DNA from: Argopecten irradians
Lineage: Eukaryota; Mollusca; Bivalvia; Pectinida; Pectinidae
DNA length: 64,000 bases
Direction: 5' to 3'
Assembly (NCBI RefSeq): GCF_041381155.1
Contig: NC_091134.1
Coordinates: 69,420,469-69,484,468 of the forward strand
In this document: positions 1 through 64,000 of the stretch, piece by piece
How the letters are laid out: each line of letters opens with the position of its first letter
Numbering within the stretch: position 1 is the first letter of the stretch
Notes under the pieces: generated by a model
The model's input: the letters and a program-made list of their open reading frames with translations, nothing else
Told to the model about the DNA's origin: nothing
Database searches by the model: none
Translations under genes and position numbers: made by a program

Positions 1-2031
1 AAGTAAAAAAGACCAAGATAAACAAAGCTGTAAAACTGTGAGCCTAAACCGCTATACAATAATATGATGTTTTGGTAAATGATTTAAACATGGATCAAAT
101 ATTGTAAGTTGGGACATTCCTGATTGTAAATACTCAACATTGTGTATTGTATATCCTCAGCTAATGACTTAATTAACAGAGAAAAACAGACAATCTTAAA
201 TGAGAGAAGTGTAGGGAAATAGGAAGAACAAATATATATATAAGAACAGAAACAACAACTAATTCAGTTAATCAGAAACAATCCAAGATTTCACATCAAC
301 ACTGACCAATAAGACATGTAAAATGAAAATAAAATACTTAGATAAACTTTACAACACTATAACATTTACACATAGGACTTATGTCTATTTCAAATTAATG
401 TCCATATTATATATATTTTTATATAACTGTACTTCAGAAAGATAGAAAACCACAATTCTCCTTCATTTATTCTCTGGATCTCTTTTGCTTTATATTTTCT
501 AGAATTCCATAGTGGATAAAAGATATGCCAACCCTTAATAAATTTTCAACTGATCAAATCTACCTTGAAGCCTGTTAACAATATTTTCCTGTACCTATGC
601 TTGAATTACACACAAACTTTTGTAAGAATTCAAATTAAAACAACCCGGGTATATGTACCTAAAGAAGTTTCACTTAAGTTATTATAAATGTACTAATCAT
701 TCTGGAGTTAGGCACATTACATCTATACTAATTACACTGAATATTAAATGATGTAGATCAAGTTATACAGGAACTACAGGGATTTAGAACTATGATAGTG
801 ATTCTTCATAGAGACTATAGACTGTGGTTGTATCTACAGATAAAGAAAGTCAAAGAGTCAGAAAAGCATCCAAACTAATGCTGAACAAAGTTGATAAAAG
901 ACCTTAAATCATTTTAACAAAACTAGCACCTTCATACACAACAGAAGCAAATTTTCTTTCAAGTAATGGTACCCTTGAACTTTTGACCTTAAATGTACCT
1001 GCAGTCTTTAGTGAGAAATTTGGGTCAGGAGGATCAATATAAAGATTGAGTCCGATAGCCCAAGGATACATTAACTATTCCATGGGAATGGATTTTCTCA
1101 TCAGTGACCTTGACTTTTAACATTTATTCAGGCCTAAAAAGCAATCCCAAGCAAACATATCTGGTTTACTGCGGGTGCAACGCTTCCCTACCCAAAATCA
1201 CCGATACAGCAACTGTTTACCTAACAAAAATTATGTGGTCGACTGATCTACTTCAATTCACTGGTGAAATGACTCGGTCTAGTAAAATATTCCTTTCGGC
1301 TTTAGGGCAGGGAAGAATTGTGCTGTAATGGAAAGGTTTGGATGAAGGTTGAGAACGATCAGTTAAGGGGAACTTTCACATGGAGACCTCCGACACCAGC
1401 ATAGTGATACTGATGTGTTCTGGGGGACACAAAAATATACTAATAGGAAACAAAACCAACTAATTGTAAAGCTTAGGTTTCCTTCCGAATTTCCTCAACA
1501 TGCAAAAGCAACCCAATAAAATGAATAAATATATCTACAGGTAGCATGCTATGTTGTATAAATAGGCTTTGTATACCTTAGGTATGTTTATATCAGTGGA
1601 TTCACCCTCCTGTGTGCCGTGAAATAAAAATCAATGTTAGTTACACTGCAAATCTTTCACACATCTAGGTAAATGTCTTTTGGAAAACTACATGAAAACT
1701 ATAGATCTATTTTTTTACTCCTCTGAAAATTGAAAACATTTATACTTTCAACGGTTTCAGAAAATGATTTTATCAACGTTGACATACATAGCAAAATTTT
1801 CTACTGATAAAATTGCAAAATGAAATAACTATGACACAGATTAAAAAGAAAAAAAAAAACACTTGAGAACAATGTTATATCAATAATCTATGGAACAGTT
1901 AATTTGTATTACTGAACACAAAATATGAAGATTAGTATTTATTTTTCAGTCAATTTTAACACACATTTAGCTTCCAACATCTATTACATTGCAGTGAAGA
2001 TCTTTTACCATATCTTGTTTAGTAAACTTAC
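1..2031. other. CEP43 intron 5 / downstream part, no exon recognised
   Basis: AT-rich, unconstrained-looking sequence to the left of the last recognised CEP43 exon. It should be intron of that minus-strand gene, because the CEP43 reading frame is still open at 2032. I saw no further exon that I could match to the FOP family, and no complete transposon. Confidence 0.5.
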
Positions 2032-2184
2032 ATCAGCTGCTGACTTTGATCGACTTTTCTGACCTCCTGTTCCTCCTTGAGCTTGTCTCACAACTTCCGT
2101 AAATAATGGTGCTTGGGGAGGACCATCACTGTCCACTAGATTTAACTCCCTTGCTAGACTGGCCCGGCTATCATTAGCTGAACC
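2032..2184 (-). CDS. CEP43: CEP43 exon 5
   Basis: Encodes residues 94-144, including SLARELNLVDSDGPPQAPLF and EVVRQAQ, which match the segment after the LisH motif in FOP. It ends in a low-complexity Gly/Ser/Lys stretch. Phase 0 on both sides, with AG before 2184 and GT after 2032 on the minus strand. Confidence 0.88.
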
Positions 2185-5100
2185 CTAAACAAGCAAATAC
2201 ATATTAATTTTCAAAATGTACTGAAAAAAAATCAGAATAACTTAACAATACAAAATGGCATCAATCAATACTTCATGGTAATATGGTATTATTAATTTCT
2301 GTTCTGCTTAAAAAAAACCTATTTTCACTATCAAAAACAGGAGCAGACAATTTAGTATTTTTCTTCAGTTACAAAAGTTACTTACTTTACACCATTACCA
2401 CCATTGAAAAGTTTGAGCTTCTAATTTTACTTCAAGTTAAAAATATGAAAAATAATTAATTGCATCCCGAACAAATTCTGTGTCACTATATCTTATATGG
2501 AATGAAGTACTGATTGCACATGCGCCAAAGTCGAACTAAATTATTTTATATTATTTTTTGTGTTAATTACACATATATATACACAATTAAACACCAATTA
2601 TTGTTCAAATGATGAATATCATTTATGCTCCGTCAGCGGTGGAGCATCTTTAAGAATTCAGTATAAAGTTTGGCTAACACAATAAAATTCCTCAAACACA
2701 TGTACTTACAATCCCAGCCTCAGGATCAAAAACTGCTAATGTGAATTCTAAGTTGAAAAACTCCAAAAATTCTCTCACAAGAGCAGCTGTTGTTCTCCCT
2801 AAAAAATAGTGCTATTATTGTGTCATTGATTATCATCAATTGAATTTATGCCTCCAAGTAAATATTTTCTCAATATTTAGTTCTTACACAGCTATCAATT
2901 ATTCTATTTACCAGGATTACATGTTACACACATAACTATCAACCATTATACATTTTCTAATTTGGATCATCTCAATTATACAAATCAGAAGAATACTTAT
3001 TTATTTTCAAATTGCATGTACCTATGGACAAGAAATCTGTTCTATGGAAAACAGAAAATAATTAAGTCTTACTATTGGTAGTAAATAGTAATACAGGTAA
3101 TAATTTGTATTAACTCACCTTCCTTAGTATTTAGATACTTCTTCAGATCAGGATTAGAAAATGGTGTTTTATTCTGAAAAGAACAAATAAGTTGAAAATC
3201 ATAAATCCATTGATGACTGTGAAAGTCACTCATAGACTGCCATGGATACAGTCTGACCAGGAATCAGGACATCAAGTAAATCCCTGAGAGTATGTTTTTG
3301 ACTCCCTAAACTCAGATTTGATCCTTGAGTTTGAAGCACATGTCTATTTGTCATATGTTTTAATTCTTCAGATTTCTGAGAAATTGTGATTTGACTCCTG
3401 AATCTGCTAAAAGTCAAGGGTCAACTGGATGCCATGTGAATGTCAAATATTTCTAATCATGAATGCCACACAGACAAATATTTCCCCTAGCCTCCAACCC
3501 CCTTGTCTTATCTTACAACAAGTGATGATGTTTTACCTGTACAGATTCCTGATCCTCTAATGCCAAAAACACACTGGCTCTCAGCTGTGCCTGAAAACAA
3601 TAATTCCAATTTATAGATGCATGTACAACATGATTTTATTTCTCTAAAATCAATTAAATTATTTTGTTGTTGTTATCTAAGTCCAAAACCTTAAAATCTA
3701 AATGGTATTAAACAAAACTAAATGCGTGTTTTACTGTATATCAGTATTCCTCATGATGATCAACAACCATTACTTTTTAAAATAGAACAAGGTTCTTGAC
3801 CAGCATTCCTGTGGGTTCCAAAGAAGGTTAGATAAGGGGGTAATCATACTTGTACTCAACACTACAAAGGACAGGTCAGCCCCTACAATTTGTACTAGTC
3901 TTTGCTTGCCACATTCAGTCACGTGACTTTGGGTCTATTCCTGAAAACTTGCAATTGACTGAATGATAACAGTATTACTCACATTTATAATCAATCTGAA
4001 GTCTGAAGTCAACAACTACTGTCAATTCATTTTTCAGTTTGATTAAATCGGCCCCATTTATCCCCATGGCAAAGTCTATAAATTTTTCCAAATTCAAGCC
4101 TTACCCGGTAATTTACCAAAATCAAAGATTCTTGAAACTATCCAAAAATGTTATATGAGCTGATTCATGAGTTGGCTAAGGCTTGTTAGCTTTATTTCAT
4201 ATTTCATAATTTTTCCCAACTCTTGGTTTTATCGCGCATTTTCCCAAATTCAAAGCCATGGGGCCCAATTACCAAAGTAGTGAGTAAAACCTCTGCAAAT
4301 ATAGGCTTAACAGGTGACGGCCTATATATATATTTGCTAAACCATGGTTGATCAGTGACACTGAATTAGTATTTTTTCACAATAACATGTTACATGTATG
4401 TATACAGTATTCAATTAATAATATTGCCAAGTATTTGTTAGAATGGTGGTTTTTTTTAATATTTTTTGTTTTACATTGTTCATATTGGAAAAAATCATCT
4501 TGAGCATCCTCAGGCTTCTATCTCCCCAGCTGTATGATAAGATTTGTCATGGGTATTTTCTTTTGATTTGTGATATTTTTGTTCTACATACACACTGGGC
4601 TGGTTATTAATTATATAACAAATAGAAAACAACCCAGTACCCCACTGACTGACTGTACATGTCAAGTCAGTGTGTTTCCTGCCTATATATATATATATAC
4701 ATGTATATATGTATGTATACATGTACAGTCGAAACTCGTTATCTCGAAATTCAACGGACCAACGAAAATAATTCACTCATCCGGAATTCGACTCAAACGT
4801 AATGCCATAAGGTTTGGTCAGAACATGGTTTTCAACGGTCCTTATATCTTATGACAGCCGGGTACATGCCTATTACCGTGATCAGCATATTATCGTGATT
4901 TTCCAACTTATAAGGTCTGTATTAAATCTTTTTAGTTATATGTTTTCAGATGTTTTGGGATTTTTTTAAATACATTTTGTAAAAAAAATAGAATTACGAT
5001 ACGATCGTCATGATAATAGGCATGCACCCTGATTTCCCGGTGGTATACGTATACTGACTTCAAAGGTTCATACATCAAACTTATTAAGGATTAAAGTCTC

Positions 5101-6489
5101 TTTCTGGTGGTTCTATCGAAGGATAAAGTTGAGTAGGGTATCGATATTTGGAATGGACCGCGAAGCGGTCCATGAAACAAATATCGATACCCTACTCAAC
5201 TTTATCCTTCGATAGAACCACCAGAAAGAGACTTTAATCCTTATATTTACAGTCTTAACTATTATTTTCATAGCTCAATATTTACCCTTAAGGATGTATT
5301 CTGCTGAGGGGTCAAAAATTTCTTGTAAATACATTTTTTTTTCTTATGACTTTTTTGAAAGAGGGGTTATTGACAAACAAAAAAATGCAATAAAAAATAT
5401 ATGTTGGTGTGCTTCTTTTTTCTCTATAGCTTCTCGAAAATGCCTACTTATTTAAACTTTTTTCATCAATTTTCCATGAAAAATTCAATTATGAACAATA
5501 ATTATTAAAATAAACAAAATAGAAGTATCAGGTTAATTTTCTTCTTCTTCAAATTGATTCATGACTATGTCATTGACAAAGTTTGAGCAAAAAATTGTAA
5601 ATGAAAATGCATGTGTTGCCATTTGTTTCTTATTTTCATCCGGGTATGATTGATTATGTATGGCATGATTTAAATACATTTTTTTTAGCATTTAAAATAA
5701 AATTTATCCAAATTGTTGTAAATACATCTTCTCCATTTTTTTTCACATGATAAAAGAGACCTAAACGAACAAATATTTGGAAAAAAAATAATAGGTTAGT
5801 GTTGAAACTTTAGAAATAATGATGAAAAAAGAGAAAACCAAAAAATTACAGAGTTATCTCCCCTGGCCCGATTTACCAAATACATTGCTATTCATTTTGG
5901 GTGCATCCAATTTAATGCAAACATTGCAACAAACATTTTTTATTCTTCCAAAATAGTAATAGTATATAGTTAATTAATTTTTTTTCAAAATTTATATTGT
6001 TTTTCAGATACAAATAGAGGACATCGAGAATCATATATAATAATAAATTTTGCCACTTTTAACATGACTGACAGAACCACAAAGCATATTTGTTTTACAT
6101 ACCTACAATTATGTAAGTATGTTGAATAAATTAATTTAATAAAAAATGTCTTTTTTTTTTTTTTAATTTCACCTATATGTATTTAACATTTTATTGTTTT
6201 CACAAGAAGAATGAATGGTGTAATGCCATAACTATGTAAATGTCGGAAAAGAAATATCCATTTTAGATATGATGTGAATAGTGAATATAAGTTGTAAAAA
6301 AAATTATAAATCATTAGAATTCCATTTCACATCTGCTTCAGACTTCTGTATCCAGTTCATTATTATACATAAATAATTAATCATTGCATGTTTAATTTAC
6401 TCCGCCTTACAGCTAACAAGTATATACCAGGTATATATAAAGAGCCATCAATCATGACACAACAAAAGTGCTAGCAAGAAATTTTGTTG

Positions 6490-6535
<46 letters not shown>

Positions 6536-9500
6536 AATTTATATATGTACATTGTATGTGAAAGGAACTATATATTAGAGATTTTGCACCAGAAATTGCC
6601 TTCATTGGCATGAATAAGAAATTTAATCTAGACTATTCCTATACATGTGTAATATGGTTCTGGATCAGTATTAGGTACAGTAGTTTATCTGTAAATTTGA
6701 GATCCAAGATTGGAACTCTTGTCTTGTCATGTATTTGTCTGCTCCTCTTATATTACACATGTACAGTTCATGTCTATATATCCAACATGAAAGAAGCTAA
6801 CACAATACTGCATTATTGATTTATTTATTTCACATAATAGAATTTCACCCGATAACATACACCAGGTATATATGCCTCTTTCACATTATGTGTATGACAC
6901 ATGTCCAAGAAAATTTTACACCATTATGATAAATTAATTGTCAGAGTACCAAAACTGAAAATGTTTTTGGTCACAGAATTTTCATTTCCTCTTGTACACA
7001 CATGTTGAACACAAATTTGCTCCTGGAGTGGTTCCTAGTCGAATAATACTGTGATGTGCCTGCAGCCATTCTGTAACAAAAATATGAGAACATACATGTA
7101 CAGATGTAAATCATTAGGCCTTTCATGTGTCAAAGAAATATGATTTGTTACTTTCATAAATTTTACAACAATATCAGTTCAGAAAAAAACAGAGATGCAC
7201 ACGTTTTCATTCTTTTCTAATACCCTAACCTAGTATCATTTATAAATCATAGACCTGAAATCTGATAGACTAAATGAATATTAATGTGTGCACATTGTAC
7301 ATGTGTGGAGGGGCTGATGGGAATATTACCTGAGTGCAATGTACAACATTTTAGCTATAGAATAAGTGTTTTACACATTGTTAATATATTGCATTTGATA
7401 ATTGCGTTTATAATTAAGACTTAATGTAATAAAAATGTAAATGTACTTACATTTAGAATGTACCTTATTTACTGCCGTCAGTTGGAAGATCTTGCCACTT
7501 TGAATAACTTGTTAGCCTAAGACTGTAAGATATTCTGAACAGTGTCAGTCAGTATTACGTACTAGTACTTAGAGGCAGTTACGTGAAATCGATGTAAGAC
7601 AGGGCTCATTTTCCGCAACTGTATCACCAAACACACTGTCGTAAATTATCAGCATGATCATTCTTTCAACATTCCAGGGCAGCTGTCAAGTTTATAATCT
7701 TGAGCTCGACTGCCCAACTGCAAGTTGGTCTGTCCGTCTAGTCACCAGTCAGTTTGCTATTAAGTATTAATTAGGCCTAAAGTTCCACGATAAACTAAAT
7801 CTTGGTGTTTCATGTTTATCTTTCTTCTAGTGTCACATTACAAGTGCACTGACTCTATATTATTCTCCTAATGACGGTTGAAAGACGTCACTCTCACCAC
7901 ACACATGAAAACTCGACCGACATTGTTTACATTTCCGGTCATTGCGCCGATATACGATATGTCGTAAAATGATACTATTCTTCACTAAAACTATAAATAA
8001 ACACTTGTGACTTCATGGAAACATCATATTTAGTTTCTTTTTAACAGTAAACACCTTAATAACCAAAAATATTTTAAAAATTGGTTTACGTCATAGAAAT
8101 GTTGCTAAAGAGTTACGTCCCTTTGTTCACGTCAAAATCCTCACCAGAAAACTCTTAGTACCTTAATAGTGTTTATGGCATTTATAAGACTAAAATTGAA
8201 TTATATCGTTTGGTTCCGACAGGCATTTCGAACAGCCACTTGAAGTGGCGGAAATTCCCGCCAATTTATCAATGAACATACCAATAAAATGAGTTCCGTC
8301 TGATGAAGCATATATCTGAGGTTTTCCCGGTATGGAACTATAAATCATTTTATTTATCTGTTGTTAAAAACACCATGGTGCAAAGCAGTTTGGTTTTAAT
8401 ATTTTGCTTCGTATGATTTCACACGCTTACACAATTCATAACGTGGCAGGATATTTAACGTAGTTGTGACGCGGCGTCCGATTCAAACCGCCTGTGTCAA
8501 GGAGGTGTGACAAACAGAGAGTTTCTTCAATTTTGTGATCACTTGAGTTCTACTTAATCAGTTCACGTTTGAAATTTCTTGAATACACGGATGTTTACAT
8601 AGTTCCATGTCATTATTTCCGGATTTTAGAGATTTTCAAATGTATCGGACGTCGTTTCGAGGAACATGTACAAACACAGGTAGGCCCACTACTGTAAACG
8701 TTTACTGTACCGCTCTCAAAATGTTAGCTATATTTATATTGTTGATTTAAACACTTCAATAAATATTAGAGGTGTCTATTACAAGTATTGTAAAGCTACA
8801 ATTGAAGGATTCCGTTTCATTGATATTTCAAAACACCCAAACATACATTGTGTATGTAAGTCCTACTCTCGCCGATTCACAGTAGATTCTAGATAACGTA
8901 CAGGACTTGTCTGTCCGCCGAGGTGAACAAAAATGCATTGTCGTGCTAGGTCGTTTTGGTTACACTTATCCAACTCAAATACTGATGTTGTTCTGACATA
9001 TCTTATCCATTCGCGTACAACCAAAGATGTTAAAAATACGAATATAATGTAGATCTAGGCTACATGTTGTAGAGAACAACACAGACTCACAGACACACAA
9101 CATGTAAACATTGCGACGTCATCGGAATGTGCAAAACTAGAGCTGTTATCATATATCGGCATCGCGATATATCACGATTGTAGAGAAGAGACGACGATAT
9201 CGTTAAAAAAACTTATATCCACGATATCGTCGTCAGACGTAACCCATCATGTGTTAGTTGGAAAGGAAACTGATTACAAGTTGACAACTTAGTTAAACAA
9301 TGTTTGAAAGCATCCCGCCGAATGTTGGTAAATCAGTCAATGTTTACTAAAATAGCAACACGGTTATACATTGTGTAGTGTCACCTTGTGTGAAAAGTCG
9401 GTCGGACTAGTCCACTTTAGCCTAAACCTGTCTCCCCTATTTAAATGTCTGCGGTCGCGGGTATCCGTCTATAGCTACTGCATACAATATGGGTCATACC

Positions 9501-12500
9501 ACTTCAGTTAAAGGGGCTTGTCTGCTGCAGCCAGGTCAAAAAAGTGTCATTTTAATCAGAGATGTCTGCCGATAATCTCTTAAATTTCTGGTCAAGGAAT
9601 ACTTCTGATGTTTGGAAGTATTTTGGTTTTGAAAAAGATAATGAAGGAGGTTACAAGAATAAGAAGTCTGCCATTTGTCGTGTGTGTAAATCAGCTGTAA
9701 AATATAGCGGCAATACAACAAACTTAAATGGACACTTAAACCGTTATCATTACACCGTTCGATATCCTCAAAATTCAGCTGCAGGGAAAAATACAGGAAC
9801 TTGTTTTCAACCTACCTTATCTAATGTGTTGGACAGAAAGCAGTGTTTACCAATCGAAAGTCAGCGGGCAGTGTCTATCACAAATGGAATCGTCAATTTT
9901 ATTGTTGGAGATTTGAAGCCTATCTCTATCATGGAGGGAGCAGGATTTAAATCAATGTTGCATCAAATAGAGCCAAAATATAAAATACCAAGCCGAGGAC
10001 ATATCGTTGATAAATACATCCTTCCGAAGTATGAGAATACAAAGTTGGCTTTGCAACTGAAACTAGCAAGCTCTCCTCGACATGCTGTGACTGGTGATTT
10101 TTGGACAAGTAGTGCGAGTGGAGATCCTTATTTGACTATAACTGTACATTTCATAGATGATGATTTTAAGCTCAACTCAAATGTGTTGTTAACAAGAACT
10201 GTTCACGAAAGTCACACTGGAGAAAATATTGCTCATGAATTCAGTAAGGCTGTTGAGGAATGGGGATTACGTGACCCATTTGCGGTTTCTGATCATGCCG
10301 CTAATATGATGAGTGCATTTTCAACGCACTTAGGCTGGCCTCATATGGGATGTTTAGGGCATTGTTTAAATCTAGTGGTGAAAAAGGGACTTAAACTTCA
10401 AAATATTTCAAAACTGACAGCGAAAGTCAGAAAACTATTTTCCCACTTCCGTAGGAGCCATATATCGGCACAGCAACTACGAGAGAAACAAAAACAGCTC
10501 GGAATCCCCCAGCATAAACTCCTGATTGACGTGGAAACTCGATGGAATTCTACGCTCATCATGCTTTCCCGTTTCGTGGAACAAGAACCTGCTGTTTCCG
10601 CAGTGTTGTATGTCAGTGGGAAACAGGATGATAGGAGCATGGTGTTCACAGCTACAGAAATGAACATTATCAATCAAGCGATCAAATTGTTGAAACCTTT
10701 CGACAGCGTAACGAAGTACGTGTCCGCGGAAAAAAACCCCACAGCATCAATTATTGTTCCGATGTTGAAAAAAATCGCGGCTATCTTACAACCGTGTGAG
10801 GATGATTCTAACATCATCGCAAACATGAAAAATGAAATGTTGAAAGACTTCAATATTCGGTATCAGTCAGATGAAGTCCAATTATTCATCAACACGTGTA
10901 CATTACTGGATCCGCGATTTCATGACATTTTTATCGACGGCGAAACAATGGAAAGCATCACTCGTGATTTGTGTCAGAAAACCTGTCCCATCAAGGTGAA
11001 AGTTGAACCAGTCGACAACACTAGTACTGATAGCCAATCAGGAGCCGAGGCCACGCCCCCACTACCTCAGCTAGACACTGTCAATCACTCGCCTGACCGC
11101 GAATCGGAGCCTGAACCAAAACGTGCGAAGATGGATACCACGTCAACTTTGCAAGATTTTCTGGGTGACATATTATTTATCAGACATGAACGTAAATCCC
11201 TGACACAAGAACAAATAATTCGTCAGGAAATAGAAAGGTACATATCAGAGTGCACTAGATCACCACCCGACACAAACTCCGATCCGTTACAATGGTGGAA
11301 AGATCGGGCAATCATCTACCCGAATCTTTCTGTGTTTGTTAAACAATATCTGTGTGTTCCGGCAACAAGCGTGCCGTCAGAGAGGATCTTTAGCTGCGCA
11401 GGGAACACCTTAACAAACAAACGGGCTAGTTTGTCCGAAGACAATGTTGACAAATTGATTTTCTTAAACAAAAACATTGCACTGTCTGACAGAATCTGAT
11501 TGACTTGTAAAAATAAACGTTCGTTTTGATGAATGTTTCACTTTATTTATTTACAAATTACACTCTATATTGTACTTTCATGATTGGTCCCCCAAACATG
11601 ACATATTTCAATGACTATATTTCCATAAATTCCTTTTATATTTTACACGGCAAAAATCGCGATATTATCGTGACGATATCGTCAAATTTTGACGATATCG
11701 CGATGCACATTTTCTCTACGATAACAGCTCTATGCAAAACTGTACATTGTACAACATTGTTTATTTATCATACGCACGGAAGCATTGCTCAAAGAGGTAC
11801 GGTAGTAACATAAACAATGTAACTTTTCTACATTTGTATTTACACACATACATGTATATGTGTTCAAACCTATTTTGATACATGTACATGTTCATTGAAC
11901 GTACGTTCGGTTACTGAAAACACCAAAAGTTTCTGATTTGGACCATCATAAATTCATCCGCGCGGCTCCAAATTGCGCGTGACATACTCAATTTATCGAG
12001 AAATAAAGTTGAGTAGCCTTTGGTTGAAATCAACGGGGTTTATACTATCAATTCACCACTGACTGTAAATATTACAGAATATAGAACCTGAACAAACACA
12101 AACAAGCATCTTTCTTTTTCCAGAATTTCATGTTATTTCAAAATAGTAAAATAAACAATAGTTTTCACCTACCGTGAGCAGACTACACTCTCCGTTTCTA
12201 CTGGTTAATATAATTTACGGTAAATGAAACGAAAGTAGATTTCTATACCAACGCAGAAATACATTGCATGACTAAGATACTAGTACATCTGCAACGACTA
12301 GTTAAACATTTAACATTGTGGGTTTGTTAAATTATTTTGCACTATAAACATTCCATACAAACCTTAGAAAACACTTTCGTTTCTAATGATTCCTAAACAA
12401 ACACACTTCCGGTCATGATCGAGTCATCTTGAGTGTGATTGTGTAAACACGCGTCGTGTTTATGTACAGGTAAGTCACAATTGTAAAGTGACACTAATTA

Positions 12501-15500
12501 GGAAGCCAGACTTGAGAGGATTATTAAACAATTATTAATTAGCAGTCATTGTTGTAGTATGTTCCCATAGGCCTGAATCTGCATATACCGATCGCGATAT
12601 GTGCAGGTAAACCAATCACGTGTTACGACAAACCACAGGTGAATTTCAATTGTTTGTATCCATGTTATATTTACGTAATTGTTGGGATTTTTTTTATTTA
12701 AAATTTTGACTAAAATTAAATTCGAGATAGCGACTATTTTTTCCGCTGAATATCCGTTCTAGGGACCAGGAATTGACTTTGACACAACCGGAGTTTCGAG
12801 TCATCGAAATTCGAGTCATCCGATCTTAAAATACATACACAAAGAAGAACTTGAAAATTGTTTCGACTCAACCGGAATTTTGACTCAAGCGATTTTGAGA
12901 TAACGAGTTTCGACTGTATATATATATGTATACATGTATATATATATATATATATAACTGATCTTGAATATCTACCCCATTCTCAATGGCCAATTTTTGA
13001 AATCTGTCCGTAATATTTGCACTTTTTTTTTAAAACCACCGCTTAGATCTATGCCTAGGCCTAGTAGGAAGCTACATGTAAGCATAGCAACTCAATTTCA
13101 ATGCTGAAAAATGCAAATATCTACATTTAGGCCAGTCACACAGTAAAACATACTACATGGATGTGGAAGGAACTCCAACTAACATTCAAGAAGTGACTGA
13201 AGAAAAAGACCTGGGAGTAGTGATAGACAACAAACTGATGTTTACACCCCATATTCAATCAGCTGTGAAAAAAGCAAACAAAATTCTAGGGGTAATAAGG
13301 AGAACATTTAGACATATGGACAAAACAACTTTCCTAAACTTATACAAACAAGGAGCCGCAAAGCTTGGCATTATCCCTCGCGCCCAGTTGTGTATGAAAG
13401 CTCAAACATAAAATAAATGAAGCTCATTGTAACTAAGAGTTTAAATCTTGATATTGTCATCCATGTAGGTATTTTTAAATAAGTTTCCATAGTAACAGAA
13501 AAAGTATCGAAAATGAAAGGTTCCCATTAGCAAAAGGCACAACTAGAGCACTAGCCTAACATGTACAGAAAGTTTCGTGTAGCCAAGTTGAATGGTTTTC
13601 AATTATAGCCTGGAATAGAAAGGAAACTTTAATAATATGGTATTTTTTAATAAATTTCCATGGTAACAAAAAAAGTATTGAAAATGGAAGGTTCCCATTA
13701 GAAAAAGGCACAACTAGAGCACTAGCCTAACATGTACAGAAAGTTTCGTGTAGCCAAATTGAACGGCTTTCGAGTTATAGCCCGGAATAGAAAGGAAACT
13801 TTAATAATATGGTATTTTTGAATAAGTTTCCATGGTAACAGAAAAAGTATCGAAAATGAAAGGTTCCCATTAGCAAAAGGCACAACTAGAGCACTAGCCT
13901 AACATGTACAGAAAGTTTCGTGTAGCCAAGTTGAACGGTTTTAGAGTTATAGCCCGGAATAGAAAGGAAACTTTAATAATATGGTATTTTTTAATAAGTT
14001 TCCATGGTAACAGAAAAAGTATTGAAAATGGAAGGTTCCCATTAGAAAAAGGCACAACTAGAGCACTAGCCTAACATGTACAGAAAGTTTCGTGTAGCCA
14101 AGTTGAACGGTTTTCGAGTTATAGCCCGGAATAGAAAGGAAACTTTAATAATATGGTATTTTTGAATAAGTTTCCATGGTAACAGAAAAAGTATCGAAAA
14201 TGAAAGGTTCCCATTAGCAAAAGGCACAACTAGAGCACTAGCCTAACATGTACAGAAAGTTTCGTGTAGCCAAGTTGAACGGTTTAGGAGTTATAGCCCG
14301 GAAACGATACTCGGACGGACGGACGGACGCACGGACGCACAGAGCCCAAATCAATATCCCCCGCAAACGCGTTTCGCGGGGGATAATTACTTGTTCGACC
14401 CCACTTGGAATACGCATCACCAGTCTGGTCAACGATATTTAAGAAAGACACCCAGATCATAGAAATGTACAATGTCGAGCTACTAAACTGGATAAATCCA
14501 TTAAAAACAAATCATACTCGGAAAGACTCCTTGTCTTAGGACTACCATCACTCCAATATAGACACGCCAGAATGGACATGATTGAGATCTACAGGATTCT
14601 CAATGAAATTGACCTTTGTGACAAAACCATCCTACTATCATTGAACAATGAAATCAGAACTAGAGGTCACTCCAAAAGGCTGATAAAAAAGCACTGTAGA
14701 TTAAATGTCAGGAATTCTCATTCTCGCAAAGAACTGTAAATATATTGAACAACTTATCTGAAGAAGTAGTGTCATCTCCTACCTTGAACCAGTTCAAATC
14801 ATCTCTAAATGAACTATGGAAGAAACAAAAAATCAAATTCTGCCCAAATTGCTATTCAGACCAACCGGAACCGGAAGTAAGAAACACTGTGATGGGTCAG
14901 AGAGGCGACGACCGCCTATGATAATAGACCTCGACGACAGGTAACAGATAATAGTACGCCTTCTTAGGCAAAAGTAGGTCTAGATAAAATATTTCCTTGC
15001 GCAAAAACTGATGTTAAGATACCCAAGTTCATACCCAAGTTCATGAGCAAATGAAACCAGATTTTTTAAGTTGTTAACAGTTTCATTGAATCCAACTTCA
15101 GTGAAAATTGAAATATTAAGTTGTAAGAGCTTTTTATTTATTTCACTCTATGTTCGTGATAGTAACCTATTGTGCGACATACATATCCATGTGGTATGTT
15201 GACATATATTGCAGTCACATGAAGGGTAAATGTGACATTTGGATCTAGTGTTGCTGATCAGATAATCATACACCTAACTGAATTCTTTACACATTCTTGG
15301 CAACATGCCATTCATAGCTGAATCAAAGTTTATGTTTTCTAATTTTTTGAAATTCGTCCTATATTTAGATAATCTGGCATTCCGGTTTTAGTAGCATCAC
15401 ATATGAGAATAACATCAAATCGTCTGCAGGAGTGAGTGTAAAATGTGAAGAATGTATTGGCCAAATGCTTTCCAGCAAACCGCGTGGAAGCTTGTCAGTG

Positions 15501-15716
15501 CATGCAACTTGCAGGCGTCGTATTTGTATGGGTACATGTCAATGATGACAAAGATATAACTTTAGTAATACAAATGCTAAGTTCGGCTAATGAGCTAGGA
15601 ACAAGTTATTGGAATATTCCATATCGGATACATACCCTTATTTTACCGAGAACACCGTTAGTTTCCAACGTTTGAGCTACAAGATCTCGAAGCTCGGTGT
15701 CTTCGTCTGCAGACAT
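2032..15716 (-). CDS. CEP43: CEP43 (FGFR1OP/FOP) 5' half, five exons
   Basis: Centrosomal protein 43, also called FOP, is known to act at centriolar satellites and the ciliary base with partners such as CEP350 and CEP19. Reading the minus strand, exons 15636-15716, 3537-3590, 3119-3173, 2710-2798 and 2032-2184 join in phase into 144 residues. Residues 1-27 contain DEDTELRDLVAQTLETNGVL, and residues 28-45 AQLRASVFLALEDQESVQ; both closely follow the human FOP N-terminus. Residues 46-64 carry NKTPFSNPDLKKYLNTKEG. Residues 64-93 are the LisH-type dimerisation segment with REFLEFFNLEFTLAVFDPE. All junctions are GT/AG. The start is the first ATG, followed by the family's acidic 'EDTEL' motif. The gene runs off the left edge, so the Ser-rich middle and C-terminus are not seen. 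Intron 1 is about 12 kb and rich in transposons. Confidence 0.93.
2310..2651. repeat. MITE, GATGCTCCACCGC family, copy 1
   Basis: A diverged copy of the repeat seen at 58754-59956. The shared core runs from the 'ACTATCAAAA' stretch through 'TTACACCATTACCACC' to the end GGTGGAGCATCTTT. The right end is clear; the left inverted end seen in the other copy is not recognisable here. It lies in CEP43 intron 4. Confidence 0.65.
2710..2798 (-). CDS. CEP43: CEP43 exon 4 (LisH motif)
   Basis: Encodes ALVREFLEFFNLEFTLAVFD and a few flanking residues. This is the LisH-like helix pair used for FOP dimerisation in the known family. It opens by completing a split Gly codon. Confidence 0.92.
3119..3173 (-). 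CDS. CEP43: CEP43 exon 3
   Basis: Encodes NKTPFSNPDLKKYLNTKE plus the first base of a Gly codon; human FOP has NKTPLVNESLKKFLNTKDG at the same place. Confidence 0.92.
3537..3590 (-). CDS. CEP43: CEP43 exon 2
   Basis: A 54-bp exon encoding AQLRASVFLALEDQESVQ, phase 0 on both sides. It is short but nearly identical to FOP, so the call does not depend on length. Confidence 0.92.
3591..4725. other. CEP43 intron 1, 3' part
   Basis: Intron sequence between exon 2 and the left pogo-like end. Low-complexity AT sequence with a TATA/CATGTA microsatellite at about 4683-4725. No gene seen; the short open frames on both strands lie over the microsatellite. Confidence 0.6.
4860..5029. repeat. 170-bp MITE with 20+ bp inverted ends
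   Basis: Ends GGGTRCATGCCTATTA are inverted at 4860 and 5029, with a few mismatches further in (CGTGA versus ATGA). There is no coding capacity and no clear target duplication. It sits just inside the left pogo-like end. Confidence 0.55.
5084..5243. repeat. 160-bp foldback palindrome, copy A
   Basis: Two arms of about 66 bp are almost perfect reverse complements around the core ACCGCGAAGCGGT. The outer ends are TAAGGATTAA and its complement. The transcript would fold into one long hairpin. The same ends and the same core, in reverse orientation, occur at 23969-24125 with largely different arms. Confidence 0.85.
5244..9137. other. CEP43 intron 1, middle
   Basis: No exon or coding remnant recognised. 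It contains a (TA)n microsatellite at about 6498-6530 and poly-A/poly-T tracts. GC content rises from about 7850 to 8700 without a gene that I can name. The open frame at 6610-6819 is short and matches nothing I know. Confidence 0.5.
9138..11732 (+). mobile_element. hAT transposon, looks complete
   Basis: A 2595-bp element bounded by perfect 13-bp inverted ends TAGAGCTGTTATC and flanked by a perfect 8-bp target duplication, TGCAAAAC (9130-9137 and 11733-11740). An 8-bp duplication and TA(G)-type ends are hallmarks of hAT. Both subterminal regions contain ATCGCGATAT and several GACGATATCG palindromes, likely transposase binding sites. One long intact transposase frame fills the centre. Intact ends, duplication and frame suggest recent activity. 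It lies in CEP43 intron 1, opposite to that gene's strand. Confidence 0.95.
9562..11499 (+). CDS. hAT transposase (ZBED-like), 645 aa
   Basis: Cut-and-paste transposase of the hAT superfamily. Residues 16-63 are a BED zinc finger with CRVCKSAVKYSGNTTNLNGH followed by LNRYH. The RNase H-like core follows: TGDFWTS near residue 175 probably holds the first catalytic Asp. DHAANMMSAF and GCLGHCLNLVV (near 243-272) carry the C-x2-H motif, and ETRWNSTLIML (near 328) the conserved RW motif. Residues 570-640 are the hAT C-terminal dimerisation domain with FVKQYLCVPATSVPSERIFS. The start is the first ATG, followed by an Asp/Leu-rich lead and the BED domain. There is no in-frame stop and the length is normal for ZBED-like hATs. 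A Ser/Glu/Pro-rich linker lies near 480-530. The context is the transposon's own ends; a domesticated host gene would usually have lost them. Confidence 0.95.
   Translation: MSADNLLNFWSRNTSDVWKYFGFEKDNEGGYKNKKSAICRVCKSAVKYSGNTTNLNGHLNRYHYTVRYPQNSAAGKNTGTCFQPTLSNVLDRKQCLPIESQRAVSITNGIVNFIVGDLKPISIMEGAGFKSMLHQIEPKYKIPSRGHIVDKYILPKYENTKLALQLKLASSPRHAVTGDFWTSSASGDPYLTITVHFIDDDFKLNSNVLLTRTVHESHTGENIAHEFSKAVEEWGLRDPFAVSDHAANMMSAFSTHLGWPHMGCLGHCLNLVVKKGLKLQNISKLTAKVRKLFSHFRRSHISAQQLREKQKQLGIPQHKLLIDVETRWNSTLIMLSRFVEQEPAVSAVLYVSGKQDDRSMVFTATEMNIINQAIKLLKPFDSVTKYVSAEKNPTASIIVPMLKKIAAILQPCEDDSNIIANMKNEMLKDFNIRYQSDEVQLFINTCTLLDPRFHDIFIDGETMESITRDLCQKTCPIKVKVEPVDNTSTDSQSGAEATPPLPQLDTVNHSPDRESEPEPKRAKMDTTSTLQDFLGDILFIRHERKSLTQEQIIRQEIERYISECTRSPPDTNSDPLQWWKDRAIIYPNLSVFVKQYLCVPATSVPSERIFSCAGNTLTNKRASLSEDNVDKLIFLNKNIALSDRI
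11741..12725. other. CEP43 intron 1, after the hAT
   Basis: No gene recognised. An AATAAAGTTGAGTAG stretch near 12002 repeats part of the arm of foldback copy A. GC-richer patches occur near 11960 and 12440. The short open frame at the hAT right edge is chance. Confidence 0.45.
13080..13349 (+). pseudogene. LINE reverse-transcriptase fragment, 5' piece
   Basis: Encodes the typical region C-terminal to the RT catalytic core of CR1/Jockey-like LINEs: KDLGVVIDNKLMFTPHIQSA followed by KKANKILGVIRRTF and LNLYK. Upstream residues CKYLHLG also fit. The element is truncated at the 5' side, and the reading is cut at about 13349 by an insertion. It resumes at 14391. Confidence 0.8.
13350..14390. mobile_element. 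172-bp tandem-repeat element inserted in the LINE
   Basis: A block of about 1 kb splits the LINE frame. Near its ends lie inverted ATTATCCCYCGCG motifs (13369 and 14387). The body is a tandem array with a period of exactly 172 bp (the ATGGTATTTTT landmark recurs at 13637, 13809, 13981 and 14153). It closes with a GGAC/GGACGCAC microsatellite and a hairpin whose stem ATCCCCCGC pairs at 14356 and 14376. This layout (short ends, central minisatellite, microsatellite, hairpin) resembles the non-autonomous Helentron/'pearl'-type elements reported from bivalves. The family assignment is an inference. Confidence 0.6.
14391..14920 (+). pseudogene. LINE fragment, 3' piece
   Basis: Continues the LINE interrupted at 13349: FDPTWNTHHQSGQRYLRKT in one frame and the expected RPHLEYASPVWSTIFKKDTQ in the adjacent one, then NILNNLSEEVVSSPTLNQFK and a C-terminal tail. 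It has several frame changes and is a decayed copy. Confidence 0.7.
14921..15635. other. CEP43 intron 1, 5' end
   Basis: No gene recognised. The 76-residue open frame on the plus strand at 15445-15675 overlaps CEP43 exon 1 in antisense and matches nothing I know. Confidence 0.5.
15636..15716 (-). CDS. CEP43: CEP43 exon 1 (start codon)
   Basis: Encodes MSADEDTELRDLVAQTLETN plus GVLGKIR, 27 codons, ending at a GTATGT donor. The ATG at 15716-15714 lies in the context AAGATGT. Confidence 0.93.
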
Positions 15717-16507
15717 CTTGGTTGTTTGAAAACATGTGCCCTCTAACACTCAATACAAATGAAGAATTTTGATAATTTTCATATTGATTAAATATATTTT
15801 ATTACTATAAAATTTCAAAATACTATAAGATTACAATGGGGTATTTTTAAGTTAGATTTATTTTGCTAGATATTGCAATGGTGTAATTAGAACTGTTTAG
15901 AGATTATATCATTCGTAGTACCTTGGATCTGTTCATTCATCGCCAAGACTGATTTTCGGAGTACACAAATACGACGCATTACATTGTGTTGTTGCTATAG
16001 CGACAACCAATCAGCGCTAACGCCTAAAAATACCAACCAATTAATTTCGACTTAGCAGGTTCCCTTTCAAAACAGCGGAAAATTCGAAGTCTTCTTCCTT
16101 AGCCTCATGATCAAGCAGCTGTGATATATTTGAAAACGTGAGTATAAATGGCAAATCACACGCAATATGTATTTTATGATCACTTTCTCTAAACTACAAG
16201 TATTTAATCTCATTTCAAACGATGGACAGGATGATATCTTTTAATACTGAATTTATTTTATCTTTGTTTTAGGCTAGCACAAAAGATTGAAGTTTTACCT
16301 GGACGGTAGGCCAAATACTTGTAATTTCTTTTATCTTCATTTTAGATTTCTCTGTCGGCACTGGGTCTTAATTTCGTGAGATTTACCTCGAGGAACCAGA
16401 TATTTTGGACGGATACATTCAGTAAACCATAATTTTGGACATATTACGCACGAAGAGCTCTCCGGATCACAATCGTCGATTTAGAAAAATAAAAAGTCAA
16501 AGTCAAA
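15717..16507. promoter_or_regulatory. Bidirectional CEP43/KPNA2 promoter and 5' UTRs
   Basis: The two start codons point away from each other with about 0.8 kb between them, so the genes probably share a promoter. A CCAATCAG box is at 16007-16014, next to a second CCAAT, and no TATA box is obvious. A likely non-coding KPNA2 first exon ends at a GTGAGTA donor near 16138. Candidate acceptors are TTTTAG near 16272 or 16347, with leader sequence up to 16507. Transcript ends and leader splicing are inferred. Confidence 0.55.
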
Positions 16508-16573
16508 ATGCCATCAAACGAAAACGGCACAGCTCGTATGAAGACATACAAGAACAAAGGAAGAGATGTTGAT
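16508..16573 (+). CDS. KPNA2: KPNA2 exon 1
   Basis: Residues 1-22, [20 protein letters not shown] plus VD; the start of the importin-beta-binding domain. The ATG context is AAAATGC and the donor is GTAAAT. Confidence 0.93.
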
Positions 16574-17079
16574 GTAAATATCGTATATTATTGAACATTA
16601 TTATTATACTTTTTTTTGGTTTAAAGGCCCACTACCTTTCCGAAACGGTTTTTGATTTTTAAAATGGGAATGTAAAACGAGATTAATAATTTAGTCAAGT
16701 GGCAAAAGTTATTAACTTAACGTTAATACTACACTTATTATCACCTCCTAAACAATAAACAAAATGTTAATTTTCATAACGCGGGTCGTCTTATGGTTCC
16801 CCCGTCGTCCTAAATACCGCGCGGTAGTTGACTATCACTGCGGCAGACGGTAAAACAGCGAAATGACTCTCCATTGTTATCATATATTACGCAGGAAATC
16901 TTGCATATGTTTGGTGTTGTAACCTCATCTTATGCCATCGGTATATATTTTCTGAGGTAATTAATGTTTTTAAAAAATCTTTATATTTTGCTCCGGAAAG
17001 GTAATGGGCCTTTAATATTTTCATAAATTTAAAACATCACGTGGTGGTTTCAATAAACACAGGTACTTACTTGCATAGA

Positions 17080-17110
<31 letters not shown>

Positions 17111-20100
17111 CAATATTCTTGTGAATCTGTTGTCTGATTTTTTAACCTCATTTAAATCCCAAATATTACAGTTGCATTTATACCATTACCTAATTAATTA
17201 GATTAGTCCTCAAGGATTTCTAGGTAATCTGGCTCATTTTTCTATGATGATTTGTTCATTACAAATATTGATACAATTGGCCCCTAATTTTCCTTCAAAC
17301 AAAAACAAATCATTCTGACATGGGAGACAACTCAACTCTGCCAGTCGTACCTAGTTACGGTAGCTATATACATATATAGTCACACGACTTTCTCGGCAAC
17401 GCTGTTGCAATGTCTGCTAACTGAACGGGTTGTTCGGCTAAATGGGACCCACCTAGCAATGTTCAATATTTATTTAATTTTTATCAAAAGTTTCCGAATC
17501 ATTATTGCTCATCTTGACTTTGATTTAGTTCTGTCTGCATGATTTACAACAGGATTTTTTTTCAAGGTTCTTCTAAATCATGAAAAAAATAAGACAGATA
17601 CGAATAATGGGACTTTAATGGGATTAATTCATGTAGTATATTTAAATATTTGTATGAGGCTATTGTTTCTATTGGTAACTAATGGAAAGCCCAAAAGATG
17701 AGATTTATTATTTGGTGCTGACATATCATTTCAGTGTTCCATTAAGAAAGGAAGAAAAACTACATTTGGATTTGGGATAATTTTTTTTTTTTTGTAAAAG
17801 AACTTGTTTTAGCAAAAACTAATGTTTTTGCTTCAAAGATGGACAAATAGAGCACTACATGGTTCATGTTTTAGTCCTAGTTCTAAAATGTTAAGATCTT
17901 TAAATTTCTCATCATCAGGAAATGAGAAGGAGAAGAAATGAAGTGTCGGTGGAATTAAGAAAAGCCAAGAAAGATGACCAGCTGCTGAAGAGAAGAAATG
18001 TTGCAATCGATGACGAACCTACCAGTCCTCTGCAGGATGCAAGTAATAAGGTATCTATATAAATGATTATATATATATATATTTTTTTTAAATGTGCTTT
18101 AATTGGCAGTACTGTGCAAATTATATAAAGAAATGTTGATATTCGATTTTCTGTTTTCTCAGACAAATGCAGTAAACCTGACATTGGTTGAAATTGTCAA
18201 TGGAATCAATGGAAATGAACCACAGCAGCAGATGCAATGTACACAGGCTGCTCGTAAACTGCTGTCCAAGGAGAGGAACCCACCTATTGATGACATCATT
18301 AAAACTGGTGTGATACCAAGAATGGTGGAATATCTATCTCATAGTGACAGGTAAATTTCAGTTCGAACACTGTCAAAAAGGGCAAAATTCCGCAAACATA
18401 TTGCAATCTACTAGAAGCGTTTATACATATTGGTAAAAACAAATGGGCAAAGCCAATCAAAAAAATTTATTTTGTAGACCGGATCTTCAGTTTGAGGCTG
18501 CTTGGGCACTAACAAACATTGCCTCGGGTACCAGTGACCAGACTAAAGCTGTAGTAAAGGCAGGAGCTGTTCCGCCATTTGTCAAACTTCTATCATCTCC
18601 TCATCACAATGTATGTGAACAGGCTGTCTGGGCTCTCGGCAACATTGCAGGTAATTACATTCAACATGAATTCAGTGAATTGAAGGTGCATTTACTATAT
18701 CATGATATATAACCATGACAAAATTACTGATGTAATACTTCAGTAAATTGAGTGACAGATATTATCGACTGGCCGAGTGGTTCTGTCAATCATCTGGAGG
18801 GGTAGAGCTTACAAAGCCTTTCCGATGCCAGGCAATAGAACAAGTGGGCGGAGTTTATCTGTCAATGTTCTCGTGACGAGTGCGTTAAATATGCAAGTTT
18901 GATAGGCATAATGGTTGTCCTGATAAGAGAAAAGTGTGTGGAAGGTCAACGTCACTGCCATGAGATCTAGTATGTGCAGAAGATTTTGTCTAATATTAAA
19001 TTCGTACATATGATCTCGACCGATCTGGTTTTCAAATCTAAGTCGTTTTGCAATGTGTTCCGCTTCAGACTTCATATTGCTTTTGCTCTCTGGCATTTGT
19101 AATTTCATTATCTGGTCATAAACATCCGCTTGTACACTTCAGGGATGGTCATTTCCCTTACCTCGCGTGGGCGTAAAAACCTCAATGTCTCTTTGCCAGG
19201 TACCGCATAACTAAATAGCTCTTCTTTAAAAGAAAGGAGGCCAGGTTCAAGCGATTCGGTGAAGTTTTTGCTTTGAGCAGTTATCTTTTACTTTTCCCGT
19301 TATTACCTGGAACCCTGCTGTCCTATGAATACGGCAATATCCAATGAGTTTAAAATAGGTCTATCAGTATCACAAGCCAGTCACACATATCGTATGATAT
19401 TAGCCACGCCCACCAACCAATCAACTAGCATTATATTGTAGCCCATTATGTCAATAGGTTGCACGACTAGTACATCACTGTCACAATCAACAGTTCGGAT
19501 ATCACAGCAGTAACAATATGTTGTTTTCAATCACCAACTAATTCAAGTTATGTTTGTTTGTGGGAGGTGAACAAGTTTTTGGACAAAATTCACAAATTGA
19601 GGAAATTTCTTATATTAAAGGATAGGAAAAGGTGGTGTTCAAGCTAATGTTAAAAATCCCATAGAAACTGCCCACAGCCCAATTTTCTTGAAACTTTGCA
19701 TATTGAAAGTACTACTAGTTGTCCCTTTAAAATGACACTTCTTTATTCTTTTGTGATTTTAAAAAGGCCCAAAGGGCCTGAATTCTTTGTAGTCATTTTC
19801 ATTAAAACTACCTGCACAAACATGCCAAAAAAGGTTAGCCTTTGTTAAATATTCTACATTTTTTATTCATAAATCATTTGAGTAGATCGTATACTTTATA
19901 TTTAAGTCATTTCTTTTAGATTTTTAACGGAAAATTTTGTTTGAAATAATATTTTTTTACGAAAAAGTAACACTTTTTGCAAAAAACGAAACATTGCTCT
20001 TTGTCATCTCATTTCACCCTGTTACTGGTTTTGTCCACAATTTTACCCCCATTTAAAAATACTCCCATGACATTTTCTGTCTATATGTAAATTAGGTTCA

Positions 20101-23100
20101 AAATTAAAATCTGGGAAAACTGTTTTTGAGTGACTTAAAAATAGAGAGTGCATGTAGCAACGGACCACATCTTTGTTAGTACACCTAGTTATACATTTCT
20201 TGTTTATGATTCCAGAGTCCGATATACGTGAAAATCGGTGTACAGAAATAATTTTTATTTATATCATGGTAAAAACCTTTTAAAATATTGGTTGCCATGG
20301 TAACAAAACGGAGGCCTCTGATTGGTTGAAATTTAAATGATGTCAGATTTAAATGAAAATTGATAAATAGAGGTTAGGAGGTATGCTGAATAACATGAAA
20401 TCCCTTTCAAAAAGATGGGTTGCCATGAAAACAAAATGGAGGTCTCTGATTGGTTGAAATTTATATATGATTAGATGTTACTGAAAATTGGTAGAAATGG
20501 GTTATGGGGTATGCCAAATGAGATAGTAACAGTTTTAAATACATTGTTGCCATTGTTTCGAAATAAAAGCCGTCTGATTGCTCAAAAATAATATTGTAGT
20601 CTTTGTGGTGCTGGCATTATTTTTAAATAATACATATTTTATTTGAAAATCAAATGTAACTCTGTTTCCCTATTTAATCATTTTTAATTCAATTTAAAAT
20701 AGTTTCTATCTACATAAGAGAGATGGATAATCTTCATTTGTATCTTTTGAGTTTAAGATGCTAACGAAAATACATTTCTTTCTGATAATTATTGATTTCT
20801 GATACAAAAAGAGAACTATTTGTTTCACCCAAGAGCATATCTAGTTGTTAGGCTTTTTTTATACTGTTAGGGAAGATGCATGAATAGAAATGCAATAATT
20901 TTAGAGTACATCTTAACTAAACAAATTCTATGATCAATTTTAAATTTATGGTCAACTAGGGCAAATATTGATTTTCGATTTTCCCCTCGCTACATTTCAG
21001 CTATTTTCCCGGATTTCAAGTTTTTTGAAAAAGAATCTGTTATAAGATTATAAATATATCATGTTTTTAAAATGGTTTAAAAGTGTGGACAAAATCGGTA
21101 ACATGCCAAATATTTCGAGCAAACCCAATATCCTCAATTTTTATCCTGACAAAAATTTGAGATTTTTTTGCTTCAAAATAATTCGTAAATATCATTATAA
21201 ATGGATATGAAATAAAGAATGAAGTATCTTTTATTACTGCCGTTCTATCATAAGATTGCACGATTGTGTTACAGTACTAGTGTATCGACTCACTGTAGTA
21301 GATTACATCGCTACATGGTACAGGTGAAGTGCCTATGTAACACGCATTGTGATTGGCTGAAGTGTGTATATAAATAAACGTTACACAATGCAACCTATTT
21401 GTGCAATCAGGACGTTGTAAGTACGTCGAAACAATTACAAATGTTCATAGATAAACATCTGAAAAATTAATATTTGTAAAATAGAAGTATTACGCTGTAA
21501 AAATAAATAACGCTGATATATAGAATTCGCGCTGTGATATACATGACTGTTTGGGTGGTTTTTTCCGTAGTACACCTAGCACATGTGACGAACTTGACTG
21601 ACAGAGTTTCCTGAAATAGCTGTTGTAAATATATAAATAAGATGATTGAAAAAAAAATCAAACATGGAAAGAGATAACACACAATCAGGTTATACTAGCT
21701 GTAGAAGAATACATAATATTGATTTAAACATGATAATACTGGTACCGTTAATGAATAAATATGAAGGTCAAGAAGAAAGTATCTGCTAAAACAACTGTTC
21801 AGTTTCATAATTATGGTAAGGTATATTTAAAATGTCAATTTAACTCTGAATTTGAACTTTATACTGAATAAAAAAGTGTGGAAGTACTAAAAATCGTCGA
21901 TCTCCAAGCTGCTAACGCGTGCATATTATAAGTTACCGGTAAGATACATGTGTGTTTGCACATGTGTAACGTTACGTTACTATTTTAATCTCTCGCTAAA
22001 ATTGCGCCAAAATTAGAAGCGGTTCAACCGATCACAGCCAAAATTAGAAGCAGTCCTCAACCGATCATATGTCGACATGTCAAAGCCACGAACCGATCTA
22101 AAAGTACGCGAAAGGGTAGTGAAAATGTACAATGATGGCATGGGGTGTCCTATGGAAATATATCTAAAGCGGCCGACGTTTGTAAATCCACCTGTCGGAA
22201 ACATCGCAAAGTTGTGCGAGGAACAACATGGTTCTCTGCTTCCACGTGTTCGGTCTATCATGACACCAACAAAGGTCAGTGGAGAAGTTGTTAAATTCGT
22301 CGAATATCGGAAGAAAATGACACCAAGCATGGCAGGCTAAAAAAACCAGCTTTACTGTGCACACACGTTTTTCTCTTCTATTTTTAGATCAACTCAGCCA
22401 ATCACAATGCGTGTTACATAGGCACTTCACCTGTACCATGTAGCGATGTAATCTACTACAGTGAGTCGATACACTAGTACTGTAACACAATCGTGCAATC
22501 TTATGATAGAACGGCAGTAAAGTGTACACGGAATGGTTTGGTATATAAGGCTTGATATATGCATCATTGGATAAAATTTAGAATGGTGAAAGTACGAGTT
22601 TCATAGCGATTACGGTATTAGAGATAATGCGCCTGTTCTCTAGAACACGCCTGAAGCCCCAAGCCACTGACCCTGATTCAGGACCCCTGACCTGTGACGT
22701 CACGAGGACAACGGGACCGACTCTACTCGCATAAGATAGAGTGGCGATATTCGGTGTCTGCCATCTAATGTGAACCATCCGTTTGTAAAAATCGATTTTT
22801 AAGACACAAATACTTGTGTACATGTCCGATACCTATTTAATATTATCCTCAATCACAGACATGAGTTTGGAATATGCATGGAAATAGGGATTTATACCAT
22901 ACATATATATATTGTACCTGTCGTAGATAAATGAACATCTCTGCGCGATCACTGCATAATTATACACAATAAAATGTACATAATAATTCATGTACGTTGT
23001 ATATCCGCGATGTACATGAATATTATATCAAGGTCGTCTATGTTCTTGATTATGTTACCCAAAACCCAACTCGGGTCGTCTAATGTCTACTGGTCAAATA

Positions 23101-26100
23101 AATCCTTGAACCCAGTTTACAAAATTCTGACTTTTTCATAAAACCTGCCCATACGACTTAAGGTATAACTCTAAACAGATTTTTTTGCATATGTGCAAAT
23201 GCATCTACTAATTGTGTTTTGTCTGAAATCGATCGTGTGACTTATTACACATTTAATACCATTGCTTAATTACCAGTAAATATGTTTGTCATTTAATTCT
23301 ACTGTGAGTTGGTGGATTTAATTCTATAAACCAAGTTTTGAGAACCGTAACACATATTTAGAATTTAGACGGAGTGATATTTTCCGATCTAATTGTTTTT
23401 GACGAAATACATTCAGCTTTCAAATACACGTAATACAGTTCATCCGACGACTTGTTGATATTTCGCTCAAGTTCATTCATTAGTGTCTTTACTAGAACAA
23501 TAAATCATGCAGTCAGACGAACTGAAGATGTCTATGTCTAATCCAAATATCAGATATCAAGTTTCAAAATCAGAATACTTTCAATGTCGTGCCGCGTTAA
23601 TCTCTATACCTGTATACTGCAGTAACTTAAACGCGTGATCAACCCTGGCTAATGAGGGGATTACGTAAGAAAGGTGTTTAGTGACCTGTCACGCTTTGTT
23701 GATTAGCACACGTCACGTGTCAAAATATCAGTCCACAGGAAGTTAGCGATAGGCCATGATGTTATTGTTGTATAATTCAATTTTGCTTGTTACGAGCATT
23801 TTCATTGGCTTAAAAATTTACTTTATCAGCCCATAAAGGAAAAAATGGCGTCGCCGTTTGTAACGTCGCTTCTGATTGGCTGAGATGACGCCGTAATAAT
23901 TTCATAGACAAAAGAGTCCCAAAATGAATTTTAAATGTTGAAGAGATTATCTTTAGTAAAATGAATTATAAGGATTAATTTGAATAGATTTTTTATGTTA
24001 TGGAGATATAACACAAAAATCTGAGTGTACTCTCATCATAAACCGCTTCGCGGTTTATTTAGAGTACACTCAGATTTTTGTGTTATATCTCCATAACATA
24101 AAAAATCTATTCAAGTTAATCCTTAAATAATGTCATATTTGTAAACACTTATAAATTTTTGGTTTAAAAATAAAAGTAAAATATACCGTTTGTGCGTAAC
24201 ATATAACAAGTGTATCAAGCACTACATGTATATACTTCAGAAACACCCATGTGTACATTTGTACATCATAAATGTTTCTGGCTACATGTACATGTATATG
24301 TATTTTCATAACAAAAACTGCAAAATTATTTATAAATGGCATGTCGAGAAAGAACAAATGCAAATATAATGCACAATGTCAGAATTTTGATACTAGATTT
24401 CGGATATCCAATTCTTTGTGAATTTTGGTCAATATCGATCATTATTATGATACCAAAAATAATAATCTGTATGATCAATAAATTTACTGTTGAAGATTGT
24501 TTAACCCTTTAAGCGCTTGTCACCGCAAATGTCGTTCCGCTAGTATCGGTCTCGTAATGTTGGTCACCGCAAATGTCGTTCTGTTGACAACCTTTTTCAC
24601 ACGGCTCTTAGGTATTTCCCATCCACGTGTTTATAAATAAAAATGATTCTGATTGGTTGTTTAGGCCCCAAACTAGCATAACAGCGTGTATGTACTGATA
24701 CTCTCGGCGGGAGTACTACGATATGCTATGTTGAACAGGCCCCGACAGCAAACGTAAACAATTCGTAAATTCCATCATGGCGGCCGCTTTTGACTCAGAC
24801 TGGGACAGTGACGAAGGCGATAATATTGAAAATATCTTCAATGAAAATAGTGACAGTTAAACTGAATTCAAAGGTTTTGGGCCCGAGTATATTGTTAGGA
24901 ATGGAGCAGTAATTGCTCACATTGATATGGATGATTTCTCGCCCGAGAATGACGACGAAGACAACTCGGACAAAGCGGAGGGTTGGATGAAATCATCGGG
25001 GCCACCTTTTTGTGTCCCGTTTACAAGGGAATCAAAACTTATTATTAATATGGAAAATCAGGAACCTATAGATTTTTCCACTTATTTCTAAATGACGATT
25101 TTTTAAATATTGTTGTCCAACAGATTTATATGCCGACCGCAAAATATCAAGGTCGTCAAGGAAATCACTCGCGTATCTTCGAGTGGAAACAGGTGTCACT
25201 CGAGGAGATGAAAGTATTTTTTAGTCTTTTTATAGCGATGGGATTGTCCATAAAACCGAGACTTACTGGGCAACTGAGAACGTTATTTTTACTCCATTTT
25301 TCGGAGACAAAATGTCTAAAGATCGTTTCCAAAATATTCTCTCAAACTTACACCTGTGTGACAACGACACCTTCATACCTTTGTACCGTATTTTCCCTAA
25401 TGAGGGCGCCGGGCGCGGGTAAATGGCCTAGGGGGGCGCCGTTATTTGAGACCATTTTTAGATGTTTTTTTCTGAAACAGACTATAGTCATCTTGCTTTT
25501 AGTTTCGTATTTTTCTGAAACTTACTATAGCCAAATTACGTTTTGAAGTCAAGTAAGTATTGAAATTACATAATTATGAAGAAATGTTTGCACCAGAAGT
25601 ATTAAACATTGGTTAAATATGTATGTTTCACGGAATTTTTGCATTTTATGCTAGCCTGTTTGTTTACCATGCGTACACAAAATGGCGGACGGTGCTTTCG
25701 ATCGCTACTTTCGTTTTGTGGCAGATGGGAAATACCGACAAGAGCACACAATTAAATGCTTAGAAATGATAACATGCCTGTTATTTAGTAACCTTTATCA
25801 TAGACATACAGTAAGTATTCATAAAACCTGTATAGACATCGCTAAAATGTTGTTGCCAGTTAGTCTTCATCCATACACGTGTGTGGGGCATTCAAGTGAC
25901 ACGTTTTGTTTTGAACATGGAATTCTCGCTGTTTCTATGTGTAAACACTTAGCAAAGATGTCCTAAGTTACCCAGTGCAATACATTTATAGCTGATGGGA
26001 TATCTGTTAAGCATCAGATTGATGTGAAACAGTATTTTATTAGCGTCTGCAAAGACAATTCGTCACAATCTGGCACAAAAATTGTATGAAATTAGCTGAT

Positions 26101-29100
26101 TTTTTTCAGCAAAAAACGTGGGGGCGCCCTTATTAGAGGAGGCGCTCTTAATAGGGAAAATACGGTATATTATCGCCAGGTATTATTACCTGCTAATGAC
26201 AAGGACTCTGATGAAATATCTACCTCCTGAATCAGTCCTTCAGAACAGGTAAACTCACAAGAAATGTGTGAAATAATAATCACAAAGTCAGAATTTACAA
26301 CATACTTAGTTTTATTTCATAATTCAACGACAATGTTTACCTGTCAACTAGAGCTATGATTTACCTGTTCACACCTGAAATATGAATCAATTAATCACCA
26401 ACACTAATTAATTCTATTCCTTGCTGAAGAACAGGAATAAAGAATGATAGTTAGGTGATTTACATTATAAATACTCCTACTTTATGGAATTTTGAAGAAA
26501 ATGTTTTTATTTACCTGTAATTTTTACCTGTAAATCCTTACCTGACAAATTTTTAGAGACAAATTTACCATCTATGTAAACCTAAACATCTACTGAACAA
26601 AATTTGTATATATGTCTATTATTGAAAATGGCATGGAAAAAATATTATTGAACATTAAATAAAGGTATTCATAATTTCTGTATTTCTTCAAATTAATTCA
26701 ACAGTGAGGCCCCTTGTATAGTAAGAGTATATAGCGCTTAAAGGGTTAAATAATACATGTTGACATAGCTTAAAAGAGAAGAGAAACACGTTATACTATA
26801 AATGAATTTTATATTATAGATTAAAACTCTCAAGTTTTGTTTTATTGTTAACCCCCCAATTTATGTCTATGATGGCTACGTGTATTGAACTATAAAATAC
26901 ATTCAACACATTTTCTTTTGTGTTATGTTGGTTCTTGAATATACAGAAACATATTCAAATGGATAATTATATGACCATCATTTTCCGAATTTGTCTCTTT
27001 TAAGATTACATAGAGAAAATTGAATATTACCGAAGTTTGATGATTTAGTAATTTGTTGAAACAGAGATTAGATATCTAGTAAAAATGTACCGAGCTGTGT
27101 ATGTATAAAAGTTTACACAAGGTACACAAGGTGATGCCTTTAGACTTATTATGAATATGTAAATTAGCCTTATTTCAGTTGCAATGTTTCCTAATATAAT
27201 ATGATCAAATCGTCATCATAACTGTATATATATTTGTCAAATTATCGTAGCCCCATTTCAGGAATATATATATGTCCACCTTTGTGCTATAACCCCACTA
27301 CCAAACATGTACAGCTCACACTGCCGTTGTCCTCGTGACGTCACATCCTGTTATTTCCCAAATCAGGGTGAGCGGCCGATACCCTGATAAGCAGTCGATA
27401 TACAGGTAAAAATGGAGCACTTTGGAGGGCGGTATCTCGGTACTGAAGCGGCCGATTTTGATGCGTTTTTCAACATTCTTGTCAGGAGATCTGACAGAAT
27501 AACATATTAAAATATAATTTTCCGTTCCGTGTACACTTTAACACAAATAATTAAAAAATAAAATTATGTTCAAAATATGGACACAAGGGGTCCCCTTGCC
27601 ACATACCCAAAGTAATTTTAGAAAACATCATTTTAGGCCCTTTATGCCTTTTTAAAACCTACAAAACAAATAAAAAGCACTTAAAAAGTAGTTATGTACC
27701 TAGACCTTTAACACTGCAAAATTTGGAAAAAATCGGCGCGTGGGCGGATTTTGCAACCCCACCTTTGTGTGTCATGCCAATATTCATTGACAATGCCTGT
27801 TGTATAGAGGAAACATAGTGACATATTCTTGATTACAGGTGATGGTCCTGACTTGAGAGACTACGTAACAGAATCTGGAATCATTGAACCTTTACTCCGG
27901 CTAATCAAACCAGAAACACCTGTAAGTGGTCAATATCCTATGTCTTTACAATATCAAGTTGTTATACGATGGATACCAGATACATTTCCGTTACGACTAT
28001 TATTACATTATCAAATTTTGTACCGACATAATTTTGTGTGTATTAACGTATATGTATTATTTACATGCTTATAAATCAGGACAAGTAGTCCCCAAAAAAT
28101 TATTTTACTTGATGAAATATTTTCAAACAGTTTTTTACTGTAACCGTTTTGGATGATATTAAATGTAAATCATGATGTTTAATCTATTTCACAGGCTGGT
28201 TTCCTTAGAAATGTCACATGGACTTTGTCAAACTTATGTAGAAACAAGAACCCCCCTCCCAAGTTCAAGGTCGTACGTCAGTTCCTGCCCACTCTGGCCA
28301 GACTATTACAACATACTGACCGCGAGGTTCTCACTGACACATGCTGGGCATTGTCATATCTCACCGATGGCACCAACGATAAGATCCAGGAGGTTGTAGA
28401 TAGTGGTAGGTAGCAAACCCAGAGTTATCTACCCTTGGACAGGATGTTTGATACATTTCTGATATCTGTCCGCATTCTGCAAGTTTGAAGATGATTACTG
28501 TAAATTGAGTAAAATAGGGCTGTCACTTCTACAGAATTCATGTTCTCAGGATATCTCATCATACAAGTCACAAGATTTATAACTCAAAATAATACAGATT
28601 GTGAAGAGTTATGACTTTTGTGATTGTTTTGAATTGTGCCAAGAAATTGATACTGATTATTTTTTTACAATTGACAGTAGTCACTAGGATGGTAACAATT
28701 TAGCTATTCTGAGTTATAGTAGTGGACAGTTTTACACCTTGGCTCTCTTGATTATCTGGCTTATTATGATGGCTGGCTATACAAAGATAGTCAACCAGCT
28801 GATTAAATGCTGAAACTGGAAGACAATATATACCTATTGAATTAAGATATTGATCATTGAACTCCTAAAAGAGTCACAGGTGTGTCGAAATACAAGATAA
28901 CAAGCCTGAGATTGTAATTTTGTGATGTTGTAGGTGTGGTACCCAGACTAGTGGAACTATTAGGCAGTAGTGAAGTATCTGTGATAACCCCTGCCCTCAG
29001 GGCTGTAGGTAACATTGTCACTGGTGACGACAGTCAAACACAAAATGTCATAGACCAGGGGGCACTGAAGGCATTCAAGGGTCTCCTCACTCATAATAAG

Positions 29101-30437
29101 GTGAACATCCAAAAGGAGGCTGCCTGGACGATATCCAACATCACCGCCGGTAACACACAACAGATACAATGTGTGATTAATGAGGAACTGCTACCTTATA
29201 CACTGGAGATTTTAATCAAGGTAAATAACTCTGTACTTAGGCTATTTCACTTGAGTTGTCTGCTCTAAAGTTTGATGAATGTGAGCACAATTCCGTTATA
29301 CCCCTTTATCTTCCCAAGCAGTAACAATCCATACCTTCACTCATAATCAGTGGCAGTGTTAAAATATGTTGATTCCTAGTTCAGCAAAATTGTGTAGCTA
29401 TGATGTGTTAGGTAAGTTGGAGGGGCACATACATAAGGGTTTTAAAATCTTGCATTAATGATTATTTTTAAGGGTGACTACAAGAGCCAGAAAGAGGCTG
29501 TGTGGGCGATCACTAACCTAACCTCGGGAGGCACGGTGGAACAGATCGCATACTTGGTACAACTGGGGGCCATCAAACCTCTGTGTGACCTTCTCACAGT
29601 CAAGGAAGCCAAGGTCATTCTGGTCATCTTGGATGCTATTGGCAACATTCTTATGGTAAGGACCATCCAATTATTTCGGGGGTTTTCATCAATTTCTGTA
29701 TGAATATCTGGGAAATCTGTTTTGGAAAGTAGAAGCATTTGAGAATATATCGATATGTATCAGTAACCACCAAAATAAAAAAATGTTTGGATCCTTGAAA
29801 AATTGATAAAACCATAGAGTAATGAACAAATATATAATGTGAAATACATTTTGATACAGGCTGCTGAAAAGATCGGCCAACAGGAAGTTGTGTGTGTGAT
29901 GATTGAAGAGTCTGGAGGCCTTGACAAAATTGAGAATCTTCAGAATCACGAAAACGAGCAGGTGTACAAGGCAGCACTGGAACTCATAGAAAAATACTTC
30001 GCTGATGAGGTGAGTGAAATAAACCCATATAAAAGGGAAAGGCCTACCAGGAAATAATATATGAATGCTGAATACCATCTTTAGTGATCAGGAACCAAAT
30101 TATTAGCTGGCACATAGTACTACCACATTTAAAAATAATTGTTTTCTTTTTTAGCAGTGTTTTTGTTTACAAATCTGACCAGGTCCAAAAATGCATTTTC
30201 ATCTCATTGATTTGATCTGATACCTAAATAATTTTGTGGCCCTTCAAATAATTTATCGGTCTCTGGCTACAAAATCGCTGCTAGTATTGACACATGGCTT
30301 CTTGAGCAAAGTTAAAATTATTTTTATTTTGGAATGTACAGGGAGAGGATCAGAGTCTTGCCCCAGCCAGCACAGACGGCAATGCCTACCAGTTTAACGC
30401 AGCAACAGCCATTCCTCAGCAGGGTTTCTCTTTCTGA
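16508..30437 (+). CDS. KPNA2: Importin subunit alpha, KPNA2 type (10 exons)
   Basis: Nuclear import adaptor: binds classical nuclear localisation signals in the cytoplasm and, with importin beta, carries cargo through the pore. Exons 16508-16573, 17919-18050, 18163-18350, 18478-18650, 27839-27921, 28195-28405, 28934-29220, 29473-29655, 29860-30009 and 30342-30437 join in phase to 522 codons, close to human KPNA2 (529). The importin-beta-binding domain is at about 10-58 ([22 protein letters not shown]). ARM repeats carry the Trp/Asn ladder that grips signals: W138/N142, W180/N184 and W223/N227 (major site), then W349/N353 and W391/N395 (minor site). The C-terminus [17 protein letters not shown] fits the CAS/CSE1L-binding repeat 10. 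The N-terminus [27 protein letters not shown] and the end QGFSF point to the KPNA2 (alpha-1) branch rather than KPNA3/4. Intron 4 is 9.2 kb. Confidence 0.96.
16624..17012. repeat. MITE, AAGGCCCACTACC family, complete copy
   Basis: 389 bp with inverted ends AAGGCCCACTACCTTTCCG, flanked by TA on both sides. The body includes an AACGCGGGTCGTC stretch. A second complete copy is at 52206-52606 and a left-end copy at 36559. TA flanks suggest a Tc1/mariner-type mobiliser. It lies in KPNA2 intron 1. Confidence 0.85.
17013..17918. other. KPNA2 intron 1, remainder
   Basis: Contains a poly-T run of about 28 bases at 17083-17110. No gene or complete element seen. Confidence 0.6.
17919..18050 (+). CDS. 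KPNA2: KPNA2 exon 2
   Basis: Residues 23-66. Carries most of the basic importin-beta-binding helix, [20 protein letters not shown] then QLLKRRN, and the variable linker. Confidence 0.95.
18163..18350 (+). CDS. KPNA2: KPNA2 exon 3
   Basis: Residues 67-129, ARM repeat 1, with [20 protein letters not shown]. It ends inside an Arg codon. Confidence 0.95.
18478..18650 (+). CDS. KPNA2: KPNA2 exon 4
   Basis: Residues 129-187, ARM repeats 2-3 of the major signal-binding site, [20 protein letters not shown] and [12 protein letters not shown]. Confidence 0.95.
18651..21236. other. KPNA2 intron 4, 5' part
   Basis: No exon seen. A tandem repeat of about 128 bp (landmark GGTTGCCATGGTAACAAAAC, then CTCTGATTGGTTGAAATTT) spans roughly 20285-20595 in about 2.5 diverged units. 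The open frame at 18809-19108 on the minus strand is not recognisable. Confidence 0.5.
21237..22517 (+). mobile_element. Tc1/mariner-like element with long inverted ends
   Basis: 1281 bp. About 120 bp at each end are near-perfect inverted repeats, starting CTGCCGTTCTATCATAAG and running to ATTGTGATTGGCTGA. Both ends are flanked by TA. The interior carries a remnant of a Tc1-type DNA-binding domain (next entry) but no DDE core, so the element is non-autonomous. It lies in KPNA2 intron 4 and abuts the left end of the next inverted pair. Confidence 0.9.
22077..22340 (+). pseudogene. Tc1-type transposase N-terminus, truncated
   Basis: 87 codons reading [20 protein letters not shown] through [10 protein letters not shown] and [20 protein letters not shown], then a stop. 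The two helix-turn-helix halves are those of the paired-like DNA-binding domain of Tc1 transposases ([13 protein letters not shown], then [10 protein letters not shown]). The catalytic domain is absent. The remnant could only act, if at all, as a DNA-binding fragment. Confidence 0.7.
23969..24125. repeat. 157-bp foldback palindrome, copy B
   Basis: Near-perfect arms of about 65 bp around the core ACCGCTTCGCGGT, with outer ends TAAGGATTAA and TTAATCCTTA. The core is the reverse complement of the core of copy A (5084-5243). Lengths and ends match, but the arms are largely different. It lies in KPNA2 intron 4. Confidence 0.85.
24777..25385 (+). pseudogene. piggyBac transposase 5' part, broken
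   Basis: Starts ATGGCGGCCGC with an acidic lead [20 protein letters not shown], typical of piggyBac N-termini. There is an in-frame stop after NENSDS at about 24857 and several later frame changes. Readable pieces are [13 protein letters not shown], then [20 protein letters not shown] (the DDE_Tnp_1_7 N-terminal region) and [13 protein letters not shown]. The reading is then cut at 25385 by an insertion and continues for a short way after 26166. It is dead as a transposase. Confidence 0.8.
25386..26165. mobile_element. TA-flanked element inside the piggyBac
   Basis: 780 bp with inverted ends CCGTATTTTCCCTAATGAGG (right end: CCTATTAAGAGCGCC version) and TA on both sides. It interrupts the piggyBac coding remnant after [13 protein letters not shown]. 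Short GC-rich GGGCGCC motifs lie just inside each end. The class is probably pogo-like Tc1/mariner, an inference from the TA and the CCGTATTTTCCC ends. An ATGGCGGACGG open frame of 94 codons (25682-25966) lies inside and matches no family I know. Confidence 0.8.
27839..27921 (+). CDS. KPNA2: KPNA2 exon 5
   Basis: Residues 187-214, [20 protein letters not shown], linking ARM repeats 3 and 4. Acceptor GATTACAG, donor GTAAGT. Its upstream intron is the 9.2-kb transposon-filled one. Confidence 0.93.
28195..28405 (+). CDS. KPNA2: KPNA2 exon 6
   Basis: Residues 215-285, ARM repeats 4-5: [20 protein letters not shown] and [20 protein letters not shown]. Confidence 0.95.
28934..29220 (+). CDS. KPNA2: KPNA2 exon 7
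   Basis: Residues 285-380, ARM repeats 6-7: [20 protein letters not shown] and [20 protein letters not shown] (minor-site W349/N353). Confidence 0.95.
29473..29655 (+). CDS. KPNA2: KPNA2 exon 8
   Basis: Residues 381-441, ARM repeats 8-9: [20 protein letters not shown] (W391/N395) and [14 protein letters not shown]. Confidence 0.95.
29860..30009 (+). CDS. KPNA2: KPNA2 exon 9
   Basis: Residues 442-491, ARM repeat 10: [20 protein letters not shown] then [13 protein letters not shown], the export-factor-binding end. Confidence 0.95.
30342..30437 (+). CDS. KPNA2: KPNA2 exon 10 (stop)
   Basis: Residues 492-522, [20 protein letters not shown] and [11 protein letters not shown], then TGA. The short acidic/Phe-rich tail matches the family's C-terminal pattern. 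Confidence 0.93.
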   Translation, partial: GEDQSLAPASTDGNAYQFNAATAIPQQGFSF

Positions 30438-30754
30438 CTTCTCTCTCTGGAAGGGACGCCCACACTAGAAGAGCAGTACTGGGGACTAGACGACATTTTC
30501 ATTCCAGGTCAGGGTCCCACCAAGCCAGGAAGTATGGCTCCTGTCGGCGAGGGGGTAAAGAGATCCGTGATCATGTGATAATTTATAAGGACTACTTTAC
30601 CATCTGTGATGTGTTGTAGTAACAAGATATTTACTATATAGCTACAAACACTGCAATCCATTTAGATTGCTCTGTGTATACCTAAGCTGCTATGAATTGT
30701 CAACAAATTTCCTCATGATCTTTATATCATGTGAGGGATGGTGTAAATCGTGTG

Positions 30755-32365
30755 GGATACAGTAACCTAAAACTGAATAGTTAGATAGGATTTCTGAGTA
30801 TGACTATACGTAAGGATACAGTAACTAAAAACTGAATAGTTAAATAGGATTTCTGAGTATGACTATACGTAAGGATACAGTAACCCAAAGCTGAATAGTT
30901 AGATAGGATATCTGAGTATGACTATATATAAGGATACAGTAACCTAAAACTGAATAGTTAGATAGGATATCTGAGTATGACTATACCTAAGGATACAGTA
31001 ACCTAAAACTGAATAGTTAGATAGGATATCTGAGTATGACTATACATAAGGATACAGTAACCTAAAACTGAATAGTTAGATAGGATATCTGAGTATGACT
31101 ATACATAAGGATACAGTAACCTAAAACTGAATAGTTAGATAGGATTTCTGAGTATGACTTTACTTAACCCTTTACCACATGTAAGCGCCTTTGGACGCCT
31201 TTACCCCTTACCCCATGTAAACAACTTTGGACGCCCCGCACCATCTCAATGTAATATAAGCGCCTCTGGACGCCCGTACATGATTGATCTAAATGCAAGC
31301 GACTCTGGACGCCATTTTGACTATCAATGTTTTGCTAGCTTCGTATCACGTGATAAAGCATCACATGTGTTCAGACTTTACAATCTAATTATAGACGTGC
31401 CAAATTTCTAACCAATCAAAAATCGGCACAGTGTTACTATATAAAACTCGAGAAAATCACACGTGTTCACTGCTTCACTCATGTTACCAGAGACGCCATC
31501 ATGGCTTCTGTTGTTGATATTTCAGCAGATATTTGTAATTATAAGTACAATGTCATGATATTTAAATATCACAGACCTAACACCATATTATCTGACTATG
31601 ATTTAGACGATGTTTTATTCAATTTGACCGATAGAAAATCTGACGGTCATGAAGAACGGCGAGGTCTCGTACTATCGTCATTACCTGATGCCGTGTTGGA
31701 ATGGACTGGCAAGTTTACAGCCGTGAGTGTTGATAAATTTGTTAGAAACTTGTTGTCAAAACTTCTATAAACCTTTAATATACTTCATTTAAAGTTGATA
31801 GATTATTTCCGTGCTTTTTCAACAGCAAATAATGTACAAACATTCCACAACAAACACACTACGCGGAACAATAGAAAGTGAAAGTAGCGGTGAACCGGCA
31901 CGGACAAAGCAGAAATAAGTGTTTTTCAGAGCAAATATATTGACTGAGCCATGATTCAGATATATATTAGTTTGTTTACGATATTTCAAGTAATTTGTGC
32001 AAATCTTTTTCTAAAAGTTATACAAAATCGGCAATATTTTGAGTATTTCGGACAGAGAAAATCAACCATTTTCTGACCTGTAAATGTTTTTAATAATTTT
32101 TGAAGTCCTCGTATCGAATAATATTTGGAAATGATAGCATCACTGTAGTTTGATTCATTTTGAAGCAACTTTATTACCAAAACATTTCTCAAAAATAAAC
32201 ATGAAAGTAAATAAATCCTGACAGATGTTGCAACAATGTTCGTGTTGAACATTGTATACTTTCCTCATGGAAGCCTGGTGATGCAGTCTACTAGTTTGCA
32301 TGTGGTAAAGGGTTAAGGATACAGTAACCTAAAACTGTATAGTTAGATAGGATTTCTGAGTAAGA
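30755..32365. repeat. 59-bp minisatellite, split by an insertion
   Basis: About seven units (GGATACAGTAACCTAAAACT, then ...GAATAGTTAGATAGGATWTC...) run 30755-31163 with a period of 59 bp, checked at 30814, 30873 and 30932. One more unit continues at 32317-32365 on the other side of the insertion at 31168-32312. It directly follows the KPNA2 stop. Confidence 0.92.
31168..32312. mobile_element. piggyBac-like non-autonomous element
   Basis: 1145 bp with inverted ends CCCTTTACCACATG, flanked by TTAA (31164-31167 and 32313-32316). Four TTTGGACGCC/TCTGGACGCC motifs lie within the first 150 bp, spaced about 35-40 bp, probable transposase binding sites. The insertion site TTAA lies in the minisatellite unit, whose sequence resumes exactly after the second TTAA. 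An 89-codon open frame (31501-31770, MASVVDISADICNYKYNVMI...) starts after GCCATCATGG but is unrecognised; a coding remnant of the parent is possible. Confidence 0.88.
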
Positions 32366-32898
32366 CTATATTTGAGGTGCTAGACTTGATAACCACATTC
32401 AAACAGGTAGTGGAAGGGGTAGTCAGGTATCTACTATTTGGTAATTATATAAGCAATGCATATTTTGTCAACATTGTCATGTAGTAATGAATTGCTGACC
32501 ATTATGCTGATGTTATGTGTTTGATGATTCAGTAGTGCTCTCTATACGGATGTTTTATAAGAAGCATAATAATGTGGAATTGCGAACAGGAAAGTGCTCA
32601 TATTTGTATACATGTGTTGTATGTACAGAGATTCTAGATAAATGTGTTGAGTGCTTGCTATTCTAGACCAATAATTGTTAAGATTCAATGTATATTCCTG
32701 TAAAAAAAACTGATAATGTTTGTATGATTTGTAATGCTATACGTATTTTTGATGAGTTTTATCCTCTCTTTTTTTTTTTTTTTTTTTGTCTTCCCATCTT
32801 TCTCCTTTCTTTCTGTCTCTATGTCTGTATTTTACTGTTTACAGATCGTTACAATATTTTACACATATCTACCTATACATGGGGACCAACTCAAGTGA

Positions 32899-32904
32899 AA
32901 TAAA
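32899..32904 (+). terminator. Possible KPNA2 poly(A) signal
   Basis: AATAAA in GTGAAATAAACACTATAAC, on the KPNA2 strand and before the intergenic repeat block. No transcript evidence. Confidence 0.35.
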
Positions 32905-32920
32905 CACTATAACATCAATT

Positions 32921-34792
32921 ACTGCCTCGACTAATTTTTTGGTTGCCTTTGTATGTATAGTTAACACTTCAGTAAGAGGAATGTGGATTGACCTTGTATT
33001 GTGTTGATTCTACGTGCGAATTTGTCATTTATGGGAAGTTTTTGAGGAATCATTGATAGAATTGGCTACAACACCTTGTATTTAGAGGTTTTTGATCCGC
33101 CTTTCTCAAATCTTTAGGTTACTTCATCGTTTATGGGTAAAATCTGGATATCAGCAGATAAATCTTAATTTGCCAAAACCAAAGACGCCAGCCATTCAAT
33201 ATTTTTAGTCAGCTATCATCGTATTTCACCAATCTTGAAACTAATCTTATAAACAATTATTGTTGCCACTATTTCTGAAGAGATCAGTTTTTGGATAGGT
33301 TCACCTATTTTCATTTTGTTAATGATCCGGAAACAATTGATCACAATTATTTTTATTTTGACACATAAAGTACGGAAGAGGTCATGTAGGGTCTCCTTCA
33401 TTCATTTCAAAACAATTTTCATTTTTCGCTTTCATACTTAATCCGGAAATTTGGAAAATCAATATAGAATCATTCGTTGAAACATATTTTGTTTCATCAA
33501 GAAGTCTAAAAAGTTTGTCGCCTGTTTAAATTCTTGTTACTGCTATTTCTCACAAAGTACTGAATATAGGGCCTAGTTGTGGATATTGCGTATTTGGACC
33601 AATCGGTCAACAAGATAACCGACCGGCTACTATCTTTGATTTTGATAGTTGAAAATTGTTACCATGTTTTCTCAGAAAGTACTGAAGGGATCTGTCTCAA
33701 ATTTCTTGAAGTTTGCTGCTATTTCTCATAAAGTACTGTTTTTTTTGTATGTACAGGGATTCAGACAGTTTGCAAACAAAATTTCATACCCCGATGAAAT
33801 TGAAAGAAATAGTGAAATCATTGCTTAAATAAATACAAACAAACGACATGACTGACAATGGCCATGTTGAATTTGAAAAGGTGAAAGCGGGGAAAAGATC
33901 CTTCTTTCTATCATCCGATCACATACGATCTCTACACCCCTGGACTATCTTATAGTAAAACTGAAGGCATTTCAAGGGAATAAATCTGAACCAGTCACAG
34001 GCCCGCAAAATATTGTTTGAAGACTACAGAGAAAGCGACGCCCTACTTCAAAGCCACAAGTCAACCACAGTGTACCGCTGTACGACTCTTTTGATGTACA
34101 CCAAATGACTAAATTACCTGTTCAGTTGCCTCCAGTTTTGCTATTAGAGTGTTCAAGGGGTGTAGAGATCATATGTGATCGGAACCCCTGGAGTATCGAG
34201 GATGTCTTTCCATGGACTTGGATCATTCTATGGTGGATATTAAGATCCCTATTTGATTTCTTGTTTCGTATCGTTTCCAAATGTGCCTAAAGGGAAGCTC
34301 CATATCGAATTTCAGAACTAAATAACTCCAAGATTAGTACCATCTTTTTGTTTTCGTCCAATCTCAAAATGTGCAGGAGGAATACCACTTTTGACTAGCC
34401 TATTATTTGTTACACCTTCGGGACAGCTGCACATTGAGTGATACTGTATTCAAAATATTTTATTTTTTCTGGGCTAGCGGTAATTTCAAAGGATGAAAAA
34501 TGAACATTCTATCCCGAAGAATTTTGTGATAATTTTAAAGCGCTTTGAACTTGTGTTAGTAATAGTTGCTAAATTTTAACATCAATTATCAGTTTACTAT
34601 TATGTATAATTTGACATTCCTAAGGCAGGGGCATTTGAAAGAAAAAAGGGTCCTGCACATTTTTCGTACTTCATTTTAGAAAATTTTCCGCTGCGCGGCG
34701 CATGTTCAAACCTTTAATAGTAAAATCCAATACACATGAACTAGACTAAAATGTCCATCGAGGGATTCTACTATTAAAAAAAATATCTCTTA
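32921..34792. other. Intergenic repeat block
   Basis: Diverged copies of a dispersed repeat whose landmark is TTTCTCAGAAAGTACTGAAG (about 33500-33750), also present near 54300-54990 and 63500-63960. An inverted pair GGGTGTAGAGATCATATGTG is near 33920 and 34160. No gene seen. Confidence 0.5.
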
Positions 34793-36158
34793 CACCCGGT
34801 CCACCCCAACTGCGAACGATGCGTGTATATAAACCCCTACCGCTCTACCGCTGACTTGTATCGATGTATTGAATGAGTGTAGTTATTTATAGACTCCAGT
34901 ACTGTCGCCAAATCCACAGGTAAACTGGTACTGGATGCTACGCTCGGGCCTCTCATCCAGCTTAACGAAACTGAATGGCTAGTTAGCTTAACCGATCTAT
35001 ATATCATCAACAATGCGTCTGTATCTACTTAAAAACAAAACAAATATTCTTCAAATTGCATAAAAATTCACTTGACTAGTATTTCTTTATTTTAGATATT
35101 TTAACAAATCTTCATATTTCTAGTAAAACTGCATATGAAACTCCTTATAGATCTAGCTATGCTCATTACGTAGGGAACCGCCATAACATGTCCTGGCTGC
35201 GGGCCGTGTGCAAAAAGTCAAAACACACGTGGGATTTATAAGACGAGTCCTAAACTGTCCTATATTTAGGATTTTCAATAAGTGGTTTGTAATATTATTA
35301 CAGCAAAACTGACAAGCTAGAAGGTTAGTGGCATTTTAACCGTACTGTTATATATAATTAGCCATCAGCTTGGATCTGGTGCCGTACAGATAGTGAGTTC
35401 ACTCACGATGTGATTATTGCAAGCCAACGTAAATGCTATCGGAATGCTCTTTAAAGTTTGTTAATGATCTCAAACACACTTAAAACTTATTGTGGCAATA
35501 TTAAAGTAACTAAATTATAATATTTTCAAATAGTTCTGATAACTATTATGTGTAATATCTCCAGACATTGACATGTGTACGGATCGAGTACGGCGGACTG
35601 CCAATGTTTTTGACATGTTCTGCAAGATATATTTCACTGTTTCAGTTACGGTGGCCAATAAAAGAAAACAAGCACAGTGCAATTATATTATGTTATTTCT
35701 TCTAAATACAACACTTTTTGTGCAAGTTGTCAAGCATTTATTGTGAATGTTTTGCAATGAAATTACCACCTTTATAACACTGAATTTGTGGTTCCCCGGA
35801 CATCGTTTTCCCCAAAATTTGAATGCGCAAAATATACCGATAGTAGATTTTTTTTCAGTATTTAAAGCCATAAGAAAAAATACATGTGCAAAGTACACTG
35901 GTGTGTAAGTAACACAAGATTTTACGGTATTTGTAACATTTACGATTGTGTTTGGTATAGCTGATGTAGCCAGAGCGCCCCGCGATTTACCTGTGGATTT
36001 GGCGACAGTACTCGAGTCTAAAAATAGCCACGTTGTGTCGGTAGAGTGTTAGCGTTTATCGCTACACGGTACAGAATTTCTCGCTGTGTTACAAATCAAT
36101 CGATTGACGGTAAGGAACTTCATAATATTTATCATTCGCAGTTGGGGTGGACCGGGTG
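34793..36158. mobile_element. TA-flanked element, CACCCGGTCCACC ends
   Basis: 1366 bp. The inverted ends CACCCGGTCCACCCCAACTG are nearly perfect and flanked by TA. A second inverted block, TACTGTCGCCAAATCCACAG, lies about 110-150 bp inside each end. There is no coding capacity. Probably a Tc1/mariner-type non-autonomous element; the family name is inferred from the TA flank only. Confidence 0.82.
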
Positions 36159-36189
36159 TAAAACATATATTTGTTTATAAATCATCATG

Positions 36190-36920
36190 TATGTCTTAAC
36201 AAAGCAATTAAAGTGAAAAGTCTGGCAAAGAAAACCAGTCTAAATGCGTTCATTGGCTTTCCAAAAGTTCTCGCATATTAATACGACGGTCAAGTTCTGC
36301 TTACGTTTCCCAGTTCTGACCATTGAAATAAAGAAAAGTTGAAGGCATTGAAAGCGGGGCTGCGTGGAAATGTAACCACGGACATGCATGTAGTCAGCCG
36401 GGAGGACGTTTTAGGATTCCTATACTTTAAATTAATTTCTACGCACGCAAACAGATTTTGACGAGAAAGTTTATTTTTCTATTCCATAAGAAATTATACT
36501 TGATACATTTACACCATTTTTACCGACATTAGCCATCCTTGCCATACTGTTCACTTTAAAGGGCCACTACCTTTCCGAAACGGCTTTTAATTTTTGAAAT
36601 AGGAATGTAAAACGAGATCAATAATTTTGTAGAGTCGCAGGATTTATTAACTATACGTTTACTAGCACACTTATCATCACCTTCAGAACTGTTTGATTAG
36701 AATAAATAAAATGTTAAAGTGAATAGACGGGCAAAGGAAACCAATCTAAATGCGTTCTTTGGCCTTCCAAAAGTCATTGTATACCATAATGATGGTCAAG
36801 TTCTGCTTACGGTGTCCAGTTTTGACCATTGAAATTTTGGGGAAGCCCCGTGTAAATTTAGCAGAGTTCTAAATATAAATTCGCCAAACTCTTTGAAAAC
36901 GAGGCTGCGTGGAAATGTCA
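36190..36920. repeat. Diverged direct duplication around a partial MITE
   Basis: 36190-36400 and 36716-36920 are diverged copies (landmarks ATGCGTTCWTTGGC, GGTCAAGTTCTGCTTACG, GCTGCGTGGAAATGT). Between them lies the left 158 bp of the AAGGGCCACTACC MITE (36559-36716), which lacks its right end. Confidence 0.65.
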
Positions 36921-38877
36921 ACATGGACATGTGTTTCTCAGTCGTGTCGGTTTCGTTTCGTGTGATAAACCACTAATGCGGTATGCAAATTGTTGTTTTG
37001 AGATGATACATTTGATGCAAATGAAGTATTCTTACATTAATGACAATGCTTTGTAATAATTTTTCGATAAAAGCATCTTGTACATGGAAATCGACACAAA
37101 TATTCGGCCGATGCAGAGATGGGGCCCCGGCAAGGGGCAATTATTGCAGCATCGCATTCGTCGTATTTTACATCAACCGAATCATGAAGGTTAAGTACAA
37201 ATAATCGTAACATAATTTCCCATTTAAAACCACACGAAAACGTTCCATAGAACGTCCATGCATGTAGCTGTCAAAGATGTGAAAATAAATTAGCTCATAC
37301 ATAGATATTTTACAAGTACAATATATGTGTTCAATTATTCGTGTAGTTTTTTGCAGAGATTTAATTAAATTATCTATGTCTCTGTTTGTTTTTTTTTTGT
37401 AAACAATATTTGAGTTCTGGAGAGAGATGACATGAATGTCCAGCTGGAAGGAAAGAAACTTTTATGATGTATATGTATCGTACAATGTATATATGTAAAC
37501 GTACATTCCATGTAGCTGCTATAGAATTACAACTAGGAAATTCTCTCAAACATTGATAATATTTAATTCTTCACATTCATGTAGGCCTATGCTGTGAGAA
37601 TTAACACATCATATATATTTCCAGAAAACATATAGGCCTACATGTATGTTACTTTCCTTTTCTGTTGTTTCCTGTTCTTTTTTGTGCTCTGGAGAAAAAG
37701 ATGATTGAGTTGAAGAAAAGTAATTAATTAAGAGAAATGTGTACCACAGTACTTTGTCTGTAGCCGAGGGGTTCTATACTGTTTTAATAGTCCAGTAATT
37801 AATAATTAAATTGAAAATTTCAAAATTAAGATGAAATTGTAAATTCCATTTTTGAATGAAGTGGTTCCCCTCCTTTGAGAGTACACGGTGTGTATACCCT
37901 TTTTGGTTTTTAGGAATAATACCTGAATAGGAACCTGAAATAACATGACAATCAATCAGGTATGTGTGTGTTGTGGGGTAGGGGGGGGGGGCTAAAAGAC
38001 AGAAGAATCATGAGGTTGGGAAGTTGTAACTTGAGTGGGGGGTTGAAATATAGAAGAAATAGCTACAGATAAGTGGAAGGGTGCTTTATCATTGATCTGG
38101 TCATTGCATATTTGGGGTTTACATGGCTTTTTTTTTGGTTATTTAGTCTCATTGATTTTGGAGCAACTTTGAATCCATATGGTACTGTATATCTTTCTTT
38201 TTTCCATGTGTAGCTATTTCTTCTGTATTTCACCCTCCGCCCAAGTCACAACTTCCCAATAGGTACCACTTTTTTTGTTTAGAACTCAAATCAAAGACAG
38301 ATGTACATAGTACTACATACTACATTTTAGTCTATGTGTTTGTAATCACTGTTACTACAGTATTAATACATAAATGGTCTATGTACAAGTTACACATAGA
38401 CAATAAATGTGAAATTTGGTTCAGACAAAAAGATTTTTAACATTTCAGATAACTTGCTAGTTTTATGGTTTTATTTATATGTTGAGTCTATTCTCTTGTA
38501 AAGTAGAATTTAGAAATGCTAAGACAATGGTATCTATATTGCTATATGTAAAAAAAATCCTTATATTTTAAAAGTAATTGAAAAGCTATCTCACAAGCCC
38601 TGACAAACAAATGGGCCGGCATATGGATGCAAGAATTATAATCACTGGATCTAGAGGACTAATATAAACAAATATTTCTACAAAGTTAAACAATGAAAAA
38701 GTATTGCATCATAATTTTATTTAATGATTACAGTTGAAAGGAACATTTAATAAATTAATACTGTTTAAATGTTCTGTTCATGATCTTATAGGTCCATATT
38801 GGAAAAGTTTACTTTCAAGAGCACTCATATCAACATTCTTCAGTCTTCATATGATGCTAATTGTATGTATATGTATA
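36921..38877. other. Intergenic, no feature recognised
   Basis: Low-complexity AT sequence with a poly-G run near 37980-37990. No coding frame or element ends seen. Confidence 0.5.
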
Positions 38878-39185
38878 CATACACTTGTATACAGGTCCAA
38901 GGGATGAACTTTCTGTATTCATGTCACTATGCATGCATGGTGCCTGAAAAAAAGAACCAACAATTTTTTTATATCTGTTGAATATGACAAAAATTGAAAT
39001 GATCAATTTCAAATATATATAAATGAATAAATGTAGGTTCATTCTACAGGTTTTTTTTTTTATTTTAGAGAAAACATTTTATAAGTTGTGAATGTGTCAC
39101 TGATGCATTTGATAGAATCAAATATTGTTTCAAAAAAAGATACAAAATTCATTATCTATAGTTCCAACAAAAATTCAGAATAATT
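38878..39185. repeat. Target-site duplication of LINE-A, left copy
   Basis: 308 bp, repeated at 51168-51477. The two differ only in the length of one poly-T and one poly-A run. The junctions are sharp: the copies diverge at the LINE-A 5' end on one side and its 3' end on the other. This is far longer than usual LINE target duplications. Confidence 0.88.
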
Positions 39186-39289
39186 CGGACTCATAGGTCA
39201 CGTGACACGACAGTGGTCACACGTTAAATTACCTCTGGTGAAATATTGCTAATATATGGTGCTAAAGTGGCTTAAATTTGCTTAAAAAA

Positions 39290-40246
39290 ATGACTGGTGG
39301 AAGAAGAGGTTGTCGAACGAGAGGAGGAAGTAGCGGTAGAGGTGCTTTGAACAGTTCTAGAGCAGGGAAATGTGGATTTTCTGTACAAGGCCAGGACACA
39401 TCCAGCGACGAAGATCAAAATGGCCACGACGAGTTCGTCAAGGTCACCTCCAAACGGCAACGGCACAGTACAGGGGGCAGTAAAGTGGACACTGGTCTGG
39501 ACTTATCAAAGTTTGAATCTATGTCTGTAGATGAGAAACTGAGTGTTATGATGGGAAAGCTTATGAAGCTCGATGGTATTGAAGTCGCCCTGAACAAGGT
39601 CAGTAAACAAGTTGATATAGCCGTAGAGGACATTGAAAGCATACAGGAAAATATTGATAGTTTAGAAGACAGAATGAAATATCTGGAATATAGAGCAATT
39701 GATTTGGAGGCAAGAAGTCGTCGCAACAATTTGTTGTTTTACGGTATTCCGTATTCAGCAGGTGAAAGGGGCATAGATGTTGTTAAAAACTTTATTAAAA
39801 CAAAGCTGAATATCAGTGAAGGTGAAGACATGTTTATACAAAGAGCACATCGTGTAGGGAATCCCAGCCGAGCACGTGGAGAAAATGATGGACAGGTTAA
39901 ACCACGCCCATTAATCGCGGGTTTCCGTGACTATACCGACACTGAAAAAATGATGTCTGAAGTGAAATGCCTCAAAGATACAGGTTTCGGGATTGGTAGA
40001 GACTACCCAAAGGAAGTTCAAACCGCGCGTAAGAAACTGCTGAAGGACCTAAGGACGGCAAGAAGGAATAATGAAGACGCAAAGATAGTTTTTCCAGCTA
40101 AGCTGATCGTGAAGGGCAAGGTAGTCAAGGACGCGTTACCTGAATGGGACACAATTCTACAGCGACGGGCGTCTACTGATTGGTCCGGAAGGCAGCGAAG
40201 CGAGCCAATGGAAGCGGCAAGGGGCGGAGACTCGGACAGTGACTAG
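39290..40246 (+). CDS. LINE-A ORF1 protein (RNA-binding chaperone)
   Basis: 318 codons from the first ATG (AAAATGACTGG). A Gly/Arg-rich N-terminus (TGGRRGCRTRGGSSGRG) is followed by a coiled coil at about 80-150 (EDIESIQENIDSLEDRMKYL). Then comes the RRM-like and C-terminal region of L1-type ORF1p (Transposase_22 family): SRRNNLLFYGIPYSAGERGI and FIQRAHRVGNPSRA. Such proteins trimerise and coat the LINE RNA. It ends at TAG 40244-40246. ORF2 continues in the same frame right after, and no ATG precedes the endonuclease domain. Confidence 0.85.
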   Translation: MTGGRRGCRTRGGSSGRGALNSSRAGKCGFSVQGQDTSSDEDQNGHDEFVKVTSKRQRHSTGGSKVDTGLDLSKFESMSVDEKLSVMMGKLMKLDGIEVALNKVSKQVDIAVEDIESIQENIDSLEDRMKYLEYRAIDLEARSRRNNLLFYGIPYSAGERGIDVVKNFIKTKLNISEGEDMFIQRAHRVGNPSRARGENDGQVKPRPLIAGFRDYTDTEKMMSEVKCLKDTGFGIGRDYPKEVQTARKKLLKDLRTARRNNEDAKIVFPAKLIVKGKVVKDALPEWDTILQRRASTDWSGRQRSEPMEAARGGDSDSD

Positions 40247-43200
40247 GTTAGCGAAGGTTGCACGTGCACGTACGCGGGTAAGGACAGCATTAGACTTGTT
40301 TACCTGAACTGTCAAGGGTTAGTTACTAAAAGAAGTAACAAACTGAACAGCGATTTCTTTAAAAAACTTATTGATGTTAATGACATTCTTTTGTTTACCG
40401 AGACGTGGACGTCTCCATTGCGGGATATTGAGGTTGAAAATTTTACATGTTTTCCCTTGCATAGAACTGAATATGTTAAAAATACTAAAAGAGACTCTGG
40501 TGGCCTTATTGTATATGTAAGAGATACAATCTCACAGGGTATCAAAATTGTTAACAAGGATTCTGATGATATTATCATTATGCAACTTTCAAAAGATTAC
40601 TTTGGTTTTGAGAGAGATATTTTCCTATGTTTATGTTACGTACTGCCTGTTAATTCTGGTAGAAGAGCGCTGACGAATGCGGATACTCTTGACCGATTAA
40701 ACGATCATTATTTAAATATATTGAATAATAATGTTCATTCATTCATTCATTCATGTCTTTATTCCTCCAAAATTTGAAGAGTTACAATGAACGTATTATA
40801 TTATGATGAACAGGAAAACAACAGAAACTTTAGGTAAATAAGGAGAACATTGGTACAGTGCAGAACAATCAAAATAATAAGTGATAACTATAAAATATGA
40901 CACACAAAAAAACACCCACAAAAAAGGGAAAAAATACAGAGTGTAGGATGCATTGAGACATACTCTTACTAGTTAAACGTTAGCTGTGAAGCTTTTTCAG
41001 AATAAATGCAGCATTCTTTAGCAAATGACGCAAAGCATCGGTCCTCGTCAATAAAAATATCTTTCAATGTGGCTGGTGGACTGCCGAGGAGCATTGAGAT
41101 CTTAACTTCCATTGAGGAGTTGGTTAAAAAGGTGTAAACTTGTACTGGGTAGTCGTTGACTATCTTCGTGGAAAAAAACGTCACGGAGAGATAGCAATGC
41201 GCGACTACGACAGTCTAGCAAAGAATGTGCCACTGCATCGTATACATAATCATTGCACTGGGCACAAGAGAGTTCGCAATTTGGTGAAATGCACCATAGC
41301 TTAGCAACATTTTTAAACGTTCTATCAAGATATGGGTAACATTTAGATAAGAACCATATCGGCGAAGGACGCATATCACACTGGAGGTTTTTAAACCTCT
41401 CAAACTCTTCACAGACAGTGAGGCGTTCACTCCACTGTGAGGTGTACTCGCCAAGAAGGACAGCCTTAATGAGATGTTTCCAATAATGCTTCACTGGGAA
41501 AATCCCATCTTGCAAGAATTGGTACAAGAAGTCTTGCAATTCATATTTGTGAAAAATGTTCCAAATGTCGACAGCAAAACCATTTTCGCTACAGTAGGTA
41601 CCAAAATATACATGAAAGAGACGTAGTATGAAGAGCCTCTTCGCAGTAAAGCGTATATCTGCTCTGCATAATGCAGAAAAGAACCGAAGTTTCGAAAGTT
41701 CAACATTTAACCGTATGGATGTTAACCCAAGCATACTTAGGACAATATCTGATCTGGTGCGCCTTGGAAAACCTTGAATAAGCTTAGCACACAAATGGTG
41801 AACTGTTTCAAGGCGGTTCCATTCAGTTTCAGATAGTGAGAACCAGAGTTCACATCCAAAAAGGCTACCTGGCATAACTACTGTCTTGTACAACTTAGCA
41901 GCGGTCAATGGATTAATTCCAATACCAAATAAATTACAGTTTAACAAAGCAAAACATTGACTACGAAGCTTGTTAACTGTCTCATTGACGTCTGGACAAC
42001 CTGGTTTGAATTTATTTAGAAATATACCGACATGCTTGGTATTTATAGATTCTGAGACAGTATCATTGCCGAGTTTCCACAGACGTTTTGCTTTCGAAAA
42101 TGAACTTTTGCTTTCGTTAAAAACAATCACAGAAGACTTAGATGCATTGTAACTAAATCTCCATTTACAACTGTAATTGTAACAGATATCCATAAGACAG
42201 TCCAAACCACGTTTACAAAAAGACAGAAGGGTAATATCATCAGCTTGCGTTGGACAAGTTACATTTATATCTTGTATGATAAGAGAGTACTGAGATGAAC
42301 ATAAATCATTAAGTAGGTCATTAATGAAAACTGTGTACAGCCACGGAGAAATAATACTTCCCTGGCGTGTACCTTGGTGTATCTTGAACCAATTTGATAC
42401 CAAACCTTGGTGCAATACAGCACTATACATGTTCGAATATAGAGAAACAATAATATTGATATACTTTGATTTAAAACCTAAGTTTTGAAGTTTGTAAAAA
42501 AGACCATTGTGCCAAACACAATCAAACGCTTTAGCAGCATCGAGAAAACATGTAAAAAGTTTGCTGTTATTTTCTTTTGCAAATGTAATAGATTCATTAA
42601 CCAGAAATGACGTCATTGTACTACTGACGTGCTTTTGAAAGCCATTCTGTAGAGGATTTGGAATAAACAAATTTGTTTCTTCAAGTCTACCAAGCAAAAT
42701 TTTTTCAAAAACTTTCAAAATTACTGGTAAAAGAGATATGGCACGATAACTGTTAGGGTCAGTTTTTGGCTTGTTGTGACCTTTATACAGTATACAAATC
42801 AGCCCCTTTGTAAGTACAGGAGGGACATATTCTACTCTAACGAAAGCATTAAAAAGAGCATGAAGGCAGTTGTACAAGTTATCGTTGGCAAAAATCAAAT
42901 GTTCGTACACAATGTTATCATATCCAGCTGTTTTACCACGTGGTAAACATCTACATACCCTTTTAACAACCTGCAGTGGAATTTCATCAAAATCTTGAGA
43001 CTTTACCGAATGACTGGCTAAAGTATTGGTAACTGATTTATTGATTTCGGCTTCGAAATTTGAATCAAAATGATCACATGTTGACAGAGAGTAAATGTTT
43101 TCAAAATACTGACCCCAGCAGGTGGTTAAAAGAGCAGGGTCTCTTACGACTGACCCGTTAAAGTTCATTTCTGCACCGACAGCACCCGATGATGATTTAC

Positions 43201-46200
43201 AGCGACGTTTAACCAAAGACCAAAATGAACTTTGACTAACGTCCGCACATTTTTCTATTTCGTTATTCAGGTCTATAACATGATCTTCTGAAATATGGCG
43301 ATGTCTTTTTCTAAATAAACACTTTGCATTTTTGTAGAGTCTAAATGTAGCAGAGGAAGGATCGCGGGGTCGTCCTGCAGCTATCCATTCCTTACGCAGA
43401 CGCCACATATTCCGATGGAGGTCCTTAAGGTGCTCGTTCCAATACGGTTTTAGGAACTTGCAGAATTTCCGTTTCACCAGAGATCTTTCAGACGTACTCT
43501 GTATACAGGTAACGAGTTCGTCAGTAAACTTATCAATGTCATCCTCACACGTAAGTTCTCGCGTGTTTGCTAATGTTGATTGCTCGATGGCTTCTTCTAA
43601 GCTTTCCCGATAAGCGGATACGTTCTCAGAAGTTCCAGTAGTAATCCACTTGTAAGAAAATCGCATCATCTTACTACAATGATGATCCATACGTTCCGGA
43701 AGAGGAATGCGTAGCTCACATAACAAAGGTCTGTGGTTTGAGACATCGAGGAATCCGTGTTCTAGTACAGCGCAATCACAAACAAGATCAACCTTAGACG
43801 AGTTGATGATGATATGATCTATAAGGGACGACGATCCATCATCCGACTGGACATACGAGAATAATGGGCCTCTACATACATCAGAGGTTGACAAAGCGCA
43901 AAGCTGATGCCGGTCCATGAGTCTCTGGAGCAACTGGCCACGATGATTTACATAATTAGGTACGCGTGGGCCACTCAACCGAGCATTAAAATCTCCCATA
44001 AGGATTACGGATCCATTAAGAGAAAAGTTTGTACATATATCATCGAGTTTCGCAATGTAATCCGTGAAGATATCTGCACCGTACCGAGATGTAGGAAGGT
44101 AAACTTGGATAAAATACCAAATATCAGTCCCTGTAACAAGTTTAAAACAATGGCGATCCTGTCATCGTCTGAATCAACAACGGATATCATATCACTGAAT
44201 TTTCTGTGCCACATTATAGCAACACCACCTTTACGACAGCGTTGATCCGCAAGCGTATGGAGAGAAAAGTCTGAAATGACGACTGCCTCGTAATCTTTGT
44301 GAATGCTATAGAACAGATGCCTGTTCTCCTCATAGAGCCAGTGCTCAGATATTCCACAGATATCGATGTGCTCCCTGTTCAAAGCCTCGTGTAGATGAGA
44401 TGCAGCCGACATAATACCGGTTACATTCCATGACATAAACCGGATGTTCATCGACATGGCTAAAATGAGGCACAACAGGTAAACTATGTAAATAACCTTA
44501 TACATTATCATTATTGTCAGATCGCGAGTTGTCATTGTAACCATAGAACTGATTATTTGAAATCCACTTGCGACACCGAATGCCTTTTGGCCAGAACCCA
44601 GACTCCTTTATCTTTGACATGTCGGCCGATATTACGTTGACACGAGCAGACACGGTAAATTTTCGTTTGCTTTTGAGCAGCCGAACAAATGTAACGCTCA
44701 CATTACGAGACTCGAGGTATGTTCTAATATCATCTACGGAACATCTTTCCGACGACATTCCGCTGAGAAAAAGGCGAGTCGTTTTCTTCCGAGTCACTGC
44801 CACAAACCCACTTGAATCGACACTGCTGACCTTGTCAAATGGTTGTTTTGCAGGAAGCGAGAATGACGATCCAGATTTAGCACCGTGATCTTTACAAACT
44901 ATTCCACGTGATGCTTCAGCATCTACATTCTCGTGGATAGGCAGATGTGATTCGACAGGATGAATGTTTGCACAATTAGCACTAATGACCGAGCGCCGAG
45001 GAGCTAGCTTAGATGTATCATCGTGACGCGATGGGGTTCCACAATCGGGAATATCCTTCTGGGGTTCGATGTGATTAGCGATAGAAGGGATATCGCTACA
45101 TGGGACAGAAGTATTGTCAGAGGTCACAGGTGGAACATTGACCATTGAAGAAGTTTGAGTATTAAGAATTACAAATTGTTCCATCTCAGATAACTGAGTG
45201 CTGAGTTCCTGCGCGAATGCTTTCACCGCTATATCTGTAGTTTCTTTGGTCTTGTTAGAGACAGCTTTAACATCTTTTGTTTACCGAGACGTGGACGTCT
45301 CCATTGCGGGATATTGAGGTTGAAAATTTTACATGTTTTCCCTTGCATAGAACTGAATATGTTAAAAATACTAAAAGAGACTCTGGTGGCCTTATTGTAT
45401 ATGTAAGAGATACAATCTCACAGGGTATCAAAATTGTTAACAAGGATTCTGATGATATTATCATTATGCAACTTTCAAAAGATTACTTTGGTTTTGAGAG
45501 AGATATTTTCCTATGTTTATGTTACGTACTGCCTGTTAATTCTGGTAGAAGAGCGCTGACGAATGCGGATACTCTTGACCGATTAAACGATCATTATTTA
45601 AATATATTGAATAATAATGTAGATCCCATAGATTTTATAGTTGTAGGTGACATGAATGCTAGGACTAGCAAGTGTCAAGATTACATAGAAGTTGATGAAA
45701 ATGATTATGTTCCTTTGAGTGAAGATTACATTACAGATATAGATATACCTCGTCACTCATTAGATATAGCTAGTATCACAAGGAAATTTTGTGATAAAAT
45801 GCATAGTGCTAAAATTGACTTTGAACTGAAAATACGTTTACTCAAAAGACTCTTTGTTAAATATATTTCTAAGACATCACAATAGCTAGTATTCCTATTG
45901 TTAATATTAACAATGTATATAATTAGAGTTCGGAAGTCCAGTTTTACTGTACATGTCAACATTGATCAATTCTTTGTCGTATAGGTATAACAACTCAGCT
46001 AACCTGTCCATTATATTACGTAATAGGATTATCATATTAGTCCACTGGTCATCTTCAGATTGCCTCAGTCTAATTTAACACCTATAGATAAGCGACATCT
46101 GTCAATCACAATTCTAGAATTTCATTGTCTGTATATGTATTTAACCATGTTATGTTTTATTTCATGTTAGTTAGGTCTCCGACTTTGTACGGAACACAAC

Positions 46201-49200
46201 GGCTATATTCTGGACACTCCAGAATAGCCATCCGTCAAGTCAAAGTTATCATCATTAAATTCCAAAGTTCAACTTCAACATTTTCTTTCGTCATCTTTAC
46301 ATCGTGACAAAACGTGCGGAAGTTTCCGTATGTTAATTGGTGGAGATAATCCTGGTAGTACCCACTTCTACGCTGGGTACGCTTTCACGTTACCTAAACT
46401 GCTAAGCGAAGTGTTCCCTACGAGCGACACAAAGATCTAGAAGGACCAACTCTATTCGGAATCACACGGACTGGAACCCTACCAAGGCTGTGTTCGTCAT
46501 ACTTTGGATCTAACCAGAGTAACGTTTGTGTATGACAGTAACTGTCAGGATGACGAACGCCGCATGTTACAGATGCGGTGATAAATTCGTCCCCAATCAT
46601 GTATTGTGGTGTCCTGCAAATGGATGTTACTGTTTCATGTGTGGAAATATTGGACATTTTTCTCGGGTGTGTTTTCGTCGGACCGGATATCGTACTGAAA
46701 ACATCAGTACTACAGGATCGTCTCCCTGGACCAGACAGTGTCCCAATTCCTTTGCACGTCCTGTTTCTGCTCCGAAAAAATCTTCGGACAGAGAGTCTGA
46801 TCGTCCGACATCGCCAAGGAAAAAGACCAAGTCCACATCTAAACGGCGGCGAGATTCCGAACGACTCAGGAATTACCGAGAGATCAAAAAGGTACAGAAA
46901 TCATTTCCTTTTTATGAACTTTCTATCATTGAGCTGACAGCCGTTTTGAAAACTGATATGAAACAGGACAATCTAAAATGTCTCACAAAAAAGAACAAAA
47001 GGCTAGTGTCTACAGTAGAGATTCTACAACGACAATGTAATAATTTTCAATATGAAATCACAACTCTTAAGGACTGTGTCTCCGAACTTCAGAACTCCCA
47101 AGACAACATAGCATCGGCATGGGAAAAACAGTTTATTACCCTTAAGATTGAACATCAGAACACAATAAGGAAATTGCACTCCAGAGATATTTTCATCGAG
47201 GACTTACAGGCATCGCTTTCGATTCAAAAAGAGGAATTTCGCACTATTAGTTTAGAAAACAGCAGGCTTATCCAACTGAACACCAACCTCGGCAAAGAAA
47301 TTTCTAGATTAAAGCGGAACAATAAAGAATGTGTACAGACTTTACCATCTCATTCAGCAAATTATATGCACAACCAGAACACGTGTTATTCAAATGGATT
47401 GCCCCTTGAACCAACAGCACCAGTACCCCTACATTACAACCATGGGCCGTACCAAAATAAACTAAGCCGAAGAGGGAGATTTAAATGACTCTCTGAGACG
47501 AGGACGTCTCATTTTTTGTAGCCGGAAGGAATTATCACAAGGAAATTTTGTGATAAAATGCATAGTGCTAAAATTGACTTTGAACTGAAAATACGTTTAC
47601 TCAAAAGACTCTTTGTTAAATATATTTCTAAGACATCACAATAGCTAGTATTCCTATTGTTAATATTAACAATGTATATAATTAGAGTTCGGAAGTCCAG
47701 TTTTACTGTACATGTCAACATTGATCAATTCTTTGTCGTATAGGTATAACAACTCAGCTAACCTGTCCATTATATTACGTAATAGGATTATCATATTAGT
47801 CCACTGGTCATCTTCAGATTGCCTCAGTCTAATTTAACACCTATAGATAAGCGACATCTGTCAATCACAATTCTAGAATTTCATTGTCTGTATATGTATT
47901 TAACCATGTTATGTTTTATTTCATGTTAGTTAGGTCTCCGACTTTGTACGGAACACAACGGCTATATTCTGGACACTCCAGAATAGCCATCCGTCAAGTC
48001 AAAGTTATCATCATTAAATTCCAAAGTTCAACTTCAACATTTTCTTTCGTCATCTTTACATCGTGACAAAACGTGCGGAAGTTTCCGTATGTTACTAGTA
48101 CGAATGAAAACGGTCACAAACTCATTGATATCTGTAAAAGGTCAGGGTTAAGGATTTTGAATGGTAGAATTGGAAACGACGCTGGAATTGGCAATTTTAC
48201 TTGTATAAATGAGCGAGGAAAAAGTCTAGTTGATTATGTGTTGTCAACACAGAGTATTTTCCCTTTGTTTACTAATTTTCAGGTTGGCCAACCAAACATA
48301 TACAGTGATCATGTGACTATTTCGTTCTCGTTACAAACTGATACCGAAAATGTGAGCACTCTGCAGTCAAATGAAATGTATTCAAAATATTACAAATGGA
48401 AACCGGAAATGTGTGACGCGTATATTCAAAATTTGCTTGGCGAGGATTGTCAACTACTGTTGTCCGAAATGACAACTTTAATTGAAAATGTCGGAGTAGA
48501 AACCAGTAACTTAAATAAAGCGGTTGAAAAATTTAATGAAGCTCTGTGTAAAGCAGCGGATCCAATTATGTCAAAAGTCAGTCGAGTTAGGTCGCACGGT
48601 GAGGTCATAAGTACAGGTAATAGCAGGAAGTATACTATTCCCTGGTATAGTAAAAAGTGTGAGGAAATCAGGTCAGTATTTTTTGAAAAATTAAATCTAT
48701 ACAGGAGAGAGAGTACGGATGAGAATCGAGTTAACATGGTGAAAGCAAGAAACGAGTTTAAAAAGGAAGCAAGGAAATGTCGTTTAAGTTACGACGCTGA
48801 TAAAACTTCAAAATTAGTGAATTTTAGAGTAATCTAAATAAACATAGCAATCCCAAAAAATATTGGTCATTGTTAAAAGAGTCATCATCTGCAAATAACA
48901 ATATCAACATTGATGCCGACAAGTTTGCGAATTTTTTCAGTTCAATTAATAATCCGGACGACCCTTTTTTTACACCCGACGAAGATGTAGTAAATTATGT
49001 TGATAGGTACGAAAATAGTGAATTGCAAGTAATGTTTAATGAACTAAATCAAAACATAGACCAAAAGGAAATCACAGATGCTTTAAGTCGGCTTAAAAAC
49101 GGGAAAAGTGCAGGGCCTGATTTGGTGATAAACGAGTTTTTGAGTAGAGGGCGCAACATACTTACCCCATACCTCGAAGCGTTATTCAATGCTATTTTTA

Positions 49201-50999
49201 GAAAGGGGGAATTCCCCACTATTTGGTCAGAGAGTTACGTGATACCCATTCATAAAAAGGGAAGCAAATCAGATGTTCGTAATTATAGAGGTGTTACTTT
49301 ATTAAGTGTGGTTGGTAAGCTTTTTACGAAAATTTTGAATAATAGGTTAACTACCTGGGCCGAAAAATACAGTGTTTATGTAGAAGCCCAGGCCGGGTTT
49401 AGAGCTGGTCATAGTACGATTGATAACATTTTTATTTTACATGGCCTAATATCATGTTTTATTAATAATAGAGAAACTTTGTATTGTACTTTTATTGATT
49501 TTTCGAAGGCCTTTGATTATGTTGTGAGGGAAAACTTATGGTTAAAGTTATTGAAATTGGGAATTCGAGGTAAGATGCTTGATATTGTCAAGTCAATGTA
49601 TCAATCAGTTAAAGCTAGGGTGAAAGTTAATAATGAACTTTCTGATGAGTACGAATGTGTAACCGGGGTAAAACAAGGGGAAAGTTTGTCCCCATTTCTT
49701 TTTGCAATGTATGTAAATGATCTTGAAGAAGAGCTGATTTTAAAAGGCTTTGAAGGGGTGTCAATAAATTTTTTGAAATTATTTATATTACTTTATGCAG
49801 ATGACATCACTTTGATGGCCTGCACTAGTACTGGATTACAAAAGGGTCTGGATATTCTGCACGGTTATTGTGATAGATGGAAATTAAAAGTAAATGTTGA
49901 GAAAACCAAGGTCATGATTTTCAGAAACGGTGGTCGATTACCAGAAGATTTAAAATTCTATTTGGGTGAGGAGGAGGTGCAGATAGTTAAAAAGTTTTCT
50001 TTTTTGGGCTTAGTACTCTCATCCAGTGGGTCATTTTCCGATGCCCAATCAACTCTAGCGGGACAAGGAAATAAATCACTTTTTCAGCTGGAAAAACAAT
50101 TGCAAAAATTTATTAACCTTTCACCTAAACATGCATATAATTTATTTGAAAAATTAGTGTGTCCCGTAATGAGTTATGGGTGTGAAGTGTGGGGTTTTCA
50201 CTCTGGGTTGGCAGTAGAAAAGGTTCATTTAAGGTTTTGTAAAAGATTGCTTGGAGTGAAAACTTCGACACAGAACAACTTTATTTACGGAGAATTAGGA
50301 TGTTTGCCACTAAAACTCAAGAGATATTTTAAGATAATTAAGTATTGGCTACAGATTGTCCATCATAAGAAAAATGTATTGGTGAAGTCAGTCTATGATG
50401 AACTTTATCAACAAGCTGAATCATATAGAATAATTAACTGGGCAAAATTAGTAAAACAATTATTATGTACGTATAGTTTTGGTTATGTTTGGTTAGAACA
50501 ACAAGTTGGAAACGAAAAGGTATTTTTAGAGTTATTCCAAACTAGAGTTAAAGATATTTTTATACAAAACTGGCATAGTGAGCTGGTAGATTCGCCAAGG
50601 GCAAGATGTTATTTATTTTTTACAAATGAATTTGGATATAAGAGTTATCTCGATACTGTAAATATTGAAAAATATAGAAAAGCTCTAACGAAGATTAGAA
50701 CATCATCACTTAGATTGTACATAGAAAGAGGTCGGTGGCACAAGCCTAATCCAATTCCAGTCGATTTGAGATATTGTTTTAATTGTGCAAAAATTGAAGA
50801 TGAATATCATTTTATCTTGGAATGTCCTATTTATGTAGATATTAGATCAAAACTGTTAAAAAAGAAATTTTGGTTGAGGCCTAATATGACTAAATTTATA
50901 GATCTCTTGACTTCAGAAAATAGTAGCATTGTTAAAAATTTAGCTATCTTTGTTCACAAGGCTAATGAAGTTAGAAATTCAATATTATTTGATAATTGA
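40247..50999 (+). CDS. LINE-A ORF2: endonuclease and reverse transcriptase, interrupted
   Basis: The frame opens directly after the ORF1 stop. Pieces lie at 40247-40734, 45621-45775 and 48095-50999; 45273-45620 repeats the end of the first piece. Endonuclease motifs: IRLVYLNCQGLVTK, FTETW, VVGDMNART and YSDHVTISF. RT motifs: IHKKGSKSDVRNYRGVTLLS, FIDFSKAFDYV, TGVKQGESLSPFLFAMYVND and the catalytic LYADDITLMA. Near the C-terminus is a CX2CX7HX4C finger, CFNCAKIEDEYHFILEC. A one-base frame change lies near 48830, where NKHSNPKKYWSLLK reads in the next frame. LINE-B and a terminal-repeat element lie inside, so the copy is dead unless spliced or excised. Confidence 0.88.
40387..40734. repeat. Target-site duplication of LINE-B, left copy
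   Basis: 348 bp of LINE-A endonuclease coding sequence, repeated without visible difference at 45273-45620. LINE-A coding continues upstream of the left copy and downstream of the right one. This proves a duplication of target and not a terminal repeat. Confidence 0.93.
41102..44514 (-). CDS. LINE-B ORF2: endonuclease and reverse transcriptase
   Basis: About 1130 codons. The APE-type endonuclease opens with MNIRFMSWNVTGIMSAASHL, then DICGISEHWL and MGDFNARL, and the last motif is VSNHRPLLCEL. RT motifs: YRAISLLPVILKVFEKILLG, FLDAAKAFDCVWH, GTRQGSIISPWLYTVFINDL and the catalytic QADDITLLSF. The C-terminus has a CX2CX7HX4C finger, CAQCNDYVYDAVAHSLLDC, the same spacing as in LINE-A. A one-base frame change near 44150 separates the two long open stretches (44544-44005 and 43999-41102). 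Otherwise it is intact. Its start overlaps the end of ORF1. Confidence 0.9.
44498..45272 (-). CDS. LINE-B ORF1, 5'-truncated
   Basis: Open from the element's 5' junction to TAA at 44500-44498. There is a Ser/Asp-rich middle, then an RRM-like fold TRLFLSGMSSERCSVDDIRT and KESGFWPKGIRCRKW, typical of ORF1 proteins of CR1-like LINEs. The N-terminus is missing. ORF1 stop and an ORF2 ATG overlap in ATGTATAAG, the arrangement used for termination-reinitiation in some LINEs. Confidence 0.75.
45273..45620. repeat. Target-site duplication of LINE-B, right copy
   Basis: Second copy of 40387-40734; LINE-A ORF2 continues in frame from 45621 (DPIDFIVVGDMNART). Confidence 0.93.
45776..46335. repeat. Left terminal direct repeat (LTR-like)
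   Basis: 560 bp. Contains the hairpin GGCTATATTCTGGACACTCC/AGAATAGCC and ends GGAAGTTTCCGTATGTTA. Confidence 0.82.
46532..47488 (+). CDS. Zinc-knuckle and coiled-coil protein of the LTR-like element
   Basis: 318 codons from the first ATG. The N-terminus has two close zinc motifs: CYRCGDKFVPNHVLWC (CX2CX7HX3C) and CFMCGNIGHFSRVC (CX2CX4HX4C, the retroviral-type knuckle). A basic stretch SPRKKTKSTSKRRRDSERLR follows, then about 170 residues of predicted coiled coil (LKCLTKKNKRLVSTVEILQR onward). A Pro/Tyr-rich tail ends it. In ordinary Gag proteins the knuckle lies at the C-terminus, so this order is unusual. It could package or chaperone element RNA, which is an inference; the exact family is not recognised. 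Confidence 0.6.
   Translation: MTVTVRMTNAACYRCGDKFVPNHVLWCPANGCYCFMCGNIGHFSRVCFRRTGYRTENISTTGSSPWTRQCPNSFARPVSAPKKSSDRESDRPTSPRKKTKSTSKRRRDSERLRNYREIKKVQKSFPFYELSIIELTAVLKTDMKQDNLKCLTKKNKRLVSTVEILQRQCNNFQYEITTLKDCVSELQNSQDNIASAWEKQFITLKIEHQNTIRKLHSRDIFIEDLQASLSIQKEEFRTISLENSRLIQLNTNLGKEISRLKRNNKECVQTLPSHSANYMHNQNTCYSNGLPLEPTAPVPLHYNHGPYQNKLSRRGRFK
47535..48094. repeat. Right terminal direct repeat (LTR-like)
   Basis: 560 bp, same sequence and orientation as 45776-46335. LINE-A resumes after the CTAGTA target copy. Confidence 0.82.
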
Positions 51000-51167
51000 T
51001 ATATTTGTTATGTGCATCCTTTCGCTGATTTCTTTTTTTTTTTTTTTATATATATATATATATATAGTGTACATCCTTTTTCCAGAAAAGTCTGTTTACC
51101 ATTGTCATGTCTGTATTTGTTTTGCACAAAGGCTTTTTAGCCTATTTGCTAAATGAAATAAAGATTC

Positions 51168-51477
51168 CATACACTTGTATACAGGTCCAAGGGATGAACT
51201 TTCTGTATTCATGTCACTATGCATGCATGGTGCCTGAAAAAAAGAACCAACAATTTTTTTATATCTGTTGAATATGACAAAAATTGAAATGATCAATTTC
51301 AAATATATATAAATGAATAAATGTAGGTTCATTCTACAGGTTTTTTTTTTTTTTATTTTAGAGAAAACATTTTATAAGTTGTGAATGTGTCACTGATGCA
51401 TTTGATAGAATCAAATATTGTTTCAAAAAAGATACAAAATTCATTATCTATAGTTCCAACAAAAATTCAGAATAATT
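51168..51477. repeat. Target-site duplication of LINE-A, right copy
   Basis: 310 bp; see 38878-39185. The poly-T run is 14 here against 11 in the left copy, and the poly-A 6 against 7. Confidence 0.88.
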
Positions 51478-52205
51478 ATAAATGATACATGGCTGCAGTA
51501 CATTTCAACTCTGTAAAGTTTGTCATATACACATGAACCAGGTACAGTTGTAATAAATATACAAACACTATTTATTATTATGACCAGAAATAATACTGTA
51601 TGTGTCCTCCAAATATATCTAAAGAACAAGCTAAAACCTACATGTACATATGTATATGTGTATATCAGAACATATACAATACAATTTTACCAATTAACCT
51701 ACAATGTAAATCCTATATACAATGTATGTGTATAACACTATCAGAACATGTACAGAACAAAAATTTACAAATTAAAAATCTATAAATATATACATCAGAA
51801 CTGTATGAATTGACCGGTAGCATAATATTATAGATTAATTGAAACAAATCTTAGCTTGATAATGCACTAGCGGTTACATTCTAACTGTACATGCATTACA
51901 ACGGTACATTTTATAAATATACAGGGCATTCATTACCCCTAAAGAGGCCCCACGAAAGAACCGCTATTTACCCCAGGGTTACGTTTTACGCGATTGGGGA
52001 ACAGGTATGAAACATGTGACCATATGTGACCACTCATTTATGAAAAAATACTGCTAGGGACTATTTACATAATGATCAAAATACGAAGACTCACTCACTA
52101 TCAGCTGAGCAGGGAGTACCGGGTAGTAGGCCTAGGTACGTACAGTAGCGGTCCGGAGCCGCGTGCTCGTTTGAACTGTTCTCTTCACTATAACAAGTTA
52201 TATTA
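51478..52205. other. Intergenic, no feature recognised
   Basis: AT-rich sequence continuing the locus that LINE-A entered. No gene seen. Confidence 0.5.
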
Positions 52206-52606
52206 AAGGGCCACTACCTTTCCGAAACGGCTTTTAATTTTTAAAATAGGAATGTAAAACGAGATCAATAATTTTGTAGAGTCGCAGAAGTTATTAACTA
52301 TACGTTTACTAGCACACTTATCATCACTTCAGAACTGTTTAATTAGAATAAATAAAATGTTAATTTTCATAACGCGGGTCGTTTTATGTTTCCCGCCGTC
52401 GTCCTAAATGCCGCGCGGTAGTTGACTATCACTGCGCCAGACGGCAAAACAGCGAAATGAATCTCCACTGTTATCGTACATTAGACAGGAAATCTTGCAT
52501 ATGTTTGGTGTTGTAACCTCATCTTAAACCATCGATATCTATTTTCTTTTGTTACAAATGTTTTTAAGAAACCTTTAAATTTTGCTCCGGAAAGGTAGTG
52601 GGCCTT
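52206..52606. repeat. MITE, AAGGGCCACTACC family, complete copy
   Basis: 401 bp, inverted ends AAGGGCCACTACCTTTCCG / CGGAAAGGTAGTGGGCCTT, flanked by TA. Same family as 16624-17012. Confidence 0.85.
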
Positions 52607-52779
52607 TAAATCATTATTATTTTGAGTTACACAACAATGTTCCGATGGTGTGAAGCCGGTATGTTCAGATTGAGCAGGGTTGCATAATGATATGACGACA
52701 TTCACAATTACCATTTCTAAATGCAGGTAACTTTAAATCGAAAAATAACCATGTTAAGAACGCTTTAAAATCATCAAAA

Positions 52780-53085
52780 TGCGTGACGTAAAACTGATCT
52801 CAGCCATTCTAAATCGCCGGACCCCAAACACCAAAATCTCGCGCCTTCGGCGCTCGCAAATTCATCAAAATGCATCGTAAAACTCATCTCGGCCATTCTA
52901 AATCGAAATATTTTTTCCCGGAGCATACCCCCGTACCACCAAAACACTAAAATCTCGAGCCTTCGGCGCTCTCAAAATCATCAAAATGCATCATAAAACT
53001 CATCTCAGCCATTCTTAATCGTATTTTTTTTAGACCCCCGGACCCCCAAAACACTAAAAATCTCGCGCCTTCGTCGCTCGTACGT
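52780..53085. repeat. Tandem repeat of about 110 bp with a CGCCTTCGGCG hairpin
   Basis: Three diverged units. Landmarks are AAAACTSATCTCRGCCATTC and TCTCGCGCCTTCGGCGCTCG, the latter at about 52841, 52957 and 53065. Each unit can form a short GCGCC/GGCGC stem. No coding potential. Confidence 0.8.
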
Positions 53086-53175
53086 CAAATTTGGCCAATT
53101 TCCGTATTCATTAATATCCTGTTAGCGACGCCACTGTCTATAAATGTGTACAAGGACTAAATTTAATTATATATG

Positions 53176-53596
53176 TAACATACGGAAACTTCCGTACGTT
53201 TTGTCACGATGTAAAGATGACGTAACAGAATGTTGAAGTTCAACTTTAAATTTGATAACGACAAGTTTGACCTGACGGATGGCTATTCTGGAGTGTCCAG
53301 AATGTAGCCGTTGTGTTCCGTGCAAAGTCGGAGACCTAACTGATTTACAAATAAAATATATCACGCTTAAATAATGAACAGACAATAAAATTACAGAATC
53401 ATGATTGACAGATATCGCTTATTGGGAGATTAATCAGTCGTGGTCAGTGTCCTTTAGGCAATTAGGATGGCCGTGACATTAATCCGGTTACTTAATAGAA
53501 TGGAACATAATATCTTTCAGAAAAGGTATCGATGTAAATTGCCAGAGGATGTACACAGTTTTCACTACGGGGTTTTATCTCAAATGTCACAAACGA
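53176..53596. repeat. Solo LTR-like relative of the nested element
   Basis: About 420 bp, in reverse orientation and clearly homologous to the 560-bp terminal repeats: it begins TAACATACGGAAACTTCCG and shares GACGGATGGCTATTCTGGAG. It is flanked by TATATG on both sides (53170-53175 and 53597-53602), a 6-bp duplication like the CTAGTA of the nested copy. Diverged, so older. Its family name is as uncertain as the parent's. Confidence 0.65.
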
Positions 53597-53602
53597 TATA
53601 TG

Positions 53603-53690
53603 TAGGGGGGGGGGGGGCTTGAATAAACGTGCGGAATGTAGGGGGGGGGGGCTTGAATAAACGTGCGGAAGTTTCTGCGTGTTAATCTAC
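53603..53690. repeat. Poly-G tandem duplication with LTR-end sequence
   Basis: TGTAG, then about 10-13 G, then CTTGAATAAACGTGCGGAA occurs twice, about 37 bp apart. The second unit runs into GGAAGTTTCTGCGTGTTA, which resembles the end of the terminal repeats. Confidence 0.6.
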
Positions 53691-55917
53691 AAATTGAAAT
53701 GAAATTATTTTTGCATAAGAAACATTATGGGTTGTAAATTTCTAGTTCGAAAAGTGGATCAAATGAATCTTTGCACGATTTGCTGAAAATGTAACGCTTA
53801 TGCAAAAGCTGCAAAAGTATAATCTGGACTACAATATCTTATTTATTCTAGAGAATGGAATTTTGATATTTCATCCTTCGATTTTTTACCTCTGAAACTA
53901 ACGTGAGCCCAGAACGTATTCATGCAAGATATTTTACTTATCATTGAATGGCCCGAAAAGGCCACAAATTGATACCTTCTTTTCACATTTAAACTTGATT
54001 CTTTATACTTTAGAATTAATGCCATAAAAACTTAATTGTCAGTTTTATTATAAGTAACAAGGGATCAATTTAAGGGGCTATTCATTGAAACATATAAAAT
54101 TTCCTTTACTTACATGATAAATTGCAATAAGAGACTTTTACATATGTGTAATGCCCTTGGCTAACATGAGATGCAACTGTGAGATGCAACTTCGCCAGCC
54201 AAGGGTGTTCAGTACGATACTTTCCCTTAGTGCCTAGTTAAGCACAAGTGCATTTTGGGACTAATCGGAAGACAAGATGGTCGGCAGGCAGCCATCTTGG
54301 ATCTTGACAATTTGAAGTTTTTCGTTGTTAGTGCTGTTTTTCATAAAGTACTGATTTGATTTTTCTGAAACTTCATATCCTTATTTCTTAGAATATACTG
54401 CCACAGAGTTTCTTTTCTATGACACGAAGTTCCCTCTGGGATTGTTACATATTTATAAAAGATTTCCACCATATCCATCTTTGGTGAACAATGTGACCTT
54501 CATTTATCGTACTTTTTAGCATCCTCAATTGAAGGCTATGTCTTAGACAACAGATGAACAGGTGATTTGATTCTTTTATGGACCAATTAAATGTGTTTTT
54601 CACATCGGTTGCAAAACGAATTACAAAATGTATACTGTATAACTTCTTCAAATCACTTTCGATGCCCGGATGTATGCTCAAGTGTACAATGTACATAAAA
54701 AGAATCGTATTGTAGCAGAAACACAAACACGTATGATTTTTCTCCTGAACAGCCTTCAGTTGACTATGATGTATAGTCCAGAGATTACGGCAGTAAATGG
54801 ACTATTCTAGTATATTTTTTTATTTTCAAGGTTTCCCTTGGCCAATTGACCAATTGTACCGTTTTTGGGAATGATTGGATAACAATGTGACCGATAGGTG
54901 GCCATCTTAAATTTGACAATTGAATTGAGTTTGTTACAGTCTGCTATTTCTCATAATTTACTTTCTATGTAGGTTGTCTCATCTTGGTCCTTATTCGTAA
55001 ATGCTCCATTTTAATACCGATAGCAAAAAATCCGGTATACAGAGCTGTCTTTTTAGCATTTACGAGCATTTTCACCCCAAGCTGACAGTTTGTTACTGGT
55101 AAAATCAGTCTGAAGTATAGGCCTACTATGTACATGTGAAATGTCTCATATCTTTTTTTTGTATAGTTTAGTTTATTTTACACATATTTTATTGTCAATA
55201 CAAAAGACACAAGTTATTACGACTTATAAAGCATTCTCCTAACATACAATGACGAAACAAGAGACAATATTAAACATTAGATACAAAATTTACATTTTGA
55301 GAAAATCAAAATCTTTAATTTGATTTATAACATCAGAATGTTACTCGACAGTAAAGCAATTTTTCCTGTGTGAAATAATGTAACAGCTCGCTCTTTTGCG
55401 TGGTGTTTAGTACAACGCCGGGAAACATAAGACGACCCGCGTTATAGATATTAGAATTTATCATTTTTTCTTATTTAATTTTTTTTCTAAATAAAGCGAA
55501 TAGTATCAGAAACAGTGATAGTATATAATAGACTCAAACAACGTTTAACCGTTGATTGTGTGAAGTTGGCTCGATATACGACATTCGACATTAAACATTC
55601 AAATATCGTTTGCCACCGAGCGGAATTTTGAATGTTGTGCAGCTCGACATACGACATTCAACATTCAGAATTTCATTAAATTTTGTGACGACGTAATGAC
55701 ATTAAAAACATGTAACATTCAGATCTTATATATAACTGACTAACGAACGGACGTACTTTTGAATGTTGTCAACATCCAGAAATTATGTATATAATTGACA
55801 AACGAACTATTTTTAAATGATGTGCAGCTCGACATACGACTTGACATTCAATATATTCAGAACTTGTGTACAACTGACTTTTGACCTGAAAAAATGTCAC
55901 ACCAAGGGACCTAACAA
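53691..55917. other. Intergenic repeat block
   Basis: Diverged copies of the CATAAAGTACTG/CAGCCATCTTGGAT repeat (about 54200-54400 and 54850-55000). A part of the AACGCGGGTCGTC MITE body lies inverted near 55425. GCTCGACATACGACATT units repeat at about 55560-55860. No gene seen. Confidence 0.5.
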
Positions 55918-55926
55918 ATAATAAAC

Positions 55927-58145
55927 GGTATCAGGACATCTCGGCACTTGGAGACCTCGGCACTTGGGAAAAGAGACACGTCGGCATTTTTCGTAAGTCA
56001 CCTCGGCACAATCCAGGGATGCGCTTTCCATTGGTCACAGGCCCTCTTTCGGAAAATTCAAGAGCTGGGATTACAGGTAACTAAACAAATATTAATCTTT
56101 TATGATTTTGATTATGATGTATATATTGCGTAACGTATTACTATTGCAATTCAAATATAAAGATGCTCCTTCTTACCTGTTATAGTATGATCCATTCAGT
56201 CAAGTTATAGTTATAATGCAATCGTTCTGATTATACATGAGAAATAAACATATTCTTTTCTTTTTCAGAGAGCATACAACGAGCGCAACAGCGTGTTTTC
56301 GTTTCTGCGACAGGTTATGGCGTTAAACTTCTTGCCCCCAGAGCAGATCAGACCAGCCTTCGAGAAGCTTGACAACAACGCCGTTCCAGAGATCCAGGCA
56401 TTTATGGACTATGTGTTCAACACATGGATACGTAGCAGGTACGTTTAAACATCATTAAGCAGATAAATCACTTTATTTTATAGCAAGCTCATACTGTTTT
56501 TTAAATCTTACTATGCAATGAATCTTATTGATTTGAAGGCTTCAGATATCAGGAAAAGAAAAAAGTCTATGTTAATGTCACTTTTTCATTAGATTTGATT
56601 ATAATAACTATATGTATATATATTTTCAGGGTCTTCACAGTATCTGAGTGGAGTGTGTTTGGGAAGGCCATCCGGACAAATAACGATGTTGAGGGGTGGC
56701 ACAACAGACTGAACTCCAGATGTACCACGCGTGGCCAGGTCCCATTCTACCTCCTCATTCAGGAACTCTTCAAGGAGGCCAGCGCCATTCCGCTGCAGGT
56801 GCGACTGGTATCGGAGGGAAAACTGAAGAGGTATCAGAGACGGAGGACCACGGATGGACAGATCAAAGTGTTCCGCTTGTGGAAGTCATACCAACGCCAG
56901 GAGATTTCAACCAGCAGACTTTTGCGAGAGTGTTCGTTTTTACTCTAGTGTGATGTGACAGTGGTGATGTGACATATGATGATGTACGTGACAATGAAGC
57001 AGTGATGAGATGATGATTGATGATATGGTGCTAATTATACTGGTGATTATGGCAATATATTGATTAGATGACATATTGTTTAGATGATGATATATTGATT
57101 AGATGATAATATATTGATAAGATTATTGATTATATGATGAATATGATGTTAAGATGACGATATGGTATCATTATAAGGGTGTTACATTGTGCTAAAAGAA
57201 AGTAATAAAAGAATTTGATACTGATTTTGATGTGGTATGTTTTCATTTTGTAATCAATACATGTTCTCACAACAGAACTATTTCTTGTAAATATATTGGG
57301 ATACATCAACCAGACAAAAGCATATTGAGAAACGTCACATTTTTATCTTATCATGAAAATAACAGAAAAATGATCGAAAATTACTCAAAATATATTAAAT
57401 TAAAAAATAAAAATTATTAAATATAACATACTACAATCATATAGGTAAAAATAGTTGGTTCTCAATACCTGTTTATGTCTGGCATCTGTATGTTCATTAA
57501 AATCTACGATAGCGAGTGTCCATATTGTCGTCCAATTTTCGACATTTTTAGGCCTATATGTTTCTGATAATAACAAGTGATATTTTTGTAACCATGGCTT
57601 CTAATAAAGATATTCTTAAAAACACTATTTAAAGAATAAAAATATCATATCGTATCGGCAATCAAACCGTTATTCCAGTAGGTAGTCTTAGGAAGGACGA
57701 CGAACAAACAATAAAAATGTATTTCGCGAAAACTAAGTAAACAACGGAGAAATATGGACATTCGCTAGATACATCAACAACATTTTGATTACAATTAGTG
57801 TAGTCATATATAAAGTAATATGAATTAAATATGAAAACCCGTTTTTTAAAATAATTTACACCGATCGTCACAGCTGCAGTGCATCTGCACACACGAGTTA
57901 TTCCCCTTTAGCATGACCTATTTCCCAAAATCCAATGAAAATTATACATTCACGGAGAATAATCGTTATTTTCGTATATCAATAGACTATATAATGTTTA
58001 ATAAAAAATAAGTGCCGAACTCTCTTCAAAAGTGCCGAACACTCCAAATGCCGAAAATAAAAGTGCCGAGATTACCAAGTGCCGAATATCAAAGTGCCGA
58101 GGTGACTAAGTGCCGAGGTCTCCAAGTGCCGAGATGCCTATGATT
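55927..58145 (+). mobile_element. MULE (Mutator-like) element with 9-bp target duplication
   Basis: 2219 bp between perfect ATAATAAAC copies (55918-55926 and 58146-58154). The inverted ends include CATCTCGGCACTTGGAGACC and continue as clustered TCGGCACTT units, about three at the left and seven as AGTGCCGA at the right (58010-58137). These are probable transposase sites. The interior has a spliced remnant of a MULE transposase. A 9-bp duplication fits Mutator. A degenerate GAT/TGATGA tract follows the coding part (about 56980-57170). It lies just upstream of RBM28. Confidence 0.88.
56012..56948 (+). pseudogene. MULE transposase, C-terminal three exons
   Basis: Exons about 56012-56076, 56269-56438 and 56630-56948 join in phase with GT/AG introns. 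They read GCAFHWSQALFRKIQELGLQ, RAYNERNSVFSFLRQVMALN and RTNNDVEGWHNRLNSRC. The CAFHWSQ and TNNDVEGWHNRLN motifs are those of the C-terminal half of animal MULE transposases. The N-terminal DNA-binding and first catalytic parts are missing, replaced by the left terminal repeats (a CCAG acceptor lies directly before GGATGCGC). It is therefore a deletion derivative. No stop occurs within the exons until TAG at 56946. Confidence 0.78.
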
Positions 58146-58154
58146 CATAATAAA

Positions 58155-58374
58155 CAATGTCATTTTTGTAATATTTCATTCAAGCTTGCATCCATTATAT
58201 ATATATATATATATATATCGATTAAATAAAAATAGAGCATGTTGTTTAAAGTAAATACCTGATATTTGATTTTATAGTTGGCCTAATAATTTATTAGTTT
58301 ATTTTTCCGCCCATCTCTCCGGATCCGGAGATTACGAGATTACCTCTTCAACACTACTTCCGGTGCTTTTCAAC
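58155..58374 (+). promoter_or_regulatory. RBM28 promoter region
   Basis: About 220 bp between the MULE and the RBM28 ATG. An ETS-type ACTTCCGG is at 58356-58363, directly before the start codon, a common feature of housekeeping promoters. A (TA)n tract lies at 58197-58220. No canonical TATA box was recognised. The MULE right end could influence it. Confidence 0.45.
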
Positions 58375-58516
58375 ATGGCGCACGAAACAACACATGCTCG
58401 AAAGAGCAAGACGTTGTTTTTAAGAAATTTACCATATTCGACCACAAATGAAAAATTAGAAGAAATATTCGGCGATATTGGACCTCTAAAAACATGCTTT
58501 GTAGTAAAACCAAAAG
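58375..58516 (+). CDS. RBM28: RBM28 exon 1
   Basis: Residues 1-47 plus one base; MAHETTHARKSKTLFLRNLP and the RNP2 strand of RRM1. Donor GTAAGA. Confidence 0.9.
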
Positions 58517-61500
58517 GTAAGACTTGTCACTTTGTAAATGCTAGTTGTCTTTAGGCCTACTGATGATCGCTGGAGCCATGACCAGATATGAAGTGTGTAG
58601 CCACGTGTGATGTGTACTACAATAAATAACATCTATGTGATAGGCTAATAACCACCTTCACCTAGTAAATATTATGTCATGGAATAGAGGGATGAAGTAA
58701 AGCTAGAATTGGAAAAAGCGAGAGACTTATGTTTGATTATTCAGAGCATTTTCAAAGATGCTCCACCGCTGACAAATGGTATTTTTTCACTATCAAAACC
58801 AGAAGCACACGATTTAGTATTTTTCTTTAGTTTCAAAAGTTACTTACTTTACACCATTACCACCTAATCCAATAATATTAGATCTCGATATTGAGAAAAT
58901 TCTGATGTGCAATATCGAGATCTAATGCCCGAACCCTATACGAGTCTTCGCAAGTTCCGCCCTCGAATTAGAGCGGAACTTTGACGCTTAATTACCAAGT
59001 GAAAAACTCACCAGAAATTGGCAGAATGTCAAAAAACATGTATAGCGTGAATCAGTAGTTATCCATGAACACATCCTGGTATAAGAATATGTATGACATA
59101 ACATTAATCCAAGGAATAATCACACATTTAAGAGCTGACCCATAGCATCGCTGCATAATCTAGGCTAATTCCTATTCAAATTTTCGTCACTTCCTGTTTA
59201 TCAAATTATAGTACGGTGTATCAAATGGAACGATAATATTAACAGTGGTAACCAAGGTTGTTTATATGCACGGAAACAAGTATTTTTTATTAGTTCTGAT
59301 TGATTCTGGAAATATTTAAATAAATCAATGCATTTTAGTCGAAATACTACAAAATATTTCATAGATAATGATACTTTTACTTTCCGTCACCATTCCGTAA
59401 TTTGTAACAACCGAGTAAAAATGGCGACCAGGTAGACTTACAAATAGTGGTGGGGGTATAGAAATGTCTAAATTCGGTATAACAGTGCAATAGTGACGTT
59501 TTGAATTTTGGATTTAACATGATTTGGGATAATTCTTTCAGGATATAAAAGGTTAGTGTAAACACAACTTGAAATTTAGAATTTATATCGAGCCCATTTC
59601 TGCGCCGTCTGAATCCTGCCTCGATTGTTAGAGGTTAGACACGACGTTATGATCAAAAGTGTCTCGTCGTGCTATACCTCTAACATTGTTGGAGTACATT
59701 ACCACCATTGAACATTTTGAGCTTCTAATTTTACTTAAAGTTAAAAATATGAAAAATAATTAATTGCATCCCAAACCAATTCTGTGGCACTTTATCCTAT
59801 GTGGAATAAAGTACTGATTGCGCATGCACCAAAAGCAAAAAAAAATTATTTAATATTATTTTCTGTGTTAATTAGACATAGATATACACGATTAAACACT
59901 GATTATTGTTCAAATGATGAATATCATTTATGCTCTGTTGGCGGTGGAGCATCTTTAAATTACTAAGGGATACTGTACAAAGAGATCAGGTCGGGGAAAA
60001 ACACCAACTTGTGTATTATACGCAAACTAGCCTATTGTAGCCCAACTGGAATAGAGGGATGAAGTAAAGCTGGAGTTGGAAAAAGCGAGAGACTTATGTT
60101 TGATTATTCAGAGCATTTTTAAATTACTACGGTAAGGGATACTGTACAAAGAGATCAGGTCGGGGAAAAACACCAACTTGAGTATTATGCGCAAACTAGC
60201 CTATTGTAGCCCAATTTGAGTATGGATTTGTTACTAATTATAGACCAAATTGCTGAAATCTCAACTTTTGCTATCCTTTTAAAAATATTGCATTAGTATA
60301 TGCCAATATATAATATTATATATTACTCAAACAGGTAACTGTTACTCAAATGGGTAACTGTTACCTATGCAGGGTTGTGCCCAACCTGATGCCCAAATAA
60401 AGTAAAAACATTTTAAATTTGTGCTGTAGAAGTGTTTGTTACTTAGGAACTTTATGCAACTTTTCTCAAAAAATATTTTTTCAATACTTTTTGACATGCA
60501 AATAAATCTTATTTTTGCATTTGTGTTATATTTCATAGGCAAATAAATGTGATTTGTGAAAATATTTGGGAACAGTTCATTTTAAAGCATATTTATCTAT
60601 TTTTACCCTAATTAGTGACAAATTCATACTCCAATTGGGGTATAATACTCTAGTTTGCATATAAAACTCAAGTTAGTCCCCAATCTGGTAGATAAGCTTA
60701 GGGGATATGGTTGGTGGCAGAATGTTCTACATATACATGTATTCAACGAGTATGAATCAAACTGTGTATTGGCATAGGAGAGTAAGTCGCTTGATCACTG
60801 CTCCTGAATATAGTCGAGCATATATGATTTTCCTGAGCAAACCAAAAGCTCATTCAGTATGGAGTTGGAGTATAGTGGTCTCTACTCTAGCACCAAATGT
60901 AATAGGACAAAAGTAGTAAGCCGTGAGCCAGGATCAAACTTGCGACCTTAGACTTAATAAAATGCTGCGTGTGCTCTACAGACTGCGCTTAAGGGAATAG
61001 ATGTAATTTGAAAGATAAAAGTAGATACTTATATATTATGTATGTCACTCAGTATATACTTATCCTGTTTAGTTCGACCTATCATGAATCATGAGTTTGT
61101 TACACGTTAATGCATGACTGGCTGATTGTTTGTATAGCAGGTTTTATTGGTATATAGTATACAAAGTGATACGAATACCTTCTAGCTTCATGATATGGGG
61201 AATTTCCCTTTAGCTCAGTTAGGCCGGCGTTGGGGGTTTGAGTCCAGCTGGCAGCACACTACTCTCGCCATGTTACATTTGGTGTCAGAGACCACTCAAA
61301 ATGGAAGTGTTGGTAGGCTTCCTTGGAAAGAGAACCTGGGTTTCCATTGATCTGTGTTCGGAGACGCATATTTGAAAGTAGGCGGAATTTTATCAGGTTT
61401 TAGTTGTATATAGTGATATATATACGGTCGCCTTCTAGCTTCGCGCTAGGAGGAATTTCCTTTAGCTCTGTCGGTTTGAGCCCGGCTGTTACATTTGTAT

Positions 61501-64000
61501 TGTACACTAGCTGTCATTGTACATGTGCCTTTGACTGTTTGAGAGGCCTTTAATTAGTAATGATATCATGCATATATATATATATATATGTTGTATCTTT
61601 ATATATACTGCAAATAGCAGTCTGCTATATGTATGTATCTTCTACAGGTGCAGAGAAATGCCGAGGATTTGGCTATGTGGCTTATTCCATGATGTAAGTT
61701 GATCAGCTAGGTTTTATGGTTGTAGTTATTTTCAAATTGAGTTGTTTAATTATAAGTTATATAATATGAATCATGCTCTTGAATGTAAATGATATTTTTT
61801 TAAAACAGATAAACTGATTTGTTGGTGTTAGCCATATCCATTTCTCAAACTGAAGCTTTTGAATTCAGTAAATTAAGCTTGTCATGTAAACTTCTAATGA
61901 TCATTTTAAGATTTTTTTCAGAACAAAGAATATTTGAACTCTTCTTAGGAAGGCTTCATATGTCGATTTATTTTTCATATCTTTTATATTGTTTCATAAA
62001 AGAAACAATATGTACGGTACTGTATTTTGCTGGAGAGGATAATAAATACCATAGATAATACCTTTTCATGATCAGTTATTTAAAATCTATGATCAGGGAA
62101 GATGCTGAAAAAGCCAAGGAGACCATTAAATCTGTAGATGGGAGGAAGATTATGATAGTGTATGCTGAGAGGAAGAAGGAAAACAGAATGAGAATGGAGG
62201 CATATAGCTATAGGAAAGCTCCACATGTCAAAGAGGAAGTGAAAGAGGAAGCTACAGATGAACAAAGCTCTGGTGGCCATGGTGAGAACAGTGAGGAAGA
62301 TGATGATGAGGAGGATGATAACCAAAAAGGTAATATGATGTAGACATTCTCTACAATAGATATTATTATATACTCAGACTGCTATATGAGCATATTTAGT
62401 CAGAATTTAGCTCATACATAGTATAGAGAAGTGTTTATCTGGTAGTTGAGCTTTGATATTCTATGAAATGTCCTGAGATGGTATCTAGGGATGGTGTCCT
62501 GGGATGGTGCCCATGAATGATGTATGGGGATGGTGCCTAGGAAGGGTGTCCTTGTGTCCTGGGATGGTGTCCAGGGATTGTGTCCTGGGATGGTGTCCAG
62601 GGATGGTGTCCTGATGTCCTAGTGTCCAGGGATGATGTCCTGGGATGCTGTCCTTCGATGGTGTCCTTGGATAATGTCCTAGTGTCCAGGGATTATGTCT
62701 GAGGATGGTGTTGTAGGATGATGTCCTTGGGTATTGTCCTGGGATTGTGTCCAGGGATGGTGTCTGGGGATTGTGTCCTGGTGTCTGGGGATTGTGTCCG
62801 GGGATGTTTGGGGATGGTGTTCTGTAGCTGGGGATAGAGTTAACGTTCTGTAGCTGGGAATAGTGTTCTGTAGCTGGGAATAGTGTTCTGTAACTGGGGA
62901 TGGTGTTCTGTAGCTGGGGATGGTGTTCTGTAGCTGGGGATGGTGTTCTGTTGCTGGGGATGGTGTTTTGTTGCTGGGGATGGTGCTGTAAGATGATGTC
63001 TTGGGTAGTGTCCTGGGATATTTATAGAATTACTGATATGGCACAACACTGTGTTAACATTACATCACAATTGTTCATACTACACATCACCTATTATATC
63101 TGAGTAGCTTGTGTTGAATCCTGAATATTTATTTTATACAGAGAAATCTTCTGGAATGGACAAACAACAGATTAAATACCTTTGGTCTAAAACGTTACTG
63201 GTCACTGGCTGGAAGAAGAATACATCATATGATGATGTTGAAAAATACATAACTAAATTGTGAGTTGCCTTAATTATTAATTATAATCAATATCTAAACA
63301 GAAAGCACCAATTCCAATTTATAATAAATTATGAAATCTCAATACATATGATAATTTTCAAACAGGAAGTTCTATTTTAATTTTCAAACAGGAAGTTCTA
63401 TTTTAATTTTCAAACAGGAAGTTCTTTTTTAATTTTCACTGCCCATCATTTTCATCTGATGATGGTGGGCTATTCAAATCGCCTTTTGTCCATGGTCCGT
63501 CCGCCCTTCTGTCCATTAACAATTCTTGTTACCTCTATTTCTCAAAAAGTACTGAAGGGATCTCTCTCAAATTTCATGTGCAGGTTGCCCTAGGACCCTA
63601 CGTGGCATTTACATGGTGAACAAGATGGTCGATAGGCAGCCATCTTGAATTTTTATAGTTGAAGTTTGTTACCACTATTTCTGAGAAAGTGCTGAAGGGA
63701 TCTGTCTCAAATTCTATGTGCATGTTCTCCTAGGACCCTAGTTGTGTATATAGCATTTTGGGACCATTTGGTGGCCTCCATCTTGGATTTTAATAAATCA
63801 AAATTATTTCCCTATTTCTCAGAAAGCACTGAAGCAATCTGTCTCAAATTTTATATGAAAGATGTGTGAAAAGCAGAGAAAAGATCCCTCTGTCAGTCAT
63901 AGATCATTCTTTGGTGGGCGCCAAGATCCCTGGATCTCTTGTATAATTTGATGGTTTGCAATGTGATACCAATCAGCTGTTTGATAATAGTACATGCATG
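58375..64000 (+). CDS. RBM28: RBM28-type nucleolar RNA-binding protein, 5' exons
   Basis: RBM28 (yeast Nop4 relative) is a nucleolar multi-RRM protein for large ribosomal subunit assembly. Exons 58375-58516, 61648-61693, 62097-62329 and 63142-63259 join in phase. RRM1 reads KTLFLRNLPYSTTNEKLEEI, GPLKTCFVVKPKG, then CRGFGYVAYSM, matching the human [20 protein letters not shown] region. Then come DAEKAKETIKSVDGRKIMIV and a Lys/Glu-rich acidic linker (SEEDDDEEDDNQKG). Exon 4 opens RRM2 with SKTLLVTGWKKNTSYDDVEK. The start is ATG 58375 in CAACATGGCG. The gene runs off the right edge, so RRM2-4 and the tail are unseen. Introns hold a MITE, SINEs and a minisatellite. Confidence 0.9.
58754..59956. 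repeat. MITE, AAAGATGCTCCACCGC family, copy 2
   Basis: Inverted ends AAAGATGCTCCACCGCTGAC and GGCGGTGGAGCATCTTT. Without the nested 842 bp it is about 360 bp. Related to 2310-2651. The target duplication is not resolved beyond a T run. It lies in RBM28 intron 1. Confidence 0.82.
58865..59696. mobile_element. Mutator-like non-autonomous element nested in the MITE
   Basis: 832 bp flanked by CATTACCACC on both sides (58855-58864 and 59697-59706), a 10-bp duplication whose unsplit form is seen in the copy near 2393-2402. Imperfect inverted ends TAMTCCAAYAATRTTAGA. Two internal inverted pairs: AGATCTCGATATTG near 58882, and TAGAGGT...ACCTCTA near 59630-59682. No coding capacity. Duplication length suggests Mutator; the family name is an inference. 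Confidence 0.75.
60860..61000 (-). repeat. tRNA-derived SINE, antisense
   Basis: Reading the minus strand: TAAGCGCAGTCTGTAGAGC (A-box type), about 35 bp later AAGTTTGATCCTGGC (B-box type), then TTACATTTGGTGCTAGAGTA. The tail region matches the SINE at 61205. Confidence 0.7.
61205..61375 (+). repeat. tRNA-derived SINE, sense
   Basis: A-box TAGCTCAGTTAGG and B-box GGGTTTGAGTCC, then the shared core GTTACATTTGGTGTCAGAGA. Same family as 60860-61000. Confidence 0.7.
61455..61560 (+). repeat. SINE fragment, third copy
   Basis: TTTAGCTCTGTCGGTTTGAGCCCGGCTGTTACATTT is present with the distance between the A- and B-boxes collapsed (given here only as landmarks GGTTTGAGCCCGG and TGTTACATTTG). A deleted relative of the 61205 copy. 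Confidence 0.5.
61648..61693 (+). CDS. RBM28: RBM28 exon 2
   Basis: A 46-bp exon encoding GAEKCRGFGYVAYSM, the RNP1 motif of RRM1 (RGFGYVAY). Acceptor CTACAG, donor GTAAGT. Identified from the RBM28 motif despite its size. Confidence 0.9.
62097..62329 (+). CDS. RBM28: RBM28 exon 3
   Basis: Residues 63-141: end of RRM1 (MEDAEKAKETIKSVDGRKIM and IVYAERKKENRMR), then the Lys/Glu-rich linker. Confidence 0.9.
62460..63010. repeat. GATGGTGTCC minisatellite in RBM28 intron 3
   Basis: Degenerate short units (GGGATGGTGTCCT, then a TAGCTGGGGATGGTGTTCTG unit of about 20 bp near 62880-62960). Open frames here on both strands are repeats of the array, not genes. Confidence 0.85.
63142..63259 (+). CDS. 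RBM28: RBM28 exon 4
   Basis: Encodes EKSSGMDKQQIKYLWSKTLL and VTGWKKNTSYDDVEKYITK, the start of RRM2. It ends inside a codon at GTGAGT. The rest of the gene is outside or in the last 700 bp, where I saw no further exon. Confidence 0.85.
63350..63436. repeat. 27-bp tandem triplication
   Basis: TTTTCAAACAGGAAGTTCTA repeated three times with a period of 27 bp, in RBM28 intron 4. Confidence 0.9.
63437..63960. repeat. Dispersed tandem-unit repeat, AAAGTACTGAAGGGATCT family
   Basis: Starts with a hairpin CCCATCATTTTCATCTGATG/GATGGTGGGC, then TCCGTCCGCCC. About 2.5 units of roughly 140 bp follow (CTATTTCTCAAAAAGTACTG..., CCTAGGACCCTA, GGCAGCCATCTTG). It ends AAGATCCCTGGATCTCTTG. Related copies at about 33500 and 54300. 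The class is unknown; a Helitron-like non-autonomous origin is one option. Confidence 0.6.

Follow-up and report, generated by a model that had tools for sequence, protein, structure and literature searches.

In the window analyzed here (the whole 64,000-nucleotide stretch of the Argopecten irradians genome), one LINE (hereafter, LINE-B) is inserted in a copy of another, unrelated LINE (LINE-A), and a 348-bp duplication of the LINE-A target flanks LINE-B on both sides. Comparison with other copies confirmed that this duplication is real (Table 1). Based on a survey of 40 insertion events of the two families, we propose, with a probability of about 0.8, that target-primed reverse transcription brought LINE-B into LINE-A and that the position of the second break was loose, and also that the presence of two long duplications in one nested locus would be a coincidence.

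A self-comparison of the window showed that the two copies of the direct repeat are identical at all 348 positions (0 mismatches), that similarity ends at once on either side of both copies, and that the repeat abuts both LINE-B ends, i.e., the 5' junction and the (ATGA)n tail. A chance origin was ruled out, given that an exact match of this length is far beyond chance. The LINE-A reading frame enters the left copy (ORF 40247–40777) and exits the right copy (ORF 45271–45885). When the 348-bp block was used for a genome search, 12 matches were found, comprising the window's own two, six that were read at the site (L002, L004–L008), and four outside the reading (one on C6, which by coordinates lies within the LINE-A copy L084/L057; two pieces on C5; and a weak match of 75% on C3). 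The block was single in all six other LINE-A loci read, which identifies it as duplicated target DNA; LINE-A extends well beyond the block in five of these loci, and in L008 it carries an internal deletion 13 bases past the block. At the 29 other LINE-B loci read (L010–L038), no LINE-A match was found beside LINE-B. Thus, the repeat has the properties of a LINE target duplication: it abuts both ends of the element, is single at empty sites, and is absent from other LINE-B copies. An earlier note on this DNA had already taken the block to be LINE-A target DNA, and both its single state in the six loci and the passage of the LINE-A frame into it at left and out of it at right bear this out.

Table 1 Features of the nested locus in the window (position 1 is the first letter of the window) and target duplications detected at surveyed copies
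Feature	Position	Strand	Length	Remarks
LINE-A target duplication, left copy	38878..39185	+	308 bp	Empty sites known
LINE-A with two nested insertions (LINE-B, LTR-type element)	39188..51167	+		
Left 348-bp target copy	40387..40734	+	348 bp	LINE-A ORF2 endonuclease-region coding sequence; exact repeat
Left 348-bp copy, 3' end	40734			LINE-B cDNA begins here
LINE-B	40735..45272	-	4538 bp	5'-truncated; (ATGA)n 3' tail at left end; from comparison with other copies
LINE-B ORF2, endonuclease C-terminal part and reverse transcriptase	41102..44161	-		PF00078, 92.5 bits; PF14529, 32.7 bits
LINE-B ORF2, N-terminal part in another frame (endonuclease start)	44005..44607	-		PF03372, 20.4 bits
Right 348-bp target copy	45273..45620	+	348 bp	Exact repeat
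LINE-A target duplication, right copy	51168..51477	+	310 bp	Empty sites known
Duplication, LINE-B in the window			348 bp	
Duplication, LINE-B L011			162–166 bp	100% identical, clean junctions; possibly up to four bases below 166, because the tail motif ATGA also starts the block
Duplication, LINE-B L026			~101–117 bp	Old, divergent
Duplication, LINE-B L023			~33–36 bp	
Duplication, LINE-B L015 and duplicated locus L028			~25–27 bp	
Duplication, LINE-A in the window			308–310 bp	
Duplication, LINE-A L050			~377–386 bp	Doubtful
Duplication, LINE-A L088			~28–31 bp	
Duplication, LINE-A L043			15 bp	
Duplication, LINE-A L047			13 bp	
Duplication, LINE-A L049			13 bp	

The blocks adjoin both ends of LINE-B, as terminal repeats of LINE-B itself would, but the lack of any LINE-A match at the 29 other LINE-B loci, together with the occurrence of the block without LINE-B in the six LINE-A loci, makes this origin practically impossible, and we rejected it. 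Likewise, terminal repeats common to LINE-B copies, a feature of LTR retrotransposons, were not found (the block is absent from L010–L038). Instead, the LINE-B main ORF scores above the Pfam cut-offs for RVT_1 (29.6 bits) and Exo_endo_phos_2 (PF14529; 27.4 bits), and the N-terminal ORF matches PF03372 below the cut-off of 24.5 bits. A reverse transcriptase domain with an APE-like endonuclease upstream of it is characteristic of APE-type non-LTR retrotransposons, and copies of LINE-B carry the simple-repeat (ATGA)n tail and have variable 5' ends. The domain matches and the comparison of copies uphold the earlier description of LINE-B as a LINE distinct from LINE-A whose tail is (ATGA)n. LINE-B in the window lacks about 1.1 kb of 5' sequence found in fuller copies: L070–L074 have at least 814 bp more of upstream LINE-B sequence in common, and this reaches about 1.1 kb in L071, L073, and L074. 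Full-length LINE-B (L073/L074) and the differently truncated L072 start directly after the same sequence, ...TTTTCTGAAATCTCCT, which belongs to a repeat with 1182 first-look candidates (5' flanks of L072, L073, and L074; L010:892-1273); this common start may reflect insertion at the same site or a template switch.

LINE-A has a long duplication of its own; the alignment of its flanking copies (311 columns) contains 4 gap columns and no substitution. This block is part of a high-copy repeat, and empty sites were sought with the left flank plus block (608 bases) and with the block plus right flank (600 bases). Each search listed 40 full-length matches (the best 40 of 427 and of 439 candidates, respectively), including that of the window itself. 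At least 19 places were common to the two sets in a by-eye comparison, with coordinates overlapping by one block length only, as expected of an empty site. Because these 19 empty copies of the host repeat carry the block once, the 308–310 bp duplication is real, and the earlier observation that the two duplications in the window are of the same size class, about 300–350 bp (308/310 and 348 bp), stands. The host repeat itself (38378–39185 and 51168–51967) yielded 414–439 first-look candidates, the best 40 at 98–100% identity. Each of the three long-duplication LINE-B events involves a 5'-truncated element. Truncation is not needed for a long duplication, however, since the 308–310 bp one belongs to the window's LINE-A, which is nearly full-length.

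Two further explanations for the second block were considered. Because LINE-A is multicopy, its copies or alleles could have undergone unequal exchange or gene conversion, and the duplication could have been produced in this way post-insertion. Both breakpoints would then need to coincide with the two ends of LINE-B, however, and the same coincidence would be needed for L011 and for LINE-A, whose host repeat is a different one. We regard this as very improbable. A false second block created by the assembly of a heterozygous insertion is an equally slim prospect, given that the second block begins exactly at the LINE tail and that the same architecture, with other lengths, is found in independent insertions (LINE-A, L011).

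To survey duplication lengths, searches were run with the 3' ends of both LINEs, giving 74 match rows for LINE-B and 40 for LINE-A (the best 40 of 105 candidates). Thirty loci per family were read (LINE-B: L009–L038; LINE-A: L039–L068), and fuller copies were paired by searching the 5' ends of both elements; because each search scored no more than 40 candidates, further copies exist in the genome, and the numbers of copies are lower bounds. Ten LINE-A match rows lie beyond the 30 loci, of which three were read (L008, L088, L089) and seven fall outside the reading. The judged set comprised 40 insertion events (14 LINE-B and 26 LINE-A, including L008, L088, and L089). Of the 30 LINE-B loci, 14 could not be judged: L010, which lies at a contig end; L013/L070, in a satellite array; L024 and L027, whose 5' ends are not covered; and L029–L038, ten divergent or partial copies. 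The same applies to five of the 30 LINE-A loci: L042 and L051, both in satellite arrays; L045/L085, where local repeats stop short of the junctions; L053, whose 5' end is not covered; and L061, which has no 3' end. Apparent duplications of 0.4–1.4 kb at L070/L013, L042, and L051 were ruled out by their location in satellite arrays. For L053, the 3' flank had no second copy nearby among 43 listed matches (the best 40 of 1357 candidates). L080, for which only the 5' flank was tested and had no second copy nearby, was left out of the counts, as was L083/L007, which lacks a 3' end. Loci with flanks in common were merged as single events (L015+L028, L020+L021, L062+L066+L067). L073/L074, L015/L028, and L062/L066/L067 lie on the same contig with common flanks in each case and are duplicated loci; naive copy counts would be inflated by them.

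As a control, 57 mismatched flank pairs were compared, and the longest exact chance match was 10 bp; duplications of 13 bp or more are therefore above chance, and a 10-bp match at L056 was scored as none. The detection ceiling for long duplications is approximately the summed flank length, which varied among loci from roughly 0.7 to 3 kb. A short-match test of L072/L012, L071/L018, L073/L021, L004/L040, L008, L054, and L089 found nothing longer than 7 bp.

Among the 40 judged events, five have duplications of >100 bp, six have duplications of ordinary length (13 to ~36 bp), and 29 have none detectable, the last count being a maximum, since a 5' end altered by a later insertion or deletion would conceal a duplication. 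No duplication was found in 9 of 14 LINE-B events and 20 of 26 LINE-A events; part of these may be misjudged 5' ends, and the true length distribution is therefore uncertain. The five long values are ~101–117 (old), 162–166, 308–310, 348, and ~380 bp (doubtful). The doubt concerns L050, whose repeats differ by 32 substitutions in ~374 positions, whereas its LINE-A body differs from that of the window by 17 in ~744; the repeats thus seem about twice the expected age. Long duplications thus account for 5 of the 11 events with a detectable duplication (one doubtful) and are not rare among them.

The earlier note had suggested that a host or LINE feature shared by the two families sets a nick distance of 300–350 bp, and had proposed plotting duplication length across copies. 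Among the copies read, the lengths scattered broadly, most copies had no detectable duplication, and there was no peak at 300–350 bp. Both values in that range come from the window, with none among the 38 judged events outside it, and it was these two values that had suggested a common distance in the first place; a distance of 300–350 bp set by the LINE or the host is therefore unsupported. A fixed nick distance was rejected because of the scatter in length, which is also seen within LINE-B (348, ~164, ~110, ~35, and ~26 bp, and none). Taken as a whole, the first interpretation was partly supported.

A less rigid role of the host was also considered, in which host structure (nucleosome linkers, at about one or two nucleosomes, or Okazaki-fragment ends) places the second break and yields clusters at ~165 and 310–380 bp. 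Lengths of 162–166 and 348 bp are near nucleosome size. These two young LINE-B values are near a ratio of 1:2, and the LINE-A value of 308–310 bp and the doubtful ~380 bp of L050 are close to the larger of them. However, there are only four or five long values, 308–310 and ~101–117 bp fit the ratio poorly, duplications are short or undetectable in 35 of 40 events, and the pair in the window was selected for its length. We therefore consider host placement of the break unlikely. The 1:2 pattern is indistinguishable from chance when so few long values (four or five) are available and 308–310 bp is among them, and the reading that nucleosome or Okazaki-fragment spacing sets the second-strand break in this host, with one-unit (~165 bp) and two-unit (~310–380 bp) classes, is improbable.

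The scatter within LINE-B fits target-primed reverse transcription with a loosely placed second break. On the plus strand, the complement of the (ATGA)n tail directly follows position 40734, as expected if cDNA synthesis was primed from a 3' end at target position 45620 (pre-insertion order). The far limit of the duplicated stretch lies 348 bp from this priming point, at the position corresponding to 40386/40387. In the proposed sequence of events, the 3' end at that target position would prime LINE-B cDNA synthesis, the other strand would be broken at the point corresponding to 40386/40387, and filling in of the stretch between the two breaks would produce the duplication. The second break would have no fixed distance and could make use of any available nick, gap, or late cut; such a loose break would explain why lengths in both families run from none to several hundred bp. 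Against this reading, two duplications in one locus that differ by no more than 40 bp amount to a mild coincidence.

Long target duplications as such are already known and are not new. Human L1 target duplications are stated to range from several to several hundred nucleotides (PMC1291365), with a median of 13 bp where duplications were defined as 5–25 bp (PMC12016303), and kilobase duplications have been tabulated (PMC5223499). In HeLa cells, human L1 insertions are reported to have very variable duplications (Gilbert et al. 2002, 2005 and Symer et al. 2002, as cited in PMC5223499 and PMC2912911); those >100 bp never exceeded 10% of events (PMC5223499), and 5'-truncated L1 often showed radical target alterations, including extremely long duplications (PMC2912911). 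Such variable duplications are reported far more often in repair-deficient human cells, with a median of 1495 bp, and three of nine L1 duplications were >100 bp in complemented cells; the authors attributed the long duplications in nucleotide-excision-repair-deficient cells to the use of a more distal, unrelated nick for the second strand (PMC5223499).

Compared with these accounts, the insertions studied here resemble human LINE-1 in HeLa cells in being target-primed with the tail at the 3' junction and in that duplications >100 bp are a minority class (there ≤10%, here 5 of 40 judged events). They differ in their LINE families, whose ends are (ATGA)n or AATAAAGATTC rather than poly(A), and in being natural rather than engineered. 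Long duplications of variable length are shared with L1 in nucleotide-excision-repair-deficient cells, but the median there was 1495 bp, with lengths up to kilobases (PMC5223499), whereas the longest value here is ~380 bp and most judged events show none. Among the papers listed by searches of an open-licence library, no report of a comparable survey in a genome like this one was found. Very long duplications are thus not confined to engineered insertions in human cells, and insertions of this kind would escape a duplication search restricted to 5–30 bp. How the second strand is cleaved during LINE insertion is poorly understood, and young, exact long duplications from two unrelated LINE families in one genome provide natural material for studying this step.

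Several other features were observed. In the LINE-A copy L081/L041 (G000:C5:15108550-15112947), the 348-bp block is split by ~4 kb, with block positions 77–90 on both sides; by coordinates, this is another insertion into that block, with ~14 bp duplicated, and the L081 part of the insert showed similarity to neither LINE-B nor the LTR-type element. The second element nested in LINE-A of the window (45774–48094) has identical 562-bp terminal repeats, a 4-bp CTAG target duplication, and one ORF (46523–47488) with a cysteine-rich (CCHC-like) stretch recognized by eye; neither of two ORFs tested had a Pfam match, and it looks like a non-autonomous LTR-type element. Elsewhere in the window, an ORF of 647 aa (9556–11499) contains hAT dimerisation and BED zinc-finger domains and encodes a hAT transposase, and an ORF of 165 aa (25049–25546), with a DDE_Tnp_1_7 match just over the cut-off, is perhaps a transposase fragment. 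Tandem arrays are present at 30696–31226 (59-bp units) and 13425–14411 (~172-bp units).
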